Assembly (NCBI GenBank): GCA_000227525.2
Contig: AGIG01000028.1
Span: forward strand, 248,001-312,000
Origin: a gamma proteobacterium HIMB30
Lineage (GTDB): Bacteria; Pseudomonadota; Gammaproteobacteria; Pseudomonadales; Litorivicinaceae
Direction of reading: 5' to 3'
Length of the DNA stretch: 64,000 bases
Below the pieces are notes generated by a model, which was given only the letters and a program-made list of their open reading frames with translations, did not search any database and was not told where the DNA came from. The position numbers were made by a program, and so were the translations under genes. The stretch's first letter is position 1; each line of letters opens with the position of its first letter. Shown here one piece after another: positions 1-64,000 of this stretch.

Positions 1-635
1 CACCGCTCATTGAGTCACTGGATAAATTATTGAGCCTCATTGACCAACTCGCCGACATCGGAATTCAGCTAGAACACATCGACCTCGGTGGCGGGCTCGG
101 CGTAACTTACGACCAAGAAACACCACCACACCCGTCTGAATATTTGGCGTTGGTCAAAGAGCGACTGGCCGGTCGTAATCTCACCTTGGTCCTTGAACCT
201 GGACGTTCGATTGCAGCCAATGCGGGAATATTCGTCACCAAGACAATTTTGACGAAAACAAATCAGGATCAGCATTTTGCGATTGTCGATGGTGCGATGA
301 ACGACCTTATCAGGCCAAGTCTTTATGGTGCTTGGCAAAATATCGTTCCGGTTGATACCACCGAAAAACCGGGACAAATTGAGGCGAGTTTTGACATCGT
401 TGGGCCAGTGTGTGAATCAGGAGACTTTCTCGGGAAAGCACGCACACTGAGGATCCAAGAAGGTGATTTGCTCGCTGTCCGGTCTGCCGGCGCATATGGC
501 TTTGTCATGGGATCTAATTACAACACTCGCGGGAGAGCGCCAGAGATTTTGGTCGATATAGACCAAGTTCATCTCATTCGTGAGCGAGAGACGATTAATA
601 GTCTCTGGGCACTTGAACATACGGTGGATGACTAA
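1..635 (+). CDS. lysA: Diaminopimelate decarboxylase, C-terminal part (5' truncated by window edge)
   Basis: This PLP enzyme of the cytoplasm decarboxylates meso-diaminopimelate to L-lysine, the last step of lysine synthesis. The reading frame is already open at base 3 and no start is present, so only about 210 C-terminal residues are visible. They carry the LysA signatures: the phosphate-binding GGGLG loop, EPGRS, the DGAMNDLIRP segment with substrate-binding residues, and the CESGD motif that supplies the active-site cysteine across the dimer. The stop codon shares one base with the dapF start (TAATG), which implies translational coupling, and the two proteins act on the same metabolite. 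Confidence 0.97.
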   Translation, partial: PLIESLDKLLSLIDQLADIGIQLEHIDLGGGLGVTYDQETPPHPSEYLALVKERLAGRNLTLVLEPGRSIAANAGIFVTKTILTKTNQDQHFAIVDGAMNDLIRPSLYGAWQNIVPVDTTEKPGQIEASFDIVGPVCESGDFLGKARTLRIQEGDLLAVRSAGAYGFVMGSNYNTRGRAPEILVDIDQVHLIRERETINSLWALEHTVDD

Positions 636-1474
636 TGCGCGTTCACTTCACAAAGATGCACGGTCTAAGCAATGACTTCGTCGTCATTGACGCAGTCAGT
701 CAGCACGTCAGCTTACGATCGAGCCAGATTCAAAAGTTAGCTGATCGCAATACAGGCATCGGCTTTGATCAGCTGTTATTGATCGAGCCACCATCGAGGC
801 CTGACGCGGATTTTGACTATCGAATCTTTAATTCAGACGGCGGCGAAGTCGAGCATTGTGGTAATGGTGCGCGCTGTTTCGCTAAATTCGTTACGGATCG
901 AGAATTAACAACCAAACCTGTCATCACGGTGAATACCTCGCGCGGCTTAATCGAGCTAACACTCACAGAGACAGGTCTTGTCCGCGTAAACATGGGGCAA
1001 CCCGCACTCGATCCAACAACACTCCCTTACCAAGGGCCTCCCGAACCCGATCAAACACACACAGTCGTGCTTGAGACACCCAATGGAGCGCGATCCTTTG
1101 GTCTGATTAGCATGGGGAATCCTCATGCCGTGACCGTAGTCGATTCTGTCGATGCGACTGCTGTGTCTGATATTGGCCAAGCGATTCAAAATTCGCCGCA
1201 ATTTCCAGATTCAGTGAATGTTGGATTCATGGAAATCATATCCCCCACGGAAATCCGACTACGCGTGTTTGAACGAGGCGTCGGCGAGACACTGGCCTGC
1301 GGAACGGGTGCCTGTGCTGCGATGGCTTATGGCCACCTACTTGGACAACTCGATCAGGATGTGATTGTTGCAACTCGAGGCGGAAACCTGCAGATTGAGT
1401 GGCAAGGAGAGGGGTACGATTTAATGATGACCGGTCCTGCAGAATCTGTTTTTGAAGGAGAGTTTCGCCTGTGA
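635..1474 (+). CDS. dapF: Diaminopimelate epimerase
   Basis: It interconverts LL- and meso-diaminopimelate without a cofactor, supplying lysine and peptidoglycan synthesis. The 279 residues match normal family length. The two catalytic cysteines are visible: Cys75 in EHCGNGARC and Cys222 in ACGTGAC. The N-terminal MHGLSNDFVVID segment is also typical. The gene overlaps lysA by 1 bp upstream and the next gene by 4 bp (GTGA), consistent with one polycistronic message. Confidence 0.98.
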   Translation: MRVHFTKMHGLSNDFVVIDAVSQHVSLRSSQIQKLADRNTGIGFDQLLLIEPPSRPDADFDYRIFNSDGGEVEHCGNGARCFAKFVTDRELTTKPVITVNTSRGLIELTLTETGLVRVNMGQPALDPTTLPYQGPPEPDQTHTVVLETPNGARSFGLISMGNPHAVTVVDSVDATAVSDIGQAIQNSPQFPDSVNVGFMEIISPTEIRLRVFERGVGETLACGTGACAAMAYGHLLGQLDQDVIVATRGGNLQIEWQGEGYDLMMTGPAESVFEGEFRL

Positions 1475-2151
1475 CAATCACAGCTGATCAGATCGCTGAA
1501 TACCTTCAGGATCACTTAGATTTCTTTGAACAGCATCCTGAGCTCGCTCGAGAACTCAAACTCCCCACAGACTCCGGCGATGCAATCTCTTTGGTTGAAT
1601 TCCAATTACGGAAATTGCGTGATCATATCCGCCAGCTCGAAAAAGAAAACGATCATATGATCGAGACTGCGCGAATAAACAGTGTGTTATTTGAAAAAAC
1701 TCGGTCACTTGTTTTATCGCTACTCGATGCGCGAGATCTGGCTGATCTGGCAATCGTGCTTGATGAAAAGCTTGCCAACGGATTTGATATCCCAGTGGTA
1801 CGGCTTCTTTTATCGGATCAATTCAACATCGTTGACGGACTGTCTCTAATTCAGGCTGTCAAAGCAGAATCACTCGAAGAGGGCGGCAAACTTGCACAAA
1901 CCGTGTCTGATAAAGCACCGTCGATCGGACGCCTGACAAGAGATCGTCGAACAGCATTATTTGGCGAGGATGCTGATACCATCGAAAGCTCTGCGACGCT
2001 TGCGCTGGTCCGGGGTCACACCTACGGTTTACTCGCTCTCGGCCATCCAGATCCCGCCCATTTCCAATCCAATCAAGACACGCTCTTCCTCGATCATATC
2101 GGCGAAGCACTTGCGTTGATCCTTCCTCGGCTTCTCGATAAGGCGAAATAG
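1471..2151 (+). CDS. DUF484 family protein (YigA-like, GAF-type)
   Basis: A 226-residue soluble protein of the DUF484 family, which usually sits between dapF and xerC. The N-terminus resembles the family (a short helical AEYLQDHLDFFEQHPEL segment), followed by a probable coiled coil at about 45-70 and a GAF-like domain to the end. The start is a GTG overlapping the dapF stop, preceded by GAAGGAGAG. The biochemical role is unknown. Its constant place beside xerC suggests a link to chromosome maintenance, but that is inference from position only. Confidence 0.88.
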   Translation: MTITADQIAEYLQDHLDFFEQHPELARELKLPTDSGDAISLVEFQLRKLRDHIRQLEKENDHMIETARINSVLFEKTRSLVLSLLDARDLADLAIVLDEKLANGFDIPVVRLLLSDQFNIVDGLSLIQAVKAESLEEGGKLAQTVSDKAPSIGRLTRDRRTALFGEDADTIESSATLALVRGHTYGLLALGHPDPAHFQSNQDTLFLDHIGEALALILPRLLDKAK

Positions 2152-2154
2152 GTC

Positions 2155-3051
2155 ATGACGTTTCACGCATTCGTCACGCGATATCTTGATGACATGCGTC
2201 AGACGCAACGACGGAGCAATAAAACAATCGAGGCCTATGCACGCGATCTCCAGCAGGCAATTGGTTTTTTTGGAGAGGACACCACGATTCAGTCACTGGA
2301 TACATTGTCTGTCATTGGCTGGGTCCGATCATTGAGCGCACAACGCATCGCTGGACGCTCAATCGGTCGCAAACTCTCTGCGCTGCGCGGAGTCTTTCAA
2401 GAAGCAATCAATCAACGGTTGATCAAAGTCAATCCTGCAGTTGATGTGAGACCACCAAAAACAGGAAAACATCTACCCAATGCGTTGAGCCCAGACGCCA
2501 TGCAACGCTTACTGGACTTCCCGATTAATCCAAACGATATCGAAGCCATTCGAGACCAAGCAATCTATGAATTATTGTATTCGTCCGGGCTTCGACTTGC
2601 GGAAGTTTTGGGTCTGACCGTCAAGGATGTCTATGGAAATCCTGAAGAAATCAGGGTCTCCGGCAAAGGAAATAAAGAGCGAATTGTCCCAGTGGGCGCT
2701 AAGGCGAGAGAGGCGCTATCACAGTGGCTAAAACAACGATCCGAGTGGGATCATGGTCACACTGATCAGGCATTTATCACTAAGAGAGGACTCAGTGTCT
2801 CGCCACGAACGATTCAGCGGCGTCTCAACCTTCGCGCGCAAGCCGCTGGACTTGACCAACATGTGCATCCCCATGCCCTACGACATTCAGCTGCAACACA
2901 TCTTCTCGAGTCCTCAGGGGATCTTCGTGCCATTCAGGAGTTTCTGGGGCATCAAAGCCTTTCCACAACACAGATCTACACTCACCTCGATTTTCAGCAT
3001 CTCGCAGAGGTCTACGACAGAGCGCATCCGAGGGCAAAGACAAAATCATGA
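2155..3051 (+). CDS. xerC: Tyrosine recombinase XerC
   Basis: With XerD it resolves chromosome dimers at dif. The 298-residue protein has an N-terminal SAM-like DNA-binding domain (about 1-90) and a C-terminal catalytic domain. The catalytic set is complete: Arg147, Lys171, His240, Arg243, His266 and the nucleophile Tyr275. Its place between the DUF484 gene and yigB is the standard xerC neighbourhood and separates it from the phage-type integrase at 58.8 kb. It starts 3 bp after the DUF484 stop and overlaps yigB by 4 bp (ATGA). Confidence 0.96.
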   Translation: MTFHAFVTRYLDDMRQTQRRSNKTIEAYARDLQQAIGFFGEDTTIQSLDTLSVIGWVRSLSAQRIAGRSIGRKLSALRGVFQEAINQRLIKVNPAVDVRPPKTGKHLPNALSPDAMQRLLDFPINPNDIEAIRDQAIYELLYSSGLRLAEVLGLTVKDVYGNPEEIRVSGKGNKERIVPVGAKAREALSQWLKQRSEWDHGHTDQAFITKRGLSVSPRTIQRRLNLRAQAAGLDQHVHPHALRHSAATHLLESSGDLRAIQEFLGHQSLSTTQIYTHLDFQHLAEVYDRAHPRAKTKS

Positions 3052-3752
3052 AATCAATTCGCGCACTGACCTTTGATCTCGATAACACCCTTTGGGAAAC
3101 CGATTTATCAATTTTAAAAGCAGAGGATGCAATGGCAGCTCACTTGCGTTGCCTGTCGCCGCCCGCCTGGATGGCTGAATTTAGTCTCGATACGTTTCGT
3201 GCAGTCAGAAAGCAAATTGTTGAGGAACAGCCGACGATTGCGCATAACCTGACGGTGGTTCGCCATGAAACGTTGATTCGTTGGTTTGAAAATCAAGGCG
3301 CGACACGAGCGATTGCTGAAGAGTTGGCAAGTGAGGGGTTTCGCATATTCTATGAGGAACGACAAAAGGTCGAACCGTATCCAGACACAGTCGAAACACT
3401 AAAGATATTGGCAAAAACATATCCCCTCGCTGCGATTACCAATGGCAATGCAGATCTAATGGCAATGCCTTTGGGACAATATTTTCAGTTCTCATTGCAG
3501 TCTCAGCACTTCGCGAAGCCAAAACCAGACCCAGTGATGTTCGAAGAAGCGCTCAAACGGCTCGCGATTCAGCCCAATCAGTGTTTGCATATCGGCGATG
3601 ATATTGAACACGATGTGATGGGTGCGAACCGGTTAGGCATACGAACCGTCTGGTACAACACCCGCGCTCAAGTCCCGGAAGACGATGTTCCTGCGGATCA
3701 CACCATCACAAACTTAAAGCAACTGCTTAAGATACTTAAATCACCCGATTAA
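3048..3752 (+). CDS. yigB: HAD-family hydrolase, YigB-like phosphatase
   Basis: A 234-residue haloacid-dehalogenase-type phosphatase. Motif I is the DLDNT segment with nucleophile Asp10 and acid/base Asp12. Motif II lies around ITNGN, the motif III lysine in FAKPKPD, and motif IV is GDDIEHD. In E. coli YigB dephosphorylates FMN in riboflavin synthesis and sits directly after xerC, as here; I infer the same activity. The 3' end overlaps the convergent dehydrogenase gene by 17 bp, so this transcript cannot end at an ordinary intergenic terminator. Confidence 0.9.
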   Translation: MKSIRALTFDLDNTLWETDLSILKAEDAMAAHLRCLSPPAWMAEFSLDTFRAVRKQIVEEQPTIAHNLTVVRHETLIRWFENQGATRAIAEELASEGFRIFYEERQKVEPYPDTVETLKILAKTYPLAAITNGNADLMAMPLGQYFQFSLQSQHFAKPKPDPVMFEEALKRLAIQPNQCLHIGDDIEHDVMGANRLGIRTVWYNTRAQVPEDDVPADHTITNLKQLLKILKSPD

Positions 3753-4695
3753 TTGGGGCGCCCTCGATAAAGGCTTCAAGATTCGCCTGCATGATATCGA
3801 CGATCCGTTGCCGTGACTCACGACTGGCCCATGCCGAATGCGGCGTGATGACTAGGTTCGGATGCTGGCAGTTAAGAAGACGAGAATCCCTCGCTGGCGG
3901 CTCTGTGGTGACGACATCAAGACCGGCACCTGCCAAATGACCTGATTCAAGTGCATCGCAAAGTGCATCCTCATCGACCAAACCACCACGCGCCGTATTA
4001 ATCAAAAATGAACCCTGTTTCATTTTCTGAAAGGCATCGCGATTCATCATTTTTTGAGTTTGTGCGTTCAATAAACCATGCAGACTGACGAAATCTGATT
4101 GCTCAAGGAGCGTATCAAAATCGACTCGCTGGCTCCCATCCTGATAGTCGACGCCGTCGCGACCCATCACAAGTACGCGCATACCAAAGGCCTCCGCGAG
4201 TTTGCCAACGGCTTGACCCAATTCGCCATAGCCGACCAAACCAAGTGTGCGACCCGCGAGATCAATAATTGGATAATCCATCAAACAGAACATTGGACTC
4301 TCTGACCATCGCTCTGCTTTGACATCATTCCGATACCGTTCTGCTTGCGTTGCAACCATCAACATCAACATCAACGTGTGCTGACTCACTGACGGTGTGC
4401 CATAAGCCGCAACATTGCAAACAACGACACCATGATCTGAGGCGGCCTGCTTATCAACATTGTCCGTGCCCGTGGCCGACACCAAGATCAACTTCAAGTC
4501 AGGCGCTGCTTCAAAGTGTGCACGCTCAAATTTCACTTTATTCAAAATGATAACTTCGAAGCCTTGAATTCGTTCAGTCACCAGGTCAGGGGGAGTGACG
4601 TCATGAGTCACAAATTCAGAAGTTGCACCAGCCAGCTTTTCGAAATCTAACTCGTCAGGCTTCATCGATTGATAATCAAGAAATACAGCGCGCAC
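3736..4695 (-). CDS. D-isomer-specific 2-hydroxyacid dehydrogenase
   Basis: A 319-residue NAD(P)-dependent dehydrogenase that reduces a 2-keto acid to the D-hydroxy acid or the reverse. The Rossmann motif GYGELG is at 155-160, and the catalytic triad is Arg236 (NTARGG), Glu265 (TTEPP) and His286 (TPHSAW). Its overall look is closest to glycerate dehydrogenase/hydroxypyruvate reductase (HprA-like), but sequence alone does not fix the substrate. It is a single-gene transcript converging on yigB. Confidence 0.9.
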   Translation of the reverse strand: MRAVFLDYQSMKPDELDFEKLAGATSEFVTHDVTPPDLVTERIQGFEVIILNKVKFERAHFEAAPDLKLILVSATGTDNVDKQAASDHGVVVCNVAAYGTPSVSQHTLMLMLMVATQAERYRNDVKAERWSESPMFCLMDYPIIDLAGRTLGLVGYGELGQAVGKLAEAFGMRVLVMGRDGVDYQDGSQRVDFDTLLEQSDFVSLHGLLNAQTQKMMNRDAFQKMKQGSFLINTARGGLVDEDALCDALESGHLAGAGLDVVTTEPPARDSRLLNCQHPNLVITPHSAWASRESRQRIVDIMQANLEAFIEGAPINRVI

Positions 4696-4746
4696 GTTTT
4701 ATTCTCTTATGTTTCAGGGAGTCGGAGAGTGTACGCAAATTCACAA

Positions 4747-4773
4747 ATAAAAAAAGGGCGGTCGAGCCGCCCT
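4747..4773 (-). terminator. Rho-independent terminator of glnK-amtB
   Basis: On the minus strand a perfect 7 bp stem (AGGGCGG / CCGCCCT, 4773-4767 with 4761-4755) closes a 5 nt loop and runs into a T-rich tract. It begins 23 bp after the amtB stop. Confidence 0.85.
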
Positions 4774-4796
4774 AATATGTTCCCTGAGGGGGTGAA

Positions 4797-6065
4797 TTAA
4801 GACCGTTTGAACTCCGGATATGCCTCAATACCGCAGTCCACAACATCCATTCCAAGGTACTCTTCCTCTTCAGTGACTCGGATACCCATCACCATTTTCA
4901 GAACAGTCCATACAATCAGTGATGCGACGAATGTGAACACAAAGATCGAAACAATACCTAGGACCTGACCACCCAGAGTCGCGTCACCATTTGACAACAA
5001 CACCGCAAACAGACCCCAGATGCCAACGACACCATGAACTGAAATTGCACCCACAGGATCGTCGATTTTCATCCGATCAAGAGTGATGATTGAGAAGACA
5101 ACCAAAACGCCACCAAGTGCACCAATCAGTGTCGCTAACTCAGCAGATGGCGCAAGTGGCTCAGCAGTGATCGACACTAAGCCTGCTAGTGCCCCGTTCA
5201 GTGCCATTGATAAATCTGCTTTACCGAACAATATTTTTGCGACGATAGCCGCTGCGATTGCGCCACCGGCTGCGGCCATATTCGTGTTGAGGAACACCTG
5301 GGCTACTGCATTCGACTCATCGACATTTGAGACCATCAACTCAGAGCCCCCGTTGAATCCGAACCAACCCAACCACAGGATGAACGTACCTAATGTCGCT
5401 AATGGCATATTGGCGCCAGGAATCGCGTTGATTTCACCGTTAGGTCCGTACTTTCCTTTTCGCGCACCGAGGACAATGACACCAGCCAGCGCAGCAGCCG
5501 CACCACACATGTGTACGATACCTGACCCGGCGAAGTCACTGAATCCAGCTTCTGACAGGAATCCACCACCCCAACTCCAAGATCCTTGGATCGGATAAAT
5601 GAAGCCTGTGAAGATCACCGCAAATGCTAAAAACGCCATTAGTTTCATCCGCTCAGCGACAGCCCCAGAGATGATCGACATGCCTGTCGCGACAAATACG
5701 ACCTGGAAGAAGAAGTCAGACCGGGCTGAATAGTAGGGTGCGTCATCTCCACCAGCAATGACTGCGTCAACAGTGTTTTCATCACCGATTAAGAATCCAA
5801 AGTCTGGGATGACTCCACCCCAAGCATCGTTGATGTACATCAAGTTATAACCGAGAGCGAGATACATCACGCATGCAATCGCGTAAAGAAGAACGTTCTT
5901 AGTTAGGATTTCTGTGGTGTTTTTAGCGCGAACAAGGCCTGCTTCGAGCATGGCGAAACCGGCCGCCATCCACATCACTAAAGCACCAGATAATAGGAAA
6001 TAAAATGTATCGAGGGCGTAGGCCAACTGGGCCAGATCGCCACTCACAGTAGCTAAATCGTTCAC
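4797..6065 (-). CDS. amtB: Ammonium transporter AmtB
   Basis: An inner-membrane trimeric ammonium channel with about 11 membrane segments across 422 residues. The twin pore histidines are His185 (SGIVHMCG) and His344 (ISVHGVVG). The N-terminal segment looks like a membrane helix rather than a cleaved signal. The start is GTG at 6065, placed 7 nt after an AGGAG site. It lies 50 bp downstream of glnK in the usual glnK-amtB operon; the trimeric GlnK is known to plug the channel in nitrogen-replete cells. Transcription is expected from the sigma-54 promoter upstream of glnK. Confidence 0.97.
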   Translation of the reverse strand: MNDLATVSGDLAQLAYALDTFYFLLSGALVMWMAAGFAMLEAGLVRAKNTTEILTKNVLLYAIACVMYLALGYNLMYINDAWGGVIPDFGFLIGDENTVDAVIAGGDDAPYYSARSDFFFQVVFVATGMSIISGAVAERMKLMAFLAFAVIFTGFIYPIQGSWSWGGGFLSEAGFSDFAGSGIVHMCGAAAALAGVIVLGARKGKYGPNGEINAIPGANMPLATLGTFILWLGWFGFNGGSELMVSNVDESNAVAQVFLNTNMAAAGGAIAAAIVAKILFGKADLSMALNGALAGLVSITAEPLAPSAELATLIGALGGVLVVFSIITLDRMKIDDPVGAISVHGVVGIWGLFAVLLSNGDATLGGQVLGIVSIFVFTFVASLIVWTVLKMVMGIRVTEEEEYLGMDVVDCGIEAYPEFKRS

Positions 6066-6115
6066 AATGACTCTCCTGCGAAGTGTGTCTTTGATCGAGT
6101 TGTGTTGTTGTGCGC

Positions 6116-6478
<363 letters not shown>

Positions 6479-6512
6479 CTAACTGGAGGAATAACCTCTC
6501 TCAGGGAGTCAT

Positions 6513-6528
6513 TGCAGACACCGTGCCA
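6513..6528 (-). promoter_or_regulatory. Sigma-54 promoter of glnK-amtB
   Basis: Read on the minus strand the site is TGGCACGGTGTCTGCA. It matches the -24/-12 consensus TGGCACR-N4-TTGCW at every fixed base except C for T at position 12, with exact GG-to-GC spacing. Transcription should begin near 6501, about 47 bp before the glnK start codon. Confidence 0.88.
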
Positions 6529-6581
6529 ATCAATCACTTCGCAGGAGATTGCGGGTTCTGGCGGGTTTTTTCCGTTCAGAA

Positions 6582-6598
6582 AGCACCGAAATTGCGCA
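6582..6598. promoter_or_regulatory. NtrC-type binding site (glnK proximal)
   Basis: The 17 bp dyad (minus strand TGCGCAATTTCGGTGCT) resembles the NtrC consensus TGCACY-N5-RGTGCA with two or three mismatches. It lies about 60 bp upstream of the -24 element, and its centre is 42 bp (four helical turns) from the second site. Confidence 0.65.
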
Positions 6599-6624
6599 CA
6601 CCCTGAACTGTAACGGCTTTCACG

Positions 6625-6639
6625 GCACTAAAATAGTGC
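6625..6639. promoter_or_regulatory. NtrC-type binding site (glnK distal)
   Basis: GCACTAAAATAGTGC is a perfect dyad with the GCAC/GTGC half-sites and A/T centre expected of an NtrC enhancer. Placed about 100 bp upstream of the sigma-54 promoter, it fits activation by DNA looping. It lies 70 bp in front of ubiK, so it might also affect that promoter. Confidence 0.75.
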
Positions 6640-6669
6640 GAACTGTATGAGATGAAATTTTTTCTGATC

Positions 6670-6689
6670 ACCCGCATCATTAAGCGGGT
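6670..6689 (+). other. Hairpin in the ubiK leader
   Basis: ACCCGC and GCGGGT pair around an 8 nt loop, ending 19 bp before the ubiK start codon. No T-run follows on either strand, so it does not look like an ordinary terminator. It may be a leader structure of the ubiK message. Confidence 0.4.
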
Positions 6690-6708
6690 AACTTAAAGGA
6701 GATAGACC

Positions 6709-6945
6709 ATGCTCAATAGAGATGCGTTTAATGACATCGCCACGAAAATTTCTGAAGCGTTGCCAGAACCTGCTCGAAAAATGCAGGCCCAATTTAAGCA
6801 GCAAGTCGAAGATTTAATCGCGCAAGGATTGAAAGATCTCAATGTTGTAACGAGAGAAGACTACGACAAACAGACTGAAAAGCTGTCAAAAGCTGAAGCA
6901 AAATTAGCAGAACTCGAAACACGGCTCGCTGCACTCGAGAAATAA
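6709..6945 (+). CDS. ubiK: Ubiquinone biosynthesis accessory factor UbiK
   Basis: A 78-residue BMFP-type protein (YqiC/UbiK family). It has an N-terminal amphipathic segment and a C-terminal trimeric coiled coil (about 50-77, heptads in KLSKAEAKLAELETRLAALE). UbiK assists aerobic ubiquinone synthesis, working with UbiJ, and ubiJ is also present here at 35.7 kb. The start follows AAAGGAGATAGACC, a strong ribosome site. It is divergent from glnK, and the dnaE2 control region begins 32 bp after it. Confidence 0.92.
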   Translation: MLNRDAFNDIATKISEALPEPARKMQAQFKQQVEDLIAQGLKDLNVVTREDYDKQTEKLSKAEAKLAELETRLAALEK

Positions 6946-6977
6946 GATCTTTGAGCGCACTATGAGGCACTGCATTT

Positions 6978-6997
6978 TACTGTATATAATTACAGTA
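6978..6997 (+). promoter_or_regulatory. LexA (SOS) box overlapping the dnaE2 start and -10
   Basis: TACTGTATATAATTACAGTA keeps both CTGT/ACAG half-sites and differs from the E. coli ideal box only at the centre. It contains a perfect TATAAT (6985-6990) six bases before the ATG and ends on the first base of that codon. LexA binding would cover the -10 and the probable transcription start. No good -35 is visible. Confidence 0.9.
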
Positions 6998-9900
6998 TGT
7001 TTGCAGAGCTTTGTTGTACATCTAATTTCACTTTCTTAACAGGTGCATCACATCCTGAGGAATATGTCATGCGCGCTCATACTCTTGGTTACTCGGGGAT
7101 TGGCGTTACCGATGAAGCCTCCGTGTCTGGAGCTGTTCGTGCACATCTCGCCTCACAAACACTGAATATCCCTATGGTGCATGGATCGCGGTTCCGAATC
7201 GATGAGCAACTTGAGCTGACGTTTCTTGCACCGAACAGAAAGGCTTGGGGAGAACTCGGACAACTGATTTCACTCGCGCGACGACGATCATCAAAAGGTG
7301 CGTATCAGTTAACACGACGTGACTTAATTGGGCATACAGACACACTATTATGTCTGTGGCATCCACATCCTCAGGCATTGGACTGGACCTCTCAAATCGA
7401 AAGCTTGTCTTATGCCTTCAGAGGACGATTTTGGATTGCAGCCCACTTACCCGAATCTGGGCATCAAGCCGATCTAGCTGAACGTATCGATCTCACAGCA
7501 TTTGAGTGGAACTTACCTGTTGTGGCAACACAGCGACCTCTGATGCATATCCGTCAACGTTTAAAGCTACAACACACGCTAACAGCGATCCGGCTTGGTG
7601 CTCCAATTATTGAAATCGCAGATCAATTAGAACGATCAAGCGAACGTACTCTAATGGATCAACACGGTCTCAAGCTGCGATATCCAAGCGCCTGGCTCCA
7701 CGAATCACTCAATCTTCTGGACCGATTCGACTTTTCGTTAAGTAATTTACGTTACGAATACCCGCAAGAGATTTGCCCCCCACAGTATGATAGTGAGCAA
7801 GCATTCTTGCGAGATCTGGTATTCGAAGGCGCAAAGCGACGCTGGCAGCAAGGAATACCCGACAACATCACCCGCCTGATCGAAAAAGAACTCACACTCA
7901 TCGAGGAGATGAACTACGCCTGCTATTTCCTGACTGTGCACGATATCGTGGCTTATGCTCGCTCTCAAAACATCCTTTGTCAGGGTAGAGGCTCTGCTGC
8001 AAATTCCGTGGTCTGCTATTGCCTTTTTATTACAGAAGTTGATCCAAGCCGCGTATCGGTATTATTTGAACGCTTTGTATCTAAAGAGCGTAATGAGCCA
8101 CCCGATATTGATGTCGATTTTGAGCATCATCGGCGAGATGAAGTCATTCAATATATTTACCGGAAATACTCCAAAGAACGAGCAGCACTTGCCGCAGCCG
8201 TTATTACCTACAGAAAACGGTCAGCCATCCGGGATGTCGGTAAAGCCTTGAATCTACCAATTGACTTAATTGAAGCACTCTCGGGCAGTCTCGCGTGGTG
8301 GGATAAAAAAGAGGCAATGATTGAACGCTTTGCTGAGCTCGGAATCGATCCACAAGGTCCTCAAATTCAATTACTGACCGAATTAGTGACGGAAATCTTG
8401 GGCTTCCCAAGGCATCTCACACAGCATGTTGGCGGATTCGTGATATCACGCGGCCCACTCTCTGAATTGTGTCCTATAGAAAATACAGCCATGCAAGACA
8501 GGACCTGCTTGCAATGGGATAAAGATGATATTGATGCACTGGGGCTTCTCAAAGTCGATGTTCTCGCACTCGGTATGCTGACTGCCATTCGTGGAAGCTT
8601 AGAGCTTGCGCTCCAATATCAGACAACCTATCAACCTCGTAGCGGACGATATCAGCATCCTCCTCGTTCAATTGCTGAGATCCCTCCAGAAGATTCATTG
8701 GTTTATGACATGCTGTGCCAAGGAGATGCGATTGGTGTTTTCCAAGTTGAGTCCAGAGCTCAACTGGCCATGCTTCCTCGACTGAAACCACGGACCTATT
8801 ACGATCTTGTAGTTGAAGTGGCCATTGTCAGACCCGGACCAATTCAAGGCGATATGGTGCACCCATATCTCAGGCGACGCGATGGTGTTGATCCCAAAGA
8901 AGAACAACCGAAACAAATCAGCCAAGTTCTGGATCGAACCCTCGGTGTACCGATTTTCCAGGAACAAGTGATCCAATTGGTCATGGTGGCCGCTGGCTTT
9001 AGTGCTGGAGAGGCAGATGCACTGAGACGAGCGATGGCGACTTGGAAAGCAGGCAATGGCTTATTTCATTTTCATGAAAAAATTGTCAGCGGCATGCTGG
9101 AACGAGGATATTCTCGCGAGTTTGCTGAGCGACTCTGTCATCAAATCGAAGGATTTGGGAAGTACGGTTTTCCCGAGTCACATGCTGCAAGCTTTGCATT
9201 GCTTGTGTATTTATCAGCCTGGATCAAATGCCATCTTCCAGCGGCATTCTACTGTGGCTTATTAAACGCCCAACCCATGGGATTTTATACGCCATCGCAA
9301 CTACTACAAGATGCCAAACGTCACGGTATCGACATCCGACCGATTGATGTGAATGCATCTGAATGGTTATCAACACTTGAGGATGCGGAAGGGTCTCCAT
9401 GTGTCAGATTAGGCTTGCATCTCATTAAAGGACTGCGATTTGAAGCAGCGAACGCACTCGTCAGAGCACGCCGTCATCCTTTTCAGAACCTCAACGACTT
9501 TCGAAGTCGTACAGGCCTCCTAACAAGGGACTTGGAAGTTCTCGCCAGCGCACATGCATTCCGCTCACTGACTGATAATCGTTTTGATAGTTTTTGGCAG
9601 CTTGGAGATCAAGAATCGCAATTACCATTATTTCAAGGCGCAATTCAGGCAGTTGAAGATTTTAGGCCGCGTATTCCTGTACTTGGTGAAACCTTAGTTG
9701 CCGATTATCAAACCACCGGATTATCGCTTGAAGCACATCCGATGAATTTATTGCGGAATAAATCAGCGTTTCGTACCTGTCGACGGTCATCGGAGCTCGA
9801 TCGATTGCCAAGACATCCCGATCTTCGAATTTGGGTAGCAGGCATTGTTGCGACACGCCAACGACCAGGTTCAGCCTCTGGTGTGGTTTTCATTACCTTA

Positions 9901-10104
9901 GAAGATGAAGATGGACAAATTAATTGCCTTGTCTGGCCTTCTCTCGTGGAAACATTCAGACATCAGATCTTGGCCAGCCGTTTATTGAAAGTGAGGGGAA
10001 AAGTCCAAGAATCTCACGGGGTCATTCATATCATCGCTGATACCCTGGAAGATGCCAGCGAATGGCTTGGAAATCTCACACCAAGCTCTCGTGATTTTCA
10101 CTGA
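6997..10104 (+). CDS. dnaE2: Error-prone DNA polymerase DnaE2 (ImuC)
   Basis: A C-family DNA polymerase alpha subunit of 1035 residues used in SOS-induced mutagenic lesion bypass. It opens with FAELCCTSNFTFLTGASHPEE, which is the DnaE2-type PHP start, has the catalytic acidic cluster Asp370/372/374 (PDIDVDFEHH, the DnaE2 form rather than the DnaE PDFDIDFC form), helix-hairpin-helix segments near 740-880, and an OB domain at the C-terminus. No Shine-Dalgarno precedes the ATG, which lies at the predicted transcription start. The usual imuA and imuB partners are not adjacent. It converges on tolC with a 7 bp overlap. Confidence 0.95.
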   Translation: MFAELCCTSNFTFLTGASHPEEYVMRAHTLGYSGIGVTDEASVSGAVRAHLASQTLNIPMVHGSRFRIDEQLELTFLAPNRKAWGELGQLISLARRRSSKGAYQLTRRDLIGHTDTLLCLWHPHPQALDWTSQIESLSYAFRGRFWIAAHLPESGHQADLAERIDLTAFEWNLPVVATQRPLMHIRQRLKLQHTLTAIRLGAPIIEIADQLERSSERTLMDQHGLKLRYPSAWLHESLNLLDRFDFSLSNLRYEYPQEICPPQYDSEQAFLRDLVFEGAKRRWQQGIPDNITRLIEKELTLIEEMNYACYFLTVHDIVAYARSQNILCQGRGSAANSVVCYCLFITEVDPSRVSVLFERFVSKERNEPPDIDVDFEHHRRDEVIQYIYRKYSKERAALAAAVITYRKRSAIRDVGKALNLPIDLIEALSGSLAWWDKKEAMIERFAELGIDPQGPQIQLLTELVTEILGFPRHLTQHVGGFVISRGPLSELCPIENTAMQDRTCLQWDKDDIDALGLLKVDVLALGMLTAIRGSLELALQYQTTYQPRSGRYQHPPRSIAEIPPEDSLVYDMLCQGDAIGVFQVESRAQLAMLPRLKPRTYYDLVVEVAIVRPGPIQGDMVHPYLRRRDGVDPKEEQPKQISQVLDRTLGVPIFQEQVIQLVMVAAGFSAGEADALRRAMATWKAGNGLFHFHEKIVSGMLERGYSREFAERLCHQIEGFGKYGFPESHAASFALLVYLSAWIKCHLPAAFYCGLLNAQPMGFYTPSQLLQDAKRHGIDIRPIDVNASEWLSTLEDAEGSPCVRLGLHLIKGLRFEAANALVRARRHPFQNLNDFRSRTGLLTRDLEVLASAHAFRSLTDNRFDSFWQLGDQESQLPLFQGAIQAVEDFRPRIPVLGETLVADYQTTGLSLEAHPMNLLRNKSAFRTCRRSSELDRLPRHPDLRIWVAGIVATRQRPGSASGVVFITLEDEDGQINCLVWPSLVETFRHQILASRLLKVRGKVQESHGVIHIIADTLEDASEWLGNLTPSSRDFH

Positions 10105-11390
10105 ATCAGGTACCGGTTGATTCGCGCAATTGCTGACTCGGACAGATCTCCAATGGCTTGGTCGAATTGCAATTGTCGAATGACATGAGTGTGTCGTGCC
10201 TTTGCGAAATCACGTTCTGCAGCAAATAAATCCTTTTTCGCATTTAACACCTCGACGATATCACCTGATCCAACCGCATAGGCGGCCTCGGTCGCTTCAA
10301 CACGACTCGCTGCAGAAACAATCGCCAACTGTCGAGCTTCCACAGTGCGCGCACTCGCCTCGAGATTACGAAACGCTTTCTGCATACTCGCGCGAACTTC
10401 ACGGCGGACTTTCGCTAAGTTCGCTTCTGCTCTGATGACATTGGCTTTTGCCACATCAACCTTTGCAGCAGCAACACCGTTGGTATAGATCGGTGCAGAC
10501 AATGTCACACTCAGAACATTACTTCGCGCACTGGCATTGGTCGCTGCTGTATTACTGCCTGACGTATCAGATATGGAAAAAGTTGACGATAAAGCCAGGG
10601 TCGGATTGGTCTCAGCGCGCGCTTCATCAAGGTTTGCTAGCGCACTCTGGTAACTCTCTTGTTCAGCGATCACGTCAGGGTGTTGATCGACTGACATCTC
10701 AAGCTGATCATCCAATGATCGATGAAGATCTGCCGCGAAGCCCTCTCCCAAATCCAAAAGATCAGGAATTGAGGTATCAACAAATTGCTCGAGATCTGAT
10801 CTCGCAGTATCCAGTGCAACCTCTGCACTAATCAAACCCACCTGAGATAAATCCAACTGTGCTCGCGCCTGATCCACATCAACCCGCGTCCCGATGCCGA
10901 CAATTAAACGTTCAGATGCTTGCTCCAACTGGCGCTCAAATGCCTCAACTTCCGCTCGGGCTGCAAGCAAATCCTGCTCCGCCGACAACACAGCAAAATA
11001 TCGATCCGTCACCGAAATGATATGCGTCTGCCGATACGCGGCTAACGACGCGTCTGCCTCGCGAACCGCCGCGTCCTGACTTTCGATTTTGGCATCCAGC
11101 CCTTGATCATATAAAGGCAGACTGAGGGTCAGTGACAGGGTACCTGTTCGATACACATCGTCACTCTTAAGATTCTGAGTTCCCTTTCCAGACACTGACG
11201 CACTCGCACTCAAACCACGACCGCGACGAACCTGTTGCCCCAATGCCACTGACGCGTCACGGGTTGCAATCTGAGCCCGCAACGCCGGATCATTGGCGAC
11301 CGCTAAATTGTAAATATCGGATAAATTTTTGGACTCTGCCATGGCGCTACCCGCCAGGACGAGACCTAACGCAATACTACAGATGCGCAT
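10098..11390 (-). CDS. tolC: TolC-family outer-membrane efflux protein
   Basis: A 430-residue outer-membrane channel of the TolC family, forming a trimeric barrel and periplasmic alpha tunnel for drug efflux or type I secretion. A signal peptide is visible (MRIC start, hydrophobic core, cleavage after AMA at about residue 18), followed by two OEP repeats rich in long coiled helices. I prefer the ATG at 11390, behind GAGG, over the in-frame start at 11450, because it gives a clean signal peptide. It begins 10 bp after hemE and probably shares its transcript. Confidence 0.92.
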   Translation of the reverse strand: MRICSIALGLVLAGSAMAESKNLSDIYNLAVANDPALRAQIATRDASVALGQQVRRGRGLSASASVSGKGTQNLKSDDVYRTGTLSLTLSLPLYDQGLDAKIESQDAAVREADASLAAYRQTHIISVTDRYFAVLSAEQDLLAARAEVEAFERQLEQASERLIVGIGTRVDVDQARAQLDLSQVGLISAEVALDTARSDLEQFVDTSIPDLLDLGEGFAADLHRSLDDQLEMSVDQHPDVIAEQESYQSALANLDEARAETNPTLALSSTFSISDTSGSNTAATNASARSNVLSVTLSAPIYTNGVAAAKVDVAKANVIRAEANLAKVRREVRASMQKAFRNLEASARTVEARQLAIVSAASRVEATEAAYAVGSGDIVEVLNAKKDLFAAERDFAKARHTHVIRQLQFDQAIGDLSESAIARINRYLIQ

Positions 11391-11400
11391 GATGTCGACC

Positions 11401-12477
11401 TCAATGTGAGCCGGAATGAATCTCGCGGCTAATTCGTTGTATTGCTTCAATCATGGTGGCAGGCCGCTGAGGATCAACGTGCTGGTTGATACCGTGGCCC
11501 AAATTAAACACATGGCCCAGGTTCGGACCGAAGCTTTTCAGAAGTCTCTCCACCTCAGATGTAATCAATGCATCAGACCCGAACAAAACAGACGGATCAA
11601 GATTACCCTGCAGCGCGACCTGTGATCCGACTCGCTCCCGGCAACGACCAAGATCAACGGTCCAATCAAGCCCCAACGCATCGCAACCTGTGGCTGCCAT
11701 TTGCTCGAGCCATGCGCCGCCACCTTTGGTAAACAGGATCACTGGAACTTGTTGTCCCTCAGATTCACGAACCAAGCCGGCGACAATTTTTTGCATGTAG
11801 TAAAGAGAAAACTCACGATAGGCAGGTTCCGTCAAAACTCCGCCCCACGTATCAAAAATCTGTACCGCCTGTGCACCAGCGGCGATCTGCGCGTTCAAAT
11901 AATCCGTGACAGCGGTCGCAAGCTTTTCGAGTAATACGTGAAGCGCGTCTGGATCTGAATACATCAATCCTTTGGCATAGCGGTATTCTTTTGATCCTCC
12001 ACCCTCGATCATATAGGTCGCCAACGTCCAAGGGCTTCCAGAGAATCCAATCAATGGCACACGGCCGTTGAGTTCGCGACGAATCGTTGTCACCGCATTC
12101 ATCACGTAATCCAATGCATCTGCCATCGACGGAACCGGGAGCGCATCGATGTCTGCACGTGTTCTCACAGGACGCTCAAAACGCGGACCTTCGCCAGCCT
12201 CAAAATAGAGACCACAATCCATCGCATCAGGAATCGTCAAAATGTCAGAAAACAGAATCGCTGCGTCAAGTGGATAACGCTCAAGCGGCTGCATCGTGAC
12301 TTCACAGGCGAGCTCTGCATTTTTACAGAGGCTCATAAAGTCACCTGCAACTTTTCGGGTCGCCCGATACTCTGGCAAATAGCGCCCCGCCTGACGCATC
12401 ATCCAAACAGGTGTTTGATCGACAGGTTGGCGGAGCAATGCTTTTAAAAAACGATCGTTTTTTAATGCCGACATCAT
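11401..12477 (-). CDS. hemE: Uroporphyrinogen decarboxylase
   Basis: It decarboxylates the four acetate side chains of uroporphyrinogen III to give coproporphyrinogen III in heme synthesis, in the cytoplasm. The 358-residue protein has the family signature [12 protein letters not shown] near residues 27-38 and the [10 protein letters not shown] segment. The start ATG overlaps the metY stop by 4 bp (ATGA), so the two are translationally coupled. In the Pseudomonas order I remember, hemE follows gltD directly. Confidence 0.97.
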
Positions 12478-13745
12478 ACCAGCGATAGGGCCTGATCGAG
12501 ATCAGCCAAAATGTCATCGATGTGCTCGATACCTACGCATAAGCGAATCATTTCAGGCTTCACTCCCACCGATAGTTGTTCCTCATCCGATAACTGTCGA
12601 TGCGTGGTCGATGCCGGATGACAGGCTAATGAACGCGCATCACCGATATTGACAAGACGCTTGAACAAACCAAGCGCATCGTAGAATTTCACACCCGCAT
12701 CAAAACCACCTGTCACGCCAAAAGTCAGAAGTGCTGAAGGCGTACCTCCAAGCTGACTCTGGGCTAGCGCGTGATGAGGGTGATCGGGCAACCCTGCATA
12801 ACTGACCCACTCAACCTTTGAGTGCGCTTGCAAGAACTCCGCAACTTTCTGGGCGTTCTCGCAGTGTCGCTCCATCCGAAGATTCAGGGTTTCAATACCC
12901 TGTAAAAGGAGAAAGGCATTCATTGGAGCAAGTGCCGCACCAGTGTTACGAAGCGGTACAGTACGCGCCCGTGCAATGAAAGCGGCAGGGCCAAATGCAT
13001 CTGAATACACAACGTCGTGATACGCAGGCTCAGGTGCAGTCATTCCAGGGAACTTATCTCCCTGTGCAGTCCAATCGAAGTTACCACCATCAACGATGAT
13101 TCCGCCCAATGAGTTGCCATGGCCTCCCATGAACTTCGTCAGCGCGTGCACAACAATGTTTGCACCCAATTCAATTGGCTTACAGAGCGCTGGAGTGGCA
13201 ACCGTATTGTCAACGACCAGAGGCAACCCATTACGAGACGCCATCGCAGCCATTGCGCGAATATCGACGATGTTACCGGCTGGATTACCAATGGTTTCGC
13301 AATAAATCGCGCGTGTATTTTCATCGACCAACTTTTCCAAGTCTTCCGCACGGTCAGTTTCAGCGAAACGCACTTCAACACCCTGGCTCGGCAACATGTG
13401 CGCGAACAGCGTGTAGGTTCCGCCGTACAGTTGCGGTGTCGTCACAATGTTGTGGCCGTGACTGGCAAGTGTCTGCAATGCGTAAGTGATTGCCGCCATT
13501 CCCGATGAGACAGCAAGCGCGGCAATGCCACCTTCAAGAGCCGCAACGCGTTGCTCTAGCACATCACATGTTGGGTTCATGATGCGGGTATAAATATTGC
13601 CTGGGACTTCAAGGTTAAATAGCGCCGCCCCATGCGCTGCATCATCAAACTCAAACGCCACATTTTGGCAAATCGGTGGAACGACCGCCTTGGTTGTTGG
13701 GTCGGTTTGATACCCCGCATGGATCGATAGTGTTTCGTCGCGCAT
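12474..13745 (-). CDS. metY: O-acetylhomoserine (O-acetylserine) sulfhydrylase
   Basis: A PLP enzyme of the Cys/Met metabolism (gamma family) that makes homocysteine from O-acetylhomoserine and sulfide. The 423-residue length and the internal insertion after the lysine match MetY rather than the shorter MetB/MetC/MetZ. The PLP-binding lysine is Lys204 ([12 protein letters not shown]), and [11 protein letters not shown] and YGGTYTLF surround the cofactor. A GAGGG site precedes the ATG. It sits between gltD and hemE, which are neighbours in Pseudomonas as I recall, so it looks like a local insertion into a conserved order. Confidence 0.93.
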
Positions 13746-13818
13746 TCTCGTTGCCCTCTTATCGTGTATTTCTAAAAACGCTCTGTGTAATCAAGATTCT
13801 GTCAGGAATCCAATATCT

Positions 13819-15264
<1,446 letters not shown>

Positions 15265-18200
15265 CTACTGCGCACCTGACCTCGATGACGCCAATAAATC
15301 ACCCAAACTTGCGGCCTTCGGCTTCACAAGCCAAAACTGACTGACGAATGACTCGAAATCAGAAAGGATGGTTTGCCCCCACTGACTACCGGTCGCGTCC
15401 GCATAGTCACGAATCTGAGACCGCAGGTGTGCACGATACTGCTCCATCTGCTCAGTGCTGATACGCGTAATTTCGACCAGTTCGTGGTTATAGCGATCAA
15501 CAAAGGTCCGTGACTCATCAAGCACATAGGCGAATCCTCCGGTCATACCGGCGCCAAAGTTACGGCCAGTATTCCCAAGCACGATCACTAAACCACCAGT
15601 CATGTACTCACAACAGTGATCACCAGCGCCCTCAACAATTGCTGTTGCACCTGAATTACGCACAGCGAAGCGTTCACCCGCTCGACCTGCCGCGTACAAC
15701 GTTCCACCAGTTGCACCGTATAAACAAGTATTACCAATAATCGATGTGTCTTGGGTAACAAATTGTGAGCCTATCGGTGGTGCGATCACAAGTCGCCCGC
15801 CAGCCATGCCTTTACCAACATAATCATTGGCATCACCGCGCAAATGCATTTCCAGACCAGGCGCGTTAAATACTCCAAAGCTCTGGCCAGCCGTCCCAGA
15901 CAAATTCAAGCGTATCGGGTTGACCATTCCTTCTCGACCATGAGCCAATGAAATTTCACCCGACACGGTCGCACCGACGGAACGATCTTGGTTTGTAATT
16001 TTGAACTCAAACTCACCGCCTGTTCCAGAAGCAACTGCGTTAGCTGTTACCTCAACGATAGCCCGGTTCAATGGCGCCTCATCATAGGGCGGGTTCTTCT
16101 CAACCGCACACAGTTGTGGTTTACCCTCGTGTTCTGGTCCTTGGTAAAGAACGGGCGAGAAATCAAGTTTCGCCTGGCGCTGCGACCGACCCCCAACCTG
16201 CGTTAACAGGTCAGTTCGACCAACAAGTTCGGCCAAAGTCTTCACACCGAGTTCGGCCATCACTTCCCGCGTCTCTTCAGCCACAAAGGTGAAGAAATGC
16301 TTGATCATCTCAACCGTTCCACGGAAGTGTTGCTCCCGCAGCAGTTCATTTTGTGTGGCCACACCGGTTGCGCAGTTATTCAAATGACAGATGCGCAAAT
16401 ACTTGCACCCCATCGCAACCATGGGTGCTGTACCAAAGCCGAAGCTTTCAGCGCCTAAAATTGCAGCCTTGACGACGTCTACACCCGTTTTTAATCCGCC
16501 GTCAGTCTGCAAACGGACCTTGTCACGCAAATCATTCGCACGCAGTGCCTGATGCGCCTCCGAGAGACCCAGCTCCCAGGGAGAGCCCGCATACTTAATC
16601 GATGTGAGAGGGCTTGCTGCAGTACCGCCGTCATAGCCCGAAATCGTAATTAAATCTGCGTAGGCCTTAGCGACACCCGCTGCAATCGTTCCAACACCTG
16701 GTTCACTCACAAGCTTGACTGAAACCAACGCTTTAGGATTAACCTGTTTCAGGTCAAAGATCAGCTGTGCCAAATCTTCGATCGAATAGATGTCGTGATG
16801 CGGTGGTGGTGAGATCAGTGTCACGCCAGGTACTGAATGGCGAAGCCTCGCAATCAACGCATTCACCTTTCCACCAGGTAACTGCCCACCTTCCCCAGGC
16901 TTTGCGCCCTGGGCGACCTTAATTTGCAAGACCTCGGCATTCACCAGGTAATGCGGGGTAACACCAAATCGACCTGATGCGATCTGCTTGATCTTCGAGA
17001 CACGGCTGGTGCCAAAACGCTCGGGATCCTCTCCGCCTTCGCCAGAATTGGAACGCGCTCCCAGTTCATTCATGGCTTGAGCCAAGGCCTCGTGTGCCTC
17101 TGGGCTCAGAGCCCCTAACGACATACCGGCAGAGTCAAACCGCTTCAGAATCGATTCGACAGGCTCCACTTCGTCAACAGTGATTGCTCGACCAGCATCT
17201 TTTTCAAATTTCAACAAATCGCGCAATGTCGCAACTGGACGCTCATTCACCAGCTTCGCGTACTTTTGGTAAGTCGAGTATGAGCCCGTCTGTACCGCTT
17301 GTTGTAATGTTTGAATCACATCCGGGTTGTATGCGTGATACTCACCGCCATGCATATACTTCAAGAAACCGCCCTGAGGAACGGGCTTACGTGTTGACCA
17401 AGCCAGAGACTGGCGAACCTTTTGGTCATTTTCGAAGTCAGAGAAATCTGCACCAGCGATTCGGCTTTGTACGCCTTTGAAGCAGAGATCGACGATGTCA
17501 TTCGACAACCCGACAGCCTCGAACAACTGCGCACCACGGTAACTGGCAATGGTCGAGATACCCATCTTAGACAAGATCTTCAACAATCCCTTATTGATGC
17601 CTTTGCGGTAATTCCGATGCAACTCAAGCGGATCACCAACGATTTCATCCGCCTCAACCAAGTCATTGATCACACGGTAAGACAGATATGGATAAACCGC
17701 GGTCGCACCAAATCCAAGAAGTACTGCGAAATGATGGGAATCGCGTGCCTCAGCAGTATCAACGATGATATTTGCAGAGCAACGCAACCCTTCCTCTATC
17801 AGCCGGTGGTGTACTGCGCCTGTTGCCATTGTTGCAGACACGACCCACTGATCCTCAGTCACATGACGGTCTGAAAGAATCAGCAAGGTCTTTCCTGCGC
17901 GAACCGCATCGACAGCTTGCTGACACACGGACTCAACCGCAGCCTTCAACCCAAGTGTTGGCTCGAATGCCAACTCGATCTGGATCCGACCATATTTTGA
18001 GTGATCAAAGCCTTTGAGGCGATCCATCTTAGGTGCCGACAATATTGGAGAATGCAAAATAACGCGTTCGGCGTGGTCGGCAGTCTCTTCAAACGGATTC
18101 AACTCCATACCCAAGCATGTTTCCAAGCTCATCACTATCGATTCACGCAGAGGATCAATCGGTGGGTTGGTCACTTGAGCAAATTGCTGCCTAAAATAAT

Positions 18201-19713
18201 CGGCGACGTGGCGCTGTTCGGTTGACAGCACCGCCATCGGTGTGTCATCACCCATCGAACCCACAGCTTCTTGGCCAGTCTCAGCCAACGGTTTGATGAC
18301 TTGGTGACGCTCTTCGCTCGTCAAACCAAAGAGTTTCAAATAGGGCGGCAAGCCGCGTTCTGACAATTTCTTGAGATCAGAAAACGGATCCTTCATCTCG
18401 GTTTCGAAGCGAATCGTTTGCTCCCGTAACCACTGTTTGTAAGGCTGACGACCCTTCAGGTGATGATCAATATCATCGGCAGCCAACATTTCACCTGTTT
18501 CTGTATCGATCGCTAAGATTTCACCCGGTCCAACGCGGCCCTTTGCAACCACATCTTCTGGCTTGTAATCCCAGGTTCCGATTTCGGAAGCAAGTGTTAG
18601 ATAACCATTATTGGTCTTGACCCAGCGCGCTGGACGGAGCCCGTTACGATCGAGCAAACAACACGCATAACGACCATCTGTTAGAACAATCCCGGCGGGG
18701 CCATCCCATGGCTCCATGTGCATGGAGTTGTATTCATAAAAAGCACGCAAGTCTGCGTCCATGTCGTCCACATTCTGCCACGCAGGTGGAACGAGCATTC
18801 GGATCGCACGGAATAAATCCATGCCTCCAGCGACCATGACCTCAAGCATGTTATCCAGACTCGATGAATCCGAGCCGGTTGAGTTGACTAATGGAAGAAT
18901 CTGATCGATGTCCGGCAAGCGATCTGACTTGAACAGATGGCCACGCGCATTGGCCCAGTTTCTGTTCCCTGCGATCGTATTAATCTCGCCATTGTGCGCA
19001 AGTAGTCTAAATGGTTGTGCAAGCGGCCAGCGAGGCAGTGTGTTGGTCGAGAACCGCTGGTGGAACACGCAGATTGCCGTGGCCATCAGTGCATCGTTCA
19101 AATCCGGATAGAAGTTCGGCAGATCGACGGGCATCATCAATCCCTTATAAGAGACGACGCGGCGTGAAAGCGAACACAAATAGTTCTCTGGGTTCGACGC
19201 GATCGATCGCTCAATCAGTCGAGAGGCCATGAACAATTCGTTATCAAATTGCTCCTTACTCTGCCCTTGAGGCTCAACGAATACCTGCTTGAAAACCGGC
19301 ATGTTTCCGCGGGCAATGGGGCCCAAATTCGTTGGATCAACTGGTACATCACGCCATCCAACGACGGCCAATTTCCTGGAATTTAGCGCATCCTCGATTG
19401 CCGATATTGCCTGTGCTTCGGCGTCTGAATCATTCGACAGAAAGAGCATTCCCACCGCGAACAAATCACCTAACTCAACGCAAATTGCATCTTTGGCAGC
19501 GCGACGCATGAAAGCATCAGGCATCTGGAACAACAGGCCACAACCGTCACCAGTTTTGCCATCAGCAGCAATCCCGCCACGATGCGTCATGCGCGTCAAC
19601 GCCTCAATTGACGTCATGAGCAAATCGTGACTTGCTTCGCCTTCGCTATGTGCGATCAGGCCGAAACCACAGTTGTCTCGAAATTCGCCAGGCGTATAAA
19701 GACCTTTAGCCAT
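15265..19713 (-). CDS. gltB: Glutamate synthase, large (alpha) subunit
   Basis: It converts 2-oxoglutarate and glutamine to two glutamates. The 1482-residue protein has an N-terminal class II amidotransferase domain; Cys15 in DNCGFGL should become the N-terminal nucleophile after propeptide removal. The central and FMN-binding synthase domains follow, then the 3Fe-4S cysteines in [12 protein letters not shown], and a C-terminal GXGXG beta-helix with glycine repeats. TAGGA precedes the ATG. With glnA, glnK-amtB and ntrBC also present, the window covers the whole ammonium assimilation route. Confidence 0.98.
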
Positions 19714-19757
19714 AATTTTTTCCTACCATTCACGACCAAACGGCCGCAACCCCAAGT

Positions 19758-19780
19758 AAAACGGGACGACGCACGTCCCG
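19758..19780 (-). terminator. Terminator-like hairpin in the gltB leader
   Basis: On the minus strand CGGGACG pairs with CGTCCCG around a 5 nt loop and is followed by four Ts. It ends about 44 bp upstream of the gltB ATG. It could end the pil-aro-DamX transcript or act as an attenuator of gltBD. The T-run is short. Confidence 0.5.
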
Positions 19781-19811
19781 CCGAAATCACACAACGAACC
19801 CAGCGAACCTG

Positions 19812-19842
19812 TCTAAAAGCTCGAGCTGTACGTCCGTGTCAA
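19812..19842 (-). promoter_or_regulatory. Candidate sigma-70 promoter for gltBD
   Basis: A perfect TTGACA (minus strand, 19842-19837) is followed after 18 bp by TTTTAG, a weak -10. Transcription would begin near 19806 and pass through the leader hairpin. The -10 is poor, so this is tentative. Confidence 0.35.
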
Positions 19843-19934
19843 TTGGGCTCAACCGACTGAATCCCTGAAGAAAAAGGCCGCGTAGTATATGTCTCCAGCG
19901 GCTGTGGAGCAAATTTAAAATACGCGTTGAAAGG

Positions 19935-20753
19935 TTACTGCTTATTCGGCGTTAAGGGAATCATCGTTGGTTTCGACGGGATCCCATCAGCATTATTCAT
20001 TTGCACAAAAATAAAGATTGCGACACAGACAGCGATTACAATACCCAAACCGATCGCGACACTCGAAGTCGCCGAGTATGATACCGAGACTTTTTGTTGA
20101 AGCACTGCCTCCACATCACTCTCTATGATTCGATCATCACCAGAAGCCGCCCTCAGCAACTGTTTCGGATGCATCGCGAATTGCTGTAACAACTGAGGTG
20201 CCCTCGCTGTAATTTCGAGATCCGGATGAAGCGCAGTACAGGCTTCCTCAAGATCATGTTGATCCCAGCGTGGTAACAACACCGTACTGGATAGCGCCGG
20301 TTTCGGCTTTAATGCCTGAAGCTGGGACACCAGGCCATCCTCCCCAACCAACAAAACTGACCAACGGCGACCATAGGCGCCAGCACTGAGTTCTTGAAAT
20401 AATCGAAGGACGTCACCAGGCAGGCGATGCGCATCATCTACGATAATCTCGGGAATGCCCTGCTCGGTCCCCGCCTGATGCTTATTTTGCAGACGAGCCA
20501 GCATTTCCAGATCCGTTCCTTCGGGACGCAAACCGGCTAAACCGATCAATCGAAGGATCGCATCGGTACGATCTGATAATAATTCACCGTCGAGCAAAAG
20601 TGGATTGACAGTACTCGCCAAAATAAGCGCCTCGATGACAGTGCTTTTACCCTGACCAGGCGCACCAATCATCACGATCAATCGTCTCGCCCAACGAACA
20701 GCCGAGCGAATTCGTTCGATACAGGCCTGTTGCGATCGGACTAGCTGCAGCAC
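19935..20753 (-). CDS. AAA-type ATPase, DamX-like, without SPOR domain
   Basis: A 272-residue protein with a Walker A motif GAPGQGKS near residue 31, a Walker B (EIIVDDAHR), and a single C-terminal membrane helix at about 226-250 followed by only about 20 residues. The gene between aroB and gltB in relatives encodes a DamX-like protein, which in E. coli ends in a peptidoglycan-binding SPOR domain and localises to the division septum. Here that domain is missing. It overlaps the aroB 3' end by 13 bp. The role is probably cell-envelope or division related, but this is inferred from position. Confidence 0.75.
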   Translation of the reverse strand: MLQLVRSQQACIERIRSAVRWARRLIVMIGAPGQGKSTVIEALILASTVNPLLLDGELLSDRTDAILRLIGLAGLRPEGTDLEMLARLQNKHQAGTEQGIPEIIVDDAHRLPGDVLRLFQELSAGAYGRRWSVLLVGEDGLVSQLQALKPKPALSSTVLLPRWDQHDLEEACTALHPDLEITARAPQLLQQFAMHPKQLLRAASGDDRIIESDVEAVLQQKVSVSYSATSSVAIGLGIVIAVCVAIFIFVQMNNADGIPSKPTMIPLTPNKQ

Positions 20754-21817
20754 GCGTTGAGTACATCATTAAGTAAATCAGACGGCACCTGCTCCTCAAC
20801 ATAGGCATTGCCCAAAGACTTCATCAAAACAAAGCGAAGGCGCCCATCGATATTTTTCTTATCAACGGCCATGTGTGTCAGGAAGTCATCAACGGTCATT
20901 CCGTTTGGCGGCCGTACTGGAAGATTTGCACGCTCACACACAGTGACGATACGCGTAACATCTGACTCTGCAAGCATCCCCATGGCTTGTGATAGACGCC
21001 CGGCCAACACCATACCTGCACCAACAGCTTCGCCATGAAGCCAACCACCGTATCCAAGATGCGCTTCGATTGCGTGGCCGAATGTGTGACCCAAGTTCAG
21101 TAGTGCACGAACACCACCTTCCCGCTCATCACGAGCAACGATCTCTGCTTTCATCTGGCATGATCGCTCAATTGCGATCGACACAGTCTCTGTGTCTTTC
21201 GCCATCAATAACTGAATATTGGCTTCGATCCAGGCCAAAAAATCTTGATCACCCAATAAACCATACTTAATCACCTCGGCCATGCCAGCGGACATTTCTT
21301 TTTGCGGAAGTGTTTCTAAAACATGCGTATCGATGAGAACAGCGATCGGTTGATGAAATGCTCCGATCATATTTTTCCCGAACCGATGATTGACTCCTGT
21401 TTTTCCGCCAACAGACGAATCAACCTGCGAAAGGAGCGTAGTGGGAATCTGAACAAAGTCGATGCCACGCTGATAGGTTGCAGCAGCAAAGCCAACCATA
21501 TCTCCGATAACACCGCCCCCTAACGCGACCATCGTGGCATTTCTCGAAAATCGCTTCGTCAGTGCTTCTGAAAAAATGAAATCGAGGGTATCGATTTGTT
21601 TGTATTGTTCACCATCTTGCAAAACCACCGTCGCTACATCGAAGCCCTGTAGGGTCGAAAGAACGCGATCAAGATAGAGGGGGGCAATGCAGTCATTGGT
21701 CACCACGAGAACCTGACGACCTCGAATAACACCAGCCAAGTGATCTGAATCAAGCAGACCGTCTCCGATATGAATTGGATACGCACGATCGCCCAAATCA
21801 ACATTAAACGTTCTCAT
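20741..21817 (-). CDS. aroB: 3-Dehydroquinate synthase
   Basis: The second enzyme of the shikimate pathway, turning DAHP into 3-dehydroquinate with NAD and a divalent metal. The 358-residue protein has the NAD-binding GGGVIGDMVGFAAATY segment, the SQVDSSVGGKTGVN catalytic loop, and metal ligands in GLGHTFGHAIE-like NLGHTFGHAIE. The ATG at 21817 is preferred over a TTG one codon earlier. It overlaps aroK by 14 bp and the DamX-like gene by 13 bp. Confidence 0.97.
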   Translation of the reverse strand: MRTFNVDLGDRAYPIHIGDGLLDSDHLAGVIRGRQVLVVTNDCIAPLYLDRVLSTLQGFDVATVVLQDGEQYKQIDTLDFIFSEALTKRFSRNATMVALGGGVIGDMVGFAAATYQRGIDFVQIPTTLLSQVDSSVGGKTGVNHRFGKNMIGAFHQPIAVLIDTHVLETLPQKEMSAGMAEVIKYGLLGDQDFLAWIEANIQLLMAKDTETVSIAIERSCQMKAEIVARDEREGGVRALLNLGHTFGHAIEAHLGYGGWLHGEAVGAGMVLAGRLSQAMGMLAESDVTRIVTVCERANLPVRPPNGMTVDDFLTHMAVDKKNIDGRLRFVLMKSLGNAYVEEQVPSDLLNDVLNACCS

Positions 21818-22343
21818 CAATCTGCCTCTCTATTTGTTCCATAATTTGGCGCACGACAACCGATGGATTGGTCCGTCGCGTTTGTACCTGTATGCTCGAA
21901 AACCCGCGATACAGAGGCTCGCGCTCCGTCGCCATGGCCCTTAACTTCGCTTTTGGATCGGCTACCTGTAATAGCGGCCGATTTTTATCATTTTTTAGAC
22001 GGTCAAACTGTGTTTTCAGATCAGCTTGCAACCAAATGACATGCGACTGATGGCGTTTTAATAACTCTTGATTTTCACGACGTAAAACAACCCCAGCGCC
22101 AGTTGACACAACAACAGCACCCTTGTCGACAAACTCTGCAAAGATACGTGCCTCACGATCACGAAAGCCCATTTCACCTTCAACATCGAAGATCCATGGA
22201 ATATCGGCTCCGCAGCGTGCCTCAATTTCTTCATCCAAGTCGAGAAATGGTACGTTCAATTTGGTCGCGAGCAACCGACCGACAGTGGTTTTGCCGGCAC
22301 CAGTTGGACCGATCAATATCAGTGGAAACGAAATGTCTGCCAT
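21804..22343 (-). CDS. aroK: Shikimate kinase
   Basis: It phosphorylates shikimate at the 3-hydroxyl with ATP. The 179-residue protein has a P-loop GPTGAGKTT at about 12-20, the DLDEEIE segment that binds shikimate and magnesium, and a GFRDREA region with the substrate arginine. It lies directly after pilQ (10 bp) and overlaps aroB, the conserved pilQ-aroK-aroB arrangement. Confidence 0.97.
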   Translation of the reverse strand: MADISFPLILIGPTGAGKTTVGRLLATKLNVPFLDLDEEIEARCGADIPWIFDVEGEMGFRDREARIFAEFVDKGAVVVSTGAGVVLRRENQELLKRHQSHVIWLQADLKTQFDRLKNDKNRPLLQVADPKAKLRAMATEREPLYRGFSSIQVQTRRTNPSVVVRQIMEQIERQIDENV

Positions 22344-22353
22344 GAAACCTCAG

Positions 22354-23517
22354 TTAAAGAACGCGGGGCGTGATGAATATTAGCAGTTCTGATTTGAAGG
22401 CTCGACGCTGACTTGATTGAAATGCGCGACCAATCAAAGGAATCGAAGACAAACCCGGAATGCCAACACGAATGTTTTCTTCTTTTGATTCGTAGATCCC
22501 GCCGAGCACCAAGGTCTCGTCAGGATCGACAGTCACCCGTGTATTGAGTTCGCGCGTCTCGATCACCGGACCTTGCTGGGTCGTTAGTTGACCGACCTGA
22601 TCCTGCCGAATATCTAAAGTCATTTCGATCCGTCCATCATCACGCAATACTGGCGTCACTTTCAGTTCGAGGACTGCGTCCTTAAATTCAGTCGATGTAC
22701 GCCCTTCGTTATCAACAGTCACGAACGGCAGTTGCTGTCCTTGGCGAATGGTCGCGGCACGACGGTTTGTAGTCACGATCCGCGGCTCTGAAATCACCTC
22801 GCCAATGCCTGATGATTCGAGTGCTTGTAATTCGAGAGCCAACAGCTTTGGATCAGAAACAAATGCGAGAGAGAGCGCTGAACGACCCAACTCATCGCCA
22901 AGCCCAACGGTTTCTCCTTGAACACCTGAACGTCCCACTTCATTAGTCGCAAAAGACCATCGAATGCCAAGATCTCGACGTCTATCCGTGTCTTGCGATA
23001 CTAACTTTGCCTCGATCAAAATCTGTTTGACTTCGATATCAAAGACTTGGACGAGGTCTCTGATCGACGCAAGATCCGTTTGGCTGCCGCGCAGAATCAA
23101 ACGGTTTGTCTCAGGATCAGCAATAATCGACACAGTGTGACCAAACTGAGTCTTCCAGTCACCAAGCAAGTCCAATACTTGATTGGCCTCACGATGTTTG
23201 AGTTCAATCACCAAGACGCTTAGGTTTTGACTGATCGGCGCAAGCCGATAGCCATCACTCAGTTTTATGGCCTGTAATGATGATGCCTTCGCAATGAGCT
23301 CAATCGCGTGATGATAATCAGAAACAGTGTGATCAAGTGAAATCAGCGGATTTGTGCCTTGAGGCACCTCGACTGCAACACCTGATGCATCTGAAAACAT
23401 GGCAACCACCTCCTGAAGTGGTGTGTCATCAAACGATAAAGGAATCGGATCAGCAGCACACACCCACGCGGACACGAACCACAGAATCCAACTCATCAAG
23501 CGCTTTGTTTGACGCAT
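22354..23517 (-). CDS. pilQ: Type IV pilus secretin PilQ, unusually short
   Basis: The outer-membrane secretin through which type IV pili emerge. After a signal peptide (MRQTKRLMSWILWFVSAWVC start) there is an STN-like domain (about 25-90), one secretin N-domain (about 95-165) and the C-terminal secretin barrel domain ending in the usual ELLIFITPRVL. At 387 residues it is roughly half of typical PilQ (about 700), lacking AMIN domains and one N-domain. I chose the ATG at 23517 over the in-frame start at 23577 because it begins the signal peptide. It overlaps the upstream pil gene by 22 bp. Confidence 0.88.
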   Translation of the reverse strand: MRQTKRLMSWILWFVSAWVCAADPIPLSFDDTPLQEVVAMFSDASGVAVEVPQGTNPLISLDHTVSDYHHAIELIAKASSLQAIKLSDGYRLAPISQNLSVLVIELKHREANQVLDLLGDWKTQFGHTVSIIADPETNRLILRGSQTDLASIRDLVQVFDIEVKQILIEAKLVSQDTDRRRDLGIRWSFATNEVGRSGVQGETVGLGDELGRSALSLAFVSDPKLLALELQALESSGIGEVISEPRIVTTNRRAATIRQGQQLPFVTVDNEGRTSTEFKDAVLELKVTPVLRDDGRIEMTLDIRQDQVGQLTTQQGPVIETRELNTRVTVDPDETLVLGGIYESKEENIRVGIPGLSSIPLIGRAFQSSQRRAFKSELLIFITPRVL

Positions 23518-24218
23518 ATTCGCCCCAGTGAATTTTTGAAAATCAATTGTTGATCCCGGTAGGCCAAAAACCGCCAATCTTGGTTAAGCCAATCCCCAAC
23601 CTGTAAGCGCTGGATTTGAGACGGATTGATCTCAACCAGAAGCCAATCTGCTAACCGCGCTTTGACAACTGGCGCTGGACAATCGATCAGTTGGCCAAAT
23701 TCAAAATCATTCGGCAGTTCCAAAGCTGAAATGTCGACTGAATGCCAACGTACACGCTCTTCAGGGATCAGTGACAAGCGCAGAGTGATTCGCCTATCAG
23801 CGGACTGGACGTTGATTGTGTCGACCGTTAAACCAGAGACATGACCCAACAGGCGGTAGAGCTCTAACGGGTTCGACTGATCTGTGACGTCAATATCAAT
23901 CACCCAACGATCAACTGAGGCTTCGACGCGCAATATGTTTCCGCTCTCACGCAGTCGATTTGCCAACGATGTCGCATCAAGCGTTCGGATATTTGCTCGC
24001 AGGCCAATCAGTCTCTCATCAAGGCGTCTTCGCCGGTCTTCGAGCGATTGCGCCCGCGTCGTCTCAGACCGCAGATCACGCTGCTCGATCAGCCGCTCAA
24101 CATATTGATCAAAGGCTGGTTTCACAATCCAAAACCCTAGCCCGCAACTCACGCATAGAAACCAGAACACCAGCAAGAGATTGGTATATCGAACAATCCA
24201 CATCGAATAGCTATCCAT
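23496..24218 (-). CDS. Pilus assembly protein, apparent PilO-PilP composite
   Basis: A 240-residue inner-membrane protein with one N-terminal membrane helix (about 10-30), a coiled coil (about 35-75) and an alpha/beta periplasmic domain, as in PilO. The C-terminal 60 residues (RLADWLLVEINPSQIQRLQVGDWL onward in part) resemble the small beta domain of PilP, which contacts PilQ. No separate pilP gene exists between it and pilQ. A PilO-PilP fusion is my inference from order and pattern; homology is weak by eye. It overlaps pilN by 8 bp. Confidence 0.65.
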   Translation of the reverse strand: MDSYSMWIVRYTNLLLVFWFLCVSCGLGFWIVKPAFDQYVERLIEQRDLRSETTRAQSLEDRRRRLDERLIGLRANIRTLDATSLANRLRESGNILRVEASVDRWVIDIDVTDQSNPLELYRLLGHVSGLTVDTINVQSADRRITLRLSLIPEERVRWHSVDISALELPNDFEFGQLIDCPAPVVKARLADWLLVEINPSQIQRLQVGDWLNQDWRFLAYRDQQLIFKNSLGRICVKQSA

Positions 24219-24612
24219 CGGTCAGCTCTACTTCAGCGACGACCGCGTGACTGTCTGGATGAATCGAGCGCACGATGACAGCAGAACTGGAGCCTGCCGA
24301 ATTCAGTTGACTGATTCCCCCCAGTTGTAATTTGACCACCGTCTTCGACCGATCATCGGCCACTGAAATCAATCTCAAAGCGCCAAAATCATGCAGGCGC
24401 TCGAGCCGGGATAAACGGTCTTGCAAAGCCTTGGCTTGGTGCTTTTGAGCAATGATCGACTGATCCGGTAGCTCCTGGATCAAAGAACCAAGCATCACCC
24501 AAGCAGACAGAGCAACAGAACTCAAGCTCACCGCCAAAAGACAACACCATCTTAAACACCAACCGCATCGCTTTCGGATCATTGCGCCTCGCCAATGCGT
24601 CAGATTCAGCAC
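24211..24612 (-). CDS. pilN: Pilus assembly protein PilN, short
   Basis: A 133-residue inner-membrane protein beginning LNLTHWR, the remnant of the PilN N-terminal LLPWR motif that binds PilM. A membrane helix follows at about 25-48 and then a short periplasmic segment with a coiled coil. Usual PilN is about 190 residues. The start is GTG at 24612, inside the end of the upstream gene (7 bp overlap). Assignment rests on the N-terminal motif and position. Confidence 0.68.
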   Translation of the reverse strand: MLNLTHWRGAMIRKRCGWCLRWCCLLAVSLSSVALSAWVMLGSLIQELPDQSIIAQKHQAKALQDRLSRLERLHDFGALRLISVADDRSKTVVKLQLGGISQLNSAGSSSAVIVRSIHPDSHAVVAEVELTDG

Positions 24613-25160
24613 TCAAACTGACCAGTCAAAAGCGCTTCCGGGGAAATCGATTGGACCTTTGGCAATGCGGTACCAATCCGCTTGGCCCATGCGGCTAACT
24701 GACAATGCGATTCAGACGTTGACCAAAGTCCAACGCGAATGACCTGTGAATTTGTAACCACGCAAGCCGTCGTTTTGGATTCGCAATGCCATGCAAACAT
24801 CCCATCTAATCGTTCATGACAGATCCAATCCGACTCTGGAGTGACTGATTGCAAATTGTCATAGTTAAAAAGATTCGTCAGTAATTCAAAACCCTGGCTT
24901 CTCAGACTGGCGCACATCTGAACGTGACAGTCATCCTCAACAAAGTCGAAAAAATCAAACCCGGGGCGACATGAACGATGACGATCTTTTTGAGCAGGCA
25001 GAATTTCACTCCGAATCCAGTATTCAGACACAATAATATGTCGCGGTTCAGTGCAGTCTGGATGCTCGTCGAGGCGACAACGTTTGCAATCTCCATCACT
25101 TATCCAATAAAGCGAATCAGAACTTAGATAAACTCGCTGAGATTGTGGGTTGATTTGCAT
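24606..25160 (-). CDS. Unrecognised protein at the PilM position
   Basis: A 184-residue cysteine-rich protein, with at least nine Cys, at the place where pilM normally stands (divergent from PBP1A, first gene of the pil operon). PilM is an actin-like ATPase of about 350 residues; here I cannot recognise its phosphate-binding motifs. It could be a strongly reduced or diverged PilM or an unrelated replacement. The start ATG at 25160 is fixed by a strong GGAGG five bases upstream. Overlap with pilN suggests coupled translation. Confidence 0.6.
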   Translation of the reverse strand: MQINPQSQRVYLSSDSLYWISDGDCKRCRLDEHPDCTEPRHIIVSEYWIRSEILPAQKDRHRSCRPGFDFFDFVEDDCHVQMCASLRSQGFELLTNLFNYDNLQSVTPESDWICHERLDGMFAWHCESKTTACVVTNSQVIRVGLWSTSESHCQLAAWAKRIGTALPKVQSISPEALLTGQFEC

Positions 25161-25261
25161 GGGATCCTCCGAGTTCGGAGAGCCAAGCACAAAATTTAAG
25201 TCTGTCAAATCGATATTGGACTTTGATTTTAGGTACACTTTGGCCCGAGATTTGGAATGGA

Positions 25262-27691
25262 ATGACCGTGACCGGACCTGTGCGTTTTTTAATCAGCCTC
25301 GCACTCACTTCAGCGCTCCTCGGGGCAGGTGGATTGATTGGTGGCTATGTCTATCTGAAGCCCGGGCTTCCCGACGTCGAGTCACTGCGAACAGTGCAGT
25401 TACAAACACCACTTCAGATCTTTACCTCCGACGGTCAATTGATCGCGCAATTTGGTGAAAAACGACGTGATCCAGTCAGTATTAACGAAGTTCCACTTGA
25501 CCTTGTGCGCGCCTTCCTGGCCGCCGAAGATGACAACTTCAGAGACCATGTTGGTATCGATCCGCTGGGGCTTGCGCGTGCTGCATGGCAACTCGTTTCA
25601 AGTGGGCAGATTCAGTCTGGCGGTTCGACCATCACGATGCAGGTGGCAAAAAACTACTTCCTAAGTCACGAGCGAACATTTGCACGTAAATTTCGAGAAA
25701 TCTTACTCGCGCTTGAAATCGAGAAAACGCTCAGCAAGGATGAAATTCTTGAGCTGTACTTCAATGTCATTTTTCTCGGACATCGCGCTTACGGCGTCAA
25801 TGCCGCATCGCAGATTTACTACGGAAAGAACTTGGATGAGTTGACGCTGGCGCAGGCGGCGATGGTTGCCGGGCTTCCAAAAGCGCCCTCGAAGTACAAT
25901 CCAATAGCAAATCCCGAACGTGCCAAAGAGCGTCGTGATTGGATTCTCGGTCGGATGCTGAAATTGGGTTTCATTGAACCATACGACTTCGAACAAGCAA
26001 TTGAACAACCGGTCACAGCATCACTTCATGGTGTTCAACTCGATCTCACTGCCCCATATGTCGCTGAAGAAGCGCGTCGAATTGCATTAGAAATTTTCGA
26101 TGATCGAGCCTATACCGATGGCTTACGCGTCTTTACCACCATCAATGGTGAGCAACAAAAATATGCACAAAACGCGGTCATCCGAGGACTAATGGAGTAC
26201 GACCGTAGACACGGTTGGCGAGGCGTTGAGCAAACGCTGGTCGGCACCGGATTATTCGACTGGAAACGACAACTCGAGGAGATCGATACCATCGGGCCGC
26301 TTCATCCTGCGGTTGTTGTCGCCGTAACGGACAAAACCATCCGCGCAGTTACCAAAGATGATGAATCAATCACCATCGAACAAAAAGGATTTAAATGGGC
26401 CCGAGAATATCGTAGCGTCAACAGCATCGGCCCTCGTGTCAAAGACGCCAGAAAGTTAGTGGGACCAGGAGATTTGATCCGCGTACTTCAAGACGATACG
26501 CGCTGGTGGCTGGCGCAAAAACCTGAAGTCGAGTCAGGATTTGTCGCTTTAGATCCAAATACCGGGGCCATCCGCGCGATGATTGGCGGCTTCAATTATT
26601 TCGAATCCAAATTCAATCGGGCAACACAAGGCGGTCGTTTGGTTGGATCTGGAATCAAACCATTAATTTATACCGCCGCACTCGAGTCTGGAATGACTCC
26701 AGCGACACAGATCAACGATGCGCCCGTGGTGTTTGATCAGACGGAAGGTGCAACTGACTGGCGCCCACAAAATTCAGGAGGAACATTTCTGGGGCCTACT
26801 CGACTGCGAACGGCGCTATACAAATCGAGAAATCTGGTCTCAGTACGGCTTGTCCGCGAGCTTGGAGTCAGTCGTATCATCGATATCGCCGATCGCTTTG
26901 GCTTAGATATCGCGAAATTACCAAGAGATCTTTCAATTTCGCTTGGAACAGCCTCATTGACACCTCTCGAAATGGCCGAGACCTACGCGATTTTTGCAAA
27001 TGGTGGCTATCGAGTGCAAAACCACTTAATCGATCGCATCGAATCAGCCGACGGCGCGATTCTCTACCAAACGCGGCCAGTGAGTGTATGCCGAAATTCA
27101 TGTGAGGGACGGTCCGTGTCGGTCGATTTGGAATTCGATAATCGGCTACGACCAACACAATCTGACTTCTTCGAACTCGACTACAGCGACCGTATCGCGC
27201 CTCGTGTTCTTGATGAGCGCATTCATTTTCTAATCAATGACATGTTGAAAGATGTTGTCCAACAAGGAACGGCAAAAAAAGCGAAGGCACTTGGCCGACA
27301 AGATCTCGCCGGTAAAACAGGAACAACAAACGATCAAGTCGATGCCTGGTTCAATGGCTATCAAAAAAACTTAGTCGCTTCAGTCTGGGTTGGATTCGAT
27401 CAACCAAAAACTCTCGGGCGCTCAGAATACGGCGGACGAGCGGCACTGCCGATCTGGATCGAATTCATGAAGCACGCACTCAAAGACACGCCAAAGGATG
27501 CGCCTCCATTACCGACAGGGGTTGTCGCGACGCGCATCGATCCAGAAACTGGTGCCAAAGCACGAGCCTCTCAGACCAACGCCATGCGTGAGTTCTTTCT
27601 CTTGGAAAATCCGCCAAAGGACCCGGCGCCAGAGGCAATCATTCCCTCAACGGATGGCCAAACAATACAAACACCCCAACAATTATTTTAA
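25262..27691 (+). CDS. mrcA: Penicillin-binding protein 1A (bifunctional murein synthase)
   Basis: A class A PBP of about 809 residues that polymerises and cross-links peptidoglycan in the periplasm. An N-terminal membrane anchor (about 8-30) is followed by the GT51 glycosyltransferase domain (AAEDDNFRDHVGID with the catalytic Glu; GGSTITMQVAKN), an OB-like insertion typical of PBP1A, and the transpeptidase with SGIK (SxxK), SRN (SxN) and KTGTT boxes. The ATG at 25262 is preferred over a TTG at 25223. It is divergent from the pil operon, as in Pseudomonas. Its stop overlaps the convergent nuclease gene in a shared TTAA. Confidence 0.96.
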   Translation: MTVTGPVRFLISLALTSALLGAGGLIGGYVYLKPGLPDVESLRTVQLQTPLQIFTSDGQLIAQFGEKRRDPVSINEVPLDLVRAFLAAEDDNFRDHVGIDPLGLARAAWQLVSSGQIQSGGSTITMQVAKNYFLSHERTFARKFREILLALEIEKTLSKDEILELYFNVIFLGHRAYGVNAASQIYYGKNLDELTLAQAAMVAGLPKAPSKYNPIANPERAKERRDWILGRMLKLGFIEPYDFEQAIEQPVTASLHGVQLDLTAPYVAEEARRIALEIFDDRAYTDGLRVFTTINGEQQKYAQNAVIRGLMEYDRRHGWRGVEQTLVGTGLFDWKRQLEEIDTIGPLHPAVVVAVTDKTIRAVTKDDESITIEQKGFKWAREYRSVNSIGPRVKDARKLVGPGDLIRVLQDDTRWWLAQKPEVESGFVALDPNTGAIRAMIGGFNYFESKFNRATQGGRLVGSGIKPLIYTAALESGMTPATQINDAPVVFDQTEGATDWRPQNSGGTFLGPTRLRTALYKSRNLVSVRLVRELGVSRIIDIADRFGLDIAKLPRDLSISLGTASLTPLEMAETYAIFANGGYRVQNHLIDRIESADGAILYQTRPVSVCRNSCEGRSVSVDLEFDNRLRPTQSDFFELDYSDRIAPRVLDERIHFLINDMLKDVVQQGTAKKAKALGRQDLAGKTGTTNDQVDAWFNGYQKNLVASVWVGFDQPKTLGRSEYGGRAALPIWIEFMKHALKDTPKDAPPLPTGVVATRIDPETGAKARASQTNAMREFFLLENPPKDPAPEAIIPSTDGQTIQTPQQLF

Positions 27692-28437
27692 AACACGCGA
27701 ACGCGATTACTTAGATCTTTGAGCCTCAACGTCCAAGGCCAGTCCGATCGCAATGATTTGGGGGATCGCGAGACCCAACCACGTACCTCGTAGCGAGTCC
27801 CGATTCTCACGCTAGAATCAATCTCTGGAAATACAACGCGCAACTTACCGTCCAGAATCACAGTCGTTTGATCAAGTATCTGGGTCACCACACCAACCCG
27901 ATGCTGAAAGCCACCACTCGATAAAGTTTTCACCGTTTGAGGTAACTGATCCAAAGACCAAACACCGATGTCCGACATTCTCGCGCTCCATTCAGTTGAT
28001 AACAGACATGGAACTAAACGATTCTCCGGAGGGACCGAAACGGTGAGCGCTAGGCCTTCGGCAACAAGTATCTCTCCGAGATAGGCCTCACCCATCCATA
28101 GATTTCCCAACAGCCGACCATACCGGTCTTTTGGCGCGGGCCATGGAGTGACTTGGATTGACTGCGGAAGCACCTCGATTGCACGCCGTTTCGCCTTGAG
28201 CGCGTAATCACGCTTCCAGCCAGAATCTTTTAATTCGAATGTATTAAAACCCGTCAAACGGACACGAGAGCCGTCATCGAGTTTAACGGTATCACCATCA
28301 ATGACTCGATCGATTGTCAGTGGCGGAGAAAGGGTTTGCGGTGCAGGGCAGGGGGTCGCAAAAGCAGCCCCTGAAAGCACAAGAGCCGCAACAGCAGCGG
28401 CTCTTGTCAATACTTTATTTCGAAATTGCTCGACCAC
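27688..28437 (-). CDS. Secreted staphylococcal-nuclease-like (SNase) protein
   Basis: A 249-residue protein with a signal peptide and an SNase/TNase-like fold. Catalytic equivalents are present: Asp47 and Asp49 (VIDGDT), Arg60, Glu68 and Arg108 (DRYGR). The position corresponding to SNase Asp40, a calcium ligand, is Asn65, so metal binding may differ. A C-terminal extension of about 100 residues follows. The start is uncertain: GTG at 28437, overlapping rpmE by 23 bp, gives a full-length signal peptide; a TTG at 28410 is possible. A probable nuclease next to rpmE and priA is also what I recall from Pseudomonas. Confidence 0.82.
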
Positions 28438-28630
28438 CGAAGCGCTTATTGAATCGATCGATACGTCCACCAGTATCAACGACTTTCTGCTTGCCGGTGT
28501 AGAAAGGATGGCATTCCTGACAGACGTCGATTGAAAAATCTTCGCCTTTTGTTGAACGCGTCTCATAGGTTGCTCCACATGAGCATGTAACCTTTACGTC
28601 CGAATACGCTGGATGAATATCCGCTCTCAT
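28415..28630 (-). CDS. rpmE: 50S ribosomal protein L31, zinc-binding form
   Basis: A 71-residue ribosomal protein. Cys16, Cys18, Cys37 and Cys40 form the zinc site of the C+ type of L31, so the gene does not need to be induced by zinc starvation. A GAGGA site precedes the ATG. It is divergent from priA. Confidence 0.97.
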
Positions 28631-28743
28631 TTTTCTATCCTCTGTATAATCGATGCCGCTTCCCCAACCACGTTACGCGTCAGGCACCGCATCTAAGTTT
28701 GGGCGGCGGAGTCTATCAAACACTGGGGTGTTCACGGAAGCCT

Positions 28744-30705
28744 ATGTCACGCTTTTTTATCAAAGTTTTTGTTCCAGGGCCGTTTTTCGAACCCCTGACC
28801 TACTCGACAGATGCTCCGATCAGCTCTGGTATTCGCGTGACAGTGCCTCTCGGATCACGCGAAGTCATCGGCCTCTGCGCTGGCAAAGCGAATGGGCCTG
28901 AAGCACTCGACACCATCAAATCAGTGATTTCAGTGATTGATGACGAGCCGATCATCAGCACACAACATCAAGCGCTGGTGGATTTTGCGTCAGACTATTA
29001 TTTAGCACCGCCGGGTGATTTATTGCTCTCAAGCCTTCCGACAACTCTTCGTAAAGGTCAGCCAATCCCAAAAGCAAAAACTGAAACCGGGCACAACAAC
29101 TCACCGGCCTATCAGCTCACAAAGGATCAGCGTGATGCGATCGAAGCCGTGGATCAAACAGCCAATCAATTCCAATGTTTTTTACTCCAAGGGGTGACTG
29201 GCAGTGGAAAAACCCAGGTTTTTTCGGAACTGATAGATCGAACGATCAAGCGAGGCCAGCAGATCCTGTTGTTGGTTCCCGAAATTGGACTCACGGGCCA
29301 GATGATGAGCAGGATTCAAGATCAGCTTGATGGTGAGCTTTGTGTGTCTCATTCAGGCATCGCTGATGGCGCCAGAACAAAAGCCTTTATTGCATCCGCT
29401 CGCGGTGTTGCCGATATCCTGATCGGTACACGCTCTGCATTATTCACGCCCATGCCAAATCTAGGGCTCATCTTGGTCGATGAAGAACATGATGGCGCCT
29501 ACAAAAATCAAGAGGGGTGTCGTTATTCAGCGCGAGATCTGGCCATCGTTCGTGCAAAACAAATGGCGATTCCGATCGTACTCTCGTCAGCAACACCGTC
29601 CCTTGAGACATGGCAACAGGCGGAGCTCGGAAAATACACACGATTACGCTTATCGGCTCGACCAGGACAGCAGCCACAGCCCTCAATTCGTTTAATCGAT
29701 GCAAGGTACGACCGACCAAGAGATGGGCTGAGTGAGGCAGCTCGACGGGTCATTCGCCACGCGTTAGATCATGAACAACAAGCACTCGTTTTCCTCAATC
29801 GACGAGGTTACTCCCCCATTCTCATGTGTACCGACTGTGGGTGGATCCCCGGCTGTAAGCATTGCGATGCAAAACCAACGCTCCATCGTCAGCCAGACTC
29901 TTTGTGGTGTCATCATTGTGATCATCGCCAGCGACCGGTATCGATCTGCCCCGAATGCTCCGGACGCAATTTATTAGCTGTTGGCCATGGAACTGAGCGC
30001 CTAGAAGAAACGTTGGCTGAGAGCTTCCCCGATGTTCCGATTATTCGTGTGGATCGCGACACGACTGCACGACGACGTGCATTTGAAAAGCTCATCCAAC
30101 CAGTCATTGACGGCCAACCCTGTATCCTGGTGGGCACACAAATGCTCGCCAAAGGACACGATTTTCAAAAGCTCTCCACCGTTGTTGTTACTGATGCCGA
30201 TCAAGGGCTATCGGGTGCTGACTTCAGATCGGTGGAACATTTTGCGCAACTCCTCACGCAAGTCGCAGGCCGCGCAGGGCGACATGGTGCGACCGGCCAG
30301 GTGTTGATTCAAACACACCGTCCTGACTCCGCGTGGTTCGATAAGATACTGAAGCAGGATTACGACCATCTCGCAAAAGCGGTGCTTCTCGAACGGCAAC
30401 AATTCAACTGGCCTCCAGAGTCACATCTCGCCCTGATCACAGCACGAGCCACATCGTCGACACCGGTGTTCGAAGCGTTGGAAGCGGTGGCGAATCAAAT
30501 TCGTGCATTAAATAGCCCAGTTCGTGTGCTTGGACCCGCGCCTGCTCCAATGGAACGTCGAAATCGGCAATATCACGGCCAACTTTTGATCCTCGGAAAA
30601 CGATCTCTGATTCAATGGGTATTAAAAGAAACTGGTCCTTGGGCTTATAAAAGACAAGGAAAAGTCATGTTTCAGTTAGATGTGGATCCCTGGGACCTTT
30701 GGTAA
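28744..30705 (+). CDS. priA: Primosomal replication protein N' (helicase PriA)
   Basis: It restarts collapsed replication forks by recognising branched DNA and loading DnaB. The 653-residue protein has an N-terminal 3'-DNA-binding domain, Walker A GVTGSGKT, a DEEH Walker B box, and zinc-binding cysteines inside the helicase core (CTDCGWIPGCKHC ... CHHC ... CPEC). It is somewhat shorter than E. coli PriA (732). I chose the ATG at 28744 behind GGAAG, since the product then starts with the usual FIKVFVPGP-type strand. A TATAAT occurs at 28645-28650 upstream, without a clear -35. Confidence 0.96.
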   Translation: MSRFFIKVFVPGPFFEPLTYSTDAPISSGIRVTVPLGSREVIGLCAGKANGPEALDTIKSVISVIDDEPIISTQHQALVDFASDYYLAPPGDLLLSSLPTTLRKGQPIPKAKTETGHNNSPAYQLTKDQRDAIEAVDQTANQFQCFLLQGVTGSGKTQVFSELIDRTIKRGQQILLLVPEIGLTGQMMSRIQDQLDGELCVSHSGIADGARTKAFIASARGVADILIGTRSALFTPMPNLGLILVDEEHDGAYKNQEGCRYSARDLAIVRAKQMAIPIVLSSATPSLETWQQAELGKYTRLRLSARPGQQPQPSIRLIDARYDRPRDGLSEAARRVIRHALDHEQQALVFLNRRGYSPILMCTDCGWIPGCKHCDAKPTLHRQPDSLWCHHCDHRQRPVSICPECSGRNLLAVGHGTERLEETLAESFPDVPIIRVDRDTTARRRAFEKLIQPVIDGQPCILVGTQMLAKGHDFQKLSTVVVTDADQGLSGADFRSVEHFAQLLTQVAGRAGRHGATGQVLIQTHRPDSAWFDKILKQDYDHLAKAVLLERQQFNWPPESHLALITARATSSTPVFEALEAVANQIRALNSPVRVLGPAPAPMERRNRQYHGQLLILGKRSLIQWVLKETGPWAYKRQGKVMFQLDVDPWDLW

Positions 30706-30738
30706 TGCTACACTCGCGCGCTTAATTGGAGGGACACT

Positions 30739-32481
30739 ATGAAGGACGCTGTCGCTGGGCTATTTGAACAAGCGCTCGATCAACTCATCAGTCAAGGCAT
30801 CATTGATGCGGCCGACCGTAAACCCGTTCAGATTGAAAATACCCGTGATCCTGCGCATGGAGATCTTGCAACCAATGTGGCCATGATGCATGCAAAAGCA
30901 GCTAAAATGGCACCACGCACCCTTGCAGAGTTAGTCCTCGAACAACTGCCTCAATCAGACAGTGTCCAGTCAACAGAGATTGCCGGACCAGGGTTCATTA
31001 ATATTCGGCTGGCAAAAGGAGCGGCATTTGAGCCAGTCATACGCTGCCTGACAGAACACCATCAATTTGGATTTCACCAAGCAACCAACGAGCGCGTGCA
31101 AGTTGAATTTGTGTCAGCCAACCCAACCGGACCCTTGCATGTGGGACACGGCCGTGGCGCTGCCTATGGAGCGACACTGGTGAACCTGCTCAAGGCTCGT
31201 GGGCATCAGGTTGAGGCTGAATACTATGTTAATGATGCGGGCCGCCAGATGAACATCCTGGCCGTCAGCGTATTCATTCGGTATCTCGAACACACCGGTG
31301 AGTCGGTGGTATTTCCGTCAGCTGGTTATCAAGGCGATTACATTTCTGAGCTTGGTGCGACCTTGTTTCAACATGCCGGAAACTCACTCCAGGTATCTTA
31401 CGACGCGCTGCTCGCAGGGGTACCCAACGATTCTGAAGAGACCAAGGACACACACATCGACGGATTAATTCAGAATACCAAAGAATCGCTTGGTGACGAT
31501 TGGCTCAAGCCTTTTGATCTCGCCCTCACTGCAATTCTTGATGACATCAAAGATGACCTATCTGAATTCGGCGCAGACTTTGATGAGTGGTTTAGCGAGA
31601 AGTCTCTTGTGACATCTGGCGAAATTGACCAGGCCATCGCAACACTGGAAGAGCGCGGACATCTCTACGAACAAGGCGGCGCAATTTGGTTCAGATCAAC
31701 AGATTTTGGCGACGATAAAGACCGGGTTGTAAGACGGGATAATGGTGAAACCACGTATTTTGCAAGTGACATCGCTTATATCGCCAACAAGTTCTCGCGT
31801 GGATTTGATCGGATTATTTACGTTTGGGGTGCTGACCATCACGGTTATATCGTGCGGATTAAAGCGGCTGCCCAAGCACTCGGATTTGATCCAGAGCGCC
31901 TCACGATTCGGCTAGTCCAATTTGCAATCCTCTATAAAGATGGCGAGCGACTACAAATGTCGACCCGTTCAGGTTCGTTTGTCACGTTGAGAGAGTTACG
32001 AGACGATGTTGGTCGCGATGCATGCCGTTATTTCTACGTCATGCGTAAGGCAGATCAACACTTGGATTTTGACCTGTCGCTCGCCACAAGCCAGTCAAAA
32101 GATAATCCGGTCTACTACATCCAATATGCACATGCGCGAATCTGCCGCGTATTTGAAGGCTTGGAGGGACAACCGTTTGACGAGCAACGCGGTCTCGACC
32201 ACCTCACATCGCTCGTCACCCAAGAAGAGCTGGACTTAGCAACCGCAATCGGACGATTCCCGGAAGTCGTCAGTAAGGCAGCTGCTTCGCTGGAAGCACA
32301 CGTGATTTGCTATTACCTGCAAGACCTCGCAGCTGATTTTCACCGCTGGTACAACGGAACACGCCTTCTGGTCGATGACATGGATGTTCGTGATGCACGC
32401 CTGGCGCTGGCTAAAGCGGTTCAAACAGTCATTCGTAACGGTCTTGATCTACTCGGTGTGAGCTCTCCGCGGTCGATGTGA
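30739..32481 (+). CDS. argS: Arginyl-tRNA synthetase
   Basis: A class I aminoacyl-tRNA synthetase charging tRNA-Arg. The 580 residues include the N-terminal tRNA D-loop-binding domain, the HIGH box as HVGH (PTGPLHVGHGRG), and the anticodon-binding DALR domain at the C-terminus. The KMSKS-like position reads LQMSTRSG, which is common in ArgS. GGAGGGAC lies before the ATG. It follows priA by 33 bp. Confidence 0.98.
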   Translation: MKDAVAGLFEQALDQLISQGIIDAADRKPVQIENTRDPAHGDLATNVAMMHAKAAKMAPRTLAELVLEQLPQSDSVQSTEIAGPGFINIRLAKGAAFEPVIRCLTEHHQFGFHQATNERVQVEFVSANPTGPLHVGHGRGAAYGATLVNLLKARGHQVEAEYYVNDAGRQMNILAVSVFIRYLEHTGESVVFPSAGYQGDYISELGATLFQHAGNSLQVSYDALLAGVPNDSEETKDTHIDGLIQNTKESLGDDWLKPFDLALTAILDDIKDDLSEFGADFDEWFSEKSLVTSGEIDQAIATLEERGHLYEQGGAIWFRSTDFGDDKDRVVRRDNGETTYFASDIAYIANKFSRGFDRIIYVWGADHHGYIVRIKAAAQALGFDPERLTIRLVQFAILYKDGERLQMSTRSGSFVTLRELRDDVGRDACRYFYVMRKADQHLDFDLSLATSQSKDNPVYYIQYAHARICRVFEGLEGQPFDEQRGLDHLTSLVTQEELDLATAIGRFPEVVSKAAASLEAHVICYYLQDLAADFHRWYNGTRLLVDDMDVRDARLALAKAVQTVIRNGLDLLGVSSPRSM

Positions 32482-33074
32482 TGCGAGATTATTCGACTCA
32501 AGCAGCTCGACACAGACGCCCTGAAAAGAAGGGGCCAAGTGCTGTTGTTGGCATCACTTTGAGTATCGTATTGCTCGGCGCTGTCGCAACCGGGCTGATT
32601 TGGCTCGATCAGAATGCTTCGACACCACCTGAAGCAGAATCCCAGCAACCAGAAGCACAGGTTACAGAGCCTCAATCTCAACAAGCTGTCACACCAACCA
32701 ACCCGGAACAAACAACAACCGTTCAGCAAGAGATACCGGAGGCACCGGAGAACTTTTACACTTTTTATGAGTTGTTGATTACAGGGGAAGTCCCCATTGA
32801 TGTTGAGGCAGGACAAACTCGTGATGAAGCCGTCGCTGAAACGCTCAAAAGCACAATTATTCAGGTTGCTTCATTTAGGACAGCAGAAGCAGCAGATGAC
32901 ACTCGCGTCGCCTTATTGTTTTTAGATTTAAAAGCGAGAGTCATTCCGCCGAGTGCAACAAATGGTGGGTGGTATCGAATCGTACTTGGTCCATTTAAAA
33001 CGGTCCGCGACATGCGTGCTGCGGCCGATGTACTGACAAAAAATGGCTACAGCGCACTGGTTCGAAGGGAGTAA
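32481..33074 (+). CDS. SPOR-domain membrane protein (FtsN-like)
   Basis: A 197-residue bitopic membrane protein with a short basic cytoplasmic N-terminus, a membrane helix at about 22-45, a Gln/Glu/Pro/Thr-rich linker and a C-terminal SPOR domain (about 125-197) that binds denuded septal glycan. This layout and the place between argS and hslV match the FtsN-like genes of gammaproteobacteria, so a role in division is likely. The ATG overlaps the argS stop by one base (TGATG); a GTG one codon earlier is possible. Confidence 0.85.
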
Positions 33075-33076
33075 AT

Positions 33077-33625
33077 ATGGAGCAATTCCACGGAACAACG
33101 ATCGTCTCGGTCCGTCGTGGTGATCAGGTTTGCATCGGTGGCGATGGCCAGGTAACTCTGGGTAACACTGTCATGAAAGGAAATGCCCGAAAAGTCAGAC
33201 GTCTCTACCAAAATAAGGTGTTGGCTGGATTCGCGGGTGGAACAGCTGACGCCTTCACCTTATTCGAACGATTTGATGCGAAACTTGAGAAGCATCAAGG
33301 GAATCTCACCCGAGCTGCAGTCGAGCTCGCCAAAGATTGGCGGCAAGATCGGATGCTGAGACGACTCGAAGCGATCCTCGCAGTCGCTGATACCGAAACT
33401 TCACTGATCATTACAGGCAACGGTGATGTGATGGAGCCTGAAGACGGCATTATCGCAGTTGGCTCTGGCGGTCCTTTTGCTCAGGCGGCTGCGCTTGCGC
33501 TTTTACGTAATACCGAACTCTCTGCAGGAACAATCGTCGAAGAAGCACTCAAAGCCGCGGGCGAAATCTGCATCTATACCAACACCAATTTCACCATTGA
33601 TGAGCTAACAACAAATCATGACTGA
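33077..33625 (+). CDS. hslV: ATP-dependent protease peptidase subunit HslV
   Basis: The threonine protease of the HslUV complex. Thr7 (in [11 protein letters not shown]) is the nucleophile after removal of a six-residue propeptide. The 182-residue length and [21 protein letters not shown] segment are typical. It begins 2 bp after the SPOR gene and overlaps hslU by 8 bp. Confidence 0.97.
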
Positions 33626-34940
33626 TCTCTCTCCAAAAGACATTGTTGCTCGACTTGATCGACACATTATTGGACAAGCAGACGCCAAACGGGCAGTTGC
33701 AATTGCATTGAGGAACCGCTGGCGTCGAATGCAACTCCCGGAAGATCTTGCCAAAGAAGTCACGCCAAAAAATATCCTTATGATCGGTCCAACCGGTGTC
33801 GGAAAGACTGAGATTGCTCGTCGACTTGCACATTTAGCGGAAGCTCCTTTCATCAAAATTGAGGCAACAAAATTCACTGAGGTCGGGTATGTGGGTCGTG
33901 ATGTTGAATCCATCATCCGAGACTTGGTTGGTGTTGCAATCAAAGATGAACGTGAACGCCGAATGCTCGCCGTCCGTCATCAAGCCGAAGATCGTGCAGA
34001 AGATCGAATTCTGGATATTTTGTTGCCTCCACCACGGGGTGATCAACCCATCCAATCAGACACCAGCGGCGCACGACAGGTGTTTCGGAAAAAGCTCCGA
34101 GAGGGAGACCTCGACGAAAAAGAAGTCGAGATTGATATCAAAGCCGGCGGAGTCGGTGTGGATATCATGACACCCCCTGGTATGGAGGAGATGGCGAGCC
34201 AACTCCAGGATATGTTCTCTAAGTTCGGGCAAGACAAAAAGAAGAAGCGCAAATTACCGATTGGCGACGCATATAAGATTCTGGTCGATGAAGAAGCTGC
34301 TCGTTTAATCTCCGACGATGATGTCAAACTGACGGCAATCGATTATGTCGAAAGTCGTGGCATCGTCTTTTTGGATGAAATCGATAAGGTGTGTCGCCGT
34401 GAGAATGCTCAAGGTGGAGATGTTAGTCGAGAGGGAGTTCAGCGTGATCTATTGCCATTGATCGAGGGAACAACGGTGCAAACCAAATTCGGTTCTGTTA
34501 AAACAGATCACATCCTGTTCATTGCTTCTGGCGCATTTCACCTGTCAAAACCGTCAGATCTGGTTCCAGAATTACAAGGTCGTTTACCGATACGAGTCGA
34601 ACTTGATGCCCTTAAGCCTTCCGATTTTGCTCGAATTCTCACAGAGCCCGATCACTCATTAGTTACTCAATATCAGGCGCTTTTGAAGACTGATGGCATC
34701 ACCATCGAATTTGCCGAAAGCGGTATTGAGGCGCTCGCTGAAATTGCCGCCGTCGTCAACGAAAAAACTGAGAACATTGGCGCACGCCGGCTGCATACGC
34801 TCGTCGAAAGAGTGTTGGAAGACTTACTGTTTCAAACTGGCCAAAGCAGGTCCGAAACAGTCACAATTGATCGTAGCTACGTTGAATCTCGCTTGTCTGA
34901 ACTCAGCCAAGATGAAGATTTATCGCAATACATTCTCTGA
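33618..34940 (+). CDS. hslU: HslUV unfoldase ATPase subunit HslU
   Basis: An AAA+ hexameric unfoldase feeding HslV. Walker A GPTGVGKT at 57-64, the I-domain (about 110-240), Walker B (FLDEIDK) and the C-terminal segment DEDLSQYIL, which docks into HslV, are all present. Length 440 is normal. Confidence 0.98.
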
Positions 34941-34946
34941 GGCCGC

Positions 34947-35690
34947 ATGAAAGAGACAACGCATTTCGGATTCAAGAAAGTCCCTGTCGAAGAAAAAACC
35001 TATCGAGTCAGGGAAGTCTTCAATAGCGTTGCTCGTCGTTATGATCTGATGAACGATTTGATGTCAGCTGGCCTTCATCGGTTATGGAAGCGGGTTGCAA
35101 TCGAAACCATCGCCATCCGCCAGGGTATGCAAATACTTGATTTAGCATCGGGAACCGGTGATCTGGCTCGAGCGATGTCGCGTCGAGCGGGCTCAGATGG
35201 TCATGTCGTTCTGGGTGATATTAATGATCAAATGCTCCGGGTTGGCCGCGATCGCTGTATCGATCGTGGTGAATTAAAGGGACTCAGTTGGTGTCAATGT
35301 GATGCGGAAACACTACCTTATCCTTCAGAGTCATTTGACCGTGTCACGATTGGCTTTGGACTCCGGAACGTGACAAACAAAGAAGCCGCACTAGAAGAGA
35401 TGTATCGAGTACTCAAACCAGGCGGTAAAGCACTCATACTTGAGTTCTCAAAGCCCGTGTCAGCGTCGCTATCACAAATCTATGATGTGTATAGTTTTTC
35501 TGTGCTGCCAGCTATGGGACAGTTGGTGGCGCAAGATAAAGAATCCTATCAATACCTGGCCGAATCGATCCGCAAGCATCCTGATCAGGACACCCTCGCA
35601 GACATGCTAGGTTCAGCAGGATTCAAAGCTGTCGTGTATCAAAATCTAACGGGTGGGATTGTTGCGATCCATACGGGAGTGAAGACATGA
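34947..35690 (+). CDS. ubiE: Ubiquinone/menaquinone C-methyltransferase UbiE
   Basis: A SAM-dependent methyltransferase adding the C-methyl group in ubiquinone synthesis. It has [11 protein letters not shown] (motif I) and [25 protein letters not shown]. Length is 247 residues. It begins 6 bp after hslU and overlaps ubiJ by 4 bp, starting a ubiE-ubiJ-ubiB block. Confidence 0.97.
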
Positions 35691-36310
35691 TTCCGCGCTT
35701 GATGCTGGCCGGATTGGTCGCTGCATCAGAACAGGCAATCAGCGCCGGTATGCGCGCTGCTGATATCCAGCCAGAACAGCTTGCGCCAATGGTTGGCAAA
35801 GTATTGAAACTTCGCGTCACTGATCTCGACCTTGATGTTTGGATCATCTGTGGGGACGAGCGTTGGTGGCTTGCAACTGAGTCTCAAGAAGCTGCCGATG
35901 TTGAACTCTCTGGTACGTTAGGAAGTCTCGTTGAAACAGCACGGTCACTCACGCAACCCAATGCACCTCTCATCTTTGAGGGTCTCGATATTCGCGGTAG
36001 CGTTGGTGTCTTACAAACCATGCAGAAAACCTTTCAGGCAATGGATTTGGATTGGGAGGATGCTGTCACCAAAGCGCTTGGCCCCATCCCTGCCGGTATG
36101 CTGATCCAAACACTGCGTACTGCTCGGTCGCAGTGGGCAACAAGCCGCAACTCGGTGAAGCGCCAGACTCGAGAATTCTTACGATCAGAACAAAAAGCAC
36201 TCGTGACAGGTGATACATTTTCTGAAACAAAGGCGCGGATTACATCACTGAACCGCCGAATGGATCGTATGGAAGTGCGCATGAAACGACTCGAGGCTGA
36301 CAATGAGTAG
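35687..36310 (+). CDS. ubiJ: Ubiquinone biosynthesis accessory factor UbiJ
   Basis: A 207-residue SCP2-domain protein (lipid-binding pocket, about 15-115) with a C-terminal coiled coil ending in [18 protein letters not shown]. UbiJ organises the cytoplasmic Ubi metabolon and binds ubiquinone intermediates; UbiK, encoded at 6.7 kb, is its partner. It overlaps ubiE by 4 bp and ubiB by 8 bp. Confidence 0.93.
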
Positions 36311-37922
36311 TTCGTTACGTCTTCTTAAAATCGTCCGTGTTCTATTTTCTGAGCGGATCGATGAGCTACTCCCCCAGCCTAAACGGAAACTATTGAGAGC
36401 CATCGCATGGTGCATCCCCTCAGTTCGAAAAAAACGAAGTCGTGGTGAACGTTTGCGCGATGCATTACAAACACTCGGACCTGTATTTGTAAAATTCGGA
36501 CAAATGCTATCGACCAGGCGTGATCTGTTACCTCCGGACATCGCCGGACCGTTGGCCGAACTTCAAGATCGTGTCAAACCATTTTCAGGTGAAGTCGCTA
36601 GATCGATTATTGAATCGGAGTTAGGTTGCTCGGTTGACGAGGTCTTTAGTGAGTTTTCATCAGATGTTATGGCGTCGGCCTCAGTTGCGCAGGTCCATGC
36701 TGCTCGTCTTAAGACCGGCGAAGAAGTCATCGCAAAAGTGATTCGACCGGGAATCGAGAAAGTCATCGAAGAAGATCTGAAACTGATGATGACGATCGCC
36801 AAGTTTGTTGAGAAAAACTTTGTTGATGGCAAACGGCTGAAGCTCGTGCAAGTGGTATCCGATTATCGCATGACCATCCTGGATGAGTTGGATTTGATGC
36901 GTGAAGCGGCGAATACGGCATTAATTCGTCGTAATTTCGCAGATTCAGAGATTTGTTATGTGCCCGAAATCTACTGGGACTACACCCGTCGCAATGTCAT
37001 GGTTGAGGAGCGGATTTACGGTATTCCAATCTCTCGCGTTGATATATTTAAAGAGAAAAAAGTCAACATGGAAAAGTTGGCTGAACGTGGTGTCGAAATT
37101 TTCTTTACTCAAGTGTTCGATCACAGCTTTTTCCATGCAGATATGCATCCAGGAAACGTGTTTGTTGATATTTCAGATCCCGAAAATCCAGTATACAAAG
37201 CGATCGATTTTGGCATCGTCGGTACGCTTGATCCTGAATCACAAGCCTATCTGGCACAAAATTTAATTGCTTTCTTTGACCGAGATTACCGGGCTGTTGC
37301 TGAATTACACGTGGAATCCGGTTGGGTACCTAAAAATACCAACATCGGTGAATTCGAAAGCGCGATCCGAACAGTGTGTGAACCGATCTTTCAAAAACCA
37401 CTCGGTGAAATTAGTTTTGGTGTCCTGCTCATCCGGTTATTTGAAGTCGCACGGCGTTTTCAAATGGAAGTCCAGCCACAATTGGTCTTGCTTCAAAAAA
37501 CATTGCTCAATATTGAGGGCCTTGGTCGAGAGCTGTATCCAGAACTCGACCTTTGGAATACAGGAAAGCCATTCCTTGAGCGCTGGGTTAAAGAGCGGTT
37601 GGGTCCAAAAGGGATTGCTGATTACACAAAACGCAATATTTCTCGTTGGGCAGTTCAGTTCCCGGCATTGACCAATATCATCTTGTCCGCTCCGGATCGG
37701 CTGGAACGACTTGAACTGATCCAGGTGGAGCAAGCAAACGCACTGCACCTTCTTGGTCAAGAGACGAAAAAGCGGAGACTCACGGGATATCTGAGTACAG
37801 TTCTTGGCGCAACTGGATTAATCGTTGCTGCGGTTGCACTGATTGCTGAACATGACTGGCTTGCAGGGCATTGGCCGTTTGCTATTGCCGTACTGTCACT
37901 TGTGCTTTTGGTGAGACGCTGA
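36303..37922 (+). CDS. ubiB: Ubiquinone biosynthesis atypical kinase/ATPase UbiB
   Basis: A 539-residue member of the ADCK/UbiB family needed for aerobic ubiquinone synthesis. The KxGQ signature is in VFVKFGQMLSTRRDLLP, the nucleotide-binding ASVAQVHAA segment follows, and the AIDFGIVG motif replaces the DFG loop. Two membrane helices close the C-terminus, consistent with inner-membrane location. Confidence 0.97.
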   Translation: MSSSLRLLKIVRVLFSERIDELLPQPKRKLLRAIAWCIPSVRKKRSRGERLRDALQTLGPVFVKFGQMLSTRRDLLPPDIAGPLAELQDRVKPFSGEVARSIIESELGCSVDEVFSEFSSDVMASASVAQVHAARLKTGEEVIAKVIRPGIEKVIEEDLKLMMTIAKFVEKNFVDGKRLKLVQVVSDYRMTILDELDLMREAANTALIRRNFADSEICYVPEIYWDYTRRNVMVEERIYGIPISRVDIFKEKKVNMEKLAERGVEIFFTQVFDHSFFHADMHPGNVFVDISDPENPVYKAIDFGIVGTLDPESQAYLAQNLIAFFDRDYRAVAELHVESGWVPKNTNIGEFESAIRTVCEPIFQKPLGEISFGVLLIRLFEVARRFQMEVQPQLVLLQKTLLNIEGLGRELYPELDLWNTGKPFLERWVKERLGPKGIADYTKRNISRWAVQFPALTNIILSAPDRLERLELIQVEQANALHLLGQETKKRRLTGYLSTVLGATGLIVAAVALIAEHDWLAGHWPFAIAVLSLVLLVRR

Positions 37923-38341
37923 TGATCGAGATCAAGGATGAGAATACAAGGCAGCAATTACTTGATGCCGTTAACTTCAACGCTGACGGACTTGTGTGTG
38001 CAGTTGCTCAAGACCACCAATCAAAAGAGATCTTGATGGTTGCATGGATGAACCGAGAAGCACTCAATGAAACGCTACATCAGGGTCGGGTCGTTTACTA
38101 TTCCCGCTCGCGGGGGAAGCTGTGGCGAAAAGGTGAGTCCTCTGGTCAAACACAACAATTAGTCGACATTCGGATCGATTGCGACAAAGATACTGTGCTT
38201 TTAGGTATCCTGCAGACTGGTGTCGCCTGTCATACTGGACGTCGATCCTGCTTTTCGTGGTCACCCGAAAGTGATGGCGAATGGAAGGCAGTTGAACCAG
38301 TGGAAGTTGATCCAAAGACTTTATACGGAGGCAACACATGA
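37922..38341 (+). CDS. hisI: Phosphoribosyl-AMP cyclohydrolase
   Basis: The third step of histidine synthesis, opening the adenine ring of PR-AMP. The 139-residue protein carries zinc/magnesium ligands in the DIRIDCDKD and [11 protein letters not shown] segments. I chose the ATG at 37922, which shares one base with the ubiB stop (TGATG), over an upstream in-frame start lying inside ubiB. It is a monofunctional HisI next to hisE, as in Pseudomonas. Confidence 0.96.
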
Positions 38342-38664
38342 CGGTGATTGAAGTTCTGGAAGACATGCTTGCTGAGCGACGCTTTGGCGATCCAGAAAAA
38401 TCATACGTGTCAAAGTTGCATCACAAAGGTCTCGACCACATCTTAAAGAAAGTCGGCGAAGAGGCGACTGAGGTGGTGATGGCTGCCAAGGATGCGGCAA
38501 GATCGGAAAACAACGAGGATGTGATTCACGAAGTTGCCGATCTATGGTTCCACACGTTGGTGTTACTTTCCCACCTCGAAGAGCCGCCGAGTGCGGTTTT
38601 GGCGGAACTCGAACGACGTTTAGGGGTCAGTGGGCTGGTCGAAAAAGCAAATCGGGAGAGTTGA
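38338..38664 (+). CDS. hisE: Phosphoribosyl-ATP pyrophosphatase
   Basis: The second step of histidine synthesis, hydrolysing PR-ATP to PR-AMP. The 108-residue all-alpha MazG-like protein shows [16 protein letters not shown] and the metal-binding HEVADLWFH segment. It overlaps hisI by 4 bp (ATGA). Confidence 0.96.
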
Positions 38665-38665
38665 G

Positions 38666-39004
38666 ATGACTGGTTGCTTATTTTGTAAAATTCGAGACGG
38701 TGAAATACCCGCCGATATCATTTACAAGGATGATGATTGCCTCGCATTTCGCGATATTAATCCCAAAGCACCGGTGCATTTTTTGGTGATTCCGCGTCGG
38801 CATATTGAAAATTTACTTGATACGACACCCTCTGATGAAGGCTTGTTAGGGCGAATTCAGTTAAAGATTCCACAAATTGCAAAGGAACAAGGGCTGGATT
38901 CAGGATTCAGAACGGTGTTGAATACGGGACCCGGAGGTCATCAAGAGGTGTATCACATGCACTATCATGTTCTCGGGGGCGGCCCGTTTACAGGCTTTAT
39001 TTAA
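38666..39004 (+). CDS. hinT: HIT-family nucleotide-binding protein (HinT-like)
   Basis: A purine nucleoside phosphoramidase-like protein of 112 residues with the histidine triad HMHYHVLGG near residue 100 and the CLFCKIRDGEIPA N-terminus. I chose the ATG at 38666, one base after the hisE stop and behind GGGAGAG, instead of an earlier in-frame start within hisE. Confidence 0.92.
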   Translation: MTGCLFCKIRDGEIPADIIYKDDDCLAFRDINPKAPVHFLVIPRRHIENLLDTTPSDEGLLGRIQLKIPQIAKEQGLDSGFRTVLNTGPGGHQEVYHMHYHVLGGGPFTGFI

Positions 39005-39031
39005 CAAAACATAAAACAACAGGAGTCCGTT

Positions 39032-39283
39032 ATGGGAGTTGGTGGTATCAGCATTTGGCAGTTACTGATTATCTTGGCCATCGTGATCATGATTTTTGGT
39101 ACCAAAAAATTGAAATCACTCGGTACCGATCTTGGGAGCGCAGTGAAGGGTTTCCGGGCATCAGTAACTGATAAGTCGGAAGACAAGGATGCCGAAGGCG
39201 CTGCGGACACAACAGCGGAAAGTACTGTTCAGCAAAACGAATCAGCAGAAACACAACAGACCGAACAAAAAGAGAAAGTCTAA
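39032..39283 (+). CDS. tatA: Twin-arginine translocase subunit TatA
   Basis: An 83-residue membrane protein with an N-terminal membrane helix (about 6-22), the [10 protein letters not shown] hinge and amphipathic helix, and a polar Gln/Glu-rich tail. TatA oligomers form the transport path for folded proteins. CAGGAG precedes the ATG. It abuts tatB without a gap. Confidence 0.96.
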
Positions 39284-39589
39284 GTGTTCGATATTGGGGC
39301 GACAGAGCTGTTGCTTGTCGCTGTCATTGGTCTCGTTGTTGTTGGTCCCGAGCGTTTACCTCGTCTTGCCCGCACACTTGGGTTATGGGTGAAGCGGCTA
39401 CGTGGGCAAGTCCAATCCATTCAAAAAGATATTAATCGCGAGTTGGAACTCGAGGACCTGAAGCGCCAATTGGAAGAGCGCGGCGGCGGACTGAAAATGG
39501 AAGATATCGCTGGAGAGGACCCCTTAGGTCTCAGCCAGACGAGTAATACGACGCAAGCAGAGAAAAATGAGCGATCCAAGCCTGAATGA
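39284..39589 (+). CDS. tatB: Twin-arginine translocase subunit TatB
   Basis: A 101-residue receptor component with the TatB start FDIGATELLLVAVIGLVVVGP, in which the Glu in the membrane helix and the GPERLP hinge are diagnostic. A charged coiled helix follows. It starts with GTG immediately after the tatA stop and overlaps tatC by 23 bp. Confidence 0.95.
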   Translation: MFDIGATELLLVAVIGLVVVGPERLPRLARTLGLWVKRLRGQVQSIQKDINRELELEDLKRQLEERGGGLKMEDIAGEDPLGLSQTSNTTQAEKNERSKPE

Positions 39590-40535
39590 TCAGCCCCTGA
39601 TCGCCCACCTTATTGAATTACGAGACCGACTGATACGGATCTTGGTCGTAATTCTCCTGTTCTTTTTGGTATTTATCGCCTTTGCGAACGATCTTTACGC
39701 CTACCTAGCTGATCCGTTGCAATCCTTGTTACCAGAAGGTGCTTCGATGATTGCAACACAGGTGGCATCGCCGTTTCTCGCACCATTTAAACTGGCATTA
39801 TACCTGAGTGTCTATTGTGGAGCGCCGATGATTCTCTACCAGTTGTGGGGATTCATTGCGCCTGGCCTTTACGATAACGAAAAGAAAATCGCAGGACCCT
39901 TGCTCATATCGAGTATTTTTTTATTTTATGCCGGAATGGCGTTCGCGTATTTCGTGGTATTCCCGCTGGTATTCGGATTCTTCACCACCATTGGGCCGAC
40001 TGGCGTGACGGTGATGACTGACATCGACGCCTATCTTTCTTTTGTACTGAAGTTGTTTCTTGCCTTCGGGCTTGCCTTTGAAATCCCTGTTGCAACGATG
40101 TTGCTGATTAAAGCAGGAATCGCTTCACCGGAATCGCTGAAAAGTAAACGCCCTTACGTTTTCATTGGTTGCTTTGTCGTTGGCATGCTGGTCACTCCCC
40201 CAGACGTGATTAGCCAGACGTTGCTTGCAGTACCGATGTGGCTACTGTTCGAAGTGGGTTTAATTGGTTCACGCTTCCTGGGGCAACCAAAATCAAAAAC
40301 CGACGAGGACGTCGACGATGATTCCGCTGAAGAACATGAATCACCGGCTGTAGCTGCTATTACCAATGAAGCAACCGAGGATGAGCCAAAAGACGGTGAG
40401 ATCGATGAATTCGATCTGTATGCACCAGTGGAAAAAGACGAGACGGATTCGCCAATTATTGAAGAGCTTGATAAGCCTGAGCCTCTGGATGGAGACGACT
40501 CAGATGTCGGACCTCCAAAACCGCCTTCAGCCTAA
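39567..40535 (+). CDS. tatC: Twin-arginine translocase subunit TatC with acidic C-terminal tail
   Basis: The six-helix receptor that recognises twin-arginine signal peptides. The core occupies about residues 1-240 (LIAHLIELRDRLIR start; GFIAPGLYDNEKK loop). It is followed by an unusual tail of about 82 residues, of which about 30 are Asp or Glu, plus Pro-rich ends. Typical TatC is about 250-260 residues and ends soon after the sixth helix. The stop directly abuts the convergent pip stop with no bases between. Confidence 0.95.
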   Translation: MSDPSLNDQPLIAHLIELRDRLIRILVVILLFFLVFIAFANDLYAYLADPLQSLLPEGASMIATQVASPFLAPFKLALYLSVYCGAPMILYQLWGFIAPGLYDNEKKIAGPLLISSIFLFYAGMAFAYFVVFPLVFGFFTTIGPTGVTVMTDIDAYLSFVLKLFLAFGLAFEIPVATMLLIKAGIASPESLKSKRPYVFIGCFVVGMLVTPPDVISQTLLAVPMWLLFEVGLIGSRFLGQPKSKTDEDVDDDSAEEHESPAVAAITNEATEDEPKDGEIDEFDLYAPVEKDETDSPIIEELDKPEPLDGDDSDVGPPKPPSA

Positions 40536-41498
40536 TCATCCGTGACCGTACAAGGCAGCCATATCGCGTGTTGCCTGACACAGTCCTTCAGCCATCTCAG
40601 GGCCGAACGCGCAGTGACCCGCGCGTTCAAGAATCTGAAGGTTCAGGTTTGGGTAAAGCGCCTTCAGATCATGAGCGTTACTCACGGGGCAGACGTGATC
40701 ATTGGCGCCATGCAGTAACCACATCGGAGTTGAGTCGAGTTCATCATGTTTCTCGTGAAAAACTGACTCAGACAAAAAACAACCATGACTGAGATAATGA
40801 TGCTCGACCTGAGCGGTGGTGAGCTCGCGACGAAGAGATCTTTGGCTTGTTTGATTGGCCCGTGGGTTGCAAGTTGATAAACGATGTTCCCATAAATTCC
40901 AGGCGCGTGCTGCTTGCAGCTGAGTGAACTCATCGTCTGCATGGAGTAGGTGCTGATAGGCCTGGAACACCGTTTTCAGCGTTAGATCCTGATCTCCGAT
41001 TGGCGCAGTAAAATCCGCCCAGGCAGCAGGGTAAAGCGGCGCCGCTCCACCACCATATAACCAGTTGAGGTTATCAGGAGTATTCAGGAAAACCCCCCGC
41101 AAAATTAAGCCAAGACAGTGTTGAGGACGTTCCATCGCGTATAACAGCGCGAGTGTTGCGCCCCAAGATCCGCCAAATAAAACGTATCGACCAATAGCGA
41201 AATGGTCGGTAATCAAATCAAGATCCAACAGTAAATGATCTGTGGTGTTTGCTGAGAACAGATCGATGGACTCAGAACGTCCACAACCTCGTTGATCGAA
41301 ACACAACACATTGAACACATCGGGGCAAAAAAATCGGGGCATCAATGGTGATGTTCCAGACCCTGGACCACCGTGTAAACAAATAACGGGAAGACCGTTG
41401 GGATTGCCAAAACAACCGACCCACAGGCGATGCCGACCGTCAGACGTGGTCAACATCTCTTCACAGTACGGTTTGAGATCAGGATATAGTCTGTGCAT
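40536..41498 (-). CDS. pip: Prolyl iminopeptidase
   Basis: An alpha/beta-hydrolase of 320 residues that removes N-terminal proline from peptides (S33 family). It has the HGGPG oxyanion motif near residue 42, the nucleophile elbow GGSWGATL with Ser111, an Asp in HGANDHVCP and the His in RAGHCAFGPE. I chose the ATG at 41498 because the product then aligns with the family start (YPDLKPY); upstream in-frame codons run into typA. A hairpin at 41500-41516 contains the ribosome site. Confidence 0.93.
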   Translation of the reverse strand: MHRLYPDLKPYCEEMLTTSDGRHRLWVGCFGNPNGLPVICLHGGPGSGTSPLMPRFFCPDVFNVLCFDQRGCGRSESIDLFSANTTDHLLLDLDLITDHFAIGRYVLFGGSWGATLALLYAMERPQHCLGLILRGVFLNTPDNLNWLYGGGAAPLYPAAWADFTAPIGDQDLTLKTVFQAYQHLLHADDEFTQLQAARAWNLWEHRLSTCNPRANQTSQRSLRRELTTAQVEHHYLSHGCFLSESVFHEKHDELDSTPMWLLHGANDHVCPVSNAHDLKALYPNLNLQILERAGHCAFGPEMAEGLCQATRDMAALYGHG

Positions 41499-41499
41499 A

Positions 41500-41516
41500 C
41501 GCCCCCTTAAGGGGCG
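41500..41516 (-). promoter_or_regulatory. Hairpin sequestering the pip ribosome-binding site
   Basis: On the minus strand CGCCCC pairs with GGGGCG around a 5 nt loop, a GC-only 6 bp stem that ends one base before the pip ATG. The only Shine-Dalgarno-like sequence (AAGGGG) lies in the loop and 3' arm. It begins 11 bp after the typA stop. Confidence 0.6.
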
Positions 41517-41526
41517 GCATGCACTC

Positions 41527-43350
41527 CTAGCTTGCCGCCTTTGAGCGTCCCGCACGTTTGCGGTCCGACTCTTTGAGTAATTTTTTACGAAGTCGAATAT
41601 GGTTCGGTGTGACTTCAACTAATTCATCATCATCAATGAATTCTAGCGCAGACTCAAGCGTCATCCGAATTGGCGGTGTGAGAATGAGGTTCTCATCTGT
41701 TCCTGCCGCTCGAATATTGGTGAGTTGCTTGCCTTTGATCGGATTGACTGGGAGGTCGTTGTCACGCGCGTGGATGCCAAGCAGCATCCCCTCATAAACA
41801 TCCACCCCCGGCCCAATCATAAGGCGACCGCGGTCCTGAAGGTTGTACAATGAATAGGCCGTGGTTGCGCCATCGGTCATGGACACTAGTACACCATTAA
41901 TTCGATTTCCTAAATCGCCCGGCTTGACGGGTCCGTAATGATCAAATACGTGACTCATGATGCCAGTCCCGGAAGTCATTGTGAGAAACTGGGATCGGAA
42001 ACCGATCAATCCACGAGCGGCAATAATGTATTCAAGACGCAAACGACCTTGCCCATCTGGCGCCATATTCTTCATATCGCCCTTACGTAGGCCCATCGCT
42101 TCCATCACGGCACCTTGATGCTGATCTTCGATATCGATGGCGACGTATTCATAAGGTTCTTCTTTAACCCCATCCACTTCACGAACAATCACCTCGGGTC
42201 GAGAGACGCCAAGCTCAAATCCTTCGCGTCGCATCGATTCGATCAGGACAGACAAGTGGAGTTCGCCACGACCAGAAACCACAAATTTATCTGGCGAATC
42301 GCCCTGTTCAACCCGGAGCGCAACATTGTGAATCAATTCGCGGTCCAGACGATCTTTAATGTTTCTCGAGGTAACGTATTTACCGTTTTTTCCTGCAAAC
42401 GGGCTGTCATTGACCTGAAAAGTCATGCTCACCGTCGGTTCATCAACAGTCAGTGGCGGTAACCCTTCCGGTGCTTCAACCGAGCAAATAGTGTCTGAAA
42501 TCGACAACGGGTCCAAACCAGTGATGCAGACAATGTCACCTGCTGTGGCAGATTGTTGCTCGATCCGTTCAAGGCCTAAATATCCAAGAATCTGAAGGAC
42601 CTTACCGTTGCGAGTACTGCCATCGCGGTCAACCACCGTCACTTGTTGATTACGTTTCAACTGACCACGACGGATCCGGCCAACACCAATCACACCTTGG
42701 AATGAGTTGTAATCCAGCGCAGAAATCTGAAGCTGAAGTGGTCCATCGAGATCGACCTCGGGAGCCGGACAATGGTCCACAATGGCCTGAAGAATCGGCT
42801 CCATGCTTTCAATCAATTGGTCTGGCTCTGGACCCGACAGCCCATTAATGGCCGAGCAATACACCACAGGGAAATCAAGTTGATCATCCGTAGCACCGAG
42901 CTGGTCAAACAGATCAAATACTTTGTCAATTGCACCGTGCGGATCAGAACCAACCTTATCCACTTTGTTGACGATCACAATTGGCTTCAGACCCTGGTTA
43001 AACGCTTTTTGCGTGACGAACCGCGTCTGCGGCATGGGGCCTTCGGCTGCATCAACCACCAACAGCACCGCATCGACCATCGACAATACGCGTTCAACCT
43101 CACCACCAAAATCAGCGTGACCGGGAGTATCCACGACATTAATCCGGAAGTCATTCCAATTGAGACCAGTATTTTTCGCTAGGATTGTGATCCCACGTTC
43201 TTTTTCCTGGTCGTTCGAATCCATGACGCGTTCGTTCTGGATCTCTTTTCTGTCGAGTGTGCCAGATGCCGCAAGTAGCTTGTCGACAAGTGTGGTTTTC
43301 CCATGGTCAACGTGCGCAATAATGGCCACGTTACGTATCCGTTCAATCAT
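41527..43350 (-). CDS. typA: Translational GTPase TypA/BipA
   Basis: A ribosome-associated GTPase of 607 residues used in 50S assembly and stress or cold adaptation. G1 is [11 protein letters not shown]3 DTPGHADF and G4 NKVDK, followed by EF-G-like domains and the BipA-specific C-terminal domain. A GGAGG site precedes the ATG and a TATACT -10-like box lies about 22-27 bp upstream. It is divergent from glnA. Confidence 0.97.
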
Positions 43351-43423
43351 AAAGTCCTCCGAGCGCGCGGGAGTATAACGGACACTCGATGACAGCTGTG
43401 TGTTTTTTTACGTCCGACTAGTT

Positions 43424-43440
43424 TGCACCATTATTGTGCG
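43424..43440. promoter_or_regulatory. NtrC-type site 1 upstream of glnA
   Basis: TGCACCATTATTGTGCG matches the 17 bp NtrC consensus TGCACY-N5-RGTGCA at nearly all half-site positions. It lies about 100 bp upstream of the -24 element. Confidence 0.82.
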
Positions 43441-43455
43441 ATATCATGCCCAATA

Positions 43456-43472
43456 TGCACTAACATGGTGCA
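43456..43472. promoter_or_regulatory. NtrC-type site 2 upstream of glnA
   Basis: TGCACTAACATGGTGCA has complete half-sites on both sides of the consensus. Its centre is 32 bp (three turns) from site 1, suiting cooperative binding. A third half-site (TGCACCA) occurs at 43487-43493. Confidence 0.9.
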
Positions 43473-43536
43473 GTTTTAGACAGTCCTGCACCACAATAGC
43501 ACTTGTATTCGCTTAAAAACCAAGCGTTTATCAAAA

Positions 43537-43552
43537 CGGCATAGCGATTGCT
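43537..43552 (+). promoter_or_regulatory. Sigma-54 promoter of glnA
   Basis: CGGCATAGCGATTGCT keeps the GG and GC dinucleotides with exact spacing and a full TTGCT -12 element; the -24 box has two mismatches. Transcription should start near 43563, leaving a leader of about 53 nt. Confidence 0.82.
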
Positions 43553-43615
43553 AATTGCGTGTGAGTGCTCAATTTGAATGAGTTGAATTAGTAAGTTCGA
43601 TTAACGGAGTCAAAA

Positions 43616-45022
43616 ATGTCCGAAAACACCTTGAAATTAATTGCAGACAACGAAGCGCGTTGGGTAGACCTTCGTTTCACCGACCCACGTGGTAAAGAGC
43701 AACACGTGACTTTCCCAGCGTCGAAAGTAGACAGCGAGTTTTTTGCTGAAGGTGCAATGTTCGACGGTTCCTCTATCGCCGGTTGGAAGGGTATTAATGA
43801 GTCAGACATGATCTTGATGCCCGATGACGCAACAGCAGTGGTTGACCCATTTACGGAAGAGGTCACCGTAAACTTGAGATGCAATATTGTCGAGCCTAGT
43901 ACGATGCAAGGATACGAGCGTGACCCGCGTTCAGTGGCCCTTCGCGCTGAAGAGTATCTGAAGTCGACTGGAATCGGCGATACATCCTTTTTCGGACCAG
44001 AACCCGAATTTTTTGTATTCGATAATGTTCAGTGGAAAGCTGATATGTCCGGTGCGATGTATAAAATCGATGCCGAAGAAGCGGCCTGGGCAAGTAGCGC
44101 TGAGTTTGAAGGCGGCAATATGGCGCACCGACCAGGTGTCAAAGGTGGTTATTTCCCTGTTCCTCCAATCGACTCTGCAATGGATTTGCGTACAGCGATG
44201 TGCGAAACCATGGGAGCAATGGGTCTCGAGGTAGAGGTTCACCACCATGAGGTTGCGACCGCTTGCCAGAACGAGATTGGAGTGAAGTTCAACACGCTCG
44301 TCAAAAAAGCTGATGAGGTTCAAGTACTCAAATACGTTGTGCATAACGTTGCACATGCCTACGGTAAAACCGCAACATTTATGCCGAAGCCGTTGGTCGG
44401 GGATAATGGATCAGGCATGCACTGCCACCAATCGATCTGGAAAAACGGCGAAAACTTATTTGCGGGCAATGGTTACGCCGGCCTATCTGATGAGGCTCTT
44501 TACTATATTGGTGGCATCATCAAGCACGCACGAGCCATTAATGCTTTTGCAAATGCATCGACAAACTCATACAAACGCCTAGTTCCTGGCTTTGAAGCAC
44601 CTGTGATGCTTGCCTACTCAGCACGTAACCGCTCTGCATCGATCCGTATTCCTTACGTTTCAAGCGCGAAAGGTCGTCGTATCGAAGTCCGCTTCCCAGA
44701 TCCAACAGCGAACCCATACTTAGCGTTCTCTGCGATGCTGATGGCCGGTCTTGACGGTATCCAGAACAAGATCCACCCAGGTGAGGCTGCAAGCAAAGAC
44801 CTGTACGACCTACCAGAAGAAGAGGCTCTTGCTATCCCAACGGTAGCCTCCAGCCTAGAGCAAGCGTTAGATGCACTTGACGCCGATCGTGCATTCCTGA
44901 CAGCTGGCGGTGTTTTCACCGATGACATGATCGATGGATATATCGAGCTAAAGCATGAAGAAGTTGAACGACTGAATATGACCACTCATCCGGTCGAATT
45001 TGGTATGTATTACAGCGTATAA
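43616..45022 (+). CDS. glnA: Glutamine synthetase type I
   Basis: It condenses ammonium and glutamate to glutamine with ATP, as a cytoplasmic dodecamer. The 468 residues match GlnA of enterobacteria in length. The adenylylation site Tyr397 lies in DLYDLPEEE, so regulation by GlnE and PII is expected. FDGSSI, MHCHQS and NRSASIRIP mark the active site. It is expressed from the NtrC-dependent sigma-54 promoter upstream and followed by a terminator-like hairpin before ntrB. Confidence 0.98.
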
Positions 45023-45030
45023 ACATGGCG

Positions 45031-45057
45031 GGCCGAGAGAATATCTCGGCCGTTTCT
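45031..45057 (+). terminator. Hairpin between glnA and ntrB (terminator or attenuator)
   Basis: GGCCGAGA pairs perfectly with TCTCGGCC around a 5 nt loop, followed by GTTTCT. It begins 8 bp after the glnA stop and ends immediately before the preferred ntrB ATG. It should make most transcripts stop after glnA and limit ntrBC expression. Confidence 0.75.
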
Positions 45058-46143
45058 ATGATACCCGCAATACTTCAAAATCACTTAACCACAGGGGTTT
45101 TACTGCTAGACCAGTCACTGAACGTAACTTGGGTGAATGACCCAGTTCTCCAGATTTTTGGTACTACCAAGTCACAGGTTGTTGGGAAATCCTTCGATGC
45201 ATGGGTAATTAGCAGATCGGAAAACCATTACCTAGAAGCGCTTAAGGCGTGTCTGCATGCTGGCCACCCCTTTACAATCAGGGAGTTAAAGGTGGGACGT
45301 AACGATAATACAGCGACAGTCGACGCCTCCTTCAGCCAAATTCCGGACTTGCAACCAAACGGTGCTGAAGCTGAAATCAAGCCCGCTTTGATGGTTGAAA
45401 TATCGCAGGTGGATAATTTACTGAAGATCGCCAGAGACTCTAAGTATGCGACCGACGAGAACAATTTAAAAAAAATGCTCAGAGGTCTGGCCCACGAAGT
45501 GAAAAATCCATTAGGCGGCATTAAAGGTGCTGCACAACTGATGGCAAAAGAAGCGGACGCCTCAATTTTTCAGGAATACTTGCAAGTTATAATCTCAGAA
45601 GCTAATCGGCTCACTAATTTAGTCGATCGGTTGATTGGACCGCACCATCAAGAGAAATTTCAAGCTACAAATATCCACAAACTCCTGGAACATTCTAGAG
45701 CATTGATCAGCGCTGAGTTCGGAGGGGACTACTATATTGATCATGACTATGATCCCAGTCTTCCCGAGATTCAGGCAGATGAAGAACAATTGACCCAGGC
45801 GATCATTAATATAACCAGAAACGCCGCTCAAGCTCTAAGCGAAAGCCATATACTCAATCCTCAAATTTCGTTTACAACAAGAGCCATTAGGAAGTACGAG
45901 CCCGAAACAGGGCTGGTTAGCGCAGCCATCCGTCTTCGTATTCAAGATAATGGACCAGGAATTCCCGAAGATTTAAAGGACAGAATTTTTTTCCCAATGG
46001 TGTCTGGCCGAGCACAGGGATCAGGGATCGGGCTAGCAATTACACAAACAATCATTTCACGGCATCACGGTTGGATTGAAGTTGAGTCAGAACCGGGACA
46101 CACAACAATCGACGTGATTCTGCCATTTGGAGACATGCCATGA
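45058..46143 (+). CDS. glnL: Nitrogen regulation sensor kinase NtrB (GlnL)
   Basis: A soluble histidine kinase that phosphorylates or, with PII, dephosphorylates NtrC. It has an N-terminal PAS domain (about 5-110), the H-box LAHEVKNPLGG with His146, and ATP-binding N box (NITRNAAQAL), G1 (DNGPGIP) and G2 (GSGIGLAI) boxes. The ATG at 45058 aligns with family N-termini. An ATG at 45025, two bases after the glnA stop, would add 11 residues and place the hairpin inside the coding region. Neither has a clear Shine-Dalgarno. Confidence 0.93.
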   Translation: MIPAILQNHLTTGVLLLDQSLNVTWVNDPVLQIFGTTKSQVVGKSFDAWVISRSENHYLEALKACLHAGHPFTIRELKVGRNDNTATVDASFSQIPDLQPNGAEAEIKPALMVEISQVDNLLKIARDSKYATDENNLKKMLRGLAHEVKNPLGGIKGAAQLMAKEADASIFQEYLQVIISEANRLTNLVDRLIGPHHQEKFQATNIHKLLEHSRALISAEFGGDYYIDHDYDPSLPEIQADEEQLTQAIINITRNAAQALSESHILNPQISFTTRAIRKYEPETGLVSAAIRLRIQDNGPGIPEDLKDRIFFPMVSGRAQGSGIGLAITQTIISRHHGWIEVESEPGHTTIDVILPFGDMP

Positions 46144-47561
46144 ATTCACCAACAGTTTGGGTCGTTGACGACGATCGCTCCATTCGCTGGGTTCTTGAAA
46201 AAGCACTTCATAGCGCGGGTTTTGATCACGCAGTTTTTGACTCCGCGAAGGCGGCACGAAAAGCACTCGAAGCAAATACTCCAACCGTTGTGATGACAGA
46301 TATTCGTATGCCCGGTGAAGATGGCTTTTCGCTTCTTGAGCACCTTCACGCGGTCTCTCCAAAACTTCCCGTCATTGTGATGACCGCACACTCAGATTTG
46401 GATAGCGCGGTCGCATCCTATAGCCGCGGGGCCTTCGAGTACCTTCCTAAACCTTTCGATGTAGACGATGCCATTTTATTGGTTCAACGGGCTCTTGAGC
46501 GTCATCAAGAACCAACCCCAACGATTGAGACCGAATCCAATGAAGCGCACCCGCTTATGTTGGGTGAGGCACCGGCAATGCAGGACGTGTTCAGAGCAAT
46601 CGGCCGACTCGCTCAGGCCGAAATCACCGTCTTGATCAATGGAGAATCAGGGACTGGCAAAGAATTGGTAGCCAAAGCCGTCCATGCGAATTCACCACGA
46701 AAAAGCGGTCCATTTATTGCCTTGAACATGGCAGCTATCCCAAAGGACTTGGTCGAATCCGAGCTATTCGGTCACGAAAAAGGGTCGTTTACTGGAGCAA
46801 CCGGTGCGCGTACCGGGCGCTTTGAACAAGCGAACGGTGGAACACTCTTTCTCGATGAAATCGGAGATATGCCATTTGACACGCAAACACGATTGTTACG
46901 CGTCCTTGCGGATAATGAGTTCTATCGTGTCGGAGGCACATCACCAGTGAAGGTGAATGTAAGAATCATTGCTGCGACTCACCAAAATTTGGAAGAACGC
47001 GTCAGAGAAGGCCTATTTCGCGAGGATTTATTCCACAGGCTGAACGTAATCCGTATCCAATTACCTGCGCTCAGAGACCGCAGAGAGGATGTTCCAGCTC
47101 TCGCTGAACACTTCTTAGCACTCGCTGCGCGGGAGATTAATACAGAAGCCAAACATCTTGGTGAAGATGCAAAACGCGCACTCGCCGAATTTAGTTGGCC
47201 CGGCAATGTGCGCCAGCTCGAAAATATGTGTCGCTGGCTGTCAGTGATGGCACCAAATTCACAAATCCAAGCGCAAGATCTTCCCCCTGAGGTGACATCA
47301 CCGGCAGAAACAACGCATCGATCGGCGTTAACGTGGACAGGGCTTCTTCGCGAGCGGGCCGCGAGCTTGATTAAATCGCATGAAGGCGAAGTCATCAGCA
47401 AGTTAACTGAAGAGTTTGAGAGGACCCTGATCGAGGTTGCGCTGACAGATACTGCCGGGCGCAAGAAAGAGGCCGCAGAAAAATTAGGCTGGGGTCGAAA
47501 CACCCTCACCCGCAAACTCAAAGAGCTTGGGTTCGCGGAGGCGGATATCGCCGAGGATTAA
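46140..47561 (+). CDS. glnG: Nitrogen regulator NtrC (GlnG)
   Basis: A sigma-54-dependent activator of 473 residues. The receiver domain has phosphorylation site Asp54 ([10 protein letters not shown]). The AAA+ domain shows Walker A GESGTGKE, a sigma-54 contact loop reading GSFTGA instead of the usual GAFTGA, and Walker [10 protein letters not shown]. The Fis-type helix-turn-helix ([16 protein letters not shown]) binds enhancers such as those before glnA and glnK. It overlaps ntrB by 4 bp and the convergent secB by 4 bp. Confidence 0.97.
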
Positions 47562-47992
47562 TTCGTTGTCTGTTGCTTGCGCTGCTCCAAGAGCGCATCA
47601 AAGTTGATGGGTGCAAGCATCGGCGCCGGGAACGTCGCTTTCACGGCTAATGAGTCGATCGTCTCGCGCGCATACGGGAACAGGATATTCGGGCACATTG
47701 AGCCCAAAACATGTTCGACTGTCGCTTCATCAAACCCTTGCAACACAAAAATCCCGGCTTGTTGGATCTCAATCAAAAATGCGACTTCGTCGTCAGTCTT
47801 CACAGTCACACCGAGCTTCAGGATGACCTCATACAGCGTGTCACTCAATTTCTCATTAGTGACATCCACTTCAAGTCCAAGCTTGGGATTCCACTGTTTT
47901 TCGAAGATTTGAGGTGCTTTTGGCGATTCAAGCGATAAATCTTTTGTGTAAACTCGAGCAATCGAAAAATTCTGTGCAACTTCTTCAGACAT
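47558..47992 (-). CDS. secB: Protein-export chaperone SecB
   Basis: A tetrameric cytoplasmic chaperone that keeps preproteins unfolded and delivers them to SecA. The 144-residue protein contains the family SEVAQNF-like start, IEIQQAGIFVLQGF and GSMCPNILFPYARE segments. It overlaps grxC by 8 bp in the conserved yibN-grxC-secB order. Confidence 0.96.
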   Translation of the reverse strand: MSEEVAQNFSIARVYTKDLSLESPKAPQIFEKQWNPKLGLEVDVTNEKLSDTLYEVILKLGVTVKTDDEVAFLIEIQQAGIFVLQGFDEATVEHVLGSMCPNILFPYARETIDSLAVKATFPAPMLAPINFDALLEQRKQQTTN

Positions 47993-48254
47993 GAATACCT
48001 GCTTCCTTTAACCATACATTAAGTTGTCCCGAACGAAGCGCGTTCTGCGTATCATCACAACCACCAACATGGTGATCGCCGATGAAAACCTGAGGCACGG
48101 TACGTCGGTTAGTGATTTCCATCATTTCCTGACGCTTTTCCGGGTGTTTATCAACACGAATCTCTTCATAAGGAACTTTCATGTCATCGAAAATTCGTTT
48201 TGCCATGATGCAAAATGGACAGATTCCAGTGGTATACATTACCACTTTGCTCAT
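47985..48254 (-). CDS. grxC: Glutaredoxin 3
   Basis: An 89-residue dithiol glutaredoxin reducing disulfides with glutathione. The active site is Cys12-Pro-Phe-Cys15. Phe replaces the more common Tyr. The TVPQVFIG and GGCDD segments bind glutathione. It overlaps the rhodanese gene by 4 bp. Confidence 0.95.
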   Translation of the reverse strand: MSKVVMYTTGICPFCIMAKRIFDDMKVPYEEIRVDKHPEKRQEMMEITNRRTVPQVFIGDHHVGGCDDTQNALRSGQLNVWLKEAGIHV

Positions 48255-48676
48255 GACGACTTTCCTTTTTTAGTGGGCAACGACGCAGCTGTCCATTCAG
48301 ACATACCACCGGCGAGCCGAACAACGTTTTCGAACCCCCGTTTTTTTAACGTTTTCGCTATTGATCCTGCTGAGGTTCCCATCTTACAAACAACGACCAC
48401 AGGGTGCGCCTTATGCCGGTCAATCTCGGACACTTTTTTATCGAATACACTCGCTGGGAGATTGTACGCCCCAGCAATATGCCCCTGGGTAAACTCTTTT
48501 TGTTCACGAATATCAAGAATCAACGCGTTCTCGCGATTAATCATCCGAGTCGCTTCTGTCGTATTCACTGACTTACCCGCTTTTTTTGTTTCCGTGTAGT
48601 AAAGTGTTCCGGCCGCAGAGAGCCACAACACCATGAGTACCCAGTTTTCCTGAGCAAATCCGATAAATTCCTGCAT
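48251..48676 (-). CDS. yibN: Membrane-anchored rhodanese-like protein (YibN family)
   Basis: A single N-terminal membrane helix is followed by a rhodanese domain with the active-site Cys in VVVCKMGTSAG, so it may handle sulfane sulfur at the inner membrane. I prefer the ATG at 48676 because the product then starts like other YibN proteins; an ATG at 48700 adds eight residues. Upstream TATACT at 48718-48713 fits a leader of about 30 nt. It is divergent from gpmI. Confidence 0.85.
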   Translation of the reverse strand: MQEFIGFAQENWVLMVLWLSAAGTLYYTETKKAGKSVNTTEATRMINRENALILDIREQKEFTQGHIAGAYNLPASVFDKKVSEIDRHKAHPVVVVCKMGTSAGSIAKTLKKRGFENVVRLAGGMSEWTAASLPTKKGKSS

Positions 48677-48799
48677 AAATGACGAGAGACCGTGATCCAT
48701 ATTAAGACGTCGAGTATAATGATGTCGCTGACGAAGTCACGGGTCCCTCGTCAGATCCATGCCTAGATCCGTAATATTCGATCAATTCTGGACCATTAA

Positions 48800-50329
48800 A
48801 TGCGACCTAAACCCGTTGTACTGTTAATTTTAGATGGCTTTGGGATCCGCGAAGTTGCGGATGACAATGCGATCTATCATGCGAACACTCCAACATTTGA
48901 TCGGCTGGCTGAAAATGCTCCCAGTGCGCATTTGGAAACGTCGGGTGAAGCAGTGGGTTTGCCAAAAGGTCAAATGGGTAACTCTGAGGTTGGTCACATG
49001 AACCTCGGGACTGGCCGCATTGTTTATCAAGATTTCACGCGAATCAGTAAAGCAATCGATGAAGGCGACTTCGAAACCAACGAAGTTCTTGTCAGTGCGT
49101 GTCGTCAAGCCAAGGCTCAAGAAGGCACGCTTCATATTCTCGGATTACTCAGTCCAGGCGGTGTTCATAGCCACGAAGATCATATTGAAGCAATGATCGG
49201 CTTAGCCGATTCATTGGGCGTTCCGATGACACGTCTGCATGCCTTTTTAGATGGTCGGGATATGCCTCCACAATCAGCGGAACATTCGCTGGTTCGATTC
49301 CAACGGCTCGAAACTGTTCACACCAATTACAAACTCTCAAGCCTTTGCGGCCGCTACTACGCAATGGACCGGGACAATAATTGGGATCGCATCCAGAGCG
49401 CGTTCAATCTGATCACCAAAAGTCAGGCTGAGTTTTCAGCAGGAACGGCAGTCGAAGGCTTGCAGCAAGCCTACCAACGCGGCGAGACAGATGAATTTCT
49501 GAAAGCGACACGCCTCGGTGAATCCTGGGAAATGCGGCCTGAAGATGTTGTCATTGTGATGAATTTCAGAGCCGATCGAGCGAGACAAATTACCAAAGCG
49601 CTTACGGCGCAGTCGCTTCCTGAGCTCAGTCGACCAAGCTGGATTCAAGAAGTCTCTGTTTCGACCCTGACACAGTACGCAGACGATCTCGGCGTGCGCG
49701 TCGCGTTCCCTCCAGAACCGTTGACCAACACGCTTGGTGATGTGGTCTCAGATGCCGGGTTATCGCAGCTACGAATCGCAGAGACAGAAAAATATGCCCA
49801 TGTCACCTTTTTCTTTAGCGGCGGCCAAGAAGCCCTCTTGAGTGGCGAGCATCGCGAACTCATCCCGTCCCCGAAAGTTGCAACTTATGATTTGCAGCCC
49901 GAAATGAGTGCTCCTGAAGTGACAGACTATCTCGTCAATGCCATCTCATCGCAGACATTTGATTTGATCGTGTGCAACTACGCAAATGGTGACATGGTCG
50001 GCCATACCGGGAATTTCGATGCGGCCGTCAAAGCAATTGAAGCGCTTGATCAGTCGGTTGAGCGCGTACTGCAAGCATGTAATTCAGTTGGAGGTGGTTG
50101 CCTGATTACCGCCGATCACGGCAATGCGGAACAGATGATCGATCCAGAGAATGGACAACCGTTCACAGCACACACAACTGGACCGGTACCGATTTGGTTA
50201 GGAGCAAATCCTGTGAATGCATCAGGCCTCTCAGCAGGAGCCCTACGCGACGTCGCTCCAACAGTGCTCGCACTTCTTGGCCTGGACCAACCCGCAGAAA
50301 TGACCGGTCGGTCGCTTCTGAAATTCTAA
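48800..50329 (+). CDS. gpmI: 2,3-Bisphosphoglycerate-independent phosphoglycerate mutase
   Basis: A glycolytic/gluconeogenic enzyme converting 3- to 2-phosphoglycerate through a phosphoserine. Ser62 in GQMGNSEVGHMNLG is the nucleophile, and the metal sites are in LDGFG and TADHGNAEQM. The 509 residues match family length. Its stop shares one base with the envC start (TAATG). Confidence 0.97.
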   Translation: MRPKPVVLLILDGFGIREVADDNAIYHANTPTFDRLAENAPSAHLETSGEAVGLPKGQMGNSEVGHMNLGTGRIVYQDFTRISKAIDEGDFETNEVLVSACRQAKAQEGTLHILGLLSPGGVHSHEDHIEAMIGLADSLGVPMTRLHAFLDGRDMPPQSAEHSLVRFQRLETVHTNYKLSSLCGRYYAMDRDNNWDRIQSAFNLITKSQAEFSAGTAVEGLQQAYQRGETDEFLKATRLGESWEMRPEDVVIVMNFRADRARQITKALTAQSLPELSRPSWIQEVSVSTLTQYADDLGVRVAFPPEPLTNTLGDVVSDAGLSQLRIAETEKYAHVTFFFSGGQEALLSGEHRELIPSPKVATYDLQPEMSAPEVTDYLVNAISSQTFDLIVCNYANGDMVGHTGNFDAAVKAIEALDQSVERVLQACNSVGGGCLITADHGNAEQMIDPENGQPFTAHTTGPVPIWLGANPVNASGLSAGALRDVAPTVLALLGLDQPAEMTGRSLLKF

Positions 50330-51414
50330 TGCATCGGATCCTCTGGTTATTGATCGCTCTATGGAGCACTCAGAACCAGGCGAACGAGATTCGTAATGCA
50401 GAAACTCAACGTCAGAAGGCTGAGCAACAACTCAAAACGCTTCAGCAAGATGTTCAGCTTGATACCAAAAAACTGAAGATCATCGAGTCTGAGCTCAATC
50501 GTTTGAATGTGGAATCAAAAAAACTCACCCGCGAAATTGCCTCCTCGGAACAATTACTTCGCGATTTAACCGAAACGCAAAAAACGACTGAAGGAAATAT
50601 CAATGGGATCACCAAAGAACTCAAAGATCTGATTGACCAATATCGGGCAGAGTTGGTTGCTTACTACGTTACTGGATCAACCTTGCGATCAAATGCAATG
50701 ACTGACAATGACATGGCCGACTACCTTCCATTTCTTCTCGATGCACGACAAAACAATGCACGAGCGATTGAGCAAAAAGCCAACAATCTCCGTTCCCTGC
50801 TTGCAGACCAAGAGCAGCAGACGCAAATTGCACAAAAAACCCTGCTCGACCTGACCGATACACGGGATGCGTTATCACAAAAAACTCGGGATCAACGACA
50901 ACTACTGGCGAGTATTAGTCGCACACTGAAAACGAAACAACAGCGTGAAGATGCATTGAACTCAGATCTTCAATCCCTTGATCGCCGCATTAAGTCACTA
51001 CAACTTCAATCGGGTAGCGCGGGACTTCAGTCCCTCAAAGGAAAAATGCAATGGCCCGTTGACGGTCGTGTGCTCAGACGGTTTGGGCAAAACCGGCAAG
51101 ATGGTTTTGGCGATTGGCAGGGACTTGTGATCAGCACGACGGATAATAGCGAAGTGAAGGCTGTACAAGCAGGTAAAGTGGCTTATGCCGGATATCTCCT
51201 TGGCTATGGCCTGGTCGTGGTCATTGCCCACAACGATGGTCACGCGACAATTTATGGCCATAACCAAAGCTTGACTGTTGAAACTGGTCAAACAGTCCTA
51301 GCGAGGCAAGTGATTGCGATTGCTGGAAATACAGGTAGTCTGAACATCACCGCGTTGTATTTTGGAGTGACTCGAAATGGAAAGCCAGTCAACCCAAGCT
51401 CATGGTTAAATTGA
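50329..51414 (+). CDS. envC: Murein hydrolase activator EnvC
   Basis: A periplasmic activator of amidases at the septum. A signal peptide (MHRILWLLIALWS...QANE) is followed by a long coiled coil (about 20-230) and a C-terminal LytM/M23 domain. The zinc-ligand HxH position reads LYFGV, so the domain is catalytically dead, as known for EnvC. The start at 50329 removes an out-of-context upstream extension that lies inside gpmI. It is in one unit with gpmI and ctpA. Confidence 0.92.
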   Translation: MHRILWLLIALWSTQNQANEIRNAETQRQKAEQQLKTLQQDVQLDTKKLKIIESELNRLNVESKKLTREIASSEQLLRDLTETQKTTEGNINGITKELKDLIDQYRAELVAYYVTGSTLRSNAMTDNDMADYLPFLLDARQNNARAIEQKANNLRSLLADQEQQTQIAQKTLLDLTDTRDALSQKTRDQRQLLASISRTLKTKQQREDALNSDLQSLDRRIKSLQLQSGSAGLQSLKGKMQWPVDGRVLRRFGQNRQDGFGDWQGLVISTTDNSEVKAVQAGKVAYAGYLLGYGLVVVIAHNDGHATIYGHNQSLTVETGQTVLARQVIAIAGNTGSLNITALYFGVTRNGKPVNPSSWLN

Positions 51415-51418
51415 GAAC

Positions 51419-52672
51419 ATGATGAAAAATATTCGAAACATTCTGAGCTTTCTGCTTGTCATCCCTGTAGCCGCTCAGGCTGCAGAACAATCATCTGACG
51501 TCGAGTCGTTAGATGCGTTACGCGCCTTCATTGAAGTCTATGAGCATATTAAAGGCGAGTATGTCGAAGAAATTGACGACCAAACATTACTCAATGATGC
51601 CATTAATGGCATGTTGACTAAGCTTGACCCGCATTCGGGTTACCTCAAACCACGCGATGTTTCGAGTCTTCGCGACTCAACATCTGGTTCATTTGGTGGA
51701 ATCGGCATCGAAATGGATGTGATTGATGGTCTTATCGAAGTCATTGCACCGATTGATGACTCTCCCGCCTCACGTGCAGGAATTCTTGCAAAAGACATTA
51801 TTACTCACGTTGACGAAGAACCTGTGCGAGACATTAGCCTTCAAGAGGCCATTGAAATCCTGCGCGGCCCCATCGGATCAGCAGTCACTCTTGGCATACT
51901 TAGGGAAGTCGAGGGCCAACCGCAAGAGGTGACCGTATCGCTCGAGCGCGCAGTTATCCGCGTGACGAGTGTTAAGCACGAGATGTTACCTCATGGCATC
52001 GGCTACCTGCGAATCTCGCAGTTTCAAAATCGAACCGGTCCAGATCTAATAAAAGCGATTAGCAATTTCCAATCTCAAGGCGAATTCAATGGGTTAATTC
52101 TTGATTTAAGAAACAACCCTGGCGGAGTTTTATCAGCCGCAATCGAAGTGACCGACGCGTTCATCAATGAGGGATTGATCGTTAGCACGAAGGGCCGTGA
52201 CGAGTTTTTAGATTCAAAATATGAAGCGACGAACGAGACGGTCTTAGCCGATCAACCAATTGTTGTTTTAATCAACGGCGGCTCAGCATCCGCAGCCGAA
52301 ATCGTTGCTGGCGCATTACAGGACCACGAGCGTGCTGTGCTGATCGGAACTCCATCGTTCGGGAAAGGTTCCGTCCAAACAATCTTAGCGCTCGAAAACA
52401 AATACGCGCTCAAACTCACCACGGCACTTTATTACACGCCAAACGGGCGTTCAATTCAGGCCACGGGCATTCAACCAACAATTCAAGTGTCCGAGGGAGA
52501 GGCATTAATCGAGACTGATACCCGGATTCGTGAAGCAGATTTACCCAAGCATTTGGAGAATGCCAGTGAGCAATCTGGAAGCAGTGACAAAATCGTCGAT
52601 CGACTGACTGAAGACAATCAGTTGCTTCATGCTTACAACCTACTACGCGGTTCGCAGTTATTGATTCGTTAG
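51419..52672 (+). CDS. ctpA: C-terminal processing protease (S41 family)
   Basis: A periplasmic serine protease of 417 residues with a signal peptide (cleavage near AQA, residue 21), a PDZ domain (about 85-170) and the S41 core with Ser291 (GGSASAAE) and Lys316 (FGKGSVQ). CtpA-type enzymes trim envelope hydrolases, which fits its place after envC. It converges on hisF with a 4 bp overlap of stop codons. Confidence 0.95.
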
Positions 52673-53430
52673 AGGCGGACCTCAATCCCCGCGGCCGCCA
52701 TGACCTCTTTTGCTTCACCAATCGTGTATTGCGCAAAATGAAAGATACTCGCCGCGAGAACCGCTTCAGCATGACCTTGAACGACACCATCGACCAAGTG
52801 ATTGAGATGACCAACGCCACCAGATGCAATGACTGGAACAGTCACGGCATCTGCGACTGACCGCGTTAAGCCCAAGTCAAAACCGTCGCGTGTCCCATCT
52901 CGATCCATCGAGGTCAAGAGGATTTCTCCCGCACCGTAAGAGACCATTCGTACGGCCCACTCGACAGCGTCGAGTCCTGTTGGCTTTCGGCCACCATGAG
53001 TAAAAATTTCCCAACGGCCTTGCTCAACTTGCTTTGCGTCAATTGCAACTACAATGCACTGTGACCCAAACTTTTCCGCTGCTTTTTTGACCAATTCAGG
53101 CTCAAAAACAGCCGCTGTATTAATCGAAACTTTATCGGCTCCAGCCAACAATAAATCGCGAATATTATCTGTATTCCTAACACCACCACCGACAGTCAAA
53201 GGAATAAACACCTCACTCGCCATACGAGACACCGTCTCATATGTCGTTGCTCGATTTTCATGACTGGCCGTGATATCCAAAAAGGTGATCTCATCGGCAC
53301 CTTCTTGATTGTATCGGCGGCTGACTTCAACCGGATCACCCGCATCACGGATATCCTCAAATTGAACACCTTTGACAACCCGACCCTGATCAACATCTAG
53401 ACAAGGAATGATACGCTTGGCTAGCCCCAC
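52669..53430 (-). CDS. hisF: Imidazole glycerol phosphate synthase cyclase subunit
   Basis: It makes imidazole glycerol phosphate and AICAR from PRFAR and the ammonia delivered by HisH. The (beta-alpha)8 barrel of 253 residues has catalytic aspartates in [10 protein letters not shown] and LTSMDRDGT. The start is GTG at 53430, directly after the hisA stop, with GGAG about nine bases upstream. Confidence 0.97.
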
Positions 53431-54162
53431 TTAGTTGGACTCCGTTAACGCGATTGCTTCAGCCAAATCCAATGTGCCTTCATAGATTGCACGACCCGTA
53501 ATTGCACCGACGACACCATCAGATTCAACTGCCAATAAAGCTGTTACATCACTCAAACCTTTTAACCCGCCCGATGCAATGATCGGGCATCCTGTCTCTC
53601 TTGCGAGCGATGCAGTTGCATCGATATTGACCCCGGATAACATGCCATCGCGACCAATGTCGGTATAAACAACAGAAGATACGCCAACGTCGGCAAACCG
53701 TTTCACAACCTCAGTCGCTGATACGGTACTTGCCTCTGCCCAACCTTCAGTTGCAACCCAGCCATCTTTGGCATCAACGCCAACAATGATATGACCCGGA
53801 AATCGCTGACACGCCTCAGTCACAAACTCAGGCTCTTTGACAGCTTGCGTTCCGATAATCACCCAAGACAAACCGAGGTCAAGATAGGCTTCGATAGTGG
53901 CAAGATCACGGACTCCTCCACCAAGCTGAACAGGTAATTGTGGAAACTTTGCAAGAATGCCTGCAACCGCCTCTTTATTCTCAGGCTTTCCTGCAAATGC
54001 GCCATCGAGATCAACCACATGCAAACGTTCAGCGCCTGCTTCAACCCAGCGCGATGCTGTTGCCACTGGATCATCTGAATAGATCGTCGCGTCGTCCATA
54101 CGACCCTGACGTAAACGTACACAGGTTCCATTTTTCAAATCAATCGCAGGAATAATCAGCAT
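53431..54162 (-). CDS. hisA: Phosphoribosylformimino-AICAR ribotide isomerase
   Basis: An Amadori isomerase of histidine synthesis, a (beta-alpha)8 barrel of 243 residues with catalytic Asp8 ([10 protein letters not shown]) and Asp in [10 protein letters not shown] chose the ATG at 54162 because the product then begins MLIIPAIDL as expected. It overlaps hisH by 7 bp. Confidence 0.97.
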
Positions 54163-54797
54163 GTCCCGTCCCAAGTCAAAAAGTTTCGATAAAGTTGAAT
54201 ACCAGCGTCATGCGATTTTTCAGGATGAAACTGCACCGCAAAGACATTCGGCTTCGAAAGTGCCGCCGCAAACGGCGCACCGTACTCGCAGGTTCCGACT
54301 ACGCACTCTGCTGTGGCATCGGCATACCGGTAACTGTGCACGAAATAAAAACGTGTCCGATCGGCTATCCCAGTCCACATTGGATGCTGACGTTGTCCGA
54401 CTTCGTTCCAGCCCATATGCGGGACTTTCAACGCCTCTCCCTTCGGATTTTTCATCGATTTAGAGAATTGCGTAATCTGCCCAGGAAACACGCCTAACGC
54501 ATCAACTCCAGCGCTCTCCTCACCAGACTCGGTCAAGATTTGCATGCCAACACACACGCCCATCAGTGGTTTTTCCTGAATGACTCCGAGCACGACTAAA
54601 TCGAGCCCTCGTTCTTTAAGGCCTTGCATGCAGTCACCCATCGCACCCACACCAGGCAACACGACACGATCGGCAGACTGAATTTCTTTTACGTCGGCAG
54701 TGACGAGTACGCGGCACTGTCCCGCATGCTCAACCGCTTTGGCAACACTGTGCAAATTCCCAGACCCGTAATCAATGACGGCGACTGTTTGCGTCAC
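54156..54797 (-). CDS. hisH: Imidazole glycerol phosphate synthase amidotransferase subunit
   Basis: A class I glutamine amidotransferase feeding ammonia to HisF. Cys82 (GVCVGMQ) and the His/Glu of VQFHPEKS form the triad. Length is 213 residues. It abuts hisB with no gap. Confidence 0.96.
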
Positions 54798-55391
54798 TTA
54801 CAGCGACCCTTTCGTCGACGGAATCATTCCTCCCATCCGAGGATCTGGGCTCAATGCCATTCGCAGGGCACGGCCAAAGGCTTTAAAAACTGTCTCAATT
54901 TGATGGTGAGAATTGTCACCTTTAAGATTATCGATATGCAAAGTCACCTGCGCATGATTCACAAATCCCTGGAAGAACTCGCGGAACAAATCAACATCGA
55001 ACCCTCCGACAGCTGAGCGAGTGAAAGGGATATCGTAGAATAAGCCGGGTCGACCAGAAAAATCGATCACAACTCGGCTGAGTGCCTCATCGAGCGGTAC
55101 ATAGGCATGCCCGTAACGCGTCATTCCTTTTTTATCACCAACAGCTTCAGCAAAGGCCTGCCCAAGCGTTATTCCAACATCTTCCACAGTGTGGTGGTCA
55201 TCTATCTCTAAATCCCCAGTCGCCTGAATCGACAGATCAACTAATCCGTGGCGTGAGACTTGATCAAGCATATGCTCAAAAAACGGAATGCCTGTTTTAA
55301 AATCGCCGACACCGGTTCCATCAAGATTTAGCCTGACTTGAATCTGTGTTTCTAATGTATTTCTTTCCACTGAGGCAATACGATCTGCCAT
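54798..55391 (-). CDS. hisB: Imidazoleglycerol-phosphate dehydratase
   Basis: A manganese enzyme dehydrating IGP. The 197-residue monofunctional form has the His-rich [10 protein letters not shown] and [15 protein letters not shown] motifs. AAGGA precedes the ATG. It is the first gene of hisBHAF, divergent from asmA. Confidence 0.97.
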
Positions 55392-55406
55392 GGCCTGTTC
55401 CTTAAG

Positions 55407-55432
55407 CCGTTATAAACACCGTAGTATAACGG
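55407..55432. promoter_or_regulatory. Inverted repeat in the hisB-asmA divergent region
   Basis: CCGTTATA and TATAACGG form a perfect 8 bp dyad with a 10 bp spacer, in the 71 bp between hisB and asmA. Each arm contains a TATAA(A/C) that could serve as a -10 for one direction. It could be an operator or back-to-back promoters. Confidence 0.45.
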
Positions 55433-55462
55433 GACTGGGTCTGACTGACGACAGAGGGTGTC

Positions 55463-57346
55463 ATGCGAATTTTCAAAGCTCTTCTCATACTGGTGATGGT
55501 TTCCATCGTCGCTGTTGCGGCTACAGTCGCCTACATCACACAGGTTCTCGACCCAAATGACTTGAAACCAACGTTAATCGAAACTGCAAAAAAGCAACAA
55601 ATTGCCCTTCGGTTAGATGGCAACATTGCTTGGGCTTTTTGGCCATGGTTTGGAATGACAGTCGAAAATGTTCAAGCGAATTCTGCAAATTGGACCTTTG
55701 ACGCAGATCAACTGGAGGGTTCTCTTTCAATTTTATCAATTTTGTCTGACACCATCGTCATCGACGAACTGACCGCAATGTCTCCAAGAGTCAGGTTTGA
55801 TCTGAGCAAATCTTCAAACGCTGATTCAGCCACAACCGAGTCTTCAGAAAGCGCAGATAGGGTTGTATTGATCCGGCAATTAGCGATTCAAAGTGGGGCG
55901 ATTGAGGGTTTATATCCTGGACTGACGCTCAATCGATTGAATTTATCGGTCGATTCTCTCAGTCCCGCGACCGCGAGCCGTCTTGAACTCGAGACCTATG
56001 TTGAATGGGATGAGAAACAAGCACCTTTGAAGATCGGCGCACAAATTATTCCAACCGCCACCTTCGATGGTCTGACCATTCGAGACCTCGAGTTGCAATC
56101 ACGCGATTTAAAACTTAGCTACGCCGGTTACCTCAGTGCATCCAAATCAGGGCAATTCAGTGCGGAGGGCCAACTGTCTGTCGATGAGCTATCCCTGCGA
56201 CAATGGCTGAGAGCGGGTAATTTTGAGGTTCCTAAGACGAATGAATTGGATCGGTTTAACCGCTTCCAATTAAACACCGGGCTCAAAGTGTCCAACGATC
56301 TCGTTAGTCTCCGACCGTTTGCTTTGATACTGGATGAGACATCCATTGATGGGCGCGTTGACCTGCAATTGAATCCACTCAATATTGACCTGGAGCTGTT
56401 GGCGGATACGCTCAATTTAGACCAGTATGTAACGACTGAAGCAGATGCAAATTCGGGACAATCAAATCTGCCACCTGTTTTGCTCGGCACATATAAGTTT
56501 GATATTGGCTCATTGATCGTCAATCAACGTGAATTGACTGACGTTGGTGTAGATCTTGGAATCGGTGCAGACGAAATTACAGTCGGGCGGCTGGATGCCA
56601 ACTTATTTGGTGGCGAGCTTCGCGCTGCTGGTACCCATCTAATCGCACCGCAAATCACAAATTTGACTGGTACAGTCAACGGAATTCAGCTGTCGCAGTT
56701 TCAATTCGCAAAGCCCCTAGACACCCTTTCCGGATCACTACAGACGACCTTTGACTTAAGAGTAGCAGGGCGAACCCAGGAGGAAATGGTGACATCTGTG
56801 TCTGGGCCTGTACGCGCAAAGATAGCCAATGCGTTTTTGGGACCACTTAATGTTTCAGATGTTATTTGTCAAACCATCGCGTCAGAGCGAAATTTGAGCG
56901 CCAACACCGCTGATACGCTTGCGCTGAAAGCGGATTTTCAAGAAGGGATTGCCGTAATTGAGTCGATAAAAGCGACTGTTGCGAATATCGCCATCCAAGG
57001 CAAAGGTAGAATCAGTCTCGTTTCTACTGCATCAAATATCCAAGGATCGATCGAGATACCCCGTGATGGTGTGATCGGTTCATGCAATGCACCAAAGGTA
57101 CTTAACGGAGTCTCACTCCCTCTTTCTTGTCGAGGTCAATTGCGGAATGAATCGCTCAAGTGCTCCTTAGATGAGAAGGCACTGAATCAAGTGATCGCTA
57201 AAGCAGCTGAGAAAGAGTTGAGAAAACAAGCTGATAAAAAATTAAAAGCAGCGGAGCAACAACTGAAATCGTCTGTTGAAGAGGCGATCAAGAAAAGGCT
57301 CGATAGCGAAGGCTCTAATTTATTGAAAAATCTTTTGAATCAATGA
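55463..57346 (+). CDS. asmA: AsmA-family envelope protein
   Basis: A 627-residue inner-membrane-anchored periplasmic protein. An N-terminal membrane helix (about 4-26) is followed by a long beta-rich region with the AsmA C-terminal repeat (LSANTADTLALKADFQEGI onward). The last 60 residues form a charged coiled coil. AsmA-like proteins are thought to move phospholipid to the outer membrane. GAGGG precedes the ATG. It overlaps mutY by 4 bp. Confidence 0.9.
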   Translation: MRIFKALLILVMVSIVAVAATVAYITQVLDPNDLKPTLIETAKKQQIALRLDGNIAWAFWPWFGMTVENVQANSANWTFDADQLEGSLSILSILSDTIVIDELTAMSPRVRFDLSKSSNADSATTESSESADRVVLIRQLAIQSGAIEGLYPGLTLNRLNLSVDSLSPATASRLELETYVEWDEKQAPLKIGAQIIPTATFDGLTIRDLELQSRDLKLSYAGYLSASKSGQFSAEGQLSVDELSLRQWLRAGNFEVPKTNELDRFNRFQLNTGLKVSNDLVSLRPFALILDETSIDGRVDLQLNPLNIDLELLADTLNLDQYVTTEADANSGQSNLPPVLLGTYKFDIGSLIVNQRELTDVGVDLGIGADEITVGRLDANLFGGELRAAGTHLIAPQITNLTGTVNGIQLSQFQFAKPLDTLSGSLQTTFDLRVAGRTQEEMVTSVSGPVRAKIANAFLGPLNVSDVICQTIASERNLSANTADTLALKADFQEGIAVIESIKATVANIAIQGKGRISLVSTASNIQGSIEIPRDGVIGSCNAPKVLNGVSLPLSCRGQLRNESLKCSLDEKALNQVIAKAAEKELRKQADKKLKAAEQQLKSSVEEAIKKRLDSEGSNLLKNLLNQ

Positions 57347-58359
57347 TCGAGAATTTTTCAGAGCGCCTCGCTATTTGGCAAAACCAATACGGCCGCCATG
57401 AGCTACCGTGGCAGCGGCAGGGAGCTTATGCAACCTGGGTTTCAGAAATTATGCTGCAGCAGACCCAAGTTCAGGTGGTCATACCGTACTTTCAAAAATT
57501 CATGAAAGCATTTCCGACGATCAGTGATCTTGCAAACGCGTCGCTAGATTCAGTCCTCGCTCACTGGGCTGGCCTCGGATATTACTCAAGAGCTCGGAAT
57601 TTACACAAAGCGGCCAAAACTATTGTCAGTGACCACCATTGTGAGATCCCAAAAGATCTCGGTTTATTGATTCAGCTCCCTGGGATCGGGCGTTCAACGG
57701 CAGGAGCCATCTTATCGTTAGGCTTCGGATTACGTGGTGTCATACAAGATGGCAATGTTCGACGCGTGTTGTCTCGCTTGTTCTGTATTCATGGCGATTT
57801 ATCGAAAGCCACTGCGCAGAAAATATTGTGGGAGCTTGCGGATCAACTGACGCCGAACTCTGGGCCTGCTGCGCGCATCCACACCCAAGCCATGATGGAT
57901 CTTGGATCTCTCGTTTGTCGACGGAGCAAGCCTTCATGCCGGCGTTGTCCATTCGCTGATGACTGCCAGGCGAATCAACGAGGAGAAGTATCGCTGTTTC
58001 CGAGACCGAAACGCGTTAAACAACGACCTGATGAAACTTGGGTCGTGCTGCAACTCGAAAATGAGCGAGATGAAACTCTATTTCTTCAAAGACCACTCGA
58101 GGGCATTTGGGGAGGGCTCTATGCACCCCACATTGGTTCGTCACTCTCTAAAATTGGCGAACAGTTAAAGACCGTCGATGTACTTGAAGCAGAATATCAG
58201 GGTGAACTAACACATGCGTTTAGCCACTTGAAGGTACATCTGGAACATTACAAGTTAAAAGTTCACTCGCAAGACATTGCAGGGATCGGTGTGTGGCAAC
58301 CAATTGGTCGCTTCCAAAAAGGAGTTCCAGCCCCCATCAACACACTACTTAACGGTTGA
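57343..58359 (+). CDS. mutY: Adenine DNA glycosylase MutY
   Basis: It excises adenine opposite 8-oxoguanine. The 338-residue protein has catalytic Glu35 and Asp135, the helix-hairpin-helix LPGIGRSTAGAI, the 4Fe-4S loop Cys191-X6-Cys198-X2-Cys201-X5-Cys207, and a C-terminal NUDIX-like 8-oxoG recognition domain. Confidence 0.97.
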   Translation: MIENFSERLAIWQNQYGRHELPWQRQGAYATWVSEIMLQQTQVQVVIPYFQKFMKAFPTISDLANASLDSVLAHWAGLGYYSRARNLHKAAKTIVSDHHCEIPKDLGLLIQLPGIGRSTAGAILSLGFGLRGVIQDGNVRRVLSRLFCIHGDLSKATAQKILWELADQLTPNSGPAARIHTQAMMDLGSLVCRRSKPSCRRCPFADDCQANQRGEVSLFPRPKRVKQRPDETWVVLQLENERDETLFLQRPLEGIWGGLYAPHIGSSLSKIGEQLKTVDVLEAEYQGELTHAFSHLKVHLEHYKLKVHSQDIAGIGVWQPIGRFQKGVPAPINTLLNG

Positions 58360-58368
58360 GGATTTGAT

Positions 58369-58641
58369 ATGACGAGAATAGTTTTCTGCCGAAAATACCA
58401 ACAGGAATTATCTGGCTTGCCTGTGCCTCCTCTTCCTGGTGCAGCTGGACTTGATATTTTTGAAAACATCTCAGAAAAAGCATGGAAAGAGTGGCAGAAC
58501 AATCAAACGATGCTTATCAATGAACATCGACTCAGCTTGATGGATCCGGATGCTCGGAAATTTCTGACGCAAGAAATGCATCGTTTTTTTGATAACCAAG
58601 AATATGCAAAACCTGAGGGATATGTTCCACCTTCAAGTTGA
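58369..58641 (+). CDS. yggX: Fe(2+)-trafficking protein YggX
   Basis: A 90-residue protein protecting iron-sulfur clusters from oxidants, with Cys7 in the FCRKYQQEL start. It follows mutY by 9 bp with its own GAGG site. MutY contains an Fe-S cluster, and the two genes are generally linked. Confidence 0.96.
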
Positions 58642-58666
58642 CAGCGTTCCAGTATTTCTGTTCAAT
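58638..58666 (+). promoter_or_regulatory. Sigma-70 promoter of tRNA-Phe
   Basis: TTGACA (58638-58643), a 17 bp spacer and TTCAAT (58661-58666), followed by a GC-rich discriminator as in stringently controlled stable RNA promoters. The -35 overlaps the last codons of yggX. Transcription should start near 58673, 12 bp before the tRNA. Confidence 0.75.
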
Positions 58667-58684
58667 ACGCGGCCTACTCTTAGA

Positions 58685-58746
<62 letters not shown>

Positions 58747-58760
<14 letters not shown>

Positions 58761-58840
58761 TTAGCATCTCTGCAAACTCTGCAAGTTACTGAAATGTCTA
58801 CACAAACCTACTCAGGCTGTGATGGTGGTAGACAATGCAG
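58747..58840 (+). repeat. 94 bp inverted repeat IR1, left arm (integrase leader)
   Basis: Identical at every base to the reverse complement of 60574-60667. It contains the att core, a tandem CTCTGCAA pair (58768-58775 and 58777-58784), two TGTCTAC heptamers, and the first two codons (ATG CAG) of the integrase gene. Confidence 0.97.
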
Positions 58841-59968
58841 TATACAAATCCTAAGTACACTTATCGCAAAGATGGTGTGTTCTATTTCTCTAAACAAGTT
58901 CCTAATGACGTTAGGTCTTATTACTCAAAGCAACGCATTGTTCTCTGTCTTAGAACCAAGTCACCCAGTCAGGCGCAACAGGCATCTAAAGCTGTCTTAG
59001 CCAAGCTAGAAGACTACTGGTTAAAGCTCCGCATTAAGGACTTGGATGTACCTGCATCACACCTTCTCAATGAATCTTTGTCTGTCACAGCGGGTATGCC
59101 TACGATTGAAGATGCACTGAACCTATATCTCGACATCAAGGGTGTTGGACGCAGTGAGCTGTTCTTCAGAGCCGCTAAACGCAATGTCAGATACCTAGTC
59201 ACCGCTCTAGGCGTTAAGAGCTTGGACAAGTACTCCACCAATGATGCGTCTAAGTTCAGAGAATGGTTAATCAAAGAGCAGAAAGTCGGGACATCTTCTG
59301 TCGGCAGAGTCTTTGCATCCATCAAGGCCATCACCAACTTTGCCATCAATGAGCTTGGATTAGACATTAGGAATCCATTCTCCGGTGTCTATATCCCACC
59401 ATCAGATGCACAGAAGCGTCACGCCATCAGTATTGAGAACATCAGAAAGATACAGTCAGAGTGTTACCAACAGGATGATGAACTCCGTCACATTGTTGCC
59501 CTTATCTCCGATACTGGGATGCGTCTAGCAGAAGCTGTTGGCTTACATCAGGATGACTTGGTGTTAGATGCTGATGTGCCTTACGTACAAGTCCGTGAAC
59601 ACACTTGGAGACCTTTGAAGACATCGACCAGTCACAGAGTCATCCCGCTTGTTGGAGCTTCTCTGTGGGCGGCTCAGCGTATAAAACAGAATGGTTCTGA
59701 ATATTGTTTCCCACGCTATACCGATGGAGTGAAATGCAACTCCAACTCTACATCTGCCGCACTCAACAAATGGATTAAACAGGTGGTCGGTTCAGGCAAT
59801 GTCATCCACGGCTTCAGACACAGCTTCAGGGACAGGCTCAGAGCTATATCAGCACCTATAGATATGATTGACCAGTTAGGTGGATGGAGTCTGCAGAGTG
59901 TTGGACAGGCCTACGGTGACGGCTATAGCTTACAGGTAATGGGGCAGGCAATGAGTCAACTTACGTAA
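58835..59968 (+). CDS. int: Phage-type tyrosine integrase
   Basis: A site-specific recombinase of 377 residues. The N-terminal YTYRKDGVFYFSKQVPNDVR segment resembles the DUF6538-type arm-binding domain, a core-binding domain covers about 90-185, and the catalytic domain has Arg230, Lys262, His325, Arg328, Trp351 (in the His/Trp position) and Tyr360. Adjacent to tRNA-Phe and reading away from it, it presumably integrated the element there. Its start codon lies within the 94 bp repeat. It converges on the GST-like gene with a 13 bp overlap. Confidence 0.95.
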   Translation: MQYTNPKYTYRKDGVFYFSKQVPNDVRSYYSKQRIVLCLRTKSPSQAQQASKAVLAKLEDYWLKLRIKDLDVPASHLLNESLSVTAGMPTIEDALNLYLDIKGVGRSELFFRAAKRNVRYLVTALGVKSLDKYSTNDASKFREWLIKEQKVGTSSVGRVFASIKAITNFAINELGLDIRNPFSGVYIPPSDAQKRHAISIENIRKIQSECYQQDDELRHIVALISDTGMRLAEAVGLHQDDLVLDADVPYVQVREHTWRPLKTSTSHRVIPLVGASLWAAQRIKQNGSEYCFPRYTDGVKCNSNSTSAALNKWIKQVVGSGNVIHGFRHSFRDRLRAISAPIDMIDQLGGWSLQSVGQAYGDGYSLQVMGQAMSQLT

Positions 59969-60579
59969 ATTGGGCTTGGATTATCGACATAACCCATCCA
60001 ACACCTCCAACCTTGAGTGAGTTTCAACGCTTCAAAGTACGCACTTAGAGCAGTCGTGGACAAAACATCGCACCTTATAGCCCTTGCAATCACGGGACTA
60101 AACCAAGCATCTGCGATAGACAAATGACCGTAGAGAAATGGCCCATCAGATTGCTGTAAAAGTTTATCTAGACGTTGCATCCAAGTAAGTAAATCAGAAT
60201 GGGCGATTAGAGTTTCCGCATCCAATGACAAATCCATAGGTACTGCTTTGCGTAAAGCGTCTGAGGTTGCCTGAAATTCCAAACATAGACTTCTAGCATT
60301 GGCTCTATCAGCACTAGATTTTGGCCAATTCAGCCCACCTAACTCTGCCAATGTTTCTGCAATTGCAAAACTCTCAACGATTCCATTCGCATCATGCATG
60401 TAAAGAACAGGGACTTTGCCTGTAGGGCAGCCGGATGCGTCAGCCAATCTATCGTTGACGTCAAATGTTCGCCAATCAATGGTCAAAGATTCTATCAATG
60501 GGCTTGCGCAAAGAAATGCTCGCATTGACCAACTAGATTGGCTTGCTGTGCCTAGGATAAGGCGTACTGCGTTCTGCAT
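59956..60579 (-). CDS. Glutathione S-transferase-like protein
   Basis: A 207-residue protein with a thioredoxin-like N-terminal domain (about 1-78; SWSMRAFL at the catalytic helix, GKVPVLYMHD with the cis-Pro, and ESFAIAETLAELG for the gamma-glutamyl contact) and an all-alpha C-terminal domain. The fold suggests glutathione conjugation or detoxification; the substrate is unknown. Its start codon and second codon lie in the right arm of the 94 bp repeat, so its leader is identical to that of the integrase. It is cargo of the element. Confidence 0.82.
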   Translation of the reverse strand: MQNAVRLILGTASQSSWSMRAFLCASPLIESLTIDWRTFDVNDRLADASGCPTGKVPVLYMHDANGIVESFAIAETLAELGGLNWPKSSADRANARSLCLEFQATSDALRKAVPMDLSLDAETLIAHSDLLTWMQRLDKLLQQSDGPFLYGHLSIADAWFSPVIARAIRCDVLSTTALSAYFEALKLTQGWRCWMGYVDNPSPIYVS

Positions 60580-60667
60580 TGTCTACCACCATCACAGCCT
60601 GAGTAGGTTTGTGTAGACATTTCAGTAACTTGCAGAGTTTGCAGAGATGCTAATGGTGGCCAGAGAG
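60574..60667 (-). repeat. 94 bp inverted repeat IR1, right arm (GST leader)
   Basis: Perfect reverse complement of 58747-58840. On the minus strand it reads att core, arm, ATG CAG of the GST-like gene. Confidence 0.97.
60653..60667 (-). repeat. att core 2 (inverted, internal)
   Basis: The same 15 bp core in opposite orientation. It is the exact overlap between IR1 right arm and IR2 left arm, so 60574-60900 on the minus strand reads P arm, core, P' arm like a complete attP. Confidence 0.92.
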
Positions 60668-60900
60668 TGGATAGATGCTTACCTAAGGCTCCATAGACCA
60701 CTGATGTCTACCTAGAATCAAAGACTTACACATCATCAGTTCATCTACAACAGCACTGTTTTGTCTACTCAGTTGTCTACTGTTCAAACTGCATAGCTCC
60801 CCAGTCTATTGTCATAGCCCAGGGTGGTCTTTTTTAGACACCCGGGAGCGGCTGAGTCGGCTTTTAAGTATTTGTAGTAACTGCTGAGGCTTGTTAAAGG
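60653..60900 (+). repeat. 248 bp inverted repeat IR2, left arm
   Basis: Identical to the reverse complement of 62151-62398 along all 248 bases by my line-by-line reading. It contains three TGTCTAC heptamers (60705, 60762, 60774) and an imperfect hairpin around a T5 loop near 60818-60846. Together with IR1, the gene-free stretch 60580-61003 is fully described by these repeats apart from the last 100 bp. Confidence 0.97.
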
Positions 60901-60923
60901 GTGGGCTGAGTCAGGCTCATAAC

Positions 60924-61001
60924 ATGTTAAACGCTACTGAACGGGATAGGGCACTAGTTCTATTGTGCAGTATTCTGTTAGTGGTGAAGCTTAAAGAATA
61001 G
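60924..61001 (+). CDS. Possible 25-residue hydrophobic peptide
   Basis: An ATG-started frame of 25 codons with a polar N-terminus (MLNATERDRA) and a hydrophobic centre (LVLLCSILLVVKL). AGG lies 7-9 bases upstream. It is just inside IR2 and converges on the secreted-protein gene. Short frames like this occur by chance, so support is weak. Confidence 0.2.
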   Translation: MLNATERDRALVLLCSILLVVKLKE

Positions 61002-61003
61002 AC

Positions 61004-61543
61004 TTAATAGCCTCCTGGGATTCCTGGGCATTGTTCAGTCAAATCTAAAAAAGCGCGGTCATATCTCTTCTTTGTCATGTAGTCGGGTAGTTGAATTTTG
61101 ATTTCACTTTGAGGTCCGACAGTGAGTCCAAGAAAAGCTGCACCCATACGCAATTCATCCTCACTTTCAAATGTATGATCGTAACGAATCTCCCTTAATC
61201 CTTTTTCTCCATAAATCTCAAACCTAACAACATCGTTGACATAATCTGGTTGATACACGGCTGACCGCCAATTCGCCTTACTTAAATCGTAGGTGATATA
61301 GAGTTTTTGAATTGCGTGTGAATACAGACCACCGTCTGTTTCGAATGATATTTTGCATCCGTCGACAACAAGATTTTCAATGCCTGCCTTCATAAAGCCA
61401 TCATTACCAAACAACATAAAGCCGAAAGCTTTACCAACTACAAGTGGGTTAGGGCCGCTATCGTGGATCACCGCCGCATTCACGGTTTGCGTATTGTGCA
61501 GCCAGAGCGCGAGCATGAGAGGAAGGCATAAACGCGTTGTCAT
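61004..61543 (-). CDS. Secreted protein of unknown function
   Basis: A 179-residue protein with a clear signal peptide (MTTRLCLPLMLALWL ... VNA, cleavage near residue 23) and a mature part with many beta-strand-like stretches, two cysteines (CKISFE and EQCPG) and a C-terminal PGIPGGY. I do not recognise the family. No good Shine-Dalgarno is visible before the ATG at 61543. It is the only substantial gene between the 248 bp repeats, with about 600 bp of non-coding DNA upstream. Confidence 0.65.
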   Translation of the reverse strand: MTTRLCLPLMLALWLHNTQTVNAAVIHDSGPNPLVVGKAFGFMLFGNDGFMKAGIENLVVDGCKISFETDGGLYSHAIQKLYITYDLSKANWRSAVYQPDYVNDVVRFEIYGEKGLREIRYDHTFESEDELRMGAAFLGLTVGPQSEIKIQLPDYMTKKRYDRAFLDLTEQCPGIPGGY

Positions 61544-62150
61544 GATGTATCAATAACACGAACCTCACCAATGCTTCAAATCGATGGCTTTCCCAATAAC
61601 CGTCGCTAACTAACGCCCTGGAGGAACCATTTAGCTGGTCAATTATCTCTGTTTGGAAATGAATTAATAATTGAGATTGTCGGCAATACCGCTAGTGCTA
61701 TATAGCCCTTAACACTCTTACAATAGGAGTTCCTGCATAGACTGCTACAGCTCCTTAATCTTTCCCATTACCCATAACAGGATTAGAGATGTAGTATGCA
61801 TAGGGCAGTGCAGGCCTATGAACCTTTACCAGTTCACTGTATTCCCGTAATACCCATCATTCTCATATCTTAGAGATAGAGACAGTAGAGCTTCAGAGCC
61901 TTGCAAAAACTCATAATATCCAGAAGTAAATGCCTTTAATTCAAAGCCTCTAGAGTACCCATATGGATACATCTTTTATTCATATATCACCTGATATAGA
62001 TCAAGAAATAGTCTTGCTATTTGAAACCACGATGAACCAATGGAGTGCATACTGAACACATGCGGTAAGGGAGGTTTCCGCTTGCCACTTGGGAACGTTT
62101 ATAGAGTCGATTATGGATGGTTGGCTGAACGTCCCTGTTTTTTATTTTAG

Positions 62151-62398
62151 CCTTTAACAAGCCTCAGCAGTTACTACAAATACTTAAAAGCCGACTCAGC
62201 CGCTCCCGGGTGTCTAAAAAAGACCACCCTGGGCTATGACAATAGACTGGGGAGCTATGCAGTTTGAACAGTAGACAACTGAGTAGACAAAACAGTGCTG
62301 TTGTAGATGAACTGATGATGTGTAAGTCTTTGATTCTAGGTAGACATCAGTGGTCTATGGAGCCTTAGGTAAGCATCTATCCACTCTCTGGCCACCAT
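62151..62398 (-). repeat. 248 bp inverted repeat IR2, right arm
   Basis: Perfect reverse complement of 60653-60900. Its outer end is the attR core. TGTCTAC heptamers on the minus strand at 62271-62277, 62283-62289 and 62340-62346. Confidence 0.97.
62384..62398 (+). repeat. att core 3 (attR)
   Basis: Direct copy of the 15 bp att core at the tRNA end; marks the distal end of the element, 3.64 kb from attL. Confidence 0.88.
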
Positions 62399-62413
62399 GG
62401 TCCATACGGTCCA

Positions 62414-62465
62414 TACCTGACACACGGGTAACATTTTATTCCGAGGACATAGGTAACACTTTTGA
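62414..62465. mobile_element. Possible insertion-sequence end remnant
   Basis: Two spaced copies of GGTAACA followed by TTTT (62427-62437 and 62451-62463 region), separated by CCGAGGACATA, are reminiscent of the terminal repeats I associate with IS481-type elements. No transposase is present. The identification is from memory and weak. Confidence 0.3.
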
Positions 62466-62512
62466 TGAACAAGGGTTATCTACCTAAGCGATCCGGTCGT
62501 TGTCCCCAGCGA

Positions 62513-62893
62513 TCACACTCGGATCCAGACAGAATCGGTCGCGAGACGATAACTTCCAATGTATTCATGGTAGTACGTCCCAAATTCCTCTGGCGCGATC
62601 ATGCTGACCCACTCTTCGCCATTTTCCCGCCTGTATAGATGGTAAGTATGGCCAATAATCGGAACAAAACTGACCGTGGCATCGTACATGCGTTGCGTAT
62701 CTTCAGAGGTCGCAACGAGTTGACGAAATTCCTCCTGTAGTTCCTCGTAACGACCGCGTAGCTTTGCAGATGCCTCTTTCGACTTCACTTGGCGATAACC
62801 GCTCGTGTCGACCTTCGTTATTGCGGGCGCACTAACGCTATCACCGTACGGCATGGTCGATTTGTTATCTGCTACACGATCTGGTTTTTTCAT
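62513..62893 (-). CDS. DUF2452-like (C1orf50-family) protein
   Basis: A 126-residue soluble protein with a basic N-terminus, a helical central segment (LRGRYEELQEEFRQLVATSEDTQRMY) and a C-terminal part YHLYRRENGEEWVSMIAPEE ... GSYRLATDSVW that resembles the DUF2452 family as I remember it. The function of that family is unknown. The ATG overlaps the stop of the upstream small frame by 4 bp (ATGA), so translation is probably coupled. Confidence 0.7.
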   Translation of the reverse strand: MKKPDRVADNKSTMPYGDSVSAPAITKVDTSGYRQVKSKEASAKLRGRYEELQEEFRQLVATSEDTQRMYDATVSFVPIIGHTYHLYRRENGEEWVSMIAPEEFGTYYHEYIGSYRLATDSVWIRV

Positions 62894-63036
62894 TCTTGTG
62901 GATCACTTCCTGGATAATAATATCCATCATCTTCTGCCAGCTTGGGCGGGCTTTTCGGCGCCTCGGTGATGGGTTGTTGTGCAGTAATGGCGTCTGCTTC
63001 GTCCTTGAGTTCATCTTCGTAAACTCCGCCACACAT
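62890..63036 (-). CDS. Small acidic protein (48 residues), coupled
   Basis: Begins MCGGVYEDELKDEAD and ends in GYYYPGSDPQE, with a Pro-rich middle. It starts in the TGATG junction with the preceding 29-residue frame and ends in the ATGA junction with the DUF2452-like gene. A longer 81-codon reading of this frame would need a TTG start at 63135 and overlaps the upstream frame, so I prefer this version. Function unknown. Confidence 0.5.
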   Translation of the reverse strand: MCGGVYEDELKDEADAITAQQPITEAPKSPPKLAEDDGYYYPGSDPQE

Positions 63037-63125
63037 CAGTCCTGCCTTCCAGTATCCGCCATTGCCAACGCTACGAACAAACCGATACCCAGCCAAAGCA
63101 GGAACGGACCAACTGTTTCCATCAT
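63036..63125 (-). CDS. Small single-span membrane protein (29 residues)
   Basis: MMETVGPFLLWLGIGLFVAL is almost entirely a membrane helix, followed by a short polar tail AMADTGRQD. GGAG lies 4-8 bases upstream of the tandem ATGs. The stop overlaps the next start (TGATG). A hydrophobic frame with a ribosome site and coupled neighbours is unlikely to be chance, but no homologue is known to me. Confidence 0.55.
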   Translation of the reverse strand: MMETVGPFLLWLGIGLFVALAMADTGRQD

Positions 63126-63319
63126 CTTTCTCCAAGCACCTGCACCCTACTGTTAGTGGGGAGACCGAGTCTGTGGTTCAAGGTTTTGCCGTGACTCCCA
63201 TTTGAAAACAAAATCGACTTGCTTGATTCAGTGGCGTATCTTTGCCTGTGACGAAGGAGATTCATTCGATCAAAACGTCAGCACTCTTATATCGATAAAA
63301 AGCAAAGAGGGAATTTCTA

Positions 63320-63508
63320 ATGGCAACTTACGAATGTGACGCATGTGGAATGGCTGTAAACGCATCATGCGCAAAGTGTGATACTCCACTGGTCGATGGT
63401 TCATTGACCCTTGATGACGGAACAGTTGTTCAAATCTCAAAATGCCCAGAATGCGAAGGAAAAATTAAGAGCCCACAATGCTGTGGCGCCGATATGGTCG
63501 CAAATTAG
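63320..63508 (+). CDS. Small zinc-ribbon protein
   Basis: A 62-residue protein with eight cysteines in pairs: Cys6-X2-Cys9, Cys17-X2-Cys20, Cys42-X2-Cys45 and Cys54-Cys55. These should bind two metal ions, probably zinc. AGAGGG lies about eight bases before the ATG. It is divergent from the small-gene operon (194 bp apart). Partner and function unknown. Confidence 0.78.
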   Translation: MATYECDACGMAVNASCAKCDTPLVDGSLTLDDGTVVQISKCPECEGKIKSPQCCGADMVAN

Positions 63509-63520
63509 CAGAGCATATGG

Positions 63521-63568
63521 AGAGGCTTTATTCAAACCCGAGCACTTCTCTGAGATGAAGCCTCTTTT
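63521..63568 (+). terminator. Possible terminator of the zinc-ribbon gene
   Basis: AGAGGCTT (63521-63528) pairs perfectly with AAGCCTCT (63558-63565), followed by TTT. The loop of 29 nt is long and the T-run short. Confidence 0.4.
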
Positions 63569-63689
63569 GCCAATTATGTTGGCCAGAAAAATTTTGCATG
63601 CGACTGATTGCATTGTTGGTTGTATATCCTAAGCAATGCTGTAGGCTGTCTCATGTCGGGAAAGGATACCATCCGGGTCTATATGATGA

Positions 63690-63734
63690 ATGAACCTAGG
63701 CTTTCAGGGTAAGGAGTCCCAGTTCTAGGTTCAT
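63690..63734. repeat. 10 bp perfect inverted repeat
   Basis: ATGAACCTAG (63690-63699) and CTAGGTTCAT (63725-63734) with a 25 bp centre. It could be a protein-binding dyad or a hairpin; no T-run follows. Confidence 0.4.
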
Positions 63735-63891
63735 ACCCGTCCCCTCTTTGGCGTCTGAATTAATCCCGAAACTCAATCGTAACAATCATCCGATGCGTTC
63801 GTTGGCCCTTGTACATGACTCGGGCGGCTAAACATGTTCCAAACCGACTCACCTATTGTACAGAACGCCCTCGCTCCGATAAGCGATCCGA

Positions 63892-64000
63892 TTACCTCGA
63901 TAATTCAACCGACGGATCAAAAATCCGTTGCCAAATCTCGGTCATTCGGCTGAGCTGTGGTCGCTGCTCCAGTTGCGCGAAGCTCCCGGTGACCACGCCA
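63892..64000 (-). CDS. C-terminal end of an unidentified protein (truncated by window edge)
   Basis: An open frame enters from the right edge and ends at TAA (63894-63892). The 35 visible residues (ending ITEIWQ-like MTEIWQRIFDPSVELSR) look protein-like in composition, but I do not recognise them. Confidence 0.4.
   Translation of the reverse strand, partial: GVVTGSFAQLEQRPQLSRMTEIWQRIFDPSVELSR

Follow-up and report, generated by a model that had tools for sequence, protein, structure and literature searches.

Textbook integrative elements are bounded by one attL and one attR. In islands at tRNA genes and with lambda-type tyrosine integrases in general, the integrase gene lies beside attL, the core is the 3' end of the tRNA gene, attL and attR are direct repeats, and arm-type repeats flank the core. 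Tycheposons are small marine tRNA-associated elements with a tyrosine recombinase and cargo genes; we know of no inverted attP reported for them. In the invertible systems fim, R64 shufflon and PsrA/hsdS, inverted recombinase sites bound a segment, and its flip swaps the gene behind a fixed upstream region. The yeast 2-micron plasmid carries the FLP gene beside one of two identical 599-bp inverted repeats, which hold the target site (PMC3147054). The SE elements (strand-biased circularizing integrative elements) of Vibrio have two integrases in an intA-CDS2-intB-CDS4 block and only imperfect 19-bp C/C' motifs at their ends, and a tRNA target is not mentioned (PMC9345347).

The window, a 64-kb stretch of the HIMB30 genome, contains an element in tRNA-Phe that shares the traits of tRNA islands listed above, i.e., an integrase with a catalytic domain adjoins the tRNA gene, and the 3' end of the tRNA is repeated in direct orientation at both borders. 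In contrast to these islands, a complete inverted attP is present behind int, together with long near-perfect inverted repeats. Possession of attL and attR only is usual for such elements, but not strictly defining, and the element was classed as a variant of the tRNA-integrating elements because of its third, inverted, complete attP site at 60574-60900. Like the Tycheposons, it is small, marine and tRNA-associated, and has a tyrosine recombinase and cargo. As in the invertible systems, inverted recombinase sites bound a segment, but here these are full attP, attL and attR sites, int itself lies within the segment, and the flip is deduced from sequence. As in the 2-micron plasmid, a tyrosine recombinase gene lies beside identical inverted repeats with the target site, and joining of attL and attR would yield a circle with two identical inverted sites (327 bp, perfect) and the recombinase gene; unlike the plasmid, the present elements are integrated in tRNA genes and have arm-type attP sites. 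The SE elements are likewise marine and have tyrosine recombinases and inverted end motifs, but the window element has a single integrase and a tRNA core.

The original prediction had stated that the 15-bp att core (CTCTCTGGCCACCAT) occurs three times with alternating orientation. Exact matching and an inverted-repeat search reproduced all positions and lengths (Table 1), and exact matching revealed no further copy in the whole window. The inner inverted repeat (58747-58840 versus 60574-60667) comprises 94 nt with 100% identity; the repeat tool reported it as 102 nt with 97% identity, the three mismatches being confined to the 8 nt on the tRNA side. The outer inverted repeat (60653-60900 versus 62151-62398) comprises 248 nt including the core, also with 100% identity. 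As had been claimed, a complete attP thus lies inverted between attL and attR: the minus strand from 60900 to 60574 reads, in 327 exactly matching nucleotides, armB (233 nt), core (15 nt) and armA (79 nt), and an origin by chance is excluded. Because this second complete attP lies inverted behind int, the cores alternate (+, -, +) and bound two segments, segment 1 with int and a GST-like gene, and segment 2 with an ORF of 179 aa. The empty site was found in G001 (L096), where the flank follows almost directly 3' of tRNA-Phe. No second copy was found in the HIMB30 genome (2.17 Mb), i.e., the element is single-copy. Named relatives in the group of this genome bear the label Litoricola.

Table 1. 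Features of the tRNA-Phe element in HIMB30, with positions in the window.
Feature	Position	Strand	Evidence
tRNA-Phe(gaa), integration target; 3' end is the att core	58685..58760	+	ARAGORN
att core 1, attL side	58747..58761	+	exact match
armA copy 1, leader of int; GTAGAC at 58796 and 58828, RBS, start ATGCAG	58762..58840	+	94-nt perfect inverted repeat with 60574-60667
int, tyrosine integrase, 377 aa; DUF6538 (N-terminal) and Phage_integrase (PF00589)	58835..59968	+	Pfam, E 8.7e-16 and 2.9e-14
GST-like gene of 207 aa (cargo), converging on int; its start codon lies within armA copy 2	59956..60579	-	weak GST matches
armA copy 2, inverted, leader of the GST-like cargo gene	60574..60652	-	inner inverted repeat
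att core 2, inverted, within the internal complete attP	60653..60667	-	exact match
armB copy 1 of the internal attP; three GTAGAC motifs	60668..60900	-	248-nt perfect inverted repeat with 62151-62398
ORF of 179 aa, segment 2	61004..61543	-	ORF call
armB copy 2, attR side; GTAGAC at 62271, 62283 and 62340	62151..62383	+	outer inverted repeat
att core 3 (attR), followed by host flank (DUF2452 region)	62384..62398	+	exact match; empty site in G001 (L096)

The residues R230, H325, R328 and Y360 of Int were invariant in the alignment. The GST matches of the cargo gene were weak and stayed under the curated cut-offs, the GST chain 4mp4_A matched it with E 7.5e-4, the 179-aa ORF had no match in Pfam, PHROGs or NCBIfam, and searches of the same collections recognised no replication gene in the element. 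The hexamer GTAGAC occurs five times in the 312 bp of the arms, compared to 0.14 times expected from shuffles, and six elements from both proteobacterial classes have pairs of it, spaced by 12 bp, at a distance of about 101-126 bp from the core; it is a putative arm-type binding site of Int. One GTAGAC overlaps the RBS/start region of int and, via the repeat, also that of the cargo gene. The start ATGCAG is common to both genes because it lies within the arm repeat. The ATG of the GST-like gene directly follows the same 79-bp leader with its RBS as that of int, and thus a flip would preserve its translation start. Between the end of tRNA-Phe and the start of int (75 bp) no terminator-like site was seen on the plus strand, in agreement with the original prediction. 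The number of sigma70-like promoters found in 58600-62500 was zero, while shuffled sequences had 7.2 on average.

An inverted copy of the core and armA stretch downstream of int was present in 26 of the 32 full-length DUF6538-family integrases with downstream sequence, and in 22 of 24 family members with an adjacent upstream tRNA gene. The copies start at the core and in most cases extend 4-9 nt beyond the ATG of int. The controls were 20 ORFs, for the most part tyrosine integrases of other kinds, which had been selected by position and motif, and a few of them may not be the integrase; the only positive one, L255, turned out to be a DUF6538-family member, leaving 0 of 19 non-family controls with a copy. 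This ruled out that the layout is general to all tRNA integrases. The structure had been regarded as atypical, which is correct in comparison with other integrases, but not within the DUF6538 family, of which the inverted complete attP is, by this tally, a hallmark. The remote relatives L087-L089 had no inverted copy. The partial integrases L197-L199 and L203-L208 also had none, but these remnants are truncated or the contig ends there. In int-only elements the inverted copy starts 0-9 nt after the int stop codon, and in many elements the segment is free of cargo. A third, direct core was not detected in L120 (G220), L076, L200, L201, L255 and element 2 of G790, and therefore excision would be impossible for some members. 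In the literature covered, i.e., papers accessible without subscription, no paper using the name DUF6538 and no genomic island with an inverted attP was found. The ingredients, i.e., tRNA islands, invertible segments and the 2-micron circle, are known singly; their combination was not found there, and the mirror-image attP layout seems to be undescribed.

A genome search for the same core-arm structure, as had been suggested, retrieved it from Gamma- and Alphaproteobacteria at six kinds of tRNA genes (Phe, Gly, Arg, Leu, Thr, Ser), including elements at tRNA-Arg, -Gly and -Leu from the same family as that of the window. In G220, which belongs to a different family, a perfect repeat of 80 bp lies directly behind int of L120, and that of L121 has 82 bp. 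The best match among plasmid records was the complete megaplasmid NC_008043.1 of Ruegeria sp. TM1040 (Alphaproteobacteria), with an int 43% identical to that of the window and cores at 1635(+), 2957(-) and 14388(+). Its armA repeat (85 bp) and its outer repeat (1148 bp) are both 100% identical; the outer repeat duplicates a BRO-family gene, and the element surrounds a type I restriction system. The one-contig genome G790 has several such elements with alternating cores at tRNA-Thr, -Leu and -Ser (9396+, 11562-, 18359+; plus 9489+, 10873-, 17441+, 46226-, 57068+), and an additional one at tRNA-Leu(caa) was found blind among the control ORFs. In G905 (cores 628+, 1958-, 13431+) the outer repeat has 3183 bp and no mismatch. 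The integrase was found at E<=1e-60 in 29 of 396 genomes of Roseobacteraceae (the family of G628 being taken from its Ruegeria match); among 377 gammaproteobacterial genomes it was present in one, the window's own. A widespread marine integrase family hence retains, behind int, a further full attP as a mirror image, in two classes and at tRNA genes of six kinds, with perfect repeats of up to 3.2 kb. Terminal repeats of the IS type were rejected, as the tRNA core is part of the repeats, which vary with the tRNA. A phage origin was likewise rejected; no relative was found on viral contigs, and matches to phage records were distant (28-32%).

Reversed segments were seen in relatives at tRNA-Phe (L035, L092/L093), all on MAG/SAG contigs that are fragmented and in which the cargo differs or segments are decayed. 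The integrase of L035 is 94% identical to that of the window, and the order is tRNA-Phe, core, armA, a gene for a LysE-type exporter that starts just behind armA, int on the opposite strand, armA', core', armB'. By this comparison, segment 1 is reversed in L035, and another cargo adjoins the tRNA gene there. L093 has the complete +, -, + layout with one mismatch in the third core, a decayed int and different cargo (a DUF218 protein, a lipoprotein and cytochrome c). Segment 2, with the cytochrome c gene, a spacer and armB, is oriented oppositely in L092 and L093. The claim that either segment is invertible is thus backed by comparative data. The DUF218/lipoprotein pair is common to L093 and to L082 at tRNA-Gly, and in this pair of elements the core is seen to follow the tRNA and the arms and cargo to remain. 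In the window, L035, L093 and L082 the cargo start codon immediately follows armA, and in L072 and L075 the first approximately 20 codons of int continue in frame into the cargo, which argues that the int leader sometimes serves cargo expression.

The identity of armA copies within an element was mostly 0.95-1.0, compared to 0.65-0.91 with the nearest other element, and therefore the copies either co-evolve or are young. In G790 there are imperfect outer repeats, one with a single mismatch in its first 531 bp and another with none in its first 306 bp, and mismatches accumulate thereafter; in 20,000 permutations no equally extreme polarity arose. The identity reaches past the putative arm sites (about 130 bp), and thus constraint on the sites alone is insufficient. 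Since copies are alike within and unlike between elements, and the outer-repeat mismatches rise away from the core, recombination starting at the att cores is indicated. Exchange initiated at the core would fit best, as expected if a Holliday junction made by Int migrated into the arms.

The explanation that we favour, with some reserve, is that a small integrative element in tRNA-Phe represents a DUF6538-integrase family which carries a second complete, inverted attP behind int, and that this site is usable by Int. Elements of this family are probably able to flip their own parts. Recombination of attL with the internal attP would invert segment 1, that of the internal attP with attR would invert segment 2, and that of attL with attR would excise a circle that carries attP twice, as identical inverted sites, and could re-integrate through either of them. 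After excision, the internal attP may also recombine with the attP that the joining of attL and attR forms in the circle, and strand exchange running from the cores into the arms would keep the copies identical. The reversed states in relatives would fit direct inversion and re-integration alike. The state with int next to the tRNA gene predominates, and the common leader would allow either gene to lie behind the tRNA. Should Int use these sites, the capacity to flip would reside in the mobile element itself, with no separate switch, and cargo flipping, integration in either orientation or amplification would be possible.

The original prediction had proposed a two-state switch, in which Int flips segment 1 and places int or the cargo behind the tRNA promoter via the common leader. 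The cargo starts behind armA, the fusions in L072/L075, the cargo-first state of L035, and the lack of a terminator-like site in the tRNA-int gap and of a consensus promoter in the element all agree with it. However, int adjoined the tRNA gene at about 22 loci and the cargo at only one, so that flipping is possibly rare and free 50:50 inversion is ruled out; segment 1 lacks a cargo gene in many elements, and armB and core ahead of armA' might hold their own promoter of another type. As a general function, a symmetrical int/GST switch was therefore not upheld, and the switch reading is unlikely. An inverted copy that stems from a duplication and is unused by Int is less probable still. Long inverted repeats are often homogenised, RecA-type gene conversion could maintain their identity without Int, and the int-first bias and the persistence of decayed members would suit such a passive structure; against it stand the anchoring of the repeats on either side at the core, the conservation of arm-type motifs across classes, the polarity of mismatches from the core, perfect copies as short as 80 bp, and the recurrence at many tRNAs.

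A bacterial counterpart of the 2-micron plasmid, in which Int would invert the excised circle during replication and thereby cause double rolling-circle amplification or isomers, is similarly improbable. Recombination of wild-type attP with attP is unusual among lambda-like integrases, and the fully annotated or near-complete elements of Ruegeria and G790 have no recognisable replication gene. On the other side, the repeats of the predicted circle are perfect (327 bp in the window, more than 1.1 kb in Ruegeria, more than 3 kb in G905), phrog_4756 proteins with polymerase-like motifs occur in two elements, and int lies beside one repeat, as does FLP (PMC3147054). By analogy, a design in which Int inversion amplifies the circle before re-integration via either attP, with copy correction from the att cores, is also doubtful.

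An artefact of assembly or amplification had been raised as a concern, and several draft contigs indeed stop beside such repeats. For the element class it was rejected because the layout occurs in NC_008043.1, which is a complete record of an isolate, and in G790, a genome in one contig; it also recurs in many assemblies made independently, in which the cores differ and match different tRNAs, and the probability of an artefact is negligible. Conversely, the inverted attP repeats may explain why draft assemblies break at such sites.

Besides the att cores and int, further features were found at the compared loci (listed below). In Ruegeria sp. TM1040 the BRO-family gene pair belongs to the outer att repeat, and in the genome G905 a gene of 633 aa was doubled in a similar manner. 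In the elements L072 and L075 the inverted repeat extends into the coding region, so that the initial ~20 residues of an alginate-lyase-like cargo protein matched the N-terminus of the element's own integrase. A protein of ~77 aa (MNKAKLHTDLIEQTLFALSK...) repeatedly adjoined copies of armA, the stretch leading from the core into int, at tRNA-Phe, tRNA-Arg, and tRNA-Leu. It matched no family, and it is a candidate for a directionality factor or a small cargo protein.

Features of the compared loci (L), genomes (G), and contigs (C)
Feature	Location	Orientation
Array of seven tRNA-Phe 3'-end copies	G020:C5 (L090+L091), 4952-23904	reverse complement
BRO-family gene, two identical copies	L140 (Ruegeria), record 586363-586938 and 596707-597282	opposite
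~77-aa protein	L083:9141-9377; L076:9053-9286; L081:824-1105; L073:11596-11829	
phrog_4756 protein, 525 aa	L035:135-1712	
phrog_4756 protein, 413 aa	L075:8311-9552	
Alginate-lyase-like protein	L072:10269-11552	
Alginate-lyase-like protein	L075:10297-11604	
Contig-end inverted repeat	L035:1-100 vs 1640-1712	
Contigs ending at family ints	G009:C12; G152:C13/C26/C39; G162:C93; G277:C73; G218:C90; G244:C80	

The phrog_4756 proteins of L035, the tRNA-Phe relative with reversed int, and of L075 contain family A polymerase-like motifs and might be replication proteins of their elements. The contig end of L035 is an inverted copy of the stretch adjoining the 525-aa gene, and is either a further palindrome or an end effect of the assembly. 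Many draft contigs stopped within or directly beside DUF6538-family ints, more often than expected for a 1-kb gene, and this excess fits the presence of repeated or variable DNA there.

In the array in G020, all seven tRNA-Phe 3'-end copies point in one direction, 0.8-11 kb apart from one copy to the next. A DUF6538-family int was absent from this array, which looks like a tandem accretion of int-less elements. It also contains paired small ORFs that resemble toxin-antitoxin modules.
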